Positions 1 to 54,750 of a stretch of 54,750 nucleotides of DNA are shown here, piece after piece. Source of the stretch: a virus. Position 1 is the stretch's first letter; every line of letters starts with the position of its first letter. The DNA is taken from positions 1 to 54,750 of the IMG/VR virus record IMGVR_UViG_3300032116_016259, one strand, 5' to 3'. The notes under the pieces are model-generated. The model had not been told where the DNA came from, made no database searches, and saw only the letters and a program-made list of their open reading frames with translations. Both the position numbers and the translations under genes were made by a program.

Positions 1-3000
1 TACCGTTCAAAGAAACAATTGTATAATCTTCACCACTTGGTTCTTGTGTCAGTGTAAATTGTGTACAGGCACCAGTTCCAGTGAATGAGTCCACTTTCAT
101 CGTAGATGCATATTGACCTGTACCTCCACCACCTCCACCGCCAGTGTTAGCAGCTGCAAAGGCTGCATTAGCATAACTGGATGCTGAATTAGCGGCACTT
201 CTTGCCCACGAATCTGTACCAGAACCACCAGTATTTGCTGCAGCAAAAGCCGCATTAGCATAACTGGATGCTGAGTTGGCTGTTGAGAAAGCAGCATTAG
301 CGTAGACTTCACCAGAATCAGCCGCAAATCTTAAATAATTTGTGCCATCATTTGTGAATTCCCATTTATCATCAGGTTCTACCCAACGAATTTGCACAGG
401 ATTTTCATCACCACGAAGAAGTCTAATACCAGCATTTTGTGTTGGTACTCCTGTTGTTCCGTGACCAATATCAATTATATGGTCTGTAGTTCTAAATGTA
501 GATACAGTAAAGGTAACTGTGCATCCTGTCACACTAATATTACCATTTACCGTTAAATCACCTGTTATAGTGCCACCACTTTCAACATTTAGTGAATTAT
601 TTGCTCTTGCGTATGCTGAGTTAGCATAAGACGAAGCACTATTCGATGCACCAAATGCTGAATTAGCATAGTCACCAGATGTTACAGCTCTCTGATCAGC
701 AGTCACAGCATTTGTATTTGCAGTATTAGCAACACCAAATGCTGAATTTGCGTATGATCCTGATGATGAAGCTTTTTGATCAGCAGTATTAGCAGTACCA
801 TATGCCGCATTAGCATATACGCCTGAAGTTACAGCACGTTGATCAGCAGTTGCGGCAGCAGTGTTTGCAGTGTTAGCGACACCAAATGATGAGTTAGCAT
901 ACACACCTGATGTTACAGCTTTCTGGTCTGCTGTCGCAGCGTTAGTATTCGCTGTATTTGCCTGACCATATGCTGAGTTAGCATAGTCGCCTGAAGTAAC
1001 TGCACGTTGATCAGCGGTTGCTGCATTGGTAGTGGCAGTATTTGCCTGACCGTATGCTGAGTTAGCATAAGTGCCACTTGTTACAGCTCTTTGATCAGCA
1101 GTAGCAGCATTAGTGTTTGCAGTATTAGCTTGACCAAAAGCAGCATTAGAATATTCGCCTGAGCTTACTGCTTTCTGCTCTGCGGTATTAGCTGCAGCAA
1201 ATCCTGAGTTGGCATAACTTGATGCTGCGTTGGCAGCATTTCTTACCCAAGTGTCAGTGGCGTTGTTAGCAGCTGCAAAAGCTCCGTTAGCATAACTTGC
1301 TGCCGAATTGGCAACACCAAATGCAGCATTAGCGTAAGCACTAGAATCTCCTGAACCTCCACCAGCAAAAGTGTTAATTTCAATATCCGATTCATCTGGA
1401 GGTGCAGTAACAAAAGTAATCACATTACCAGATAGTGAATAATTATTTTTAGACTGAACTAAACCGGAGACACTTACTAAAGTTAAATTCTCGTTCGAAG
1501 GAGTATTTACAAGAGTAAACTGAGTACAAGATCCGTTACCATTAAAGGTATCAATATAAACTGTTAGTGGTACAGCAGATCCAACTAATGTGTTGGCAAA
1601 ATTAAATGCTGCGTTTGCTTGAATATAACTACTGTTCGCAGTATTTCTTGCCCATGAATCTGTAGACGAACCGCCTGTATTAGCAGCTGCAAAGGCTGCG
1701 TTAGCATAATTAGAAGCTGAATTAGCAGCATCTCTTACCCAAGTATCTACAGCATTATTGGCTGCAGCAAATGCCGAATTAGCATAAGAACCAGCTGAAA
1801 CTGCTTTCTGGTCTGCGGTGTTGGCGGCAGCATAACCACTATTAGCATACGAACCAGACGTTACAGCTTTCTGATCAGCAGTGTTAGCAACATCATAAGC
1901 CGAGTTAGCGTAAGCACCAGAAGTTACTGCTCTTTGATCTGCTGTAGCAGCATTTGTATTTGCGGTGTTAGCCTGACCATATGCCGAATTAGCATAAACT
2001 CCTGATGTTACAGCTCTCTGATCAGCAGTATTAGCCTGACCATAAGCAGAATTAGCATATGTGCCTGAAGTTACAGCTTTCTGATCTGCGGTATTGGCAG
2101 CAGAATAACCACTATTAGCATAAGAAGATGCTGAATTGGCTGCGGTTCTTACCCAAGTATCAGTGGCGTTATTTGCAGCGGCATAAGCAGCATTAGCATA
2201 AGACTCTGCTGCCTGTGATGCTAAATTACTATAACTTGATCCATCATTAGTAAACTGCCAATATTTTGAAGTTTCATTCCATCTAAATTGAACTGGAACT
2301 TCATCACCTCTAGTAATTCTCAGTCCAGCATTTTCTGTTGGTGTACCTGTTGTAAAGTTGCTATTTAAATCAATTAAATTGTCAGCTAAATTTAATGTCT
2401 CAGTGTTAATAATTGTTTGTGTACCGCTAACTGTCAAATTACCAGTAACAACAACATCACCAGAAATTGTACCTCCTGAAGATGAGTATTTTGTATTGGC
2501 AACACCAAATGCAGCATTAGCGTAAGCACCAGAAGTTACGGCTTTTTGGTCTGACGTAACTGCATTACTATTAGCAGTATTAGCAAATGCAAAAGCAGAA
2601 TTAGCGTAATTTGAAGATGTGTTAGCAACATCAAATGCAGCATTAGCGTGTGGTCTAGCATAATTATCTACTGAACCAGAAGATACCGAATTAGCTAAAG
2701 CATAAGCAGCATTAGCATAAACACCTGAAGTTACTGCTCTTTGGTCAGCCGTTGCAACATTGGTGTTAGCAGTGTTTGCTTGACCGTATGCCGAGTTAGC
2801 ATAAGAACTAGATGAATTAGCAGCATCTCTTACCCAGGTATCCACAGCGTTATTGGCAGCTGCAAAAGCGGCATTAGCATAAACACTAGCACTAACAATA
2901 TTTGCGTTTAATACAGGTATAGAACTGAGAACAGAATTAACATTAAGGTTAGCAATATTAGCAACATTAAATGCAGAGTTGGCATAAACACTAGCACTAA

Positions 3001-6000
3001 CAATATTCGAGTTTATTGTAGGTAAAGCGTTTATAACAGTCGTAACACTATTATTAGTAATATTTGCATAACCATAGGCAGCGTTAGCATAAACACCACT
3101 TGTTGTCGCTTTTTGATCAGCAGTCGCAGCATTTGTATTAGCAGTGTTTGCTTGATCAAATGCAACATTTGTTCTTGTGTCTAGCCCAGTTAATTGAACT
3201 TGTTGACCAGAAGAAGTAATCGCTAACGATCCATTAACATTACTTAAAACTATACCATCTATATTAACTGAACCCGGACCAACGAATAAACTATGCCAAC
3301 GATAAGTTTCTGAGCCTAGGTAATGTACATTCGTTGTAGATGGTGTTAGATTACCAGTTATACTTGAACTACCAGATAATGGTATAGCATTATTAGCGAT
3401 ACCAAATGCTGAGTTGGCGTAATCACCAGAAGTTACTGCTCTTTGATCGGCAGTAGCAGCATTAGTGGTAGCTGTGTTAGCTTGACCATACGCACTGTTA
3501 GCATAACTTGATGCTGCATTAGCGGTATTAAATGCTCCGTTCGAATGTGGTCTAGCATACCCATCAACCGAACCAGCTGAAACTGTATTAGCTAAAGCAA
3601 ATGCGGCATTAGCATAAACACTTGAACTATTTGCTACACCAAAAGCAGAGTTAGCATATGATCCTGAAAGTCCTGCGCCGCCGCCAGCAAATGTATTAAT
3701 TTCAACTTTTGAATTATTTGGTGGCGCTGTACTAAAGGTAACTACGTTACCCGTTAATGAATAATTATTCTTAGACTGAACTAAACCAGAGATACTGATT
3801 AAAGTTAAATTTTCATCAGCAGGGGTATTTACAAGAGTAAACTGTGTACAAGAATTATCACCAACAAAACTATCAACATAAACAGTTACGGCTGTTCCAT
3901 TTCCTACTAATGTATTTGCAAAATTAAATGCTGTATTTGCATGTATCGAAGCACTATTAGACAAATCTCTAGCAGTTTGATCTACATTACCAGATGATAG
4001 TGTATTAGCTAAAGCATATGCAGCATTAGCATAAACACTAGCGCTTATAGAGTTATTATTAGCGGTATTGGCTGTAAAGAATCCACTATTAGCATAACTG
4101 GATGCTGAATTTGCAGCATCTCTTACCCAACTATCTGTTGAATTGTTGGCTGCTGCAAACGCTGAGTTAGCATAACTTGATGCAGAGTTAGCAACAATAT
4201 ATGCTGCATTAGCATAACTACCCGATGTGACTGCTCTTTGATCGGCTGTTGCAGCATTCGTGTTAGCAGTGTTTGCTTGAGTATAACCACTATTAGCGTA
4301 ACTTGATGCAGAGTTAGCTGCATCTCTTACCCAACTATCGGTTGCGTTATTAGCAGCTGCAAAAGCAGCATTAGCATATACACCTGAGGTAACAGTTCTT
4401 TGGTCTGCCGTATTGGCTGCACTATAAGCCGAATTGGCGTATGATCCAGATGAAACAGCTTTTTGATCCGCAGTGTTGGCTGCAGCGAATCCTGAATTAG
4501 CATAACTACCAGATGTGACTGCTTTTTGATCAGCTGTAGCGGCATCGGTAGTAGCTGTATTTGCTTGTACATATGCAGCATTAGAATATGTGCCTGAACT
4601 TGTTGCTTTCTGATCCGCAGTATTTGCTTGACCGTATGCTGAGTTGGCGTAACTTGATGCAGCATTAGCTGCATTTCTTACCCACGTATCCGTAGCATTA
4701 TTAGCAGCCGCGAAAGCACCGTTAGCATAACTTGATGCTGAGTTGGCAGTATCAAATGCAGCATTAGCGTGTGGTCTGGCATACCCATCTACCGAACCAG
4801 CGGAAACAGTATTTGCTAAGGCATATGCTGCATTAGCATAAACACCTGCTGATACTGCTTTTTGGTCTGAGGTATTAGCTGCAGCAAAAGATGAATTAGT
4901 GTGATCTATTGGATCATAGCCTCTAATTCTAATTGTATTGGTTATAACATTAGCAGTTAAATTAGCAATTCTAAATGATGAATTGGCAACATCGATTGTA
5001 TTATTTGGTGAAAGTCCTTCGAAACTAGGATCCAAATAATTATCAAATAAGTAGTATAGTCCATCCGTCGCATCACGGAATAAGCCTGTATGTCTCTTGT
5101 TTACACCGGCATCTGGACTATAGTGACCAAAGAAACCAATATCTAAGTTATCAGAGGTTTCATTATTAGCAGCTAACTGAATTAATGAATCATCTATTTT
5201 TATACTTGATACAGAAATAGAAGTGGCATTGCCTAATACTACTAAATTACCTGTAATGTTTAAATCACCCGAAATCGTTCCACCGGTTGCAGATAATTTT
5301 GCATTAGCAGTGCTGTATGCAGAATTAGCATAAACACCAGAGGTTACTGCTCTTTGATCGGCCGTATTTGCAACAGCAAAAGATGCATTAGCATAACTAG
5401 ATGATGAGTTAGCAGCATCTCTTACCCAACTATCAGTTGCGTTATTGGCAGCAGCGAAAGCAGCATTAGCATATACACCTGAAGTTACAGCCTTCTGATC
5501 AGCTGTATTTGCTTGACCATAAGCAGAGTTGGCATAACTAGAAGCTGAATTGGCAGCACCTCTTACCCAAGTGTCTACAGCATTATTAGCAGTTGCAAAA
5601 GCTGCATTAGCATAGGCACCAGAAGTAACAGCTTTTTGGTCTGCCGTATTAGCAACACTAAATGCTGAATTAGCGTAACTACCAGAAGTTACTGCTCTTT
5701 GATCAGCAGTAGCAGCGTTTGTTGTAGCAGTATTTGCTTGACTGTATGCTGAATTAGCGTAACTACCAGAAGTTACTGCTCTTTGATCAGCAGTAGCAGC
5801 GTTTGTTGTGGTAGTATTTGCTTGACTGTATGCTGAGTTAGCGTAACTACCAGAAGTTACAGCACGTTGGTCAGCTGTTGCAGCGTTTGTTGTGGTAGTA
5901 TTTGCTTGACTGTATGCTGAGTTAGCATAAACACCTGATGATACTGCTTTTTGATCTGCGGTATTAGAAGAAACAAAAGCACTATTAGCGTAACTGGATG

Positions 6001-9000
6001 CAGCATTAGCAGTATTAAACGCACCATTTGAATGTGGTCTAGCGTAATTGTCAACTGATCCAGAAGTTGCTGAATTAGCTAAAGCAAAAGCAGCATTAGC
6101 ATATACACCAGCACTATTACTTTCTGGTGCTCCAGTAAAAACTATTACATCGATATTATCATTTAATTTTGGAGCTTCAGAAAATACAACATTTGCTCCA
6201 GATAAACTATATGAAGATTTTAGTTGCGTAACACCTTCTATGTTAATTATTGTATAATCTTCACTTGCTGGAGTTGTTGATAATTGAAATGTTGTACAAG
6301 ATCCTGTACCAACAAAATTTTCACTTAAAAGACTTAGTGTAAAACTACCATTTCCTGCTACAGCTGAAGCTAAATTATATGCCGTATTAGCTCTATTGAA
6401 AGCACCATTAGCATAACTAGATGAACTATTTGCAACACCAAATGCAACATTGGCGTATACACCACTTGTTACAGCTTTCTGATCAGCTGTATTTGCTTGA
6501 CCGTATGCTGAGTTAGCATAAGATCCACTCGTTACAGCTCTTTGATCAGCAGTAGCAGCATTTGTTGTTGCTGTATTGGCTTGACCATAAGCAGTATTGG
6601 CATAAACACCAGAAGTTACAGCTCTTTGATCTGCTGTTGCTGCATTTGTTGTAGCAGTGTTTGCTTGACCATATGCTGAATTAGCATAGTCACCTGAAGT
6701 TACGGCTTTCTGGTCTGCGGTATTGGCACTAGAGAAAGCAGAATTGGCATAACTACCAGATGTCACAGCTCTCTGATCGGCAGTAGCAGCATTTGTTGTG
6801 GCAGTATTTGCTTGACCATATGCTGAATTAGCGTAGGCGCCACTTGTTACAGCTTTTTGATCCGCAGTATTGGCCGCAGCGAATCCTGAATTAGCATAAA
6901 CACCTGCTGATACTGCTTTTTGATCTGCGGTGTTAGCAACATTATAAGCAGAATTGGCATAACTTGAAGCCGAATTAGCTGTAATATAAGCCGCATTAGC
7001 ATGAGGTCTAGCATAAGTATCTACAGCACCAGACGATATGGAATTGGCTAATGCATAGGCTGAATTAGCATAAACACCAGCACTTATAGCATTGGTATTA
7101 GCGGTGTTAGCTGCAGCGAATCCTGAATTAGCATAAGAACCAGAAGTTACTGCTCTTTGGTCTGCGGTATTGGCACTAGAGAAAGCAGAGTTAGCATATG
7201 TTTCTGCTGCCCTTGAGGCCACATTACTGTATGTTGTTCCATCTGTTGTAAATTGCCAATACTTAGAAGTTTCGTTCCATCTAAATTGAGTTGCAATTTC
7301 ATCACCACGAATAACTCTGATACCGGCATTTTCTGTTGGTGTACCAGCAGTAAAATTACTATTTAAATCTATAATATTGTCAAATATTTGAACGACTTCA
7401 GTATTGATATATGTCTGTGTGCCACTAACTGTTAAGTTACCTGTAATTACAACATCGCCACTTACTGTGCCACCAGAAGATGAGTAACGAGTATTAGCTA
7501 AAGCATAAGCAGCATTAGCATAAACACCAGAAGTTACTGCTCTTTGATCCGCCGTATTAGCCTGTCCATAAGCAGCATTAGCATAAACACCAGAAGTTAC
7601 TGCTCTTTGATCGGCAGTATTAGCACCAGTGAAAGCAGAATTGGCATAACTACCAGATGCCACAGCTCTTTGATCAGCCGTATTAGCCGCAACAAAAGCA
7701 CCATTAGCATAACTTGATGCTGAGTTGGCAGTATCATAAGCAGCATTAGCGTGTGGTCTAGCATAATTATCTACTGAACCAGAAGATACCGAATTAGCTA
7801 AAGCATAAGCAGCATTAGCATAAACACCTGAAGTTACTGCTCTTTGATCTGCTGTTGCTGCATTTGTTGTGGCAGTATTTGCTTGACCATATGCTGAATT
7901 AGCATAAGAACCAGATGTTACTGCTCTTTGATCTGCTGTATTAGCTGCACTAAACGAAGTATTAGCATAAACACCAGAAGTTACAGCTCTTTGATCTGAT
8001 GTATTAGCAGCACTAAACCCAGAATTAGCATACGAACCACTTGTTACAGCTCTTTGATCAGCCGTTGTTGCATTTGTTGTAGCGGTGTTAGCTTGAGTAT
8101 AAGCAGAGTTAGCATAAGATCCTGATGCAACAGCTTTTTGATCCGCCGTATTAGCCTGGTCATATGCAGTATTAGCATAAACACCAGAAGTTACAGATTT
8201 TTGATCAGCGGTAGCAGCGTTAGTGGTAGCAGTGTTAGCTTGGCCGTATGCTGAATTGGCATAACTCGAAGCAGCATTAGCAGCATTTCTTACCCAAGTA
8301 TCAGTTGAATTATTAGCAGCTGCAAAAGCAGCATTAGCATATACTCCCGAAGTTACTGCTTTTTGATCAGCCGTATTAGCTGCAACAAAAGCACCGTTAG
8401 CATAACTAGACGCTGAATTGGCAACACCAAATGCAGCATTAGCATGAGGTCTAGCGTAAGTGTCTACAGCACCAGATGATATAGAATTAGCTAAAGCGTA
8501 TGCTGAGTTAGCATAAGAACCAGCAATTATAGCATTAGTATTTGCGGTATTCGCACCAACAAATGCAGAATTCGCATAAGAACTAGCCGAGTCTGATTTT
8601 TGACTAGATGTATTCGCGGTTGCAAATGCCGAGTTAGCATAAGATTCTGTGGATTGTGCCGCTACGTTATCATAAAACGCACCATTATTTGTAAACTGCC
8701 ATGATTTTAGTGTTTCGTTCCATCTAAATTGCACTGGAGTTTCATCACCACGTATAACTCTTAATCCAGCACTTTCAGTAGGATTACCTACAGTAAAATT
8801 ACTATTCAGGTCGATGATGTTATCAGCTAACTGTATAGTTTCTGTATTAACTATAGTTTGCGTTCCACTTATACTTAAATTACCATTAATTACAACATCA
8901 CCAGAAATCGTACCGCCTGATGAGGAATATCTTGTGTTAGCTAAAGTATATGCTGAATTAGCATAACTACCAGATGTTACAGCTTTTTGATCGGCTGTTG

Positions 9001-10390
9001 CAGCATTAGTGGTAGCAGTATTTGCCTGGCCATATGCAGAGTTAGCATAGGATCCACTTGTTACAGCTTTTTGATCGGATGTATTAGCGGTAACAAATGC
9101 TGAATTGGCGTATGATCCAGATGAAACTGCTTTTTGATCAGCTGTGTTAGCAAGACCATAAGCATCATTGGCGTAAGTGCCTGAAGTTACTGCTCTTTGA
9201 TCGGCCGTGTTTGCTGAAATAAAAGCAGAATTGGCATAATCACCACTTGTTACTGCTCGCTGGTCAGCAGTAGCAGCATTGTTAGTTGCTGTATTGGCTT
9301 GACCAAATGCTGAGTTAGCATACGAACCTGAAGTTACAGCTTTTTGATCCGCTGTCGCAGCATTGGTAGTTGCTGTGTTGGCCTGTCCGTAGGCTGAGTT
9401 AGCGTAGGTGCCAGATGAAACCGCTTTTTGATCTGCTGTAGCAGCGTTGTTTGTTGCTGTATTGGCCTGTCCATAGGCTGAGTTAGCATAATCTCCAGCA
9501 CTTACAGCTTTTTGATCTGCTGTAGCAGCGTTGTTTGTTGCTGTATTGGCCTGTCCATAGGCTGAGTTAGCATATGAACCAGAAGTTATTGCTCTCTGAT
9601 CAGCCGTATTAGCAATAGCATATCCAGCATTAGCATAAACTGAAGCTGAATTTGCTGTACCGTAAGCAGCATTGGCGTAAGTGCCAGAAGATGATGAAAA
9701 TTGCGTCGCACTATTAGCAACACTATAAGCAGAATTGGCATAATCACCTGAAGTTACAGCACGTTGATCAGCAGTATTAGCCGTGTTAAATGCAGCATTA
9801 GCATAAGAACCACTTGTTACTGCACGTTGATCTGCTGTAGCTGCATTGGTAGTTGCTGTGTTAGCCTGCCCATAAGCAGCGTTAGCATAAGAACCACTTG
9901 TTACAGCACGTTGATCAGCTGTATTTGCTGCAGCAAATCCAGAATTAGCATAATCACCAGATGTTACTGCTCTTTGATCCGCAGTCGCAGCATTTGTTGT
10001 TGCTGTATTAGCCTGACCATAAGCAGCATTAGCATATGTACCGCTCGTTACTGCTCTTTGATCTGCGGTGTTAGCAACATTAAATCCCGAATTAGCATAA
10101 TCACCTGAAGTTACAGCACGCTGATCTGCGGTATTAGCAACACCAAATCCTGAATTAGCATAATCACCTGAAGTTACGGCACGCTGATCTGCGGTATTCG
10201 CTGTTCCATAAGCACTGTTAGCATATGATCCTGAAGTTACGGCTCTTTGATCAGCAGTATTTGCTTGCCCATAAGCAGCGTTAGCGTAAACTCCAGAAGA
10301 ATTAGCGGTTAGATGTGCTGAGTTAGCATCTAACTGAACTTTTTTTAGTTTACTGTCAGTAGATTGGTTACCAATGTAAGTATATGACAT
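1..10390 (-). CDS. Giant repetitive tail-fibre protein (N-terminal 3463 codons, runs off window)
   Basis: The frame opens at ATG 10390 and shows no stop to the window edge, so the protein exceeds 3463 residues. It starts MSYTYIGNQST and is then dominated by Ala/Asn/Ser-rich repeats built on YANSAYGQANTADQRAVTSG. Repeat units are mostly 21 or 28 residues, which suggests a long helical or coiled fibre shaft. Globular inserts break the shaft. A GGTISGD..GNL plus NAG..V.RGD plus FRWNE..W.FTNDG module lies near 8935-8655, 7495-7205, 2500-2215 and 590-310. A module with NKRHTGLFRDA lies near 5310-4915. A beta module with C.xFxL and Y.L.G motifs lies near 6350-6105, 3920-3680, 1600-1350 and 100-1. 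A YRWHSLFVG module lies near 3330-3180. The gene starts just after the 108-aa gene stops. The structural role is confident; the receptor is unknown. The C-terminus, which would carry the receptor-binding or chaperone domain, lies outside the window. Confidence 0.85.
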   Translation of the reverse strand, partial: MSYTYIGNQSTDSKLKKVQLDANSAHLTANSSGVYANAAYGQANTADQRAVTSGSYANSAYGTANTADQRAVTSGDYANSGFGVANTADQRAVTSGDYANSGFNVANTADQRAVTSGTYANAAYGQANTATTNAATADQRAVTSGDYANSGFAAANTADQRAVTSGSYANAAYGQANTATTNAATADQRAVTSGSYANAAFNTANTADQRAVTSGDYANSAYSVANSATQFSSSSGTYANAAYGTANSASVYANAGYAIANTADQRAITSGSYANSAYGQANTATNNAATADQKAVSAGDYANSAYGQANTATNNAATADQKAVSSGTYANSAYGQANTATTNAATADQKAVTSGSYANSAFGQANTATNNAATADQRAVTSGDYANSAFISANTADQRAVTSGTYANDAYGLANTADQKAVSSGSYANSAFVTANTSDQKAVTSGSYANSAYGQANTATTNAATADQKAVTSGSYANSAYTLANTRYSSSGGTISGDVVINGNLSISGTQTIVNTETIQLADNIIDLNSNFTVGNPTESAGLRVIRGDETPVQFRWNETLKSWQFTNNGAFYDNVAAQSTESYANSAFATANTSSQKSDSASSYANSAFVGANTANTNAIIAGSYANSAYALANSISSGAVDTYARPHANAAFGVANSASSYANGAFVAANTADQKAVTSGVYANAAFAAANNSTDTWVRNAANAASSYANSAYGQANTATTNAATADQKSVTSGVYANTAYDQANTADQKAVASGSYANSAYTQANTATTNATTADQRAVTSGSYANSGFSAANTSDQRAVTSGVYANTSFSAANTADQRAVTSGSYANSAYGQANTATTNAATADQRAVTSGVYANAAYALANSVSSGSVDNYARPHANAAYDTANSASSYANGAFVAANTADQRAVASGSYANSAFTGANTADQRAVTSGVYANAAYGQANTADQRAVTSGVYANAAYALANTRYSSSGGTVSGDVVITGNLTVSGTQTYINTEVVQIFDNIIDLNSNFTAGTPTENAGIRVIRGDEIATQFRWNETSKYWQFTTDGTTYSNVASRAAETYANSAFSSANTADQRAVTSGSYANSGFAAANTANTNAISAGVYANSAYALANSISSGAVDTYARPHANAAYITANSASSYANSAYNVANTADQKAVSAGVYANSGFAAANTADQKAVTSGAYANSAYGQANTATTNAATADQRAVTSGSYANSAFSSANTADQKAVTSGDYANSAYGQANTATTNAATADQRAVTSGVYANTAYGQANTATTNAATADQRAVTSGSYANSAYGQANTADQKAVTSGVYANVAFGVANSSSSYANGAFNRANTAYNLASAVAGNGSFTLSLLSENFVGTGSCTTFQLSTTPASEDYTIINIEGVTQLKSSYSLSGANVVFSEAPKLNDNIDVIVFTGAPESNSAGVYANAAFALANSATSGSVDNYARPHSNGAFNTANAASSYANSAFVSSNTADQKAVSSGVYANSAYSQANTTTTNAATADQRAVTSGSYANSAYSQANTTTTNAATADQRAVTSGSYANSAYSQANTATTNAATADQRAVTSGSYANSAFSVANTADQKAVTSGAYANAAFATANNAVDTWVRGAANSASSYANSAYGQANTADQKAVTSGVYANAAFAAANNATDSWVRDAANSSSSYANASFAVANTADQRAVTSGVYANSAYSTANAKLSATGGTISGDLNITGNLVVLGNATSISVSSIKIDDSLIQLAANNETSDNLDIGFFGHYSPDAGVNKRHTGLFRDATDGLYYLFDNYLDPSFEGLSPNNTIDVANSSFRIANLTANVITNTIRIRGYDPIDHTNSSFAAANTSDQKAVSAGVYANAAYALANTVSAGSVDGYARPHANAAFDTANSASSYANGAFAAANNATDTWVRNAANAASSYANSAYGQANTADQKATSSGTYSNAAYVQANTATTDAATADQKAVTSGSYANSGFAAANTADQKAVSSGSYANSAYSAANTADQRTVTSGVYANAAFAAANNATDSWVRDAANSASSYANSGYTQANTANTNAATADQRAVTSGSYANAAYIVANSASSYANSAFAAANNSTDSWVRDAANSASSYANSGFFTANTANNNSISASVYANAAYALANTLSSGNVDQTARDLSNSASIHANTAFNFANTLVGNGTAVTVYVDSFVGDNSCTQFTLVNTPADENLTLISISGLVQSKNNYSLTGNVVTFSTAPPNNSKVEINTFAGGGAGLSGSYANSAFGVANSSSVYANAAFALANTVSAGSVDGYARPHSNGAFNTANAASSYANSAYGQANTATTNAATADQRAVTSGDYANSAFGIANNAIPLSGSSSITGNLTPSTTNVHYLGSETYRWHSLFVGPGSVNIDGIVLSNVNGSLAITSSGQQVQLTGLDTRTNVAFDQANTANTNAATADQKATTSGVYANAAYGYANITNNSVTTVINALPTINSNIVSASVYANSAFNVANIANLNVNSVLSSIPVLNANIVSASVYANAAFAAANNAVDTWVRDAANSSSSYANSAYGQANTANTNVATADQRAVTSGVYANAAYALANSVSSGSVDNYARPHANAAFDVANTSSNYANSAFAFANTANSNAVTSDQKAVTSGAYANAAFGVANTKYSSSGGTISGDVVVTGNLTVSGTQTIINTETLNLADNLIDLNSNFTTGTPTENAGLRITRGDEVPVQFRWNETSKYWQFTNDGSSYSNLASQAAESYANAAYAAANNATDTWVRTAANSASSYANSGYSAANTADQKAVTSGTYANSAYGQANTADQRAVTSGVYANSAYGQANTANTNAATADQRAVTSGAYANSAYDVANTADQKAVTSGSYANSGYAAANTADQKAVSAGSYANSAFAAANNAVDTWVRDAANSASNYANAAFAAANTGGSSTDSWARNTANSSYIQANAAFNFANTLVGSAVPLTVYIDTFNGNGSCTQFTLVNTPSNENLTLVSVSGLVQSKNNYSLSGNVITFVTAPPDESDIEINTFAGGGSGDSSAYANAAFGVANSAASYANGAFAAANNATDTWVRNAANAASSYANSGFAAANTAEQKAVSSGEYSNAAFGQANTANTNAATADQRAVTSGTYANSAYGQANTATTNAATADQRAVTSGDYANSAYGQANTANTNAATADQKAVTSGVYANSSFGVANTANTAAATADQRAVTSGVYANAAYGTANTADQKASSSGSYANSAFGVANTANTNAVTADQRAVTSGDYANSAFGASNSASSYANSAYARANNSLNVESGGTITGDLTVNGNISVTGCTVTFTVSTFRTTDHIIDIGHGTTGVPTQNAGIRLLRGDENPVQIRWVEPDDKWEFTNDGTNYLRFAADSGEVYANAAFSTANSASSYANAAFAAANTGGSGTDSWARSAANSASSYANAAFAAANTGGGGGGGTGQYASTMKVDSFTGTGACTQFTLTQEPSGEDYTIVSLNG
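5681..5932 (-). repeat. Three tandem 84-bp units inside the giant fibre
   Basis: The string accagaagtt recurs at 5681, 5765 and 5849, exactly 84 bp apart, and the sequence between is nearly identical. Each unit encodes one 28-residue fibre repeat. The same 84-bp period appears near 9429 and 9513. This points to growth of the shaft by unequal recombination or slippage. Confidence 0.85.
8945..10310 (-). repeat. Long array of 21/28-residue fibre repeats
   Basis: About 1.3 kb of the giant fibre, directly after its short N-terminus, is an almost uninterrupted run of YANxAYxxANTADQ(R/K)AV(T/S)SG units. The short form is 21 residues. The long form is 28 residues and carries one extra seven-residue block (consensus TTNAATA). 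The lengths equal three and four heptads, which fits a coiled-coil-like shaft. This is read from the translation; no structure prediction was run. Confidence 0.75.
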
Positions 10391-10391
10391 G

Positions 10392-10718
10392 TTATGTTAT
10401 TTCTAGTACGCTTAAGACAACATCTAATGAAGTAGATGTATCTGATTGAACTTTAAGATAATCGCTAGCTTCCAAAACAAGTTTTTGATCTCCTCCAATA
10501 GGAACTAATGCACTTCCAGGTTCTATCGTCGCGCTTTTTACTAGAAAATAATCTGTTCCAGATGAATTTACAAAAACGGTAGCTTTTACATCACTTGCAG
10601 TAATGTTCGCAATAGTCATACCTATTACAGTGGCTTGAACACCACTACCAGCTGTATAAACTGTTTCAGCTGTTTGTCCTACAGATTGTTTAAAACTATT
10701 CTTAAATGTATTCGGCAT
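10392..10718 (-). CDS. Small virion structural protein, likely fibre- or tail-associated
   Basis: This 108-aa protein begins MPNTFKNSFKQSVGQTAETVYT and continues as alternating hydrophobic beta strands (VIGMTIANI, ATVFVNSSG, LDVVLSVLEIT). It resembles small beta-sandwich proteins found next to tail-fibre genes in marine T4-like phages. No signal peptide or membrane segment is visible. It lies between two giant fibre genes: its stop is adjacent to the ATG at 10390, so the two are probably co-translated. A GAGG ribosome site precedes the ATG. A role as a fibre connector or decoration protein is inferred from position only. Confidence 0.6.
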   Translation of the reverse strand: MPNTFKNSFKQSVGQTAETVYTAGSGVQATVIGMTIANITASDVKATVFVNSSGTDYFLVKSATIEPGSALVPIGGDQKLVLEASDYLKVQSDTSTSLDVVLSVLEIT

Positions 10719-10738
10719 TTATTTTCCTCAATAAATGA

Positions 10739-10746
10739 TATTTATC
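10739..10746 (-). promoter_or_regulatory. Candidate T4-type late promoter (GATAAATA)
   Basis: The minus strand reads GATAAATA, one base from the T4 late consensus TATAAATA. It lies about 20 nt before the ATG at 10718 and overlaps the stop codon of the preceding fibre gene. It could give separate late transcription of the 108-aa gene and the giant fibre. The motif is short and AT-rich, so chance is possible. Confidence 0.4.
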
Positions 10747-13700
10747 CTAACGCAATGGCAAAGGCTAAAGCATCTGCTAAAGCAGTATTTGCCGCTACAT
10801 AAGAGGCATTTGCATGAGCATATACACTATTTGCATAATTAACTGGATCATAACCACGAACTAATATAGATTGAGTTACGACATTAGCTTTTAAATTAGC
10901 AATTACAAAACTTGTATTTGATACGTCAATAGTATTATTTGGCGTAACTGTATCAAAACTTGGATCTTCATAATTTTCAAACAGATAATATACACCATCT
11001 GATGCATCACGGAACAAACCGGTATGTCTCTTATTTACACCTGCGTCCTGACTATAATGTCCAAAAAAACCAATATCTAGTGCATCTGAAGTTTCATTAT
11101 TAGAAGCTAACTGAATTAACGAGTCATCTATTCTTAAGGTCGATACGTTAATTGTAGAAGCATTTCCAGATATGACTAAATTACCAGTAATTAAAACGTC
11201 ACCAGAGATTGTACCGCCAACAGAATCAAACTTATTATTTGCTAAACCATACGCACTGTTAGCATAATCACCAGATGTTACTGCACGTTGATCAGCAGTA
11301 GCAGCATTAGTGGTAGCAGTGTTGGCTTGACCATACGCACTGTTAGCATAATCACCTGAAGTTACAGCACGTTGGTCTGCTACACCAGAACTATTAATAG
11401 CACTATTAGCCTGACCATAAGCAGCATTAGCATATGTACCGCTCGTTACTGCTCTTTGATCTGCGGTATTAGCAACACCAAATCCTGAATTAGCATAATC
11501 ACCTGAAGTTACAGCACGCTGATCAGCTGTTGCAGCATTGGTAGTTGCTGTATTGGCTTGGCCATAAGCAGCATTAGCGTAAGCACCAGAAGTTACAGCA
11601 CGTTGATCAGCTGTATTTGCTGCGACAAAGGCACCATTAGCATATGTACCACTCGTTACAGCTCTTTGATCGGATGTGTTAGCCGTACCAAATGCCGAGT
11701 TGGCATAATCACCTGAAGTTACAGCACGTTGATCCGCAGTAGCAGCATTGTTAGTTGCTGTATTGGCTTGACTATATGCTGAGTTAGCATATGAACCTGA
11801 TGTTACAGCTCTTTGATCAGCAGTATTAGCTTGTCCATATGCGCTGTTAGCATAATCACCTGAAGTTACTGCACGTTGATCTGCTGTAGCTGCATTGGTG
11901 GTAGCAGTGTTGGCTTGGCCATAAGCCGCATTAGCATAACTACCTGAAGTTACGGCTCTTTGGTCAGCAGTATTTGCAGCAACAAAAGCACCGTTAGAAT
12001 AAGAACTTGCACTATTAGCAGACTCAAAAGCCGCATTAGCATAAACAGCTGAGGTACTTCCCGCAGAAGATGTTGTGTTTGCTAAGACAAAAGCAGCATT
12101 AGCGTAAATTTCTGAAGCATCAGAGGCAATATTACTATAATTTAATCCATCATTTGTAAATGTCCACTTATCATAGGATTCATTCCACAACAATAGAACA
12201 GGATTTAAATCACCACGAAGAGCTCTCAAACCTGCATTTTCAGTAGGGTTACTTCCAATTTGTTCTATATTGACATCAATTATTCCATCTTGTACTATGA
12301 AATGTGGAACACTAAATTCAGCCGTGTTACCTTGAATAGTTACATTACCTGTGATGATAACGTCACCACTTACTGTACCACCAGAAGATGAGAACTTACC
12401 ATTCGCAGTAGAAAATGCCGAGTTAGCATAAGATCCGGCACTTACTGCTTTCTGATCAGCTGTTGCAGCATTTGTTGTGGCGGTATTAGCTTGAGCGTAA
12501 GCAGAATTAGCATATCTACCAGAAGTTGTTGCTCTTTGATCCGATGTGTTAGCTGTACTAAATGCTGAGTTAGCGTAATCACCTGAAGTAACTGCTCTTT
12601 GGTCTGCTGTGGTTGCACTAGTAGTTGCTGTGTTAGCTTGACCATAAGCAGCATTAGCATAAGTGCCTGAAACTACAGATTTAGCATCAGCAGTATTAGC
12701 TTGTACATATGCACTGTTAGCGTAATCACCTGAAGTTACTGCACGTTGATCTGCTGTAGCTGCATTGGTGGTAGCAGTGTTGGCTTGGCCATAAGCCGCA
12801 TTAGCATAACTACCTGAAGTTACGGCTCTTTGGTCAGAAGTATTAGCTTGTACGTATGCTGAGTTAGCATAATTGCCTGAAGTAACTGCTCTTTGATCGG
12901 CAGCGGCAGCATTCGTGGTGGCTGTGTTAGCTTGACCATAAGCAGCATTAGCATAAGTGCCTGAAACTACAGATTTAGCATCAGCAGTATTCGCTGCAAC
13001 AAAGGCACCATTTGCGTATGAACCAGCACTTACAGCTTTCAAATCAGCTGTCGCAGCACTATTATTTGCGGTATTTGCCTGTGAATAAGCAGAGTTCGCA
13101 TAGCTACCTGATGTTACCGCTCTTTGGTCAGCAGTATTAGCGGTACTAAATGAAGCATTGGCATAATCACCAGAAGTAACCGCTCTTTGATCGGCTATTG
13201 CTGCATTAGTGGTAGCAGTGTTAGCTTGACCGTATGCTGAGTTAGCGTAAGATCCGGAACTTACGGCTTTCTGGTCAGCAGTATTCGATGCAGCGTAAGC
13301 TGAATTTGCATAAACACCTGTAGTATTTTGTGCAACAAAGGCCGCATTAGCATAAACTTCTGATGAAGAAGATGCTACATTTACAAAATTTGTACCGTCT
13401 ACAGTATATTGCCAATAATCTACACTTTCATTCCAAATAAAAGATACATTCGAAGATAAACCTCTATCAATTTCTAAACCAGCATTAAATGTGGGAACAT
13501 CCGCTTGGCCAATAGATGCGTTTAACGTAACAATATTATCTTTAATTAAAATTGTTTCCGTGTTAGCGTATACTGTAGTTCCAACGATTGTTAAATTACC
13601 AGAAACAGTAACATCACCAGAAATTGTTCCACCAGAACTAGAGAACTTACTATTTGCTGTTCCGTAAGCAGCGTTAGCATATACACCTGTAGTATTCTGC

Positions 13701-16384
13701 GAATCAAAAGCGGCATTAGCTTTTAAGAAAGCTGAATTGGCGTAATTGGATCCAACATTTTGAGAATCAAAAGCCGCATTTGCTTGTAAATATGCAGCGT
13801 TAGCATATACACCGGTAGTATTTTGACTAGTAAATGCTGCATTAGCATAAGCACCAGAAATTACTGCTCGTTGATCCGAAGTATTAGCAGCAGCAAATGC
13901 AGCATTAGTGTATACTCCAGTGGTGTTCTGACTTATAAATGCTGCGTTAGCATAAGCACCTGTAGTGTTCTGTGAATTAAAAGCTGCATTAGCATGTAAA
14001 TAGGCAGTGTTTGCATAAACTTCTGCCGCTGCAGATCCCACAAAACTATACAAAATTCCATCATTTGTAAAGGTCCATCTTAATAAAGATTCATTCCATC
14101 TAAATTGAACTGGAACTTCATCACCACGAATGACTCTAATACCAGCATTTTGCGTCGGAGTACCTATAGTCTCGGCCGAAATATCGATAATATTATCTTC
14201 AATCGAAAGACTAGGCACACTTACTGTTACAGAAGAACCTTGTATTGTTAGGTTCGCATTAATTGTAACATCACCAGAAATTGTACCACCAGCAGAAGCA
14301 AATTTTGTGTTTGCTAATGCGTGTGCAGAGTTTGCGTGACTATAAGCAGCATTTACATGTGGTCTAGCATAAAAATCTATCGATGATGCAGCAAGAGTAT
14401 TTGCAAAATTAAAAGATGCATTTGCATGAATATACGCTGTATTCGATTGATTAAAAGAAGCATTTGCGGTATCATACGCAGCTTGACCTGTTGCTAAATC
14501 AATAATTGAGTTTGCCTTCGCATAGGAAGCAAGTGCAATAATTACAGCAAGATTTGCTTGTAAATGTGCCGAGTTAGCAAAGGCAAAATTTAAGTTGCCA
14601 TTAGCATAAGAGGCATTAGCATGATTTCTTGCATATATGTCAGTTGCACCTAATGATATTGTATTTGCATAAGCAAATGCAGCATTAGAATGTATAAAGG
14701 CGGAGTTAGCATAAGAACCAACCACATTTGCAACACTGTTTGACGAATCAAATGCTGCATTTGCTCTATCGAAAGCAGATTGGTTAAATGTTGGACTCGT
14801 AGCATTAGCAGCTGCAAATGCAGCATTAGCCTGTAGATATGCTGCGTTAGCATGTTCACTAGGAGTATTGGCTTTTGTAAACGCAGAATTTACCGTGTTA
14901 TATACAACATTCAAAACACTTATAGTGGTGTTTACGGTTGCAAAAGCCGCATTTGTTCTATTAAATGCCGAAGCAACTGAAACAGTAGATTGAGTTCCTA
15001 CCGCAAAAGCAGTATTAGCCAAATCGAAAGCGGCATTGGCATAAGAACTTGCTGCTCCCGATCCTACATTACTATAGTTTGAACCATCATTTGTAAATGT
15101 CCAACTATCTGTGGTTTCATTCCAAATAAAATAAACATTTGGAGATGAACCTCTTTCTACTTCAATACCAGCATCTTGAGTTGGTTCTGCTGCTTGACCC
15201 AAATCAGCATTAAGTGTGATGATATTATCACCGATATTCAACTGATTTGTTGCTATGTAATTTACATTACCAGTTACAGTTAAATTACCTGTAACTGTTA
15301 AGTTACCCGAAACTGTACCGCCACTTAAATTTAACTTAGAATTTGCAGTGTTATATGAAGCGTTTGCGTGAGCATATGCAAGTGTCGTCGATATATTTGT
15401 TGTGGTAGAAACGTAAAAAGCATTTATTGCATCATTCTGTACCGCATCTATATTGTCAGATAAAGCGTCAACTAAAGCAGCAGTATTAGAAGATGTGCTT
15501 AAAGAACTATTAGCAACTGCAAAAGCAGCATTTACTGTAGTTGATATATAACTAGCTAAATTATATGCTTGATTAGCAGTTTCACTAGCATTTATATCTG
15601 TATTAGCTGCAACAAAAGCTGCATTTGCGTGTACGTAAGAATTTAAAGAACTTAATAGTGCAATATTAGCTATTTCAAAACTGGCGTTAGCATATAAAGA
15701 AGCACTTACAACATTGTTTGCAGTATTGAAGGCTGCGTTAGCATGATTAAATGCCGTTTGATTAAAAGATGGTGTTGAAGTGTTTGCCGCATTAAAGGCC
15801 GCCTGCGCCAATACGTTTGCTAAATTAGCTTTCTCAAAAGCCGCATCAGATTGTTGCTGTGTTGCTACTGATATTGATAGATTCGAAGCCTGAGTAATTC
15901 TACCACTTTCATCTACAGTGATTACAGGAATTGTTGTGGAATTACCATAAGTTCCTGCGTTAACGCCAGTAGAATCCAATTCTGTCTGAATAGTAACAGA
16001 ATTACTAAAAGTTGTTACTGCTGTTCCGTTAAGGTTTCCAGTTAAAATTATTTCAACGGGGTTAAAAATAGAATTAGCAGAATTTGCTATACCATCTAAA
16101 TTACCAATAAATCCAGGTGTAACAACCGAGGTTGAAACAAAAACGCGAGATTGTATATCACCAGCTGCATTTCTCTCAACTATAGTATTAGAAGAAGTTG
16201 TATTACTTCTTCTATCCAACATATTAGTATAATATGAACCGCCAATGATTTCATAAGAACCTGCGTCTGTTCCTATGAATAAATTTCCCGAAACAAAAGA
16301 ATAAGCTAATTCGCCGCCTAATAATTGATTTGGTTCTGGAGTAGTATTCGCTGTAGAATACTTTGTTACAATTGCTGTTGACAC
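10742..16384 (-). CDS. 1880-aa repetitive tail-fibre protein
   Basis: A complete fibre protein that starts at GTG 16384, directly after the TAA of the 66-aa gene, with a GGTGG sequence upstream that may serve as ribosome site. The first part, starting MSTAIVTKYSTAN, contains LLGGELAYSF and GNLFIG motifs typical of marine phage fibre N-termini. The rest alternates YANxAF..ANT shaft repeats with at least four display modules (SGG.(I/V)SG...GNLT.G, then NAG, RG and W.FTNDG or similar). The last module contains NKRHTGLFRDA and closely matches the module near 5310-4915 of the giant fibre. The C-terminus ends in a short Ala-rich repeat (ALADALAFAIALG) with no recognisable self-cleaving chaperone domain, so this may be a shaft segment that joins another fibre protein. 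The fibre call is confident; assembly order is inferred. Confidence 0.85.
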   Translation of the reverse strand: MSTAIVTKYSTANTTPEPNQLLGGELAYSFVSGNLFIGTDAGSYEIIGGSYYTNMLDRRSNTTSSNTIVERNAAGDIQSRVFVSTSVVTPGFIGNLDGIANSANSIFNPVEIILTGNLNGTAVTTFSNSVTIQTELDSTGVNAGTYGNSTTIPVITVDESGRITQASNLSISVATQQQSDAAFEKANLANVLAQAAFNAANTSTPSFNQTAFNHANAAFNTANNVVSASLYANASFEIANIALLSSLNSYVHANAAFVAANTDINASETANQAYNLASYISTTVNAAFAVANSSLSTSSNTAALVDALSDNIDAVQNDAINAFYVSTTTNISTTLAYAHANASYNTANSKLNLSGGTVSGNLTVTGNLTVTGNVNYIATNQLNIGDNIITLNADLGQAAEPTQDAGIEVERGSSPNVYFIWNETTDSWTFTNDGSNYSNVGSGAASSYANAAFDLANTAFAVGTQSTVSVASAFNRTNAAFATVNTTISVLNVVYNTVNSAFTKANTPSEHANAAYLQANAAFAAANATSPTFNQSAFDRANAAFDSSNSVANVVGSYANSAFIHSNAAFAYANTISLGATDIYARNHANASYANGNLNFAFANSAHLQANLAVIIALASYAKANSIIDLATGQAAYDTANASFNQSNTAYIHANASFNFANTLAASSIDFYARPHVNAAYSHANSAHALANTKFASAGGTISGDVTINANLTIQGSSVTVSVPSLSIEDNIIDISAETIGTPTQNAGIRVIRGDEVPVQFRWNESLLRWTFTNDGILYSFVGSAAAEVYANTAYLHANAAFNSQNTTGAYANAAFISQNTTGVYTNAAFAAANTSDQRAVISGAYANAAFTSQNTTGVYANAAYLQANAAFDSQNVGSNYANSAFLKANAAFDSQNTTGVYANAAYGTANSKFSSSGGTISGDVTVSGNLTIVGTTVYANTETILIKDNIVTLNASIGQADVPTFNAGLEIDRGLSSNVSFIWNESVDYWQYTVDGTNFVNVASSSSEVYANAAFVAQNTTGVYANSAYAASNTADQKAVSSGSYANSAYGQANTATTNAAIADQRAVTSGDYANASFSTANTADQRAVTSGSYANSAYSQANTANNSAATADLKAVSAGSYANGAFVAANTADAKSVVSGTYANAAYGQANTATTNAAAADQRAVTSGNYANSAYVQANTSDQRAVTSGSYANAAYGQANTATTNAATADQRAVTSGDYANSAYVQANTADAKSVVSGTYANAAYGQANTATTSATTADQRAVTSGDYANSAFSTANTSDQRATTSGRYANSAYAQANTATTNAATADQKAVSAGSYANSAFSTANGKFSSSGGTVSGDVIITGNVTIQGNTAEFSVPHFIVQDGIIDVNIEQIGSNPTENAGLRALRGDLNPVLLLWNESYDKWTFTNDGLNYSNIASDASEIYANAAFVLANTTSSAGSTSAVYANAAFESANSASSYSNGAFVAANTADQRAVTSGSYANAAYGQANTATTNAATADQRAVTSGDYANSAYGQANTADQRAVTSGSYANSAYSQANTATNNAATADQRAVTSGDYANSAFGTANTSDQRAVTSGTYANGAFVAANTADQRAVTSGAYANAAYGQANTATTNAATADQRAVTSGDYANSGFGVANTADQRAVTSGTYANAAYGQANSAINSSGVADQRAVTSGDYANSAYGQANTATTNAATADQRAVTSGDYANSAYGLANNKFDSVGGTISGDVLITGNLVISGNASTINVSTLRIDDSLIQLASNNETSDALDIGFFGHYSQDAGVNKRHTGLFRDASDGVYYLFENYEDPSFDTVTPNNTIDVSNTSFVIANLKANVVTQSILVRGYDPVNYANSVYAHANASYVAANTALADALAFAIALG
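11853..11967 (-). repeat. Copy 1 of an exact 115-bp direct repeat in the 1880-aa fibre gene
   Basis: Bases 11853-11967 are identical to 12723-12837, 870 bp away in the same gene. Flanking bases differ on both sides. The exact identity of a coding repeat, including third codon positions, suggests recent duplication or gene conversion rather than selection on protein alone. Confidence 0.85.
12723..12837 (-). repeat. Copy 2 of the exact 115-bp direct repeat
   Basis: Identical to 11853-11967. A second near-exact pair of about 70 bp, around 12625-12700 and 12920-12990, lies in the same array. Recombination between copies would delete or add whole shaft units without a frameshift. Confidence 0.85.
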
Positions 16385-16585
16385 TTAGAAACTTCCACCA
16401 TTAATTACTGGAATTTCTTTCATAACAAATTTATTAGAACCAGCCTCATAAGTCAAAACAAAACCGTCCTGAGATCCTTGAGTTTCTACATTATTTAATT
16501 GAGAGAGACTTAGATTTGCAGTTCTAGCCACGGTAACAGAAGATATGGTTGTTTTTTGCGGCTTTACGTTTACATTTATTGGCAT
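16385..16585 (-). CDS. Small hypothetical virion protein (66 aa)
   Basis: This short gene encodes a polar protein starting MPINVNVKPQKTTISSVTVAR and including LNNVETQGSQDGFVLTYE. The DGFVLTYE..SNKFVMKEI pattern recalls short domains found next to or inside marine phage fibre proteins. It sits 2 nt after the 110-aa gene and its stop abuts the GTG start of the 1880-aa fibre, so translation is probably coupled. It may be a fibre N-terminal adaptor encoded separately. No specific function can be assigned. Confidence 0.6.
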   Translation of the reverse strand: MPINVNVKPQKTTISSVTVARTANLSLSQLNNVETQGSQDGFVLTYEAGSNKFVMKEIPVINGGSF

Positions 16586-16587
16586 TT

Positions 16588-16920
16588 TTATCTCGTTACG
16601 TTAGGGAGGACAGTAATTATACCTTCAAATATTCGTGTCACTTCACCTGCACCATCATCTATTTCAACATCATAAACGTATCGTCCTGGGGTTAAATTTG
16701 CGGTATTTGCTGCCGACATTATCATAGTGATTTCTCCTATATTAGGAGTCGTCACCTGAACATTAAAATCGTATTTTGTTGAGGAATAATAAGATTTACG
16801 CATTTGAGACCTAGCGGTATAACCGAATAGGTTTTGACCAGCTCCAGTGCCATCATTCACTGTAATTACAGTATTAAAAGTAGCACCCTGATCTATTGTA
16901 AGTTCTACAAATTCAGCCAC
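16588..16920 (-). CDS. Small beta-sandwich-like virion protein (110 aa)
   Basis: The protein starts MAEFVELTIDQGATFN and contains TARSQMRKSYYSS and a C-terminal YVYDVEIDDG..TRIFEGIITV segment. This is the signature of a small phage structural protein often found just upstream of fibre genes. The start is GTG at 16920, supported by an AAGAGGAG ribosome site at 16927-16934. It is the first gene of the left fibre cluster and is preceded by a late-promoter-like CTAAATA. A baseplate-to-fibre adaptor role is likely but inferred. Confidence 0.6.
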   Translation of the reverse strand: MAEFVELTIDQGATFNTVITVNDGTGAGQNLFGYTARSQMRKSYYSSTKYDFNVQVTTPNIGEITMIMSAANTANLTPGRYVYDVEIDDGAGEVTRIFEGIITVLPNVTR

Positions 16921-16944
16921 ATTAAACTCCTCTTGTTAACGTGG

Positions 16945-16951
16945 TATTTAG
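16945..16951 (-). promoter_or_regulatory. Candidate late promoter (CTAAATA) of the left fibre cluster
   Basis: The minus strand reads CTAAATA 25 nt upstream of the GTG at 16920, in the 49-bp gap after the Fe-S carrier gene. It resembles late promoter cores of T4-like phages. It would transcribe the 110-aa, 66-aa and fibre genes. Evidence is the motif and its placement in one of the few intergenic gaps. Confidence 0.4.
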
Positions 16952-16969
16952 TCAAACCAATATCTTTAC

Positions 16970-17284
16970 CTAAACAGAAAAACTACTTCCGCAACCACAA
17001 GTTGTTTGTGCATTAGGATTTTCTATTGTAAAGGTATGGCCCATAATATCTTCTTTGAAATTCAAAGTTGCAGAACTTAAATATTGCATACTAAAAGAAT
17101 CTACAAGAATAGAAAATCCATCAAGAGGAATTTCAAAATCATCTTCAGAAAGTTCTTCTTCAAAGTCGAATCCATATCTAAATCCAGAGCATCCTCCACC
17201 CTCAACGTAGACTCGCAAGTACTTATTTTCTTCATCTAAATATTGTTTAATTTCGTTGATCGCAGACTCGGTTACATTTAACAT
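16970..17284 (-). CDS. iscA: A-type iron-sulfur cluster carrier (IscA/ErpA/HesB family)
   Basis: The 104-aa length is normal for the family, and the three conserved cysteines are present: Cys32 in GGGCSGFRYGF and Cys96/Cys98 in TTCGCGSSF at the C-terminus. These residues bind an Fe-S cluster or iron for delivery to cytosolic apo-proteins. The ATG has a strong AGGAGG site at 17290-17295 and a late-promoter-like AATAAATA further upstream. HesB/IscA-like genes are known among marine phage auxiliary genes. Here it sits at the edge of an island with nine radical SAM genes, so supplying clusters to them is an attractive inference. IscA, ErpA and HesB cannot be told apart by eye, so the symbol stands for the family. 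Confidence 0.9.
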   Translation of the reverse strand: MLNVTESAINEIKQYLDEENKYLRVYVEGGGCSGFRYGFDFEEELSEDDFEIPLDGFSILVDSFSMQYLSSATLNFKEDIMGHTFTIENPNAQTTCGCGSSFSV

Positions 17285-17306
17285 TAATACCTCCTATTAA
17301 TACCTA

Positions 17307-17314
17307 TATTTATT
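17307..17314 (-). promoter_or_regulatory. Candidate late promoter (AATAAATA) of the Fe-S carrier
   Basis: The minus strand reads AATAAATA in the 34-bp divergent gap between the Fe-S carrier and the plus-strand deacetylase, 23 nt before the carrier ATG. It is one base from TATAAATA. The plus-strand gene shows no clear ribosome site in the same gap. Confidence 0.4.
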
Positions 17315-17318
17315 TTGC

Positions 17319-17876
17319 ATGGAAAAGACTATTTTAATGATACACACGATTCAAGATAAACTCTTGAATCATCGATTGGAAGATTACATTTTAACATTTG
17401 ATGACGGTCTTTACAACCATTTTTATTACTATCCAAAAATTAAAAAACTAAAAACAGAAAAAATATTTTTTATTTCAACAGATATTATTTGTGACGGTAA
17501 ACAATCCAAACTTTTTATTAATTCAGAAGAATGCCACAAAAAAGCTTATATGGGTAATAAAGAAAATTTTATGACATTAGAACAGATAAAATATTTATCC
17601 GAAGAAAAAAATGTTTTCATTGGAGGACATTCACATTTTCATAAAAATTTAAATTTGTTTTCTAACTTAAACGACACAATAAGTCATATTAAAAAAGACA
17701 CTGAACTTATGTTAGAGTGGTTTCATAAAAAACTAAATTTATTTCCAAATAAGTTTTGTTTTCCTTATAATGATGACTTAAATGGATTATATAAATCGAT
17801 ATTGAAAACTTATGGTATTAATCAATTTTATGGAAAAGAAAGACTCGCAATAGAAAATATTAATTTGTCAAGTTGA
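17319..17876 (+). CDS. Polysaccharide deacetylase-like protein (NodB fold)
   Basis: NodB motifs are visible in a 185-aa protein: TFDDG at residues 26-30 (catalytic base and metal Asp), a metal-binding HxxxH in GGHSHFH (His104, His108), and FCFPYNDD at 146-153 as motif 3. Members remove N- or O-acetyl groups from glycans using a divalent metal. No signal peptide is seen, so it would act in the cytoplasm, for example on a nucleotide sugar or glycan intermediate. It is the first plus-strand gene in an otherwise minus-strand region. It ends convergently, overlapping the kinase-like gene by 17 bp. Its C-terminus (IENINLSS) resembles the N-terminus of that gene (LENINLSH). The start has no good ribosome site; Met7 is an alternative. 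Confidence 0.75.
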   Translation: MEKTILMIHTIQDKLLNHRLEDYILTFDDGLYNHFYYYPKIKKLKTEKIFFISTDIICDGKQSKLFINSEECHKKAYMGNKENFMTLEQIKYLSEEKNVFIGGHSHFHKNLNLFSNLNDTISHIKKDTELMLEWFHKKLNLFPNKFCFPYNDDLNGLYKSILKTYGINQFYGKERLAIENINLSS

Positions 17877-18444
17877 GTTTTGATGACAACATTTTGAAAT
17901 AGATGTCCGATCTAAATTCATTTTGCCAAACTTTCTTTTCATTTTCATCAAAAGAAAAACCATGATTAAGTTTTATGGGCGCAAAATCTAAATCAATAAA
18001 ACTTAATTCTTCTTTATACTCTATTATATTGTGAAGATTTAGAGATACATATCCCCAACCACATTTGACTGAATGATCCACTAACTTTTTTATATATTTT
18101 AAAAATTTTACTTGATTGGTACTTTTGAGATTTTGATCTACGAGTTTTCCTCTATAAGTAGAGTAACCACAACAAATACCATTGTCATAAATGAATTCAT
18201 GAAATGCAGGCACAGTCTCTTGAGTTATTAAACCCGTATGATAAATAGACATTTCTTTCATACCTAACCATTGTAAATTTAGTCCGTCTAAAATATAATA
18301 ACCTAAAGAAGTTCTTGAATAATATGAAATATTATTTATTATTTTGTAATAAAAGTTATTATCATAGTATAAGGTAGCTTTTAAGTTATTACCCACATTT
18401 TCAATTTTTTTTAAATGTGAAAGATTTATATTCTCTAGAATCAT
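17860..18444 (-). CDS. Kinase-like small-molecule or sugar phosphotransferase (putative)
   Basis: The C-terminal half of this 194-aa protein contains GYVSLNLHNII (residues 131-141) followed by FIDLDFAP (149-156). The spacing resembles the catalytic loop (HxDxxxxN) and metal-binding DFG/DxD of the protein-kinase and aminoglycoside-kinase superfamily. The catalytic Asp of the loop appears to be Ser here, so activity is uncertain. The N-terminal half (NNLKATLYYDNNFYYKII) would match the nucleotide-binding lobe. It is a minus-strand gene between two plus-strand genes and overlaps the deacetylase 3' end. Roles in such contexts include glycan-core phosphorylation, which is inference. A structure-level search would be needed to confirm the fold. 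Confidence 0.45.
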   Translation of the reverse strand: MILENINLSHLKKIENVGNNLKATLYYDNNFYYKIINNISYYSRTSLGYYILDGLNLQWLGMKEMSIYHTGLITQETVPAFHEFIYDNGICCGYSTYRGKLVDQNLKSTNQVKFLKYIKKLVDHSVKCGWGYVSLNLHNIIEYKEELSFIDLDFAPIKLNHGFSFDENEKKVWQNEFRSDIYFKMLSSKLNLTN

Positions 18445-18474
18445 AACAGATACGTTAAAATTTAAAATAAATTT

Positions 18475-19119
18475 ATGCCACTACTTTTTGAAAATCCAAA
18501 ATCAACTTTTATACACATTCCTAAAAATGCCGGAAATAGTTTCGAATCATGGGTAATTGAAAATAAAATTAAATATAAAAATGAATTCAATCACTACACT
18601 TTACAGCAATCTAAACAAATATGGCAAGATTTAGGTATAGTTTTTAGTTTTGTTAGAAATCCTTTTTCTAGAACCGTAAGCATTTTTCATTATTTAGGTC
18701 AAAATGCGGAAAGAAAAATTAAAGAAAAAAAATCAATCAACTTAATAGATGATTTGAAAACTGTAAAATTATACAAAAAAGGTTTTGATTATTGGTTAAA
18801 TTGTTTATTTGATACGTCTAGTGAATTTAATGAAAAGAATGAGGTTATGAGTTTTAATGGTGAAAGTAGTTGGCCTAGACGAGCACCTCAAGGATTTTGG
18901 TTTAATTGGGAAAAAATAGACTATGTAATTAAGATTGAAAAACTTAATCATGATATGGGAATATTGAAAGACATATTCAAATTAAAAAAATGCACTTTAA
19001 TACCTATTATAAATACTAGTGATCACAACGAATATAAAACTTATTATAATAATCAAAACAAAAAAATTATTCGAAGTATGTTTGAATATGACCTGAACAA
19101 TTTTAATTACGACTTTTAA
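18475..19119 (+). CDS. Sulfotransferase family protein
   Basis: Both PAPS-binding elements are visible in 214 residues: the 5'-phosphosulfate loop FIHIPKNAGNSF (residues 12-23) and the 3'-phosphate site FSFVRNPFSRTVSIF (57-71) with Arg61 and Ser69. This is the pattern of carbohydrate sulfotransferases (Sulfotransfer_2 type). It would transfer sulfate from PAPS to a glycan or protein hydroxyl in the cytoplasm. The B12-type radical SAM gene starts 2 nt after it, so the two are probably co-transcribed. The acceptor is unknown; phage fibre glycans or a surface sugar are possible. Confidence 0.8.
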   Translation: MPLLFENPKSTFIHIPKNAGNSFESWVIENKIKYKNEFNHYTLQQSKQIWQDLGIVFSFVRNPFSRTVSIFHYLGQNAERKIKEKKSINLIDDLKTVKLYKKGFDYWLNCLFDTSSEFNEKNEVMSFNGESSWPRRAPQGFWFNWEKIDYVIKIEKLNHDMGILKDIFKLKKCTLIPIINTSDHNEYKTYYNNQNKKIIRSMFEYDLNNFNYDF

Positions 19120-19121
19120 AA

Positions 19122-20651
19122 ATGAATCATTGCTTATTATTTGGTGTAAATAACTATCACCGTTCTGCTGGTGCTCACAGAATAGCTTCTCAATTAAGAA
19201 CAGACGGATGGGATGCCGAAGTTATAGACTTTTCAGTTAGATGGCCTTTAGAAAAACTTCAAGAATTAGCAAAATCTAGAATTAATAAAAATACAAAATT
19301 TTTTGGTTTTTCTTTTATATTCAATAGAATTCCCCAAGAAGAAGTGGTTGTTCAATTTATGAAATGGATTAAAAAAACTTATCCAAGTATAATTTTAATT
19401 GGTGGCGGTCAAGGCCTAATGACAGAAAAGTTTTCTATTTTAGACTATTATCTGGTTGGTTATGGGGAGATAGGACTTAAAGCATTACTTTCTTATCTAT
19501 TTTCGAATGGAGAAAAACCTAACTTTGATGCTGCGTTGATATTAAAAGAGAAAAAAACAAAAACAATCAGTACATTACACAAATATCCTGCACACCCTTT
19601 TCCCGAAGCAATTATAAAATATGAGCCTAGAGATTTTTATACTGAGCATGAATTTGGTCAAATAGAATTTTCTCGCGGTTGTAAATTTAAATGTTCTTTT
19701 TGTAATTTTCCTATTTTGGGAGTTAAAGGAGATTATACGAGAGATCCAGAAAGTGTATATGAACAATTAATGTTTAATTATGATAATTATGGTATAAGAG
19801 ATTACACTATTGCAGATGAAACGTTTAATGACTATACAGAAAAGCTTACTAAATTTGCTGATGTTGTAGACAGGTTACCTTGGAAACCTTTTATGTCATC
19901 TTTCATAAGAGCAGATTTATTAGTATCAAGAAAAAAAGATAGGGAAGAATTATTACGTATGGGAGTGACTGCTCATTACTATGGTATAGAAACGTTCAAT
20001 GAAAAAGCGGGAAAATATATTGGTAAAGGTATGAATCCTGAAAAATTAAAAGAAGGAATGATTGAAGTAAAAAATTTTTTTAAAAGTCATGTAGGAAATC
20101 GTTATAAAGGAACTATTGCTTTAATTGCAGGACTTCCCGGTGAAACTTTAGAAAGCTTAGAACAAACAAAAAAATGGTTAATAAAAAACTGGAGAGATCA
20201 AGTCGTAGCACCAAATGTTTTAGAAATTCACAAACCAATACCGGGTGCAAGAAATTCTAAACTTGATGAAGAATATGAAAAATTAGGTTATCGTGAAATA
20301 GTGTTGGATGAAAAAATAATGCTAGAAAAAATAAAAATGATAATCCACCATGATAACTTCGACATTAAAGTTGGAGATTCAGAAGGTTTTTCTTGGGAAA
20401 ATAATGATATGAGTATATATGATGCTATACGTTGGACAGCAGAAATTGAAAAAGAAGTCTATGAAATTGGAGGAATTGATTTAAAAAAACCAGCTGCTCT
20501 TAAATTAGCTCAAATGTATTGTGACGAAAAAGGAAATGTTTTACCTTTAGACGATAAATTATCATTAACATCGGTTTACCATGAAGATGCATTAGGTTCT
20601 AATTTTCAAATTTTTGTTGATAAATATATAGAAAAAAAATTAAGTATTTAA
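19122..20651 (+). CDS. B12-binding-domain radical SAM protein
   Basis: This 509-aa protein has a Rossmann-like N-terminal region (residues 1-130; ILIGGGQGLM, YLVGYGEIGLKAL) typical of cobalamin-binding radical SAM enzymes. The cluster motif Cys187-x3-Cys191-x2-Cys194 follows in SRGCKFKCSFCNFP. The SAM-barrel motifs IADETFND and IAGLPGET follow. The DxHxxG base-off cobalamin motif is not seen, so B12 may bind base-on or not at all. Relatives catalyse methylations, methylthiolations and ring chemistry. It follows the sulfotransferase and overlaps the convergent PIG-L gene by 4 bp. The substrate is not predictable; a glycan or a natural-product-like moiety of the island is inferred. Confidence 0.85.
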   Translation: MNHCLLFGVNNYHRSAGAHRIASQLRTDGWDAEVIDFSVRWPLEKLQELAKSRINKNTKFFGFSFIFNRIPQEEVVVQFMKWIKKTYPSIILIGGGQGLMTEKFSILDYYLVGYGEIGLKALLSYLFSNGEKPNFDAALILKEKKTKTISTLHKYPAHPFPEAIIKYEPRDFYTEHEFGQIEFSRGCKFKCSFCNFPILGVKGDYTRDPESVYEQLMFNYDNYGIRDYTIADETFNDYTEKLTKFADVVDRLPWKPFMSSFIRADLLVSRKKDREELLRMGVTAHYYGIETFNEKAGKYIGKGMNPEKLKEGMIEVKNFFKSHVGNRYKGTIALIAGLPGETLESLEQTKKWLIKNWRDQVVAPNVLEIHKPIPGARNSKLDEEYEKLGYREIVLDEKIMLEKIKMIIHHDNFDIKVGDSEGFSWENNDMSIYDAIRWTAEIEKEVYEIGGIDLKKPAALKLAQMYCDEKGNVLPLDDKLSLTSVYHEDALGSNFQIFVDKYIEKKLSI

Positions 20652-21292
20652 TCTCTAGAAAAAATGAGTTGAAAAGCTTCAGCGTATTTTACTCCAACTT
20701 GAACACCTCTAAACTTTGATCGTATTTCCATCGACTCCACGCTGCGAGCATCTGGATACTCATAGATTTCTGTTGAATATAAATTTAAAACTCGTTTTTT
20801 TAAGTCTATAAAATTAGATACATCCACATATGTATTAGGTTCAAATTTAGAAACAATCTGAGAAAAAGACCAATCACTACTTGCTGGCATTTCTGAAAAA
20901 TAAAGTTTTTTTACTGTAGAATTTAGTTTAGGGCGGCATGCCACCATACATGATTGTGAAACTATTCTATGGTCCTTGTGTAAATCACCTATACTGTGTG
21001 TATAAACTATTTCGGGTTTAAAATTATTTACAATATTTTCAACTAAACTTTTAGTTTCTGGTAAAGACAATAAACAGTCGGAAAAGTTATATATTTCTGA
21101 TCTAGCACCCAACAAATCACAAGCTTGTTTAAAAGATTTTTTTCTTTCGTAAGAAACTTGTTCATTTCCAGGTCTACTACCATCACATAGTGATACAACT
21201 AAAGTTTCATTTTTCAAAGATGTTTTAGCTATAGTTCCTGCCGGTCCATAACTTTCATCATCTGGATGGGCAAATAAAAAAAGTGTTCTCAT
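20648..21292 (-). CDS. PIG-L/LmbE family deacetylase
   Basis: The zinc motif AHPDDE is at residues 8-13 and a second metal His motif lies in HKDHRIV, in 214 residues. The family hydrolyses N-acetyl groups of GlcNAc-containing lipids, thiols and antibiotics. No signal peptide is seen. Its start overlaps the end of the epimerase gene by 4 nt (ATGA-type junction), and it is the last gene of the minus-strand island. A sugar N-deacetylase step working with the neighbouring nucleotide-sugar enzymes is the likely role. Confidence 0.85.
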   Translation of the reverse strand: MRTLFLFAHPDDESYGPAGTIAKTSLKNETLVVSLCDGSRPGNEQVSYERKKSFKQACDLLGARSEIYNFSDCLLSLPETKSLVENIVNNFKPEIVYTHSIGDLHKDHRIVSQSCMVACRPKLNSTVKKLYFSEMPASSDWSFSQIVSKFEPNTYVDVSNFIDLKKRVLNLYSTEIYEYPDARSVESMEIRSKFRGVQVGVKYAEAFQLIFSRD

Positions 21293-22212
21293 AACATATC
21301 TCTAATAATGTCATCTATATTTTTAGATGGTGAATAATTAATATATTTTTTAATTTTTGTTAAATCTGGAATCCTAACTTTTATGTCACCGTGATTTTTA
21401 GAAAAAGCGTTTTCATAAGGTACGTGAATTATCTTACTTTTGGAGTTTGTTATTTCTATTACTCTTTTTGCTAAATCGTCGATTGTCATAGGAATATCAT
21501 TGCCTATATTGAATAATTCTCCTTGGATTGAAGATACTTTAATTAAAGAATTTAATGCATCATCTATATGACAAAAACATCTTATTTGTTGTCCTGTCCC
21601 ATATACTATTAAATCTTCATTCGATTTAGCAGCCTGTACAAATTTTGGAAGGACCATACCGTAATCTGCCAATTGGCCGGGACCTACAACATTAAAAAAT
21701 CGAACTATCGTATATGGAAAATTACTAGCTCGAATCATAAACTCCATCATAAGTTTACTGGTAGCGTAACCCCACCGAAGTTTACTACTAGGACCTATGT
21801 TAGCATTTGATTCTTCTGAAAATGGACCTTCTCCATACACCTCACTTGTACTAGAAAATACAACATGCCTTTTAACTTTTTCAAATAGTGGTAAGAGTTT
21901 ATTATTTAATTCAATATTATTAAAAAGTGTTTCAGATGGATATTTGTCGATATATTCAACACCAACACTACCGGCTAAATGAAATATCCTATGATTTTTC
22001 CTAAAAAGTCTCAGTAAATCATTATCATCCATTTTTATAATATCAGCTTCAATAAATTCAAACAAATTTTTATATTCTGAAAAGTCATCTAAATTTATAC
22101 TAGAGGTTTTTAAATTGTCAATAATAGTAACACGTTCTTGTCTTGTTTTTAATAGTTTATGTGTTAAATTTTGACCAATAAAACCAGCACCACCTAAAAT
22201 AATATTATTCAT
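21289..22212 (-). CDS. NAD-dependent nucleotide-sugar epimerase/dehydratase (extended SDR)
   Basis: The 307-aa protein carries the NAD-binding GGAGFIG (7-13), the SSTSEVYG active-site Ser/Thr segment, the catalytic Tyr-x3-Lys in GYATSK, and RFFNVVGPGQ and GQQIRCFCHIDD motifs typical of UDP-glucose 4-epimerase, UDP-xylose synthase and related enzymes. Length and motifs are complete, so it is probably active. It overlaps its upstream neighbour by 8 nt and the PIG-L gene by 4 nt. The exact sugar product cannot be told from sequence. It fits production of an activated sugar for the two glycosyltransferase-like genes in the island. Confidence 0.85.
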   Translation of the reverse strand: MNNIILGGAGFIGQNLTHKLLKTRQERVTIIDNLKTSSINLDDFSEYKNLFEFIEADIIKMDDNDLLRLFRKNHRIFHLAGSVGVEYIDKYPSETLFNNIELNNKLLPLFEKVKRHVVFSSTSEVYGEGPFSEESNANIGPSSKLRWGYATSKLMMEFMIRASNFPYTIVRFFNVVGPGQLADYGMVLPKFVQAAKSNEDLIVYGTGQQIRCFCHIDDALNSLIKVSSIQGELFNIGNDIPMTIDDLAKRVIEITNSKSKIIHVPYENAFSKNHGDIKVRIPDLTKIKKYINYSPSKNIDDIIRDML

Positions 22213-22903
22213 AAATTATATCATCAAATAAAATATACAAATATAAATTTGAATTTATGTCATCAATTCCATGCAACCAATTTCTAGAATTAAAATTGAT
22301 AATCATTTGTTGATTTATATTTGGTAAAAAATATTTTTTTTCTTCACCGGGAAAATTTACTCTAAGTTTCTCCCACCAATTAATAAAATCAAAAGAGTCA
22401 TTAAACCCGGACAATAAAGATTTTTTAGGCATGGTATCCATAGTATTCTCTATATACTTGAACCAAAAATATTCCTTTATTTCTTCTCTAATTAAAATAG
22501 GTACAATAAAAGTGCGGGTGTTAATGGGAACTGAGTCATCATGTATTCTATATGGATGAGTATGAGCACTAAGTTTTTTTATATTATTAATAGGTAAAGA
22601 TTTATCATTTCCTTGTATCCAACAAACGAATTGTGAGAGAGTTTTAATTTTATCTTTTTCAACTTCATCTATAAAAATTTTTAAATATGAATAAAGTTTT
22701 GTATTAATTAAAAATTCTCTAACTTCTTTTAGAGTCCCTCCAGCATTAAAATGTATTTTGAAAAGTAAATTGACTTCGTTTTCAAATCCAACTAACGCAT
22801 TTTTCTCTTTCATATTTTGTTTACAGATGTCAAATAGTAATCCAACATCACTATCCACAATTTTTAATTGTGAGGGTTTATAATCAACATTCAAATTATT
22901 CAT
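22205..22903 (-). CDS. Unknown protein with possible Fe(II) oxygenase (double-stranded beta-helix) core
   Basis: Not firmly recognised. In 232 residues, an N-terminal helical part precedes HTHPYRIHDDSVPINTRTFI (around residues 114-133), which offers an H121-x-D123 pair and Arg130. A distal NWLHGIDD with His211 lies in a strand-rich C-terminus. That HxD...H layout is the metal triad of 2-oxoglutarate/Fe(II) oxygenases such as the phytanoyl-CoA group. No clear 2-oxoglutarate Arg could be assigned. It lies between two SDR epimerase genes with 4- and 8-nt overlaps, so a sugar or small-molecule hydroxylation is possible. A cupin isomerase is an alternative. Confidence 0.4.
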   Translation of the reverse strand: MNNLNVDYKPSQLKIVDSDVGLLFDICKQNMKEKNALVGFENEVNLLFKIHFNAGGTLKEVREFLINTKLYSYLKIFIDEVEKDKIKTLSQFVCWIQGNDKSLPINNIKKLSAHTHPYRIHDDSVPINTRTFIVPILIREEIKEYFWFKYIENTMDTMPKKSLLSGFNDSFDFINWWEKLRVNFPGEEKKYFLPNINQQMIINFNSRNWLHGIDDINSNLYLYILFDDIIYE

Positions 22904-23493
22904 TTATCTAAACCCCTTTTACCTGAAGTAAAATTTTCGTAAATTTCACCTAAGGTTATTTGTTCGATCTCCAATTCTTTTAATTCTACCATACATTTAA
23001 CAACTTTATCAACGTGAGCTATATAATGAATTTTGTTAAAATCTTTAGGTTTATATGCTTTTTTATTTACACATCGTTTAATAAAACAATCGTCTTGCAT
23101 ACCTATTCCGTAGACACTTGGTATCCTATAGTTTACATAATTTCTACCAGAATATTTCAAATAAACTTCCATACTTTGTTTTGCTATATTATAACATTCT
23201 TGTGCTGTGTTGTCAACACTTAATACTCCCATACTACTGGCATTTACGAATAAAGCTGTTGAATTTATTTTTAATGCTTCTCTAGTAACATCGAATATTA
23301 TATCCATAGTTTTGGTTGGATTATTTACTATAAAATTCGTTGTGCTTGGACAAGCTAAATGGTAAATAATATCGCAATCGATTTGTCGAAAATTTCTACC
23401 TATTTCGTAGACAGTATCACCATTTTCTTCTAAAAGTTTAACTAAATTTTTACCTATAAATCCAGTAGAACCTGTAACAACAACACGTTTCAT
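22900..23493 (-). CDS. Short NAD-dependent epimerase/dehydratase-like protein
   Basis: It has an N-terminal GSTGFIG NAD loop (8-14), YHLACPS, an NASSMGVLS segment and a Tyr-x3-Lys in CYNIAKQ. It is only 197 aa against about 310 for extended SDRs. The C-terminal substrate-binding region is shortened, so it may be a reduced family member, a subunit of a heteromer with the 307-aa SDR, or a degraded gene. The frame is intact and junctions with neighbours are tight (4-nt overlap downstream, 2-nt gap upstream), which argues that it is functional. Confidence 0.7.
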   Translation of the reverse strand: MKRVVVTGSTGFIGKNLVKLLEENGDTVYEIGRNFRQIDCDIIYHLACPSTTNFIVNNPTKTMDIIFDVTREALKINSTALFVNASSMGVLSVDNTAQECYNIAKQSMEVYLKYSGRNYVNYRIPSVYGIGMQDDCFIKRCVNKKAYKPKDFNKIHYIAHVDKVVKCMVELKELEIEQITLGEIYENFTSGKRGLDK

Positions 23494-23495
23494 AA

Positions 23496-23987
23496 TTATT
23501 CTTCCAACAAATTACTTTTCCAGAGAGCGTCGTCCCAACCTAAACGTATAAATCTGACTCCATTATATTTTAATCCATCTTTCAAATTTTTTATAAAAGT
23601 TGAAGAATCTTTTGGATCATAAAGAGGAATATCTAAAGCTTTCATAAGTTGGTGATCATCGAAAACTAAATGTCCTCTACCACAAATACTATAACAACCA
23701 TTATGACCAGCGTTAACAAATACTATACTTCCATATTTTTCTGCCCAACCTTTGATGTTTAGTTTAATCTGCTCATAAGATTTATAAATCACAAATCCGG
23801 CAACTCCGTAAATAATTACTTTTTTCCCTTGACTTGCTAACCCAGCTGCAATATTAATCATGTTGGGTTCCTGTACTCCACAATTTATTATATTGTAATT
23901 TCCATCTGTCCATTTCCACATGTCACAATGTAAAAAATAAACTTCTCCTTTATATAAATTTAAAAATCTATTTAAATATTTTCTCAA
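23496..23987 (-). CDS. Transketolase-like pyrimidine-binding subunit (split, C-terminal half)
   Basis: In 163 residues, NCGVQEPNMINIAAGLAS (35-52) matches the transketolase/DXS Pyr domain, with Glu40 as the Glu that activates thiamine diphosphate, followed by KVIIYGVAGFVIYKSYEQIK. The third transketolase domain is absent. The likely start is TTG at 23987, inside a TTGA overlap with the halogenase stop. The next in-frame Met is residue 23. It pairs with the PP-domain gene at 25207-25947, but a halogenase gene separates them. Two-subunit transketolase-like enzymes occur in surface-sugar clusters, where they make or transfer two-carbon units. The substrate is unknown. Confidence 0.75.
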   Translation of the reverse strand: MRKYLNRFLNLYKGEVYFLHCDMWKWTDGNYNIINCGVQEPNMINIAAGLASQGKKVIIYGVAGFVIYKSYEQIKLNIKGWAEKYGSIVFVNAGHNGCYSICGRGHLVFDDHQLMKALDIPLYDPKDSSTFIKNLKDGLKYNGVRFIRLGWDDALWKSNLLEE

Positions 23988-25276
23988 TTATACCATCCAT
24001 TACGTTCGCGTTCCAACCAGTCAATATAATTCATACCTTTTTGTATTTTAATAATTTCTGTTGGATCCATTTGGTCACTAGGTGTTTTAATTTCACTGTC
24101 AAAACCGGATAGTATATAATCCCAAGCTTCCACAGGAAATATCTCCGTTTCTCTATACCTTTCTACTGGAATATTTTTATAATGATTCCAGTATTCATTT
24201 TCTCGTTTACTGTACTTGTAATGTGCCACAACAAAATTAATTATATCATCATAATTTTTATTAACTTGATTGTTATAATCATTTTCGGTTATTTCACCAT
24301 CCAAATAACGTGTAATCTTTTCGAGAGCACTTGTTACGAGATAAATTCCTGTTGATTCTATAGGTTCTATAAATCCGGAAGCTAAACCAACTCTAACTAC
24401 ATTATTCTTCAAATGTATTTTACATCTACCTGTACTAAACTTTACTCGACGAATATCTTTTTCTGTAACATCGACATTTAATTTTTCTTTTATTGCTTGG
24501 ATAAATTCAGACATAACATCAAATTTATCACTGTGTACATATCCCATGGCCAATTGATCTCCAAGTGGAATATTCCAAACCCATCCGTAATTCATTGCCT
24601 TAAATATTGAGTATGGTTTGCATTGTTCTGCGCGATTTGTGTAAGAGTGGCGGTAAACTAATGCACAATTATTTGGTATGATATGGCTAATATCAAAGTA
24701 ATTATCAGGTATGTAACTAAACTTACTATTTAATCCCGTACAATCTATTAAAAAATCATAAGTATTTTCTATTTCTTCCAAAACTGCTGTTTGCCTTTTA
24801 ATAGTAACATTTTTTAAATTATGTACTTGTGTATCTAAATAATTCAACAATTCAGTACTTCTAAAATGTGTTGATGTATCTGGATAATTTAATACATTTT
24901 CCGACACTTTTTCTGTTTTCATCATACGTCTTGTGGACGTGGCATTATACGGTAAAGGTTCACCTAGACCAAAAGGAAAATCAAACTGTTCACCCGGCCT
25001 ATTAAATCCATCAAATACTATACCTAATTTTAATGTTCCGTTACAATGATGAATTATATCTAAATTAGACATTCCTATTCCTATCTTAGAGAGGAAATGA
25101 CTACTTCTAGGTACCAAAGCTTCACCAACACCAATAGGATTGTTTTCTTCTGGATATATCCAAGTAATCTCTTTGTCTGGATACTGATTACTTAGATAAA
25201 ATGTAGTTAAGTATCCTGTAGTTCCACCACCAATGATTGTAATTCTGTTAATGTCTCTATTTTTTTGTAATGCCAT
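23984..25276 (-). CDS. Flavin-dependent (tryptophan-type) halogenase
   Basis: This 430-aa protein has the FAD loop GGGTTG (16-21) and the VGEALVP segment. Lys83 in TLKLGIVFDG lies where the catalytic lysine of PrnA-type halogenases is expected. The halogenase signature WxWxIP is present as W232-V-W-N-I-P237, followed by GFIEPIESTG (301-310). Such enzymes use FADH2, O2 and halide to halogenate aromatic substrates. Homologues are known in marine cyanophages, one of which was shown to be an iodinating halogenase. The ATG at 25276 gives a 70-nt overlap with the upstream PP-domain gene. No other Met precedes the FAD loop, so the overlap is probably real. The substrate could be a Tyr/Trp in a fibre or a small molecule; this is open. 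Confidence 0.85.
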   Translation of the reverse strand: MALQKNRDINRITIIGGGTTGYLTTFYLSNQYPDKEITWIYPEENNPIGVGEALVPRSSHFLSKIGIGMSNLDIIHHCNGTLKLGIVFDGFNRPGEQFDFPFGLGEPLPYNATSTRRMMKTEKVSENVLNYPDTSTHFRSTELLNYLDTQVHNLKNVTIKRQTAVLEEIENTYDFLIDCTGLNSKFSYIPDNYFDISHIIPNNCALVYRHSYTNRAEQCKPYSIFKAMNYGWVWNIPLGDQLAMGYVHSDKFDVMSEFIQAIKEKLNVDVTEKDIRRVKFSTGRCKIHLKNNVVRVGLASGFIEPIESTGIYLVTSALEKITRYLDGEITENDYNNQVNKNYDDIINFVVAHYKYSKRENEYWNHYKNIPVERYRETEIFPVEAWDYILSGFDSEIKTPSDQMDPTEIIKIQKGMNYIDWLERERNGWYN

Positions 25277-25947
25277 TTTTTAATATCCTTTTCCATAGAA
25301 ATTACGCCACTACCCTTAATCGTTTTTAAAAAAATAATATTAGGTTTTTCAGAAGAAATACTATTATAAGAATCTAAAATTTCTTTACGATTATGTCCTT
25401 CCACTTCTTGTATGTGCCAATTATAAAGTTTACACATGTCAATAATAGGATGAACTGATAAAATTTCATCTATTTTACCAGTAACTTGTGAATTATTATA
25501 ATCTACTGTTACAAAAATATTTTTAATATTGTTATGTCCTATAAATTGAATAGCTTCGATTGTGTTTCCCATTTGAAGGGTCGCATCACTAATATTAACC
25601 CAAACTTTTTTATTTTTATTTACCAGTGCTATACCAATTGAAACTCCTAAAGCATTACCCATTGTTTCTTCACTGTAATCAACAAAACTAATTTCGTCAT
25701 GTTTAACACCTATACTAAGGTTTTCTACCTCATCGAGGTATTTTAATTTTTTCCAGATTAAATAATAAGTTTGCGCACCAAAAGGTTTACCTATAACAAT
25801 ACAATCATTTGGAGTTACAATTTCATTTGTAAATAATTCATCAACATAATCTAACATACTTAAAGCACTAGGAATATGAGATAAATTTTCTTTATAAGAA
25901 TATTCTAATAATTCTTTTACAGTTATTTTATTTTTCAAATTGAACAT
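25207..25947 (-). CDS. Transketolase-like thiamine-diphosphate (PP) subunit (split, N-terminal half)
   Basis: In 246 residues, HIPSALSMLDYVDEL (24-38) matches the transketolase N-terminal GHxxxxLS region. MGNALGVSIGIAL matches GxLGxGLSxAxGxA. NISDATLQMGNTIEA with VTVDYNNSQVTG is the ThDP/Mg site, where the usual GDG reads SDA. The altered GDG leaves metal binding uncertain, although the second half (DxNN) is kept. The partner Pyr subunit is at 23496-23987. The two halves flank the halogenase, and the 3' end overlaps the halogenase by 70 nt. A role in making an unusual sugar or ketose precursor is inferred. Confidence 0.75.
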   Translation of the reverse strand: MFNLKNKITVKELLEYSYKENLSHIPSALSMLDYVDELFTNEIVTPNDCIVIGKPFGAQTYYLIWKKLKYLDEVENLSIGVKHDEISFVDYSEETMGNALGVSIGIALVNKNKKVWVNISDATLQMGNTIEAIQFIGHNNIKNIFVTVDYNNSQVTGKIDEILSVHPIIDMCKLYNWHIQEVEGHNRKEILDSYNSISSEKPNIIFLKTIKGSGVISMEKDIKKWHYKKIETLTELQSLVVELQDT

Positions 25948-25955
25948 TAATAATT

Positions 25956-25963
25956 AATTTATA
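25956..25963 (-). promoter_or_regulatory. Weak late-promoter-like motif (TATAAATT)
   Basis: In the 17-bp gap before the PP-domain ATG (25947) the minus strand reads TATAAATT, one mismatch from TATAAATA. It lies only about 9 nt before the start codon, and the region is very AT-rich. It is offered as a possible internal late promoter only. Confidence 0.2.
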
Positions 25964-25964
25964 C

Positions 25965-26822
25965 TTATGAATTATAAAAAATTAAACTTTGTGGAGCAAA
26001 TAAAACTTTATTTCCAATTTTTGGTGATCCCCACATGCCATTAAATTCATTATTTTGATCGTCTACAGGTATAAAATTTAATTTACTTGTTAAAGAACTC
26101 AATACTTTAACCCTCTGTTTATAAACACTTTCAATATGAATTAAATCGATATTGGATAATTGACCCGTATGATACAATAATTTCATATCAAACCCTTTTA
26201 CATCATCAAATTCAATATTATCATACAATTTATAAAGATCACCTTCTTTACTTAACCAAATTTTCTTTTCAACTAATTGATCAAATAATTCTCTATAATC
26301 ATCCAGTGTAGCAAATAGATACTCATCATTATAGATAAAATTTTTGTAATAATCAAATAACGAATCACTCTTTTCAAATATAAAAAAAGCCGTTTCTTCT
26401 AATAAATCAAATTCTTTATTTTGTTGGTGTTTTTTACAATGATTATATACAAAATTTAAAAAATTATCTTTAAGTTCTATATTTCTATCATTCCAAAGTT
26501 TTCTATGAAACATAGTTTTTGAACTAGCATTAAGTTGAAATGCAAATTCGTTTAGTTCAAAAAAACCTTCCATACCTTTATGTACAATCATTTCAACAAA
26601 CTCAACATCAAAATGAGGAATGTTAAAGTGTAAAGGATAATAAAATTTATTTTCATTATATTCTTTTGTTGTAGTATCTACTCTACGTTTAACTCTAAAA
26701 TCTGGATAGCGTTCAAGTAATAACTTTTCTCTAGACAAACGAATGTTTCTCAAATAGTCACTTATTTGAGTATATTCTGAACCATTCAAATATTCTAAAT
26801 TGTTTACATCATAAAGTTTCAT
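25965..26822 (-). CDS. Hypothetical protein (285 aa)
   Basis: Not recognised. It is soluble, rich in aromatic and charged residues, with no signal peptide or membrane segment. Features include FYYPLHFNIPHFDVEFVEMI in the N-terminal third, two Cys-poor helical stretches, and a C-terminal MWGSPKIGNKVLFAPQSL. The ATG overlaps the end of the upstream radical SAM gene by 14 nt, which suggests the two proteins are made together. It could be a partner, or a substrate-recognition or transfer enzyme for that radical SAM protein. No catalytic motif can be named. Confidence 0.55.
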   Translation of the reverse strand: MKLYDVNNLEYLNGSEYTQISDYLRNIRLSREKLLLERYPDFRVKRRVDTTTKEYNENKFYYPLHFNIPHFDVEFVEMIVHKGMEGFFELNEFAFQLNASSKTMFHRKLWNDRNIELKDNFLNFVYNHCKKHQQNKEFDLLEETAFFIFEKSDSLFDYYKNFIYNDEYLFATLDDYRELFDQLVEKKIWLSKEGDLYKLYDNIEFDDVKGFDMKLLYHTGQLSNIDLIHIESVYKQRVKVLSSLTSKLNFIPVDDQNNEFNGMWGSPKIGNKVLFAPQSLIFYNS

Positions 26823-27744
26823 TTAATTCAACTTCAAAGCTAATTATGTTAAATTGACATTTTTTTTGTTGGCATTTTATAACTTTACCATTTAATAAAT
26901 TTTTAGAAGGATCAAGAAAAATATTTCCTATTGGTTTTTGTTCATTTTCAAAACAACACATAGTAACATCTCCATTTCTATCTACCTCATAAGCTCGAAC
27001 ATTACAGTTTTTACCAGTAAATAATAATTTAGTTTCTTTATACATTTCATACTTACCTTTATTGTAAGGTAAAATAGAACCATCGATTTTATATATTACA
27101 TCAAATTTATTTAAATATTTTTCAAATTTAGAATTCATATTAACTAATTGATTAATAGTTTCTAGAAGATTACTGTTATCTAGAACCAGAGGTTGCAATT
27201 TCATATTTTTTAAAGAATCAAATACTTCCTCAATATAATCTATATCATTTAAATAATCGTTATCGGTAAAAAAGAATAAAGAAGAATATTTAAAATTATC
27301 ATCAACCCATTTTACATTATTTTTAAATTGAACTTTATTTAAATTTTCAGTATGTAAAGTGCATGTTATTTTTACTTTATCTCCAAACTTTTTTAATAAA
27401 TTTAGTCTTTTTTTAAAAAAAGTTGGTTTATGATCGGCATGAGTTATGATTGAAAATTTATGATCAGGATGTGCATTAGTGTACAAATAATTTATTATTT
27501 CTTCAAAATTTTTATGTAAAAGAGGTTCTCCTCCTATCAATTCGATAATAATTTTTTTATTGTTCATAGACATTATTTTTTCAAGTCCTCTGAGAACACC
27601 ACTAATATCATTATTATAACGAACACCATTGGTGTCCGCAACATTGTAACAGTATGAACAACTCTTATCGCACAAAGTAAATAATTCAAATTCTACTAGA
27701 ACATGATCTCCTATAAATTCATTATGTGTTTTTATATGTTTCAT
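26809..27744 (-). CDS. Radical SAM protein with C-terminal auxiliary-cluster cysteines (family A)
   Basis: The SAM-cluster motif is Cys25-x3-Cys29-x2-Cys32 (LCDKSCSYCYN), and GGEP follows at 71-74. The last quarter has NCNVRAYEVDRNGDVTMCCF and KCQQKKCQF, a twitch/SPASM-like set of cysteines for a second [4Fe-4S] cluster. The same plan (Cys, ID/DxxG, Cys, then C-x4-C or CPxxxC) recurs in three other radical SAM proteins of the island. SPASM/twitch enzymes usually modify ribosomal peptides or small molecules by hydrogen abstraction. It lies just after the U32-like gene (11-nt gap) and overlaps the 285-aa unknown. The substrate is unknown. Confidence 0.85.
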   Translation of the reverse strand: MKHIKTHNEFIGDHVLVEFELFTLCDKSCSYCYNVADTNGVRYNNDISGVLRGLEKIMSMNNKKIIIELIGGEPLLHKNFEEIINYLYTNAHPDHKFSIITHADHKPTFFKKRLNLLKKFGDKVKITCTLHTENLNKVQFKNNVKWVDDNFKYSSLFFFTDNDYLNDIDYIEEVFDSLKNMKLQPLVLDNSNLLETINQLVNMNSKFEKYLNKFDVIYKIDGSILPYNKGKYEMYKETKLLFTGKNCNVRAYEVDRNGDVTMCCFENEQKPIGNIFLDPSKNLLNGKVIKCQQKKCQFNIISFEVELNETL

Positions 27745-27755
27745 TTTGAAAAGTA

Positions 27756-28571
27756 TTATGACAAAGATTTTGCCTCTATACTTCGTTGAACAAATCTCAT
27801 CAATTCATTGTAATATTGATCATCAGTCATTTCTCGACCAGTAATTTTAAAACTTTGTACTCCAACTTGTTTTAACTTTTTCATGGCATTAGGCATCAGA
27901 TCCATACACTCGTATTTACTGTCTATATCTGGGTTAAATTTTGGCAACCAACATTCTTCTATTTCTCGACTATAAGGTCTGCCTGCGGTATTTTCATCAG
28001 CGATAGCTTTAAAGTGTGCATCATAGTGTTTACATCCATAAACACAAGTATCATTTAACATAACTTCCCATTTAGTTCTATCCAATTCGATAGTTCTAGG
28101 GTCAAATACATGCTCAAATCTAGGAACTATCCAATCATAATTTTTTTCGAGAACTTTAAAAAACTGAATATCTTCATCCTGTAATGGAATATTCAGTTGT
28201 CCCATTCCAGTTATACTATAAATTAATTCATAATCTGGATAATTTGAACGAACATATTTTCTCAGATCATCATTAACTATTATTAGTGCATTACCTTTTC
28301 GATGAAATTTTTCTAATAAATGATTACCAACTTCATCATTCAAATCTATCGTATGATTACTTAATGTTAAAGCTATACTTATACCTTTACTATAATAAAA
28401 ATTCATTAGATTTTCATTATAGTAAACATCTCTGTTAATTCTACCACCATTCCATTTACATTTATTTACTCCATCATATACTAATATTTTTGTATTGTCT
28501 ACAATTCTATTAGAAATAAATTTTATTATAGGAATGGTTTTACTGAAAGCACCAGCTATTAGGTATCTCAT
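27756..28571 (-). CDS. Peptidase U32 / UbiU-UbiV-like TIM-barrel Fe-S protein (putative)
   Basis: In 271 residues, WEVMLNDTCVYGCKHYDAHF (169-188) and VQSFKITGREMTDDQYYNEL (238-257) resemble U32 family signatures. The four cysteines Cys176, Cys180, Cys207 and Cys222 could bind one [4Fe-4S] cluster, as in UbiU/UbiV and RlhA. Those relatives perform O2-independent hydroxylation (prephenate-dependent in some cases) rather than proteolysis. The N-terminal half (GRINRDVYYNENLMNFYYSK) fits the first barrel strands. It lies between two radical SAM genes in tight order. An oxygen-independent hydroxylation within the same modification pathway is inference. Confidence 0.55.
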   Translation of the reverse strand: MRYLIAGAFSKTIPIIKFISNRIVDNTKILVYDGVNKCKWNGGRINRDVYYNENLMNFYYSKGISIALTLSNHTIDLNDEVGNHLLEKFHRKGNALIIVNDDLRKYVRSNYPDYELIYSITGMGQLNIPLQDEDIQFFKVLEKNYDWIVPRFEHVFDPRTIELDRTKWEVMLNDTCVYGCKHYDAHFKAIADENTAGRPYSREIEECWLPKFNPDIDSKYECMDLMPNAMKKLKQVGVQSFKITGREMTDDQYYNELMRFVQRSIEAKSLS

Positions 28572-28579
28572 ATTCTATT

Positions 28580-29338
28580 CTACATTAAAAAACATTTAGG
28601 TTTTGGGCAAACGCCATCGGTTTTTATTCTATAACAACAGTTATATAAATCTAAGTTTGGCGCATAGAGAAAATATTTATCTTTATACAAACAAGGTTTC
28701 CCAAAAGTATTAAAGTTTGAATCTAACCACAATTCACTGCGTTGACGACCAAACCTATCGATATCCTCAAAATTAATTATCTTTTTATAAATCGAATTGT
28801 TTTTCAATGATTGATATTGTGAAAGTAAAGTATCACTATAACCATCTCCAAAGTCGGTAACTGGAGTCAAAAATAAATTGTCATGTGAAAAAGATTTTTT
28901 TATAGCAAAATAATAATCTATAGCTTCTTTTCCTGTGTACATAACATCTATGATTTTAATATTGACTTCAGTTTCTTTTAATCCGTCAACTATATCTTTT
29001 ATTGATGTTTCTGTTGGATGAATACTAATATTAACTTTAAAAGGTTCTTTTATTTGTTCGATTATTTTTCGACTGTAATTACTAAAGTTTGTTTGTATAA
29101 CAAAAGGTATACTAAATTCATTAAAAGTTTTTATTATAAATTCTATTTTAGGATGAACAAATGGTTCCCCACCGAACACAAAAATCTCTACATTAGGATA
29201 TTTTTCTCCTAAAGTTTTTATAAAACTTTTTATTTTTTCTTCATCCAATTCTGGTCTTATACTGGGGTCCAAATTCGTACAATATACGCATTTATAATTA
29301 CACTTAAGTGTAATTTCCCATTCAACAATTTTATTCAT
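28580..29338 (-). CDS. Short radical SAM protein with C-terminal cysteines (family A)
   Basis: In 252 residues, the motif Cys13-x3-Cys17-x2-Cys20 (KCNYKCVYC) is followed by FGGEPFVHP (GGEP 56-59), and the C-terminus carries PCLYK, NLDLYNCCYR and VCPKPKC. The four-cysteine tail matches the plan of the neighbours at 26809, 29331 and 36745. The protein ends just after the last Cys pair, so this is a minimal twitch-type enzyme. The 3' end of the upstream radical SAM gene overlaps its start by 8 nt. The substrate is unknown. Confidence 0.85.
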   Translation of the reverse strand: MNKIVEWEITLKCNYKCVYCTNLDPSIRPELDEEKIKSFIKTLGEKYPNVEIFVFGGEPFVHPKIEFIIKTFNEFSIPFVIQTNFSNYSRKIIEQIKEPFKVNISIHPTETSIKDIVDGLKETEVNIKIIDVMYTGKEAIDYYFAIKKSFSHDNLFLTPVTDFGDGYSDTLLSQYQSLKNNSIYKKIINFEDIDRFGRQRSELWLDSNFNTFGKPCLYKDKYFLYAPNLDLYNCCYRIKTDGVCPKPKCFLM

Positions 29339-30233
29339 TTTTTATTTTTAATTGTTTTAAAAGACCATCACAATTACAAGCTTTATGTGGACAAATCATA
29401 GGAATAGTTTTCGTAATATTTTTAAAAAAATCTCTATTACTTAAAAGATTCACATTATCAGTTTTAGGCATACAAAATTTTACTACGTTGCCTTTAACAT
29501 CAATTTCATAATTATTATTGTAACAACTCCATCCCTTGAAGTTTGTCATCTTATCTCTAAAGATAATATAGTCATTAAAAAAATCGTCATCATATTTGAG
29601 TTCTTTTTCATAAGACTCTAAAAAAGAAAAATATTCCCAAAAATCTTTTCTATAATTAAACAATTTTGTAATACTGTTGCCGTATAAAAAATGTGGATGC
29701 ACTTTTAAATTAGGTATTTTTTCTAAAGTTTCAAACATGTTTTTTATTTTTGGCCAAAGTTTTTTATCATGATGTAACATTACATTAACTTTACACTTAT
29801 AACCTCTATTCAACATGTGATTTATATTATTTAAAAATCTATTTTCGTCAGTACAATCAGCTGGGTGATAACTAAACAAAAATGCCAGTCTATCATAATC
29901 TGGGTGAGTTGTCAAATCTTTTTCAGCATTAGTAACAACATATACCCAATTAAATTTTTCCATTTTACTAATTGAATCTAAAATATAATAGTAATGTGGA
30001 CCTAGAGTTGGTTCACCACCTAATAATCCAAGATTAAAATTTAGACTGCTTCGATTTAGAGCGTCCAAAACTGCATCTATTACTGTTTTGCTCGATAACT
30101 TACCCCATTCTTTACCATATTCATTTCTAGCGTAACAATAAGAACATTTAAGTTGACAGATAGTTAAACTGTCCCAATGAATATTAATGTGATCTGGATC
30201 TTGATCTTTATGATGTTGTATTTTATACTTCAT
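29331..30233 (-). CDS. Radical SAM protein with CPxxxCxC C-terminus (family A)
   Basis: The 300-aa protein has Cys26-x3-Cys30-x2-Cys33 (ICQLKCSYCYA) and LGGEPTLGP (GGEP 72-75). The C-terminal region reads WSCYNNNYEIDVKGNVVKFC and then MICPHKACNCDGLLKQ, the clearest version of the auxiliary-cluster tail shared by four island members. The start overlaps the end of the GT2 gene by 11 nt. A peptide or sugar substrate is possible; the short auxiliary domain argues against a standard sulfatase maturase. Confidence 0.85.
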   Translation of the reverse strand: MKYKIQHHKDQDPDHINIHWDSLTICQLKCSYCYARNEYGKEWGKLSSKTVIDAVLDALNRSSLNFNLGLLGGEPTLGPHYYYILDSISKMEKFNWVYVVTNAEKDLTTHPDYDRLAFLFSYHPADCTDENRFLNNINHMLNRGYKCKVNVMLHHDKKLWPKIKNMFETLEKIPNLKVHPHFLYGNSITKLFNYRKDFWEYFSFLESYEKELKYDDDFFNDYIIFRDKMTNFKGWSCYNNNYEIDVKGNVVKFCMPKTDNVNLLSNRDFFKNITKTIPMICPHKACNCDGLLKQLKIKNE

Positions 30234-30894
30234 ATTTTTTTAAAAAATCTAAAGACGAGGTTATGTTTATATCTTTTTTTGTGTCTGGAAAAGATATATT
30301 ATCATTCCCATCTTTTGTCTGATAAAAAAACACTTTACCAGTAGTTCTAAATGATTTAGAGTTACCTGAAGCGTGATAAACTAATCTGATATCATTATGT
30401 ATATTGTTGTCTTTACCAAATAAAAAATCACCTATAACTTCTTTATTAAATATAAATTGTCCTAATTGTAGATGTTCAAGATTCAATTTATTTAAAAAAT
30501 CAATTTTGTTGTTAATATTTTCGTCTTTAAACATATTTACTATTTCTAATAAATTGTCAGGTTTGTAAGTTGGATAGTAATTTCCTGCTATTATATCAGA
30601 ATCAAATTCTTGATTAAAAAAATCATTTCTCAAATAATCATCATCTTCCAAAAAATAGATATATTTACCTTTTGATTGTAAAAATAAAAATTCGTATATA
30701 CTTGATAAGTTATCAAATTTTTTATAAAAATATTTGACATTAGGATTTAAAATTTCTTCAATATCACAACTATCATTATTTACAATAATTTCTGTTTGGG
30801 GTGTTATTTGAGATAAAACCGATTTTATACATCTATCGAATAAAGTGGGTCTTTTGTGGGTTAATAATAAAATAGAAAGTTCAACATTTAACAT
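30223..30894 (-). CDS. Glycosyltransferase family 2-like
   Basis: The N-terminus, ELSILLLTHKRPTLFDRCIK, is the nucleotide-sugar-binding start of GT-A/GT2 enzymes. IIVNNDS and YFLEDDDYLRNDFF give the DXD-type metal site. At 223 aa it is a short but complete catalytic domain with no membrane anchor. It overlaps both neighbouring radical SAM genes (7 and 11 nt), so sugar transfer and radical SAM chemistry are likely made together. Fibre glycosylation or glycan assembly are both possible. Confidence 0.8.
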   Translation of the reverse strand: MLNVELSILLLTHKRPTLFDRCIKSVLSQITPQTEIIVNNDSCDIEEILNPNVKYFYKKFDNLSSIYEFLFLQSKGKYIYFLEDDDYLRNDFFNQEFDSDIIAGNYYPTYKPDNLLEIVNMFKDENINNKIDFLNKLNLEHLQLGQFIFNKEVIGDFLFGKDNNIHNDIRLVYHASGNSKSFRTTGKVFFYQTKDGNDNISFPDTKKDINITSSLDFLKKYEV

Positions 30895-31880
30895 ACAATT
30901 TTTATCTTCTCACCCAAGATAGGATTAAGATTGACCTTTCCTTTTAGTTCATTTTCTACACCATCACAAACATAAAAATATTTACATTTTAAACATTCTT
31001 CAGTTTTAAAACAACTATAAATTCTCAAACGATCTGCTTCAGAAAAACACTGATCCACTTTTTGTTCATGTGTGTAAGAAATTTTAGTATTTAAAGTTTC
31101 ATTATAAACTGCTTTATTCCAATCCTTCATATCATATATGTGATGATAATGATTTTTTATATACTTTTCTTTTGATGGCATGAAGCAGTAAGGAAAATAT
31201 CTAGCGTTTACTTCAACAAAATCTTTTAATTGATCAATATAATCAGATACATGTGAACAAATAATTTCATAATTTATAGGTTGAAAATCTTTATTGTCTC
31301 TCCAATAATTTAAAGCTATAAAATTTACCTGTGAAGGGCTTAAAGACTTTATAAATGAGGTATCTATTTTATCAAAGTTTTCATGATATATTGTTGTGTT
31401 TAACCTAACTTCGATATTTAATTTGTGTGAGTTTTCGACAGCTTTAATTAAATTATTAAAAGCTCCTTTTTTACCTACAATTTTGTCATGAATATTTTCA
31501 TCCGTACAATGCAAACTAAAAAGTATTTCTCTTAATCCTAAATCATAACTTTTTCTTATAAAATCTTCATCACTAAATTTTCCTCCATGACTAAGGCAAC
31601 TGATTCTATCGAATTTATTTCGACAGTAATTTAATATATTAAACCAGTTTGGTTCAACGCTACTTTCACCACCACTTAGATCGATTTCTCTTATGCCATA
31701 ATCAAGTAAATAATCTATTCTTTTGTATATTTTTTCAAGTTCATCTCTTTCAGTCAAACTATTTTTATAGTAACAAAATTCACATTTATAATTACAAAGT
31801 TTACCTGTGTCCAATTTAGCCCTACTATTAATAGGTCTATTATAATCAACAGTAACTTTATTAACACTTAATTTGTTCAT
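30888..31880 (-). CDS. Radical SAM protein with SPASM-like C-terminus
   Basis: I chose ATG 31880 over the TTG one codon upstream, giving 330 aa. Cys29-x3-Cys33-x2-Cys36 lies in LCNYKCEFCYY, followed by DLSGGESS in the GGE position and CLSHGG and LHCTDE barrel segments. The C-terminus has RIYSCFKTEECLKCKYFYVC, a SPASM/twitch cysteine set distinct from the CPxxxC family. The start overlaps the end of the upstream gene. It resembles MoaA/PqqE-type enzymes in outline. The substrate is unknown. Confidence 0.85.
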   Translation of the reverse strand: MNKLSVNKVTVDYNRPINSRAKLDTGKLCNYKCEFCYYKNSLTERDELEKIYKRIDYLLDYGIREIDLSGGESSVEPNWFNILNYCRNKFDRISCLSHGGKFSDEDFIRKSYDLGLREILFSLHCTDENIHDKIVGKKGAFNNLIKAVENSHKLNIEVRLNTTIYHENFDKIDTSFIKSLSPSQVNFIALNYWRDNKDFQPINYEIICSHVSDYIDQLKDFVEVNARYFPYCFMPSKEKYIKNHYHHIYDMKDWNKAVYNETLNTKISYTHEQKVDQCFSEADRLRIYSCFKTEECLKCKYFYVCDGVENELKGKVNLNPILGEKIKIVC

Positions 31881-32739
31881 CAATGTACTTTATTAAAAGG
31901 TCATCTTTTGTTAGGGACGTGTTTTGAATACCATCTTTTTTCCTAACTTCCAGTGCCTTATCATAATAATCTACATCATAAATAATTTCTTTATCATAAT
32001 ACATACACTCCAAAATAAATCTACTAGAACAATCTTTTTTACCTGGCAGTTTGGTATAAACATATGTAGAAAACTTGTTCCACATATCAGGCACAGGAAC
32101 TTTATATGTATTAAAATTTTGGTATAATTCTGGTTTATTCGTAAAAATTATACTATCTTTAATTGAATATTTATTGATGACTTCAGTTAAATCTTCTTGT
32201 GGTAAGAATCGACTAACATCAGTTAAATAAAACATGGAAGAGTTTTCAATTTTTCCATCTATAGTTTTGAATTTAGAATATAAAATTTTCTTTTTATAAT
32301 CTATAACATTTAGTCCTTCTGGTATATCATCATATATCTCAAAATCTTGAAATAGATGGCTTGAAAATTTTTTATTTGAATAATAACTGAAATCTTTCTC
32401 ATGACATCTTAAAAGAAAAAAGTTGTCACAATAAATTTCAGAATTATTAAACTTGGAATATCCGTCAACTATTAATAAATTTTTCGTTAATAATAGTTTT
32501 GGATAAGGATGATAGACTAAATTTTCAATGGTTAAATCATGGTATTTCGATTTTAAAGCTATATTGAATTCTTCAATAGTCGTACCATCAGACAATAATA
32601 TACAAGGATTTAAATTTGTCCAATTTTTTATAGCCCAATAGTATTCAATCATTTCAAATAAATGGCCACAAATACCAAATTTAAAGTTATATGAAGTGGT
32701 TATTACCAAATCATAACTTCTCAAATTAATTAAAGACAC
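31861..32739 (-). CDS. Hypothetical protein, possibly GT-B-type glycosyltransferase
   Basis: This 292-aa protein starts at GTG 32739, and no usable Met lies near. LVITTSYNFKFGICGHLFEM at the N-terminus and the C-terminal TKLPGKKDCSSRFILECMYY followed by KEIIYDVDYYDKAL recall GT-B glycosyltransferases, in which a Ser/Arg/Glu cluster of this kind binds the nucleotide sugar. No family is named with confidence. It lies between the sulfotransferase-like gene and a radical SAM gene and overlaps the latter. No clear ribosome site is seen, so translation is likely coupled to upstream reading. Confidence 0.45.
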   Translation of the reverse strand: MSLINLRSYDLVITTSYNFKFGICGHLFEMIEYYWAIKNWTNLNPCILLSDGTTIEEFNIALKSKYHDLTIENLVYHPYPKLLLTKNLLIVDGYSKFNNSEIYCDNFFLLRCHEKDFSYYSNKKFSSHLFQDFEIYDDIPEGLNVIDYKKKILYSKFKTIDGKIENSSMFYLTDVSRFLPQEDLTEVINKYSIKDSIIFTNKPELYQNFNTYKVPVPDMWNKFSTYVYTKLPGKKDCSSRFILECMYYDKEIIYDVDYYDKALEVRKKDGIQNTSLTKDDLLIKYIDEQIKC

Positions 32740-32745
32740 TTAAAA

Positions 32746-33849
32746 TTATTTCAAAATAATTTGATCTATACTAAGTGGATTGTATCCTAGATACTCAAAA
32801 AAGTTTTTTGGAACTTGATTTACAACATCTTGTTTTAAATTGTTGTCTAAAATATTTTTAACATATTCAGATTTTAGTACATCAAAAAATAAATTTAAAT
32901 TTTGATTCAAGTCAAAATTTGAAAAAATTTCTTGAAAATTGTCGATAGAGAAATTTTCTATAGATGAAGATTCGCATTTAAATAATTCAAATTCGTTTAT
33001 AATACTATTATAATTTGATAATTGATTTCTCAAAAAAATTTCTTTGTCGTCAAGTAAAAATTTTTCGTTTTTTAAATAATCTTCATATTTAATATTGATT
33101 ACATTTGGTAAAGATTTTACTAATACCATATTAAAGATAGAAAAAATAAAATTTTTAAACTTATTATTTTTTTTAATATAATCTTCTTCATACCTTATTG
33201 CATCAAAATTATAATCTAAATTATTTATGAAAGAGCAAACACTAGGATTTCTTATAATATTTAAAACTCTAACATTTTCTTCTCCTAGTTCTTCTTTAAC
33301 TTTTTGTATAAAAGATGGTGAAAATATTCCTGTCCATATATTATATGAATTTTTTTCTTTAAAAGAATTTAAGATATTCTGATACTCTAACGCATTGGAT
33401 ATTAAAATTTTTTTAATATCTTCATTAGAATAAATATCTTTATACCTAGAGTTTGATTGTAGATTTGTTATTTCATCTTCCATTAAAACAAAAGATTCAA
33501 GATTGTAAAAAAAACTATCAAGATTGGTAGTTATCCAAGAAACTTCAATATGGTTTTCATTAAAAATTTTATCTGTTAGTTCAATATTAAATTCTTCTAT
33601 CCTTTGTATTAAAGAATAATTTTTTTGTTTTAATTCATCATCTTCAACATTCAGTAAACCATAATTTATTTTTCCTAAAGATTCATTATTACAATATACA
33701 TTTTTTTGTTCAGAATCAAAAATTATAAAATCATCGTTTCTATATTTTACGGTATATTCATCAAATTCCCAAACTTTTTCGGCGTCAAGAATACTTCTAG
33801 ATATGTATTTTAGATTTACAGTTTTAGGACCATTTATTAAGGTTATCAA
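32746..33849 (-). CDS. Hypothetical protein, possibly sulfotransferase-like (367 aa)
   Basis: The start is TTG 33849, chosen because an AAGGAG site lies 6 nt upstream at 33856-33861 and the next in-frame Met is more than 100 codons in. LINGPKTVNLKYIS near the N-terminus, VRVLNIIRNPSVCSF in the middle and INIKYEDYL afterwards line up with the two PAPS-binding segments and the following strand of sulfotransferases, in degenerate form. The N-terminal P-loop lacks the usual Ser/Thr pair, so it may not be active. It follows the 134-aa and Cys-rich fibre genes. An alternative is a phage-specific protein of unknown fold. Confidence 0.4.
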   Translation of the reverse strand: MITLINGPKTVNLKYISRSILDAEKVWEFDEYTVKYRNDDFIIFDSEQKNVYCNNESLGKINYGLLNVEDDELKQKNYSLIQRIEEFNIELTDKIFNENHIEVSWITTNLDSFFYNLESFVLMEDEITNLQSNSRYKDIYSNEDIKKILISNALEYQNILNSFKEKNSYNIWTGIFSPSFIQKVKEELGEENVRVLNIIRNPSVCSFINNLDYNFDAIRYEEDYIKKNNKFKNFIFSIFNMVLVKSLPNVINIKYEDYLKNEKFLLDDKEIFLRNQLSNYNSIINEFELFKCESSSIENFSIDNFQEIFSNFDLNQNLNLFFDVLKSEYVKNILDNNLKQDVVNQVPKNFFEYLGYNPLSIDQIILK

Positions 33850-33851
33850 AA

Positions 33852-34256
33852 TTATCTCCTTAAGTAAGACTCAATAATTTCATTAACACTTTTCTCATCA
33901 TTTAAATCTGGTAAAACTTTTAATTTATCAATTATATTATAAAATTCGTCTTTTTTTTCTTGTAATTGTTTAATTGAATCCATAAGGTTGATATATTTTT
34001 CCAACTTATTAATAAGTTCAACATCGCCTGTTTCTATAATTTTGATATAAACTTCTTCTCTAAGTTCTTCGGTTATGATGTATCCCTTTGAAGCCAGTTC
34101 ATTGTTAATAGTCATAAAACTGACGAAATCCAATAATTTAAACGTCAAAAGTTCATCACCAAAAATTCCTCTAGCTTTTGTTTTACATGCTAGAGCAGCT
34201 TTACCCGCATAAGTATTCGCGTCTATACCTTCAATTTCAACTCGTTTTTCTTCCAT
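33852..34256 (-). CDS. Hypothetical helical protein next to the Cys-rich fibre (134 aa)
   Basis: A GTG at 34271 would give five more residues, but that GTG is part of the GTGGAG ribosome site. The ATG at 34256, 9 nt downstream of GGAG, is the better start. The protein begins MEEKRVEIEGIDANTYAGK, contains a single Cys, and ends in a Lys/Glu-rich helix (KLEKYINLMDSIKQLQEKKD) of probable coiled-coil nature. It lies directly after the Cys-rich fibre gene. A fibre chaperone or assembly role is a guess from position; no family is recognised. Confidence 0.6.
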   Translation of the reverse strand: MEEKRVEIEGIDANTYAGKAALACKTKARGIFGDELLTFKLLDFVSFMTINNELASKGYIITEELREEVYIKIIETGDVELINKLEKYINLMDSIKQLQEKKDEFYNIIDKLKVLPDLNDEKSVNEIIESYLRR

Positions 34257-34265
34257 AAAATTTAT

Positions 34266-34269
34266 CTCC
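34266..34269 (-). promoter_or_regulatory. Ribosome-binding site that sets the start of the 134-aa gene
   Basis: GGAG on the minus strand, 9 nt before ATG 34256. It overlaps the upstream GTG that might otherwise be taken as the start. Confidence 0.6.
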
Positions 34270-34280
34270 ACTATTAATAA

Positions 34281-35207
34281 TTATTTAATCTCAAAAGGAA
34301 GTTCAGAATAATTAACCATATAAAAACCATTTTTGGTCATATAAACAGCATTAGAATATTTTGTTTTTAGAAGTTCTTGGGCCATAACACCGACAAAAGT
34401 CTCATTACTCCAAATATAAGAAAAACTGTAAACATTAATTCCAAAAATATTCTTCAAATATTTAATATTCCTTTTCAATCGTCTGTCACTATAATTACAA
34501 TTGCATGTGCAAGAATAATTGCAGTTACATGTACAATAATTACAGTTACATGTACAATAATTACAGTTACATAAACATACTGCGCCAGCATCTTTTACTT
34601 TTTTAATTAAAGCATTAATGTCTGTCGCACTTATTCTAGTTGATAGTTGTGCGTTATTAGTGGTAGATATACCGGCAAATCCAGTAACAAAACCTGCTAC
34701 CGAAATTGCAGGACCTCGGTCTACTTGTGGATTAGTAGTATTTGGTCCACCCCAGAGTTCAACACCACCAAAAGCTACAAATTGAGTGCCGTTAGGAAAA
34801 ATTCGTTGCGTTAATTGAGAACCCGAACTTACAACACTTTCTCCTCCGGATGACGATGTAGTTATGAGACCAAATGTCCTAGCTCCCGTTCTCTCTATCG
34901 AGGCTTTTAAATTATTTATTTGGGACGATGTTATGGAAGTGCCGGAACTGACAGTTGATCCTGACGGTGCAGAAAGTCCTCGCCTAGTACATTCAGACGC
35001 ATAAGCGGTTCTAATAGCATTTATTGATGCAGCCCCAATTAACGATCCTGCTGTAACATCAGTCAAAGAATAAGTTGTAGCAACTGCAGCGCCATTATAA
35101 ACGTTTGCTTTTACTATGTAGGTTCCACTAGCATCGTTGTCAGGGTTGTAACCCTTTGCATGACCAGAGGAAGCAGGAGGTCTTTTTTTGGAAGATGAAT
35201 ACGGCAT
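34281..35207 (-). CDS. Cys-rich tail-fibre/tip protein with S74-type self-cleaving chaperone domain
   Basis: The 308-aa protein has three parts. Residues 1-210 are Ser/Thr/Gly/Ala-rich, with three related helical motifs (SINAIRTAY, QINNLKASIE, DINALIKKVK). Residues 211-239 hold 12 cysteines in a CNCNYCT repeat. Residues 240-308 look like a short S74 intramolecular chaperone: SDRRLKRNI with the Ser240/Lys245 pair, then GVMAQELL. In S74 proteins the chain cuts itself after the Ser, so the mature protein would end in the Cys-rich repeat, probably at the fibre tip. It is 1 nt from the 126-aa gene and downstream of three coupled radical SAM genes. The repeat could be a substrate for radical SAM modification or a metal-binding tip. 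Both readings are inference; the domain order is directly visible. Confidence 0.8.
   Translation of the reverse strand: MPYSSSKKRPPASSGHAKGYNPDNDASGTYIVKANVYNGAAVATTYSLTDVTAGSLIGAASINAIRTAYASECTRRGLSAPSGSTVSSGTSITSSQINNLKASIERTGARTFGLITTSSSGGESVVSSGSQLTQRIFPNGTQFVAFGGVELWGGPNTTNPQVDRGPAISVAGFVTGFAGISTTNNAQLSTRISATDINALIKKVKDAGAVCLCNCNYCTCNCNYCTCNCNYSCTCNCNYSDRRLKRNIKYLKNIFGINVYSFSYIWSNETFVGVMAQELLKTKYSNAVYMTKNGFYMVNYSELPFEIK
34497..34583 (-). repeat. 21-bp tandem repeat encoding the CNCNYCT motif
   Basis: The units are 34497-34520 (24 nt, adding a Ser codon), 34521-34541, 34542-34562 and a diverged 34563-34583. The two central units differ at one position. Each encodes a seven-residue CNCNYCT-type repeat of the fibre protein. 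Slippage could add or remove units in frame. Confidence 0.85.
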
Positions 35208-35208
35208 A

Positions 35209-35589
35209 TTAAATCTCTTTTGATAAGAAGTTTAAATTATCTTTAACTTTATTTTCTTCTAAAAATTTTTCATAATCATCAACATCAACAGTAGATGATA
35301 AAAAGTCCATAGTTTCTTTATCGGGTTCTTTATCTGACAAAGAATCTTCTGAAGATTCTTTAATTATATACATCACCATTTCTTCTAAAGAAAAACCTAA
35401 AATGTTAGAAACAAGATTTATTTGATCGGAAATATCTAAAGTTCCTTTAAAGTCCTCTTTAGAAATAGTTTCCAGAACATTTATTGATAGACCTAATCCA
35501 TCCAATAATACTCTACCCGCAACATTATCTTCTTCAGATATCTCACCCATAAGTCTAATTATTTCTTCTATTTTTTCAGTGGTTTTCAT
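35209..35589 (-). CDS. Small acidic helical protein between radical SAM and Cys-rich fibre (126 aa)
   Basis: Not recognised. It is strongly acidic (SSEDSLSDKEPDKETMD) and helical, with no Cys and no membrane segment, and contains a hydrophobic core segment ILGFSLEEMVMYII. It overlaps the upstream radical SAM gene by 4 nt (ATGA type) and sits 1 nt from the fibre gene. The position would suit a chaperone, carrier or recognition partner that presents the fibre to the modifying enzymes. This is inference, and no RiPP-recognition-element pattern can be asserted by eye. Confidence 0.6.
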   Translation of the reverse strand: MKTTEKIEEIIRLMGEISEEDNVAGRVLLDGLGLSINVLETISKEDFKGTLDISDQINLVSNILGFSLEEMVMYIIKESSEDSLSDKEPDKETMDFLSSTVDVDDYEKFLEENKVKDNLNFLSKEI

Positions 35590-36449
35590 ACCAATTCCTT
35601 TTCTTTAAAATCTCGAAATTTTGGGGAACTCTCAATATTGAAATGTGTAGTAACATTTCCTTCGTCTGTAAAATACGTTTTAATTTCTTTTCTAATACTA
35701 CATCCGTCACAAATATCACAAAATAGAGAACATACAGGCGACTGAATCTCATTATTTATCCAACTTAACCTGAGATTTTCTTTCATAGAATCTAAAAGTT
35801 TTAAGTCTTTCTCACTCAAAGTATCCCAGGCGACAGAGGTTATAAGTCTCTCCGGCCTAAAAGTTTTGATTAGTTTAGTTATATCTTCGGAAGCTCGCCT
35901 TATATTCAATTTATGAATGGTATATCTTATTCGAAACCTGAAATTATTTTCCAATAACTTCTTAAATATCTTTACCATAAATGGTGTTGATTCCATACCA
36001 TTGTGAAAAACTCTGTCTTTATTACCAACTCCATCAAAACTCACATCTATAGATAATAACTTCTTCTTATAAAAAAAATTATTTTTAGTTACGTCTATGA
36101 AATCTTGGCTTAAATATTTAATACCATTTGTTGTCATATTAAAATGAACATTCTTCTTTTTACTATAGGCATAGTCCATAGCAAAACAAACATTTTCCCA
36201 TTCTAATGTTGGCTCTCCACCAAACAATACTATAAGAGTTTGCTGACTCGGATCCTCACGTTCTAAAATTTTATCAATACTTTTTACAATATCTTCTTTA
36301 CTTAAAATTTGCGGCGGTCTTCCTGGTAAATCTTCATAGCAATACGTGCAAGCTAAGTTGCATTTATTGGTAAAATATAATACATTTACACCAGATCCAG
36401 AAACTATTGGTTTATTAGGATCTTGTATGTAAAATTGTTCTACATTCAT
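35586..36449 (-). CDS. Radical SAM protein, anSME-like, with CxxxCxxCxxC C-terminus
   Basis: In 287 residues, Cys30-x3-Cys34-x2-Cys37 (KCNLACTYCYE) is followed by LFGGEPTLEW (GGEP 77-80), MTTNGI and SIDVSFDG, the barrel motifs of anaerobic sulfatase-maturase-like peptide modifiers. The tail has VCSLFCDICDGCS, a tight four-Cys cluster that could hold an auxiliary [4Fe-4S] centre. It overlaps both neighbouring small genes by 4 nt and is the radical SAM gene nearest the Cys-rich fibre, so it is the best candidate for a fibre-modifying enzyme (inference). Confidence 0.85.
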   Translation of the reverse strand: MNVEQFYIQDPNKPIVSGSGVNVLYFTNKCNLACTYCYEDLPGRPPQILSKEDIVKSIDKILEREDPSQQTLIVLFGGEPTLEWENVCFAMDYAYSKKKNVHFNMTTNGIKYLSQDFIDVTKNNFFYKKKLLSIDVSFDGVGNKDRVFHNGMESTPFMVKIFKKLLENNFRFRIRYTIHKLNIRRASEDITKLIKTFRPERLITSVAWDTLSEKDLKLLDSMKENLRLSWINNEIQSPVCSLFCDICDGCSIRKEIKTYFTDEGNVTTHFNIESSPKFRDFKEKELV

Positions 36450-36745
36450 TGTATTATCATTTTATGAGAATTTTTATATCTATTTTCTTTTGGACGTTTT
36501 TTAGCTTCTTCAATTATGTGTCGCATGTTGTCCAAAAATTTGATATAATCTAATTTGTAATCAAATAAATGTCCGGCTTCATTATATCCAACATATTTAC
36601 TATCAACTTTAGCTTTACCTTTTCTAGCTTCTTCAATCTGCACTGATAACTCATCAACAGGAATTACTTTGTTTGATGCATGTTCAACAGGTTGCATCTC
36701 AACCTTTATTGGTATAGATAATAAACTTTTAAAATTTTTTTTCAT
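36446..36745 (-). CDS. Small basic hypothetical protein in the radical SAM unit (99 aa)
   Basis: Not recognised. It is Lys-rich, with a disordered-looking N-terminal half (IPIKVEMQPVEHASNKVIPV) and a helical C-terminal half (YIKFLDNMRHIIEEAKKRPK), and has no Cys. It overlaps the upstream radical SAM gene by 1 nt and the downstream one by 4 nt. The tight coupling between two modification enzymes makes a partner or substrate-delivery role possible. No catalytic motif is visible. Confidence 0.55.
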   Translation of the reverse strand: MKKNFKSLLSIPIKVEMQPVEHASNKVIPVDELSVQIEEARKGKAKVDSKYVGYNEAGHLFDYKLDYIKFLDNMRHIIEEAKKRPKENRYKNSHKMIIQ

Positions 36746-37593
36746 TAAATTTCCTTAGGATACATCATAAGTCCACCTTCACAAATTTCTTTCGGACAAA
36801 TAACTTTTTTTGTAATATCTTTTAAAGATAACGGCATAATTTCATTAGTGCAAACATTTTTAACCAAATTATCCAATTCTATTTGAAAAGATTCTGGCAC
36901 ACATTTATAATCTCTAAAAGAATTTTTTTTCTCATATAATAATTTTAAATCTGTTGTTCTTTCTTCCGAACCATCATCATATAAAACATTTATATCTATC
37001 ATATCTTCAGCATTAGAAGCTTCTGTAAAAAAATCTTGATCTAAGTTATTTGTGTAATATGGAGTATCAACTAAAAAATTTAATTTAAATTTAATATTAT
37101 TAGATTTACAGTTATCAATAATATTTAAAATATAGTTTTTATACTCTGGCATCATACTTATATGAACTTCACAATTTAGATTTTTACACTTTTTTAAAAA
37201 ATCCTCTTTGTGATATTCTGGATGAAAAGATGCATAATACTTAACTTTTGAAAAACTTTTTATACTTTTATAAAAAGTTTCCGATCTAGTCAAGTTGGTA
37301 AAAAAATAAATTTTTACCAAATTTTTAATTTCATTTAATCCTTCCAGTATTTCTTCAATATTTGGATGTAATGTTGGTTCACCACCAGTTAAACAAATCT
37401 CAAAAGGTTTAGAAATAGTTTTTAATCTACTTATTATTAACTTGTAACTTTGTGCAATCTGAGTCGTATCATTGTAATCATAACTTAAATTTTCCTTTAC
37501 ATTACAGTATGAACACTTCAAATTACACCAATTCAATATATGCCAGTTAATTCTAAGAATTTTATCTTGACTGGTGCAAGAAATAATTTTCAT
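36745..37593 (-). CDS. Radical SAM protein with CPxxxC C-terminus (family A)
   Basis: In 282 residues, Cys23-x3-Cys27-x2-Cys30 (WCNLKCSYCN) is followed by LTGGEPTLHP (GGEP 70-73), and the C-terminus ends YKCVPESFQIELDNLVKNVC and VICPKEICEGG. This is the same tail plan as 26809, 28580 and 29331, although this gene lies with the fibre-proximal group. That suggests island-wide duplication of one ancestor. It overlaps the 99-aa gene by 1 nt and follows the 374-aa SPASM enzyme with a 1-nt gap. The substrate is unknown. Confidence 0.85.
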   Translation of the reverse strand: MKIISCTSQDKILRINWHILNWCNLKCSYCNVKENLSYDYNDTTQIAQSYKLIISRLKTISKPFEICLTGGEPTLHPNIEEILEGLNEIKNLVKIYFFTNLTRSETFYKSIKSFSKVKYYASFHPEYHKEDFLKKCKNLNCEVHISMMPEYKNYILNIIDNCKSNNIKFKLNFLVDTPYYTNNLDQDFFTEASNAEDMIDINVLYDDGSEERTTDLKLLYEKKNSFRDYKCVPESFQIELDNLVKNVCTNEIMPLSLKDITKKVICPKEICEGGLMMYPKEI

Positions 37594-37594
37594 A

Positions 37595-38719
37595 TTAATT
37601 CCTACACTCTACGCCTTCATTTTCAACACCAACATTTTCAATATAATGTAATACTAAATCTTGAAAAACTGGAACATCCTTACACTCATCAACAACTCTT
37701 AAACCCTGTTCATAATATATGTGAAATAATTCACAAATACTATCCAATGGTTTATTGTCATTCATAATTTGAGAATAAGTGCATCCAGTATTACATACTT
37801 GTTTTAAATCGCAAGGTTCACATTTATCAAAACTTTTAGGATTAAATATATCTTGATAATATTTAAAATTATATTGTTCGTCCATCTTCATAATTTTTTT
37901 AGATGCAAATCTGGCGCAAGGATAAAATTCACCAGAACTCATCAAAACTCCACCATTGGTTCCTGCAAAACATCCAAATGATCTTTTTCCTTTTACTAAT
38001 CCATATAGTGTGTCCAAAATAGCTAGTCTGAGAAAGCCAACTGAACAAGCTTTACCTGATTTTAGTTTTTCTATCCAAAAATCCGCCAATCTTTCACATT
38101 CATATCTAAACTGTTTGATATCTTCTACAGTCCAAACATCATCTCGAACTATACTAAAATCGGGATGATCTATACCCCAATCTAGTAAGAATTGGAAATT
38201 CTCCGTCATATCTTTGGTATTACCTGGCCATATCATAACTTTACAACCGTTTGTTAAATCTTTTATGATTTCTTTCTTGTACTCATACATTGAAAGAATA
38301 CCATCAAATAAATCTCCAGTTTCTGGATTAGTATTTTCTAAAAGTGGTAATAAAGGTCTAGTTTCATTTGAACTCATACCATCAAAAGACCAAGAAACAC
38401 CGACACCATTTTCTTTTAAATAATGAGCTTTATTTTCATCAATCATCGTAAGATTTGTGATGATATTAATACCTTTACATTTCTTATCCGATTTCAAATA
38501 AGGAACGGCGTGAGTTATAAGATCCCAATTTAATAGTGGTTCACCACCAAAAAAACTTACATGATAATCCCTATCTCCCGATCTTTGCATCAAGTTGGGC
38601 AAATCTTTCATACCTTGATCGAAAACCTCTTTCGTCATCCAAGTTGGCCTATTTGCTACATAACAATAAGGACAACCTAGATTACATTTTTCAGTAACAC
38701 TTACCTCTAATGTAAACAT
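37595..38719 (-). CDS. Radical SAM/SPASM peptide maturase-like enzyme
   Basis: This 374-aa protein has Cys12-x3-Cys16-x2-Cys19 (EKCNLGCPYCYV), FGGEPLL (58-61), WSFDGM and a full SPASM domain. Its cysteines are Cys250 (GCFAGTNGG), Cys268 (FYPCARF), Cys300, Cys303, Cys309, Cys313 and Cys329 (SICELFH). This is the classic layout of sulfatase maturases and RiPP maturases that modify Cys, Ser, Thr, Asn or Tyr residues of ribosomal chains. It sits 10 nt after the next SPASM gene and is coupled onward to the 282-aa enzyme. With a Cys/Asn/Tyr-rich fibre three kilobases downstream in the same unit, that fibre is a natural candidate substrate (inference). Confidence 0.9.
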   Translation of the reverse strand: MFTLEVSVTEKCNLGCPYCYVANRPTWMTKEVFDQGMKDLPNLMQRSGDRDYHVSFFGGEPLLNWDLITHAVPYLKSDKKCKGINIITNLTMIDENKAHYLKENGVGVSWSFDGMSSNETRPLLPLLENTNPETGDLFDGILSMYEYKKEIIKDLTNGCKVMIWPGNTKDMTENFQFLLDWGIDHPDFSIVRDDVWTVEDIKQFRYECERLADFWIEKLKSGKACSVGFLRLAILDTLYGLVKGKRSFGCFAGTNGGVLMSSGEFYPCARFASKKIMKMDEQYNFKYYQDIFNPKSFDKCEPCDLKQVCNTGCTYSQIMNDNKPLDSICELFHIYYEQGLRVVDECKDVPVFQDLVLHYIENVGVENEGVECRN

Positions 38720-38729
38720 TCTTTTATCC

Positions 38730-39836
38730 TTAAACTGTGCATTGTTCAGCCTCGATTTTAATCGTAGGCTTTTTATAACTCTTTAGTGCTGTTCTTAGAG
38801 CATGATGTACTATCTCATTCGTTTTGAATACCTTACATACCTGCCAATTAGCTGTATGATCACTCCATTTTTCTAAATAAGTTTCTTTTTCAGATTTCTC
38901 ATAAGTCGCAGCATTACACTTCATACAAAACTGACTATCGCAACTCATACAGTCTAGTGGTTGATTTTTCAATGCGTCTTTATACATCTGAGATTTTTCT
39001 TCAATCAACTGATCTAAATCTGGAACTTTAAAAATATTACCGAGTTTATGTGAATGAGATTCTTTATACATGCATCCGTGACAAGGACTTAAATCCCCAT
39101 TCAAGTCCACACTCACATAATTTATACCTGCAGCACATAGAGCTCTAGACTGTTGAAACCATCCAAATTTTTCAGGAGGTAATTTGTTATCATAAATGTG
39201 TTTAGCAATTTTTTTCAATCCATCCTTCAAAACTTCTAATCTAGGCATGAATTCTTCTTCATTCAACTGACTGTATAAGTCTGGTGTTGGAAAATAATTA
39301 TTATCCATTTCTATTACATCTAGAAATGCTTCATAAATTAAATGGAAATTATCGGATGTCAAAACAGATTTCAATGAAACATTTAGCCCAGCTTGTTTAG
39401 CTGCAATATAGTTTGCTTTAACTAAGGCTGATGATGGAGTACCAGACTTAGTTACTCTTGCGATATCATTTACTGGTTTTCCATCATATGAAACTTGTAA
39501 CTTTAGTCTACCTGGAATTTCATTATGAATTCTAACCAAATCTTTTAAATATCTTTTTAAATATGTTCCATTTGTATAGAAGAAAAAAGAAAACCCAGGA
39601 TCGTGTTTAAACTTCTCAATAACACCTTTACAAAAATCCCAATTAACAAACGGTTCGCCACCCCAAAAATAAACATCCTTTTTAGGATCAGAAATTTTAG
39701 CCATAAATTCTTCAACATTATCTAATGTCAAAGAAGTATTTTCTTCAAACTCAGTAGATAGACCACACTCAAAACCTTCGGAACAATATGTGCAAGCTAA
39801 ATTGCAAATACTTGTTACGTTTATATCTACTACCAT
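38730..39836 (-). CDS. Radical SAM/SPASM enzyme, first gene of the island unit
   Basis: This 368-aa protein has Cys11-x3-Cys15-x2-Cys18 (ICNLACTYCSE), WGGEPFVNW (59-62), QVSYDGK and a SPASM domain with Cys234, Cys252, Cys255, Cys296, Cys299, Cys304, Cys307 and Cys334. The last six residues include Cys as well (EAEQCTV). The ATG follows an AGGAG site at 5-nt spacing and a sigma70-like promoter. Length and layout fit peptide-modifying SPASM enzymes. It opens the run of tightly spaced radical SAM genes that leads to the Cys-rich fibre. Confidence 0.9.
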   Translation of the reverse strand: MVVDINVTSICNLACTYCSEGFECGLSTEFEENTSLTLDNVEEFMAKISDPKKDVYFWGGEPFVNWDFCKGVIEKFKHDPGFSFFFYTNGTYLKRYLKDLVRIHNEIPGRLKLQVSYDGKPVNDIARVTKSGTPSSALVKANYIAAKQAGLNVSLKSVLTSDNFHLIYEAFLDVIEMDNNYFPTPDLYSQLNEEEFMPRLEVLKDGLKKIAKHIYDNKLPPEKFGWFQQSRALCAAGINYVSVDLNGDLSPCHGCMYKESHSHKLGNIFKVPDLDQLIEEKSQMYKDALKNQPLDCMSCDSQFCMKCNAATYEKSEKETYLEKWSDHTANWQVCKVFKTNEIVHHALRTALKSYKKPTIKIEAEQCTV

Positions 39837-39870
39837 TTTTTCTCCTTTTATTTTAAATCAAAGACGCACT

Positions 39871-39899
39871 AGTATATAGTAGTTGATAAACTCAATCAA
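39871..39899 (-). promoter_or_regulatory. Candidate sigma70 promoter (TTGATT - 17 nt - TATACT) before the radical SAM unit
   Basis: On the minus strand the -35 TTGATT (39894-39899) and -10 TATACT (39871-39876) are separated by exactly 17 nt. The predicted start is about 30 nt upstream of the ribosome site AGGAG (39842-39846) and ATG 39836. The 55-bp gap is the largest in the island. A host-type promoter here, against late-type motifs near the Fe-S carrier and fibre genes, would let the enzymes be made before or apart from virion proteins. It is a motif match only, in AT-rich DNA. Confidence 0.45.
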
Positions 39900-40629
39900 C
39901 ATTTCTGTAGTATTCGTTCAGTTCTAAAACTTTTTTAAGTAATTCTACATCATAATTTTTCACCAAACACTCGGTATCTTTTGGTAAGCAAGGACCTCCA
40001 AATCCTCTTTTTCCGTCAGGTCCAGGAACTTTAAAATGATTGGATCCCATCCAAGGATGTTTAGAAAGTATTTCGATAGCTTCCTCATAGTTTACCTCCA
40101 TCTTTTTAGCTACATCATACATTGAATTCATAAAAATAACTTTTGTTGCATAAAAAGAATTCATTGAGTATTTTATAAAAGAAGCAGTATTGATATCCGT
40201 TATGAATGTATTACTCATATCTACAGTAGAATACTTTCTATAAATTTCTAATGCTTGTTCAGATTTATTACCCGATAAAATCGTTAGAGGAGGATTTACA
40301 AAATCTTCCTTTGAAGTGGACCTTGATAAAAATTCTGGATTATATACTACGTCATATTGTTTTAAATATTGTGGTAACACAGTTGATTTGACTATGACAA
40401 CTCCTTTATAATTCATTCGTCGTATTTCATCAAGTACAGAAATCAACAAAGAATAATTAGTGTTATCTGTGGGAGTAGGAACACAAACGAAGATAGCCTC
40501 AGGATTTAATAAACAAAGGCCTTTCACCGTTACGTGATTATATTTCGGATCACAAACAAAAACTTTAGTTTTGGAAAAGCCGTATTCAACGGCTTGTCCA
40601 ACCATTCCATAACCAATAATTCCAATCAT
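39892..40629 (-). CDS. UDP-glucose/GDP-mannose 6-dehydrogenase-like, C-terminally truncated
   Basis: In 245 residues, the NAD loop GIIGYGMVGQAVEYG, FVCVPTPT, NPEFL, IKYSMNSFYATKV and the catalytic-Cys motif RGFGGPCLPKDT (Cys214) are all present. The C-terminal sugar-binding domain of the usual 390-450 aa enzyme is missing. Shortened versions are known from marine T4-like phages, so this may be a working family member rather than a broken gene. It follows the 1103-aa fibre closely and ends just before the island promoter. It would oxidise a nucleotide sugar to a uronate, feeding glycan decoration. Confidence 0.8.
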   Translation of the reverse strand: MIGIIGYGMVGQAVEYGFSKTKVFVCDPKYNHVTVKGLCLLNPEAIFVCVPTPTDNTNYSLLISVLDEIRRMNYKGVVIVKSTVLPQYLKQYDVVYNPEFLSRSTSKEDFVNPPLTILSGNKSEQALEIYRKYSTVDMSNTFITDINTASFIKYSMNSFYATKVIFMNSMYDVAKKMEVNYEEAIEILSKHPWMGSNHFKVPGPDGKRGFGGPCLPKDTECLVKNYDVELLKKVLELNEYYRNVD

Positions 40630-40632
40630 AAT

Positions 40633-43600
40633 TTACATGATAGCTACTTCTATCTTTCCTTCTTCTTCAGTGTTTTTATCTTCTAAACAAATTAATCTTA
40701 ATGGTAATTTGTTACCATCAGATACTTTAGCTACTCCTGGTACATCAGACATTTCAAGTAAATCACCTTTTTTACATGTGCCTAAAATTCTAACAGGCAA
40801 TCTACCTTTGAGTCCAACAACTATACCACCTTCTAATCCATCATTCATTAAGAAAGCAGGTTTTTCCGAAACAACTCCTATTATAACATGTAATTTATCT
40901 TTTGTCGCGGCTGTAACTTCTTTATTGCCGCCAATCATCATAATCGTTCCATAATCATAAGATTGGTCTGGTAAATAACATTCGGCTAAGTCCGCAGAAT
41001 AGTATGCTGATGTTGCGATGCCTCGGAAGAAATCAGCTACAATATCCTTTTCACAGAATATACCACCTTCAACATATAGAGAAGCACCAGCGGCAGGACT
41101 AGTAGAATTATCTTGACCAGTTGTAGCTTGAGTGCTATTTCTAATTCTAACCCTACCATAAAGATCGGAAGCACCATAATTAGTTAAATTAGCAGAAGTT
41201 GCTTGGCCAGCGACGCCAGTAACAATCGTTCCTCCAGAAGTAACATTAGTTGTACTACCAGCAGTTGTAGCGCTACTAGCAGATGTAGCACTACCAGCAC
41301 TAGTTGCATATCCAGCATCACCGGTAATATTCATGGGATAAGTTCTAGCGCCACCTGTGTCAGTTCTTGAAACTCTATTTGTAGGTAATAAACCGGCAGC
41401 ATCAACTTGAATATATCCAGTTAAATTGGGAGCAGAAATTTCAGACCAACTAAATCCAGTACCCGTCCAATTTAAAAAACGATTTAAATTTGCTGGAGGA
41501 GCAACAATGAAAGCTGTAGTATCTTGTTCTGATTGATATACAATTCTACTTGCAGCACCGCCAGTAATATTATTCGCTCTATCAGAAACAAAACCTAAAG
41601 TTGTAAAATCTGCTGGATCTGAAGTTGCATGTGTATATTGCCATCTGTCAATAGTTTCATTATAACGGAATATAGCATTTGGAGAAACACCCCTATCAAC
41701 TTCAATTGTAGCACTTAAAGACGGACTCTGATTTTGGTTTTGATTACCATTAAATACAAAAGTTCCACCTTGTAGGAGTGCTGTGCCTCCATTAAACTTA
41801 ATGTTGCCACTTTCCAATTTACCAGTAACATTTATATTACCATTTATGGTTTGAATATCACTACCACCCGTTCTATAAACAGCATTATTTGCATTACTGA
41901 ACGCAGCATTGGCATGCCTAAATGCCACATTTAAATGTACGTTTGCTGTATTTGCAAATAAAAATGCCGCATTAGCGTGAATAAATGCTGGAACAACATT
42001 AGCTAAAGCTTGAGATGCAGATTCTTGTGCAACAGCAGCAGCAGCTGCAGCAGTATTGGCAGCTCCAAAAGCTCCATTCGCATAAGAACTAGCACTATTT
42101 GCACTTCCAAATGCTGAGTTAGCATATCCACCAGAAATTACACCACCACTCAATGCAGCAGCATTAGCCGCAGCAAAAGCAGAATTAGCATACACGCCTG
42201 CACTATTTGCACTTCCAAATGCTGAGTTAGCATATCCACCAGAAATTACACCACCCTGCAAGGCAGCAAGATTCGCTGCAGCATAAGCGCCATTAGCATA
42301 ATTTGATGCACTCGTTATATTAATTGTAAACAGAGCCGAGTTAGCATTAGCAGTATTAGACACTACGTTTGCCCAATTAAATGCAGCATTAGCATGAGTG
42401 TAACCCGAGTTGGCATATCTACCAGATGTTTGTGCGACTGAGTGCGCGGTGTTTACCGCTAAAGGCGTAGCTATATTAGATGTACTTAAATTTGAAACTT
42501 CAGAATCTAAGAAACTTGCATCCAAAATTCCATAAAGTTCACTATAGGTATTACCTTTTGAGATTTTCCATTGGTCATCAGTTTCAACCCATCTAATAAT
42601 CGCATCATCACCAACAGGCCTTTCATTTCTAAAAACTGCATCAGCGTTTGTTGGTGTTCTCTTATTTAAAATTATCTCACTTGTCTCATATTCAATGTCA
42701 CCTAAAGCTGTCCAAGTTCCCTCAACAGTTAAATTACTTGAAATGTAAGCTGTATTGAGTGTAGTTTTTCCATCAACGATTAAAGATTCATATTGGCTGC
42801 CCGGAGCATAAATCCTTAATTGCGATCCACTTTGCATCCATAGATTAGAAGAAACATTTACCCAAGCAGCATTAATTGTGGAAACTTCAACATTATTTGT
42901 AATAATATTATTAGCGGTAATTCTATGAGTTGAAGTTAAATTATATGATGTTAATATGTTAATTGAAGATGTATTGATTGAAGCTACATTTATACTTGAA
43001 CTATTTGAAACTAGATTTACTACATTACCATTTAATATGGTAGCGGTATTGATCGAAGATACATTGATTGAAGCTAAATTTGATACTAGAGTTACTACAT
43101 TACCAACTAATGTGGTTGACGCATTTACTGTAGCAACATTAATTGATGATGAATTCGACACTAGAGTTACTACATTACCATTTAATATGGTAGCGGTATT
43201 GATCGAAGATACATTCGAACTAAAATTAACAATATTACCAGAAATATTGGCGACCAAATACCTTGTGGAAACGGAATTAGAGGTATGCGAATTCGAAGAA
43301 AGATAGTAAGAATTGCCTGTTACATTTTCTAAAATACCTATTCTAGCAAAAGCGAGATCATCTAAAACATCTATTCTAGCAAACGAAGCATATAAATTTG
43401 CAGTGCTTACGTTAGTAGAAAAAGTATCTGTGGAGTATATTGTATTAGATTTTATGGATCCATTATTAGCATAAGCTACATTTCCTGTACCACTTAATCT
43501 TAGAGTGCCGGTAGATATTGTTAAATTGTTCGCTACAGTTACACTACCATTTGCAATATAATTATTCGAATATACATTACTTACTACTTGTAAATCGACA

Positions 43601-43944
43601 CCAATATATGAATTATTCGAAACAGAAAGAGCTGATCCAGGACCTCTTACCGAAACTGTGCCGCCAGCAATAATATTACCAGTTGCGGAACTTTGTACTC
43701 CTAAGAAAAGAGTATTTCCTAAAGTTAAACTACTTTGAAATAAAACGTTGTTTGCAACTTGTAGAGGGGTACCATCAGCTGTAATATTTAAAATAGAAGT
43801 ATTCGAAAGTATTAATGTTCCTTGAGTTTTATCGTAGTTATAAAACCCAAGGTCATTCAAATCTGATGCAGATTTGTTTGTTTGAATTCTCCATTCGTCA
43901 ATGGTATTCGTTCTAGCAATGATTGGTATTAATGAGGTAGGCAT
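40633..43944 (-). CDS. 1103-aa tail-fibre protein with chaperone-like C-terminus
   Basis: N-terminal VTVANNLTIS- and SINTATILNGNVVTLVSN-type beta repeats lead into a GGVISGGYANSAFGSANSAG shaft like that of the left fibres, then a GKLESGNIKFNG / RYNETIDRWQYTH module. The C-terminal 130 residues (SADLAECYLPDQSYDYGTIM, GVVSEKPAFLMN, GRLPVRILGTCKKGD) form a domain common at marine phage fibre ends. They recall intramolecular chaperone/autoprotease domains of the G2 type. It follows the 79-aa gene by 9 nt and precedes the UDP-sugar dehydrogenase by 3 nt. The fibre role is confident; C-terminal processing is uncertain. Confidence 0.85.
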   Translation of the reverse strand: MPTSLIPIIARTNTIDEWRIQTNKSASDLNDLGFYNYDKTQGTLILSNTSILNITADGTPLQVANNVLFQSSLTLGNTLFLGVQSSATGNIIAGGTVSVRGPGSALSVSNNSYIGVDLQVVSNVYSNNYIANGSVTVANNLTISTGTLRLSGTGNVAYANNGSIKSNTIYSTDTFSTNVSTANLYASFARIDVLDDLAFARIGILENVTGNSYYLSSNSHTSNSVSTRYLVANISGNIVNFSSNVSSINTATILNGNVVTLVSNSSSINVATVNASTTLVGNVVTLVSNLASINVSSINTATILNGNVVNLVSNSSSINVASINTSSINILTSYNLTSTHRITANNIITNNVEVSTINAAWVNVSSNLWMQSGSQLRIYAPGSQYESLIVDGKTTLNTAYISSNLTVEGTWTALGDIEYETSEIILNKRTPTNADAVFRNERPVGDDAIIRWVETDDQWKISKGNTYSELYGILDASFLDSEVSNLSTSNIATPLAVNTAHSVAQTSGRYANSGYTHANAAFNWANVVSNTANANSALFTINITSASNYANGAYAAANLAALQGGVISGGYANSAFGSANSAGVYANSAFAAANAAALSGGVISGGYANSAFGSANSASSYANGAFGAANTAAAAAAVAQESASQALANVVPAFIHANAAFLFANTANVHLNVAFRHANAAFSNANNAVYRTGGSDIQTINGNINVTGKLESGNIKFNGGTALLQGGTFVFNGNQNQNQSPSLSATIEVDRGVSPNAIFRYNETIDRWQYTHATSDPADFTTLGFVSDRANNITGGAASRIVYQSEQDTTAFIVAPPANLNRFLNWTGTGFSWSEISAPNLTGYIQVDAAGLLPTNRVSRTDTGGARTYPMNITGDAGYATSAGSATSASSATTAGSTTNVTSGGTIVTGVAGQATSANLTNYGASDLYGRVRIRNSTQATTGQDNSTSPAAGASLYVEGGIFCEKDIVADFFRGIATSAYYSADLAECYLPDQSYDYGTIMMIGGNKEVTAATKDKLHVIIGVVSEKPAFLMNDGLEGGIVVGLKGRLPVRILGTCKKGDLLEMSDVPGVAKVSDGNKLPLRLICLEDKNTEEEGKIEVAIM

Positions 43945-43953
43945 TTCTGATTA

Positions 43954-44193
43954 TTAATCCTTCTTATGAATCAGCGTCTGTAATAGAGATTTTATTTCAT
44001 TCATATCATTAGACATTTCTTCAATTTTAGTTTTTAAGTTATTTATCTCGTCATCATTTCCGCTTATTTTTTTACCTAATTTTTTTCTAGCTTCATTCTG
44101 TTGCAAAATAGTTTTATTTACGGCCAATAGAGCACCATTTGTTTTATTTTTAACAAATTGGCCGCCTTCGACCTTAAGTAAATTATTTTCCAT
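43954..44193 (-). CDS. Small coiled-coil hypothetical protein between baseplate and fibre genes (79 aa)
   Basis: An N-terminal VEGGQFVKNKTNGALLAVNK segment precedes a heptad-patterned helix (DEINNLKTKIEEMSNDMNEI) ending in Lys residues. Similar small proteins sit beside baseplate genes in marine T4-like phages. It starts 1 nt after the stop of the 2067-aa gene. A structural linker or assembly role is inferred from position. Confidence 0.65.
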   Translation of the reverse strand: MENNLLKVEGGQFVKNKTNGALLAVNKTILQQNEARKKLGKKISGNDDEINNLKTKIEEMSNDMNEIKSLLQTLIHKKD

Positions 44194-44194
44194 A

Positions 44195-47100
44195 TTATCC
44201 TGCCGGTAAAGCTATAATTCTCAAATCTTTAATTCTAGGTATAACTGATGGGTCTTGAGATGTCATTACAATTTTTATTGCGAAAGTTTTAAAAGTATCG
44301 TATGTTACACCAGCATCAGAAATATAAGTAACTTGATCTTCAGTCAATGAAGGTCTATATTCATATTCTCTAAACTCATTTTCATTAATGGATGCAGCTA
44401 CCGTTGGGTTTAAACATTCAAATTTACCATATGGTCTGTCTTTGAAATTTGTTGTATCAGATCCAGACAATATTTTATAGAAAACATGAATTTCGGTTCC
44501 AACTGGTTTATTGGCGGCTAAGAAAACTCTCATGTCGCCGGCATCAAAACCATCTGTTAAAACTATAGGTTTAGTAATATATCTAGCTAAGCAAGGACCG
44601 CCAGAACTGTCAAACTCAGAATTTAAAGTAATTGCAGCGTTTGATGTTACGTTTGGTGTATTTCCAGTATCAGGATAAGAAATAGTAAAATCATCCGTAT
44701 AACCTATACCGGAAGAAACAACATTAGCAGATAAAACATTTCCATTTACTCCATCACAACTCATATAAACAAGAGCGCCTTCACCAGTAGATGAAGTTAT
44801 TATAATCGTATTTGAATTAGAATATCCAGCGCCTTTACTAATAATATTGAAATCTTCATTGTCTATTTCACCATTATCTATAAAATTTTCCCAACAATTC
44901 AACTGTAAGCTTTCCAGAGAAACTAATGGTGTCACAGAATCATCATTTGTTGACATTTCAAGTTTAACGGTAAAATCGTTTTTATCTAAAATCTGTTTTC
45001 TTCTATTACCAATAGCATACTGAGTATCATCTGCCATATTATAAATTGTATATGGAGTTATACTTCTATAAATTGTTTCTTTTGATCCTCCAGCCACTTT
45101 AGAGATAAATGAATATTTCAGAGAAATTGGAGATTCTGACTGTGACGTAATAGACTTTTCCAATAATCTGAATCTATCGATATATTTGACACTATCTTGT
45201 TTTTCACTTTGTAAAGCAAAAGTGGCAGTTGATGTTGAAAATTTACAACGATTAAACTCAAACATCAAATCTTCATTTAAATATGGTACGTATTCCATAG
45301 CATTTTGAGACTTGTAAAGTGTACCAACATAAGGATTAACAGAAACAATTTGATTATTTAAAGTTGTCTGTCCTTTTTCTGCTGTCCATACCACATAATC
45401 CGGAGAATCTGTGAGAATAACTAGAGCATATAAACCAGGTTTTAAGAAAACAGGAGAATCAAAAGTAAATTTAGTTTTACTTGCTTCAACGTCTATACTT
45501 GGAGTGCTTGTTGTAGTAATTTCATTAGGAAACTTTTCTACGACAGATTCGGGATACCAATAATCAAAAGAAGGCGTTCCATTTACGGTAGGTCTAATTT
45601 GAACTCTAACTGGAAGTCCTTCATCATCCACGGCACTAAAAAACAAATTAACACTTTCCATATACAAACCATGTGGATAAGTTTGTTCATCGACATAAAA
45701 TGTTTGTGCTAAAGGATCTACTCTCCAGGTGCTGGTTATTCTACTCGAAACTGCTGTACTTTGAAGTATGGGTGAAGTTACTGTTCCAACAATTTTAGTA
45801 CTTGTTCCAACATTATAAACAGTATCAACTAAAGATGTTTTTGTAGTAGTTATACCAGAAGAAACAAAAGTTTTTTCAGCAAAAGAAATAGCATCTCTAT
45901 CATAACTATTATTAAAGGATTCTGTTAGTCTATATTTTCTCTCTCCACTTCTAAAAGTAGCTACTGGAGGATAGAAAATTCCACCAATTTGACCTTTACT
46001 GTTTGTAAAGTTAGTTCCTATACTATAAGAGAAAATTTTTCCTTGTTGTGTTGATGGTATAGTTTCTGAAACCGTAGCGACTTTAGTTGTAGTATTGTAA
46101 GCTATAATAGTATATTTTGAACCTGTTCCAGAAGCCTCATCACTTTTTCTTACTAAAGTTACATTATTTCCAGCAATATTAACACTTGGTGCATCAGGCG
46201 CTAAAGTAATTGTGCTCGAAGTTATTCCTCTTGTCATACCACATCTGTGATCAACAACGGTAGAAATTACTTTTGTGGTAGAAGAATCTAATCCAATTAT
46301 ATATTTTCCTGCAAGTGATAAAGGAAAAGTTTCATTAACTATACTTACATTTGAACTGCCAGATTCAGACGCAGCACAAACACCCAAATGATAAACACCA
46401 CTATCTGCCGCAAAATTTGCGAGTTGTGTAGCGATTTCACCATTAGTATTAGCAATTAGAACCATTTCTCCAGATTTAAATGGATTAGTTCCACTTATAG
46501 TTAATTTATTAGGAACAATGGTATAGTTATCAACTAGAACATCATCAAAGAAAGAATAGAATCTAGTTTTCGGTCTTAGTGAAGATCCAGCAAAAACTAT
46601 ACCTCTAGGTTTTAGATACGGATTAACAGCAATATCCGTAATATAAGATCCTAAATCAACTTTAGATGATGTTACATCTATCGATTCAGCACTTAATGTT
46701 GTTCCTTTTTTGACAAAAACTTGGTCTGTTGTTGTTTGCAAATTACCAAATGTATTATTTCCTAAATCAACAGTCGCATTAGTTTGCGTTTTGACCGTTT
46801 CAAACCATGAAGAATCCGGAACTTTAGCAAAAGGACTGTCTTTATCACTCAACCATGTTGGATTTTTATCTGATATAAAGTCGAAAGCTTCATTTATAAA
46901 ATTAAATGCATTTTCTAATCCCTGAACCGAATTTAATGTAATCTTTGAAGTTACACTGGTATCATGGTCACTTGTAAATTCTGGAAATAATCTTAAATTT
47001 CCATTAAAGTTACCATAAAGAGCACTAGCAACAGGAATAGTTTTCGTTGCATATGGTTGCGAAGCAAAAACTGATGATGTATAATCCATTATTAAAGACT

Positions 47101-50100
47101 TTTGAGTGTTGGTACCCATAATTTTGTAACTACCGGCTGATCCACTTTGTGACCAGAGAAGTTTTATAGTTCTCATTAAAGAAGCAGGCTTTAACTCACC
47201 ATCTTCAATCTTATTTCTGTTATCAAAACTAACATCAGTATAAGTAGCTTGTACCGAATCTGAAGTAAAATTATCTACTAAAATTCCATACTTTGATCTT
47301 TCTAATCCATTTGCATCTAAAATTTTTGAGTCATTAGCATTTTTTTCCAAAGTATTTAATGAAACATAATACTCTAATCCTTTAATACGATTTTCAAAAG
47401 CGCCAATGTCTCTCATCGTAAATCTACGATTATTTTGAAAATCTGCACGAATTTCTTTTACACTTGAAGTATATGGAGGAATATACAAAGTATAGATTAA
47501 CATATCATTAACACTATGTGGAGGTGTTAATGGTTTAACAGCGGATTCTCCTTCTATTACTACCATCTCTTTCGAAGGTTTTACAACAATCTTATCGATT
47601 CTTGATAGATAATTTTGAAATGAAAGTTCTGCTGTCGTATCGGGATCAGGACAAACTGCGCCTGTGATGTTATCTCCAGCTATTTCTCTTGAAGGTCTAA
47701 AGTCAAAAGACGCTCTATTTGAAATAACTTTACCTCCAGATTTGTCTACAAATTTTGATATGGTATCATATGTAATATTTGAAGCTCCACCCAAATAAGA
47801 ATCTACTGTAAATAGTCCAATATTTTGTGGTGAAGGCGCCTGGCTATGTCTAAAATATTTGTACATGATATAGATTGAACCACCTACAGGAGAACTGAAT
47901 CCTCTTTTTAATTTTATCGATGAATGATCGTAGTGTGTTCTTTTTTGACCATTGTCGAGTTCATATCTGTTCGTAATGTCGTATGTTGGATCGGTCAACA
48001 TAGCAGTTGTGATATTACCGGTTGTAGTTCTAGAATCTATAATTTTAACTATTTCATATACATCAGGAACTTGTAAACTGACAGGAACTCCTGGAGTTTT
48101 TAACATTCTCACTTTACCATCACTACCTGAAGATTCATTATCAAAATACGTAACGCCTAAGTCAGGGAAAACATATCCTCCAGAAATTGGTGTTACTGTT
48201 CCCGTATTAGCTGAAGTTAATCCTGTGGTGGTGTCAATAGTATAAGCAACTTTTTCATGTTTGTCATCTAAAAGTGGATATAATGTTTTTACTCTAACTG
48301 CTCCGTTAGTTCCATCTTCCGCATTATTAACTTTTGTTGTAACTAAGAAATCGGCTCGAACACCAGCAGTGTTAAAATCAATCTCAAGTGTTGAGTCATT
48401 AATAGCCGTTACAGTGAACAAATTATTAGCTAAACTCAAAACTGTATTTGGAGTTATACCCGAAGAACCATTTGAAGCAGAATCGTGTCGAATAAAACAA
48501 ATAATATTATTTAAAATTGTATTGTCCGAAAGTGTTCCTGGAGAACCAGCAAATGGAAAAGTGTCAGTGCCAACAGTTGCTAAAGTAACAATACCGCCAG
48601 CGTTAGAAACTTTATTTGAATAAACCTTTCTTGCTATAAAATCAAAATTAGTAATTGTATTCGCTTTGATCGCGTCAAAAGGAACATCAAAAATTAAACC
48701 TTGTCTGTTAGGTTCCGTTATTAACGCATTACCATTATTATCTTTTGATCTAGAATGTATATTTGCACCAAATACTTTTGCGGACGAATTTCTTAGGATA
48801 ACAGATTCCGCAGATTTAAAATCAGAATCGATTGAGAAGGTATTCGATGAGGGAGTAAAAGGTAAAGCAGAAGAAAGCCAAATTGCTTTGTATGCTCCAT
48901 CTGAACCTTCAATTTTTATTGGAGCTAAATTTAATCCTGCACCATCTTTAACACTAAAATAAAGACCAGAATAACTATTTGCTGGCAATTGAGCAAAAGA
49001 AGATGGTAAAACAACGTATCTTGTATTTGATCCTGAAGAAGCTAAAGTTCCTGTAATTGATGATGAATTGGCATCAAAAACATTCATAGTAAAAATATGG
49101 GTAGTGCCATTATCCGATGCAGCTGAAGCAGTATCATACTTCAACATGTGAGCTCTCAGTGATCCTATCTTTGATGAATTATATTCTGCGGTTGTTGAAA
49201 GGACTACGTTTGCATGATCTGTACAGTGTACATCCAATACGCTAAAATCAGATATGGTTAAAGTACCATGAACATTCGCAACATGAACATAACTTGAATA
49301 ATTTGTGGGTAAATCGTAATCATTAATGTTAGCCGTTTGTCTACCTCTTGCTATCTGCAATTTTGTTGGCGATATAGTTTGAACCTCATAACCTCCAACA
49401 TAAGCTTTTCCTGGATCTAAAACAGCAGTTAAATAATCCGGATCAACATAATTATTATTTGCTGTATCAACATATTCTTCTTCTAAAGATAACACAAAAG
49501 GATCAACAGTATAGTTACCAGATTCATCAAAAGTTCTTCTAGCCAAAGTTTTTTCTATTTCACTATAAACGGGATAATCAATCTCTTTTGTTTTTACACC
49601 ATCAACAATTCGAATAACTTCAAAGAAAGAAGATTCGTCAGCCGAATCCAGTGTTCTTTTACTTAATATAGTATTAATTTTGTATCTGTTAGCGCCTGGT
49701 GCTTGATAGTTAAAAGATCCTTGTGCGGGGTCTAACAGAGTTACATCATCAATTTCATCAATAATTAATTCTTCAAATTCAATACCAATTCTATATGATG
49801 GTTGTTTATTAATTGTTGAAGTATTTAACCCGAGTCTATAGTAAAGTTCTAAAACTAAAAATTGGGGAACAACTTTTACAAATTGGCCTTTAAAATAATA
49901 TACACCTTCTTGAATACTCGCTACATATGATCTTCCGGTTGCATTTGTGTCTGCAAGTTCAGCAAAAATATTTTGTCCATATATTTTTAATTCATCACCT
50001 TCTTCAAAAAAGTCTCCACTCAAATATTTTAATATTAATATAGGATTAGCTGAAGAATTATCAATAGCAATAACTTTAGCTCTAGCTGTTTTTGTAGAAT

Positions 50101-50398
50101 TGTATGATATAATAGTTTTATTTAAAAAATCTTCTAATACGATATCCTGTCCACTATATTGTGGTTTTAGAACTGTATAATACGCTCTATCATCTAAAGA
50201 TATTTTACCACCGACTATTGGACTACCACTTTTAAAAATGTGATTGCCAAACTTTTCGATCTGATTCGACAAAATAGTTTGCAGCTGCGTAAGTTCTCTC
50301 GCCTGTAAAGAATATCCTGGGCGAAACAAAACTCTCATGAAGTTTTTATCTTCATCAAAATCGTCAAAATATGGATCGAAATTAAAAAGCTTAGTCAT
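44195..50398 (-). CDS. Large baseplate/tail structural protein with DUF4815-type N-terminus (2067 aa)
   Basis: The N-terminus has FDPYFDDFDEDKNFMRVLF followed by the conserved RPGYSLQARELTQLQTILSN and NHIFKSGSPIVGG, the DUF4815 signature of large structural proteins in cyanophages and pelagiphages. The rest is a long beta-rich chain with repeated small domains, including WRVDPLAQTFYVDE and FRCK-like segments near the C-terminus. The gene lies in the T4 gp9/gp10 position after gp8. It is far longer than T4 gp10 (602 aa), so it may combine wedge-pin and fibre-attachment functions. A GAGG site precedes the ATG. Confidence 0.8.
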   Translation of the reverse strand: MTKLFNFDPYFDDFDEDKNFMRVLFRPGYSLQARELTQLQTILSNQIEKFGNHIFKSGSPIVGGKISLDDRAYYTVLKPQYSGQDIVLEDFLNKTIISYNSTKTARAKVIAIDNSSANPILILKYLSGDFFEEGDELKIYGQNIFAELADTNATGRSYVASIQEGVYYFKGQFVKVVPQFLVLELYYRLGLNTSTINKQPSYRIGIEFEELIIDEIDDVTLLDPAQGSFNYQAPGANRYKINTILSKRTLDSADESSFFEVIRIVDGVKTKEIDYPVYSEIEKTLARRTFDESGNYTVDPFVLSLEEEYVDTANNNYVDPDYLTAVLDPGKAYVGGYEVQTISPTKLQIARGRQTANINDYDLPTNYSSYVHVANVHGTLTISDFSVLDVHCTDHANVVLSTTAEYNSSKIGSLRAHMLKYDTASAASDNGTTHIFTMNVFDANSSSITGTLASSGSNTRYVVLPSSFAQLPANSYSGLYFSVKDGAGLNLAPIKIEGSDGAYKAIWLSSALPFTPSSNTFSIDSDFKSAESVILRNSSAKVFGANIHSRSKDNNGNALITEPNRQGLIFDVPFDAIKANTITNFDFIARKVYSNKVSNAGGIVTLATVGTDTFPFAGSPGTLSDNTILNNIICFIRHDSASNGSSGITPNTVLSLANNLFTVTAINDSTLEIDFNTAGVRADFLVTTKVNNAEDGTNGAVRVKTLYPLLDDKHEKVAYTIDTTTGLTSANTGTVTPISGGYVFPDLGVTYFDNESSGSDGKVRMLKTPGVPVSLQVPDVYEIVKIIDSRTTTGNITTAMLTDPTYDITNRYELDNGQKRTHYDHSSIKLKRGFSSPVGGSIYIMYKYFRHSQAPSPQNIGLFTVDSYLGGASNITYDTISKFVDKSGGKVISNRASFDFRPSREIAGDNITGAVCPDPDTTAELSFQNYLSRIDKIVVKPSKEMVVIEGESAVKPLTPPHSVNDMLIYTLYIPPYTSSVKEIRADFQNNRRFTMRDIGAFENRIKGLEYYVSLNTLEKNANDSKILDANGLERSKYGILVDNFTSDSVQATYTDVSFDNRNKIEDGELKPASLMRTIKLLWSQSGSAGSYKIMGTNTQKSLIMDYTSSVFASQPYATKTIPVASALYGNFNGNLRLFPEFTSDHDTSVTSKITLNSVQGLENAFNFINEAFDFISDKNPTWLSDKDSPFAKVPDSSWFETVKTQTNATVDLGNNTFGNLQTTTDQVFVKKGTTLSAESIDVTSSKVDLGSYITDIAVNPYLKPRGIVFAGSSLRPKTRFYSFFDDVLVDNYTIVPNKLTISGTNPFKSGEMVLIANTNGEIATQLANFAADSGVYHLGVCAASESGSSNVSIVNETFPLSLAGKYIIGLDSSTTKVISTVVDHRCGMTRGITSSTITLAPDAPSVNIAGNNVTLVRKSDEASGTGSKYTIIAYNTTTKVATVSETIPSTQQGKIFSYSIGTNFTNSKGQIGGIFYPPVATFRSGERKYRLTESFNNSYDRDAISFAEKTFVSSGITTTKTSLVDTVYNVGTSTKIVGTVTSPILQSTAVSSRITSTWRVDPLAQTFYVDEQTYPHGLYMESVNLFFSAVDDEGLPVRVQIRPTVNGTPSFDYWYPESVVEKFPNEITTTSTPSIDVEASKTKFTFDSPVFLKPGLYALVILTDSPDYVVWTAEKGQTTLNNQIVSVNPYVGTLYKSQNAMEYVPYLNEDLMFEFNRCKFSTSTATFALQSEKQDSVKYIDRFRLLEKSITSQSESPISLKYSFISKVAGGSKETIYRSITPYTIYNMADDTQYAIGNRRKQILDKNDFTVKLEMSTNDDSVTPLVSLESLQLNCWENFIDNGEIDNEDFNIISKGAGYSNSNTIIITSSTGEGALVYMSCDGVNGNVLSANVVSSGIGYTDDFTISYPDTGNTPNVTSNAAITLNSEFDSSGGPCLARYITKPIVLTDGFDAGDMRVFLAANKPVGTEIHVFYKILSGSDTTNFKDRPYGKFECLNPTVAASINENEFREYEYRPSLTEDQVTYISDAGVTYDTFKTFAIKIVMTSQDPSVIPRIKDLRIIALPAG

Positions 50399-50411
50399 TT
50401 ATTCCTCTTTA

Positions 50412-51749
50412 TCAGAAACTTAAAATAAATCTAATTCTATCTGTTTGGTCTGGATCTCTTATAACCGGAACTTTATCCGATACAAATAAAACTTTACCAG
50501 AATATAACTCTAAAGTTGGAGGAGTAGTATTAATACCTACTCTAATTGCTCCACTAGTTAAACCTTTTATCGGTTGATTGGGATTAAAAGTGCCATTGAA
50601 ATTATTAACATAGATTATATTAGTGCCTTCATCAAAAGATATAACTTCGGCACTAAATGTGGAATTTTCTAAATTCTCACCCTGTATAACAATTTCATCA
50701 TTATTGTAATCTCCAACACCTGGAGAAACTGTAATCTTTGTATATAGTGTGTATAAATCGGCAGATGCTAAAGTTTCAGTGTCTCGTACATAAGGGTTAT
50801 ACACCAAAGAAACTTCCCTATATTCATTTTCTGCTGGAAAAACACCATTTACACTACCCTCAAAATCTACATTAAATATAACAGTATTCGCATATAATTC
50901 TTCTACAGGATCATATCCATGTCCATTTTGCGGTGACAAAACAACATTGGCTGAAGCTCCTGTTCCGATTCCTCCAGAAATGTCAGTAAAAATTAAATTG
51001 GCTTTTGTGTAGTCTTGGCCTCTGTTCTGAATAACAATATTCACAACATTTCCATCAACAACATTCGCTTTTAAAACAGCATTTCTTCCATCACCTTCGA
51101 TTGTTATAATATTTTGTGTAGGTCCATCCACATAATTATTTCCCGCATTAGTAATTCTTACAATATCAATACTTCTATTAATTGCGGCTGATCTAACGAA
51201 TCTATTAAACGTAACTGGCATCCACTCATCATTTAAAAACTTTTGTCTTTGATTTGAACTTAAAGTATATAAGTATTTCCACTTGTAACCGTCAGAAGTT
51301 ATAAAGAAAGGTTCTTCCAATGAAGTAGCTGAAAGAAATAGTTCAGGTTCATCGGTAGATGGTGAATTATTATTGTTATCTAAACATTTAAAAACCTGTC
51401 CTTTGGAATTTAAAATATAAAATGGAGTTCCTATTGGACAAACTGTGCATCCGTATCTCGAATATGTGGTGCCACTTGTCCAATCATATCTTGGCACAAC
51501 AAAAGACACATTTTCTAAAGAAACTCTTTTAGCTACTATGGCTCTATCGTTATAAGCAATTAGGTCTCTGGTTGATTGTCCAGGAGTTGGAGGAGTGTCA
51601 GATATACCCCAAGGAGTCTGTTTTCCTATAGTCGCAAAAACATAAGACCTTCTATTCAAAGGAAGGTAAGAATTAGCACCAACATCCAATAAATTTATGA
51701 ATTGTTGAGCAATTAAAGTAGAAAAATTAGTTGTTATAATTGTTGACAT
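50412..51749 (-). CDS. gp8: Baseplate wedge protein, T4 gp8-like
   Basis: In 445 residues, YVFATIGKQTPWGISDTPPT near the N-terminus, VVPRYDWTSGTTYSRYGC, and FITSDGYKWKYLYTLSSNQR with LNDEWMPV are the conserved core of gp8-type wedge proteins in marine T4-like phages. These proteins dimerise and bind gp7/gp10 in the wedge. The C-terminal half adds beta-rich repeats not needed in T4 (334 aa). It lies 8 nt after the 930-aa gene in T4 gene order, which supports the call. Confidence 0.8.
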   Translation of the reverse strand: MSTIITTNFSTLIAQQFINLLDVGANSYLPLNRRSYVFATIGKQTPWGISDTPPTPGQSTRDLIAYNDRAIVAKRVSLENVSFVVPRYDWTSGTTYSRYGCTVCPIGTPFYILNSKGQVFKCLDNNNNSPSTDEPELFLSATSLEEPFFITSDGYKWKYLYTLSSNQRQKFLNDEWMPVTFNRFVRSAAINRSIDIVRITNAGNNYVDGPTQNIITIEGDGRNAVLKANVVDGNVVNIVIQNRGQDYTKANLIFTDISGGIGTGASANVVLSPQNGHGYDPVEELYANTVIFNVDFEGSVNGVFPAENEYREVSLVYNPYVRDTETLASADLYTLYTKITVSPGVGDYNNDEIVIQGENLENSTFSAEVISFDEGTNIIYVNNFNGTFNPNQPIKGLTSGAIRVGINTTPPTLELYSGKVLFVSDKVPVIRDPDQTDRIRFILSF

Positions 51750-51757
51750 AGACTTAT

Positions 51758-54550
51758 TTATCTCACTTTTTGAACGATAATTGAAACAAAATTATTTGTT
51801 GAGGTAACATTTGTATCAACTAAAATTGTGTTTGCGTTTGCAAAAGAAACATTTTTGGTTTCATCAAAAACCACATTTATTGTCGAGTCGGTGGAAGAAA
51901 CATTTAAAACACTAGTTGCATAAATGGTATTTGCGTTAATAACAGTTTTTACAACAACAGTATTTCCTGAAGAAAGATATATGGTTTGTCCATCGACTAA
52001 ATCATTTATAAAGTTGGTTCCATTACCAGTAATTACATTTGAACTACTGGTTATATTTGCAGTACCAACAATAGTTTTAAACACATTTTTCAGTACTATA
52101 AAATCACCAATTGAAACCTGAGAAGAAACATTAGGTGTTAAACTTGTAGAAACAATATTATTAGATCCATTACTTACATTAAATGTATTTGAGTGATACT
52201 CTTGTGTTAAATATATTATAGATGCATTTTGATTAAATACGTCTTTGGTGTGGGTATCAATACGTGTTACAAAAGATTTTGTTCCTGTTGGATGTGCAAC
52301 TTCTTGTAAAGTTTTCTTAAATTTATAGTAATCGTTTGTTGTATTAATCACATAAGAGTAATTATGGTATTTTTTATCATCTTGTAACTTCTGATCAGAA
52401 CTTGGTTGCCCATCATTGTTTAAATAAATTCCAGGATAACGTATTAGACCGTTTTCAAAAACAGCTGTTGCTTTTGCTCTACCATCACCATAAGCCGAAT
52501 ATGTGATAACATTTCCAGTGACCAAATCGTCATCAGACTTAATAGGAAGGGCACTATCAAAAGTGCCTTTGTAATTATAAATTCTTAAGAAATTATTTGA
52601 TGTGATATACTTGTCAACAAAAGCTGTCCAAGTCGCTGTTGTATTAGTTGCTCCTTGATATACTTTACTATTAGCGATATAAATTTGACCTTCGGTTACA
52701 TTATTCAATAAAATATCAGCATTTCTTAAAGAAATTAATGGAGCTGAAACATAATCATACCCGTAACTTATAACTCTTATTGTTGAAATAGATCCAATTC
52801 TCGAAGTCGAAACATCTTTTTGAACACCCTCACCTAAAATTTCCGTAACTTTTAATATTGCTCCTGAACCAGAAGTGGTGCTAACATTTACTGTTGGCAA
52901 ATCTTGCATCGTGTAACCTTCACCACCTCTAATATAAGAAGAAGATTCATTAAAAGTTATTGTCTTGATTCCGTTGTTACCAGCGTGTACAGAAGAAACA
53001 TTAGCGTTAGCTCCATAACCTCGACCATTACTACTAAATGTTAAATATTCTCCTACAGCATAACCACTTCCACCATTGACTATTTGAATTCTTCCTAAAG
53101 AACCCACATCATTTAATTTTCTTCTATTAATTTTATATACTGATAAGTTGTCAATATTATTTTGAAAAGGTTCTAAGAAAGTAATAGTATTTGATGAAAC
53201 ATTTGCAATTTTTCTAACATCTTCAAATCTATTTTTCAAAAATAATCTAACAGATTCACCTGGCTCAAACGATAATGTTAAGTCTTGAGACTCGTCCATC
53301 AAAATGTTGGTGTCTTTTACAGCAACAGTTGAATTTATTATTAAAGTATCATCAAGTTCTTCCATATATAAACTGTAAATATCAATTTCAGGTTTACTTC
53401 TATAACCTCCACCAGAAGAATCTACAGTTATAAAAGATATTGGAAAAACATTTAATGTTTGTTTTGTAGTTAATTCATTTAATGTTTTATTATTAGCTAC
53501 ATTATCAGTCGCATTAATAGTTAAAGAAAATAAAGATTCTATTGTTATATTACTTACATTTATTGTTCTATAAGTTGCTTCATCTAATAAAAGTATTCTA
53601 GCTTTAGCTTCAGCACCTAATAGTACATCTTCAAAACCGCCTCTAAAGTCTATTATTGAAGAATTTGTATTAACAGAAGGATTTCTAAAACCAAAACCTC
53701 CATTCGTTACTAAAACATCTTCAACTGAACCCTTCAAAACACTACCAACAGTGGCTACAGCGCCAATAGGATTACCCGATGTGGGATTTAGACCACCGAT
53801 AATTGTAACGGGGTCGCCATCATAGTCCAATTCTGGATCGTAAGCATTATAGTATAAACCTCTATTTTTAGGATCAATCTTAATTTCAGAAAGAGATCCA
53901 ATTAGTTTAGCTGTGACAAAATCTTCTGTGCCATTGGTTCTAACTACAGTGGTAGATACATTTTCACCCGTAGTAAACAATTTATCAATATTCGAAATAT
54001 AAAGTTCGATATATTCAATACCAAGTTGTCTGTCTACAGATTTTATTACCTTTTCAACTATAGCTGTAGCTTTGGAATTATTTCCCGTTATTTTACATCG
54101 TTCTATGTCGAAAATATTCGTATCACCAGTTTCAACTCTTAAAGATAATGGTAAAACCCATTTACCATCGGAAGATTTTATTACCTGTTCTTTAGGAAAA
54201 TAAATCTCTATTTCTTCGTTATATAAAATTCTAAAAAGAAATTTTACAGCTTCTGGAGTTCCTTTTGATCTATAAAAACTACCAACATGTTTTATAAAAG
54301 TCGATTTGTCTAATAATATTTCTTTTGGAAAGTAAGGTAAAACTTCTTTTATTATTTCGTTAAGATAATAGTCATCTACTAAATCTATATCTTTCGAATC
54401 ATATAAAGTTTTAACTTCATACAAAGCATTATTACTGCTTTCCAACCACTCATAGTATTTTTCTAAAAACAATACAAATTTTGGGTTATCGGATCTTATA
54501 AAATCGGGCAACTGGCCCGAAACTAAGTTTGAAACAATTAATTCTGACAT
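51758..54550 (-). CDS. Baseplate wedge/tail structural protein in the gp7 position (930 aa)
   Basis: The N-terminal 130 residues, including LPDFIRSDNPKFVLFLEKYY and FYRSKGTPEAVKFLFRILYN, are a strongly conserved block of large structural proteins in marine T4-like phages. A long beta-rich body follows with many (S/G)GGY/GGGF motifs (VNGGSGYAVGEYLTF, VTNGGFGFRNPSV). Near the C-terminus is YKFKKTLQEVAHPTGTKSF. T4 gp7 has similar length (1032 aa) and the same place between gp6 and gp8, so it is likely the functional counterpart, although sequence similarity to T4 gp7 is not visible by eye. Confidence 0.75.
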   Translation of the reverse strand: MSELIVSNLVSGQLPDFIRSDNPKFVLFLEKYYEWLESSNNALYEVKTLYDSKDIDLVDDYYLNEIIKEVLPYFPKEILLDKSTFIKHVGSFYRSKGTPEAVKFLFRILYNEEIEIYFPKEQVIKSSDGKWVLPLSLRVETGDTNIFDIERCKITGNNSKATAIVEKVIKSVDRQLGIEYIELYISNIDKLFTTGENVSTTVVRTNGTEDFVTAKLIGSLSEIKIDPKNRGLYYNAYDPELDYDGDPVTIIGGLNPTSGNPIGAVATVGSVLKGSVEDVLVTNGGFGFRNPSVNTNSSIIDFRGGFEDVLLGAEAKARILLLDEATYRTINVSNITIESLFSLTINATDNVANNKTLNELTTKQTLNVFPISFITVDSSGGGYRSKPEIDIYSLYMEELDDTLIINSTVAVKDTNILMDESQDLTLSFEPGESVRLFLKNRFEDVRKIANVSSNTITFLEPFQNNIDNLSVYKINRRKLNDVGSLGRIQIVNGGSGYAVGEYLTFSSNGRGYGANANVSSVHAGNNGIKTITFNESSSYIRGGEGYTMQDLPTVNVSTTSGSGAILKVTEILGEGVQKDVSTSRIGSISTIRVISYGYDYVSAPLISLRNADILLNNVTEGQIYIANSKVYQGATNTTATWTAFVDKYITSNNFLRIYNYKGTFDSALPIKSDDDLVTGNVITYSAYGDGRAKATAVFENGLIRYPGIYLNNDGQPSSDQKLQDDKKYHNYSYVINTTNDYYKFKKTLQEVAHPTGTKSFVTRIDTHTKDVFNQNASIIYLTQEYHSNTFNVSNGSNNIVSTSLTPNVSSQVSIGDFIVLKNVFKTIVGTANITSSSNVITGNGTNFINDLVDGQTIYLSSGNTVVVKTVINANTIYATSVLNVSSTDSTINVVFDETKNVSFANANTILVDTNVTSTNNFVSIIVQKVR

Positions 54551-54553
54551 TTA

Positions 54554-54750
54554 TTATACCGTCTTTAATTCAACAACAACACTTGTTGGGTCAGTTTGAT
54601 CAAAAGCTAACATTTTATTTTTAATCGACTGTAGAACTGTAGATTTAGGTCTAACATTTACGGTTAACTCATCAAAGTCATTATCTATTGATAAAGGAGA
54701 AAAATCGTTTATTGTAATTTTACCTAAAACATAATCTATTGTTCCAGTAA
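54554..54750 (-). CDS. gp6: C-terminal fragment of a gp6-like baseplate wedge protein (partial, 5' end outside window)
   Basis: The frame enters from the right edge and ends at TAA 54554-54556, 3 nt before the ATG of the 930-aa gene, with a second TAA following in frame. The visible 64 residues include DYVLGKITINDFSPLSID and TVLQSIKNKMLAFDQTDP, which match the C-terminal end of gp6 wedge proteins in cyanophage-type myoviruses. Gene order (gp6, gp7 position, gp8) agrees. The start lies outside the window. Confidence 0.6.
   Translation of the reverse strand, partial: TGTIDYVLGKITINDFSPLSIDNDFDELTVNVRPKSTVLQSIKNKMLAFDQTDPTSVVVELKTV

Follow-up and report, generated by a model that had tools for sequence, protein, structure and literature searches.

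A cassette of radical SAM genes leading into a Cys-rich, S74-tailed fibre gene: a putative phage-encoded, RiPP-like modification system for a virion protein

Organization of the cassette

The analyzed window comprises positions 1 to 54,750 of the IMG/VR virus record IMGVR_UViG_3300032116_016259. On its minus strand, four radical SAM (rSAM) genes and two small genes lead into a gene coding for a Cys-rich fibre-like protein with an S74 domain. This cassette had been described in an earlier note made from the sequence alone; its coordinates proved correct, all four rSAM proteins exceeded the cut-off of PF04055, and the fibre matched PF13884. The features are, in gene order:

38730..39836, minus strand: rSAM1 (family F1), 368 aa; radical SAM and seven-Cys SPASM; core enzyme
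37595..38719, minus strand: rSAM2 (family F2), 374 aa; radical SAM and seven-Cys SPASM; core enzyme
36745..37593, minus strand: rSAM3 (family F15), 282 aa; accessory radical SAM (PF04055, 1e-11)
36446..36745, minus strand: F4 small protein, 99 aa; conserved, without Cys
35586..36449, minus strand: rSAM4 (family F5), 287 aa; short radical SAM with a CxxxCxxCxxC auxiliary-cluster motif
35209..35589, minus strand: F9 small protein, 126 aa; all-helical model, without Cys
34281..35207, minus strand: Cys-rich S74-tailed fibre-like protein, 308 aa; putative substrate (PF13884, 9e-7)
34491..34577, minus strand: heptad tract CLCNCNYCTCNCNYCTCNCNYSCTCNCNY with 12 Cys; fibre residues 211-239
33852..34271, minus strand: F10 neighbour, 139 aa; conserved, directly after the fibre gene in close relatives

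From rSAM1 to the fibre gene the junctions measure +10, +1, -1, -4, -4, and +1 nt, in agreement with the short overlaps and gaps given in the earlier note. The "promoter-like element" said to head the cassette could not be substantiated, as 38 sigma-70-like matches were detected in the region where 41 are expected by chance; a 55-nt gap contains one such match with 9/12 positions. The T4-late TATAAATA was absent from the cassette's strand in the promoter scan, and neither the terminator nor the promoter scans revealed anything above chance. The count of four rSAM genes given in the earlier note applies to the cassette only, since the window contains nine in total. In the window, the cassette is flanked by genes for epimerases, a PIG-L deacetylase, a halogenase, a glycosyltransferase, and a UDP-sugar dehydrogenase.

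Radical SAM enzymes

With CxxxCxxC in the rSAM core and seven auxiliary Cys in SPASM spacing, families F1 and F2 meet the criterion for the SPASM subgroup, and the two full SPASM domains previously reported were recovered in rSAM1 and rSAM2 (PF04055 matches of 7e-15 and 1e-12, respectively). The Cys spacing is invariant in 20 F1 sequences (C-x17-C-x43-C-x2-C-x4-C-x2-C-x26-C) and 21 F2 sequences (C-x17-C-x31-C-x2-C-x5-C-x3-C-x15-C), and F1 exceeds the cut-off of the SPASM profile TIGR04085. The CxxxCxxCxxC motif attributed to one of the rSAM proteins is present in rSAM4 (PF04055, 8e-13), where C240, C244, C247, and C250 are invariant.

The best NCBIfam match of F1 was PapB (77 bits), a profile that was also matched by F2 (131 bits) and rSAM4 (89 bits). 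None of these scores reaches the equivalog cut-off of 340 (NF047865), and the scores of F1, F2, and F5 are well under the curated cut-offs of all named maturase profiles. Among solved structures, PDB 5wgg was the best match of the F1 profile and was matched by the F2 profile with 118 bits. Judged by these profile similarities, F1 and F2 resemble the Cys-peptide thioether maturases PapB and CteB.

The Cys-rich tract and the S74 domain

The tract is built from the heptad C-[N/D/Q]-C-N-Y-(x)-C-T, of which 222 copies were found across 34 proteins. Asn at position 4 (97%) and Tyr at position 5 (99%) are nearly invariant, and position 2 is occupied by Asn in 56% and by Asp in 32% of the repeats. Homologous tracts are under constraint (pN/pS about 0.04); because the codons are free to vary while the protein is fixed, the tract is not an artefact of a nucleotide repeat. 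A BLAST comparison of the fibre with isolate phages returned only an S74 match and missed the tract because low-complexity filtering probably masks it; tract homologues were sought by pattern scans in place of BLAST. Related fibres with other Cys-rich tails (L224, L225) also adjoin rSAM genes.

S74 autoproteases possess a serine-lysine dyad and cut directly before the serine (PMC3828593). The fibre of the window, which lies above the PF13884 cut-off, contains the dyad Ser240/Lys245 and fulfills the criterion of a Ser with a Lys at +5. Its tract directly precedes the predicted cleavage residue Ser240. The tracts of most homologues run up to the serine of S74 autocleavage or to the C terminus of the protein, and a tract so placed would be left as the terminus of the mature fibre. 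In many relatives the S74 domain is split, with a 12-residue stub closing the fibre and the remainder forming a separate gene (F16). That the fibre is a structural protein of the virion is inferred from the S74 domain, from PHROG matches to structural and tail proteins, and from the neighbouring baseplate genes.

Co-occurrence of tract and enzymes

rSAM genes were present in 31 of the 33 virus records with the tract, compared with 1 of 43 records with chance matches to the DNA pattern (Fisher 8e-18; the records are not fully independent), and both tract records without rSAM genes are contigs that end 0.9 and 1.6 kb beyond the tract gene. One real tract at the start of a contig (L088) had initially been classed as a chance match. 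The observation that would have refuted the earlier note, namely that the tract fibre commonly occurs without rSAM genes, thus was not made. In a second control, the proportion was 4/39 for baseplate-gene relatives as against 31/33; the strict pattern used here demanded that Y and C be separated by a residue, and absence in this control is less certain because the pattern misses pure CNCNYCT tracts.

In 14 lineages at 50% identity (7 lineages at 40%), Campylobacter phage CPt10 among them, F1 is encoded on the strand of the tract gene and at most 3.7 kb from it; in several diverged lineages only 0-15 nt separate the F1 stop from the tract-gene start, while the flanking genes differ. In the reverse test, the tract was found at 20 of 21 F1 loci having downstream sequence, the sole exception carrying a 284-bp deletion that took out the tract itself. 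Tract matches on bacterial or archaeal MAG contigs all lay on phage-like contigs with F1 close by (4/4). Conserved co-occurrence of a maturase with a Cys-rich target, one of the criteria for RiPP biosynthesis, is fulfilled by these loci, and F1 and F2 are the core of the tract-linked enzyme set. Among the cassette genes supposed to travel with the tract, rSAM1 and rSAM2 do so, joined in most cases by a diverged, rSAM4-like third enzyme; rSAM3, found in this place in only some relatives, and both small genes are not universal. Distant F1 matches on faecal "Bacteriophage sp." scaffolds were discarded, as they had no credible Cys-rich neighbour and represent single rSAM genes that are perhaps bacterial.

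Of the cultured Campylobacter phages CP220, CPt10, and CP21 (Firehammervirus), CPt10 has a tract protein (CPt10_1891, annotated with 21-bp repeats) and orthologues of F1 and F2 (440 and 388 bits, respectively). CPt10 departs from the window in having an internal tract and in the long distance between its F2 and tract genes. Phage IBB_35 also codes for a tract protein (AEF56812). The abundance of rSAM genes in Campylobacter phages was noted and read as metabolic by Timms et al. (2010; PMC2853527), who described the 21-bp repeat apart from the rSAM genes in a text that nowhere contains the word "cysteine" and mentioned the CP220 tract protein CPT_0180 only once, in the repeat section.

One could argue that the tract forms a tip that binds metal or Fe-S clusters or is laced by disulphides, without any need of rSAM modification, and that the rSAM genes serve a neighbouring sugar or metabolite pathway sharing the same fibre hot spot. 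Metal binding by CxC repeats is conceivable, genes for sugar and metabolite functions border the cassette in the window, and five more rSAM genes lie near it. However, diverged phages without the flanks of the window's clade still keep F1, F2, and the tract gene adjacent, CPt10 retains F1 and F2 despite the location of its F2 gene away from the tract-gene cluster, and the best likeness of F1, F2, and F5 is to peptide maturases. We regard this explanation as unlikely, although it survives better than the others. The rSAM genes may also be auxiliary metabolic genes for low-oxygen host metabolism (PMC2853527) or protect phage DNA, as proposed in the IBB_35 paper (PMC3322345), with the link to the tract reflecting phylogenetic hitch-hiking. 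Such published views accommodate the 3-16 rSAM genes per phage of this group, but it is specifically the F1 and F2 orthologues, near-coupled to the tract gene in the 14 lineages, and not rSAM genes generally that track the tract, and the top NCBIfam matches of F1 and F2 are peptide or protein maturases, those to MoaA-type (cofactor-pathway) families being weaker. It is considered very improbable as an account of the cassette.

Small genes

Homologues in equivalent positions were found for F4 (n = 15), F9 (n = 13), and F10 (n = 13). The structure model of F4 had low confidence (pLDDT 60) and was too poor for use, whereas the model of F9 (pLDDT 72) consists of helices only, without strands, and had no Foldseek match at E<=0.001. 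The idea that F9 is an RRE is not supported by this model, and F9 is a candidate adaptor or chaperone. Profile searches of the cassette proteins revealed no RRE family match, and no leader peptide to be bound by a PqqD-like RRE domain was found, with the fold of F4 unresolved; because of this the cassette should read "RiPP-like" rather than RiPP. A secreted RiPP made from the 99-aa or 126-aa gene independently of the fibre, as the position of these genes among the rSAM genes might suggest (RiPP precursor genes often sit beside their maturase genes), is rejected because both small proteins of the window lack Cys, and has next to no remaining support: F4 and F9 were not found in diverged cassettes in which F1, F2, and the tract are present, no exporter or protease was noticed among the cassette genes, and the repeated Cys motif belongs to the fibre gene.

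Proposed modification system

We favour, with a probability of roughly 80%, the reading that the cassette is a phage-encoded, RiPP-like modification system for a virion protein. The interpretation offered in the earlier note is thereby supported. The genes, the enzyme families, their conserved pairing with the tract, the selection acting on it, and its place relative to S74 were established from the sequences, while the tract as substrate, the modification and its chemistry, the location in the virion, and the role of the tract are inferred. F1 and F2, usually with a short F5-type third enzyme and a small helical partner, would act on the heptad tract and may form C-S (thioether) cross-links from its Cys to neighbouring Asn/Asp, Thr, or Tyr. 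Thioether links, unlike disulphides, would be able to form in the reducing cytoplasm; for the tract this chemistry is an inference with about even odds. The S74 domain is predicted to cut itself off after trimerisation at the serine just behind the tract, which would make the modified tract the C terminus of the mature fibre, perhaps as a rigid tip or a surface for attachment that withstands reduction. Somewhat short of an even chance is given to the broader proposal of a widespread phage class in which two or three rSAM enzymes stitch every heptad into a cross-linked, non-disulphide tip exposed by S74, with at most one cross-link per tract Cys.

Several points count against the favoured reading: no modification has been observed, neither a leader peptide nor an RRE-like protein was found, the maturase scores stay far below their cut-offs, position 2 is mostly Asn in contrast to the Asp/Glu acceptor of PapB, one record (G019) contains F2 but lacks F1 across 50.9 kb, and CPT_0180 is absent from the list of virion gel bands (PMC2853527). 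Many of these phages hold extra rSAM genes, for which other roles are likely.

For a widespread group of phages, among them cultured Campylobacter phages, the results suggest chemical remodelling of part of the particle by the virus itself. We know of no previous description of such remodelling by rSAM enzymes, and if true, this would to our knowledge be the first case in which a structural protein of the virion is matured in a RiPP-like manner by radical SAM enzymes. It would also account, through one specific function, for some of the unexplained rSAM surplus reported for Campylobacter phages in 2010, connect fibre-end chemistry to S74 self-cleavage, and add new enzyme families that act on a simple repeat and are of use for peptide cross-linking. 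The idea is directly testable in cultured phages.

Comparison with known systems

F1, F2, and F5 have their closest profile match among the ranthipeptide systems, which include PapB/PapA (NF047865) and share the SPASM rSAM architecture with the phage enzymes; in PapA-type peptides as in the phage tract, Cys motifs recur with an acidic or amide residue close by. PapB takes Cys-Xn-Asp with n = 0-6 and Asp or Glu as acceptor (PMC9413430). The phage system differs by the prevalence of Asn at position 2, by a set of two or three enzymes in place of a single one, and by a fibre-like protein as putative substrate instead of a leader-core peptide, without an RRE having been found. The CteB/SCIFF maturases (PDB 5wgg; TIGR03974), the best solved-structure match of the F1 and F2 profiles, mature Cys-dense peptides, as is proposed for the phage enzymes, but the similarity is at the family level only, and the phage heptads do not constitute a SCIFF peptide. 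The CXXX-repeat target rSAM family (TIGR04115) likewise combines an rSAM enzyme with a repeated Cys motif; its repeat differs, and F1, F2, and F5 match it weakly and well under the cut-off. Although the S74 domain is divided between stub and F16 gene in many relatives, the phage fibre shares with the endosialidase S74 chaperone/autoprotease both the Ser-Lys spacing (+5) and the location C-terminal to the fibre (PMC3828593).

Organization of the radical SAM cassette

The virus contig (IMG/VR, 54.75 kb) encodes nine radical SAM (rSAM) genes, four of which belong to the following cassette.

Window 39836 down to 34281, minus strand: cassette of rSAM1, rSAM2, rSAM3, a 99-aa gene, rSAM4, a 126-aa gene and a 308-aa Cys-rich S74 protein
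Window 50–54 kb: T4-type baseplate genes

Neighboring cassette genes overlap by 1–4 nt or are separated by gaps of 1–10 nt. The earlier description of the cassette as tightly joined rSAM genes and small genes leading into a Cys-rich fibre is correct, except for the promoter-like element said to head it, whose match is at chance level.

Elsewhere in the window, a B12-binding-domain rSAM gene is located on the opposite strand (19122–20651), and a sugar/metabolite cluster adjoining the cassette contains a tryptophan-halogenase-family gene (23984–25276), which is flanked by two genes like transketolase/DXS-type enzyme halves (23496–23987 and 25207–25947). A frame that stays open for at least 3463 aa (2–10390) runs off the contig end. 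A 104-aa protein (16970–17284), whose sole match is a PHROG of unknown function, resembles in our reading of its sequence an A-type (IscA/ErpA-like) Fe-S carrier, possibly useful to a phage encoding nine Fe-S enzymes.

Conservation of the heptad tract

Related proteins in IMG/VR, with 12 to 90 cysteines each, share the heptad C-[N/D/Q]-C-N-Y-(x)-C-T. Among 222 repeats from 34 proteins, 97% have N at position 4 and 99% have Y at position 5; T follows the third Cys in 180 of 191 cases, and N, D, or Q occupies position 2. The pN/pS of the tract is approximately 0.04, a rough figure because synonymous changes are saturated. Judged by this free codon variation at fixed amino acids, the repeat is under selection at the protein level. 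One fibre (L018:9584–10372) has 33 cysteines distributed over the entire protein, beyond the tract too.

Co-occurrence of tract and radical SAM genes

The proposal of the earlier note, that the enzymes modify the fibre, would have been refuted if the fibre commonly occurred without rSAM genes. This is not the case: 31 of 33 tract-bearing virus records contain them, and the two negatives are contigs that stop 0.9 and 1.6 kb past the tract gene. In L256, a MAG-binned relative, the rSAM1 family (F1) is found 3.2 kb downstream. By comparison, an rSAM gene above the cut-off was present in 1 of 43 records with chance matches to the tract DNA pattern and in 4 of 39 baseplate-gene relatives without the tract (Fisher tests, 8e-18 and 1e-13, respectively). 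The contrast is inflated by the lower average length of the chance-pattern records, and many records are fragments. Since records are also partly redundant, lineage counts weigh more than the Fisher values: at 50% identity, 14 lineages have F1 on the strand of the tract gene and at most 3.7 kb from it, and at 40% there are 7. Conversely, the tract is present at 20 of the 21 F1 loci having downstream sequence. The lone exception, L251, retains the fibre gene and differs from its otherwise twin contig L243 by a 284-bp deletion of tract and S74 (13781–13996 versus 13781–14497), reflecting either natural loss or assembly collapse.

Counted as gene families, F1 and the rSAM2 family (F2) each occur in 23 of the 28 tract loci examined. 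When entire records are considered, orthologues of both exist wherever there is tract-adjacent sequence, with two exceptions: G019 has F2 and lacks F1, and G119, a MAG, carries F2 merely as a fragment. Enzymes of the rSAM4 type (F5) are frequent, not universal. The gene order is F1-F2-F4-F5-F9-tract in close relatives of the window (F4 and F9 being the families of the 99-aa and 126-aa genes) and F2-small helical gene-(third rSAM)-F1-tract in diverged phages, where flanking genes differ and the F1 stop in several cases lies 0–15 nt from the tract start. On gene content, F1 and F2 are the core genes accompanying the tract.

Tract position and predicted S74 cleavage

In the window fibre, the tract (residues 211–239) is immediately followed by Ser240, with Lys245 five residues further. 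The S74 Ser-Lys dyad cuts immediately N-terminal to the serine after trimerisation (PMC3828593, PMC3742443), so that after cleavage before Ser240 the fibre would end in ...CTCNCNY. Several homologues without S74 (L032, L241, L248) end exactly at the tract end. Other homologues divide S74 between two genes: the fibre terminates in a 12-residue stub that carries the dyad, and the remainder forms a separate downstream gene covering Pfam positions 16–55 of 58. This split (gene family F16) was seen in L024 (from 10231), L025, L043, L045, L017, and L030; the separate small gene is sometimes common to several fibres.

Proposed tract modification and known systems

In our proposal, the tract is a cytoplasmic target of F1 and F2, often joined by a third enzyme, and its modification precedes or accompanies the folding of the fibre. 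No experiment shows modification; we put the probability that the tract is their substrate at about 80%. The modified tract would form a rigid end independent of disulphides, its virion location likewise not being shown by experiment. Consistent with the idea that tails and enzymes vary together, a related fibre in L224 has another Cys-rich tail (CICNSDCSCNLVCSCHNDCGCNY) beside rSAM genes, and a fibre-like 199-aa protein (L225:7631–8230) has yet another (CQRSCQIQCQTACQTSCQGC) with three large rSAM genes around it. Open-access papers yielded no prior report of a link between phage structural proteins and rSAM enzymes, subscription journals being outside the scope.

The full set of SPASM cysteines is present in F1 and F2, and F5 carries a CxxxCxxCxxC motif; the top NCBIfam match of all three is the ranthipeptide maturase PapB, far below the curated cut-off. 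The best solved chain for F1 and F2 is 5wgg, which we take to be the SCIFF maturase CteB. Given these relatives and the Cys density, thioether cross-links are the leading candidate product, an inference on chemistry that we hold at even odds. Neither small cassette protein contains Cys; the predicted F9 structure is helical and not an RRE, and that of F4 was unresolved by modelling. PapB joins Cys to Asp or Glu (PMC9413430), whereas tract position 2 has Asn more often than Asp, and the acceptor residue is therefore undetermined.

The cultured Campylobacter phage CPt10 encodes a tract protein, CPt10_1891, in which the tract is internal, unlike in most homologues. Its F1 orthologue (440 bits) lies 2.3 kb from the tract gene and its F2 orthologue (388 bits) elsewhere in the genome. 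Two more CxxC-repeat proteins of CPt10 (L263 and L265; 25643–25852 and 138920–139345) have no relation to the heptad tract. In Campylobacter phage CP21, the F1 gene (L267 5953–7123) is annotated as two frames, CP21_110/CP21_111, due to either a frameshift or a sequencing error. The only mention of the CP220 tract protein CPT_0180 in the CP220 paper comes in the section on repeats; the list of virion gel bands does not include it (PMC2853527). The same study counted 11–12 rSAM genes in these Campylobacter phages, called them metabolic, and listed the 21-bp repeat in CPT_0180/CPt10_1891 apart from them (Timms et al., 2010; PMC2853527).
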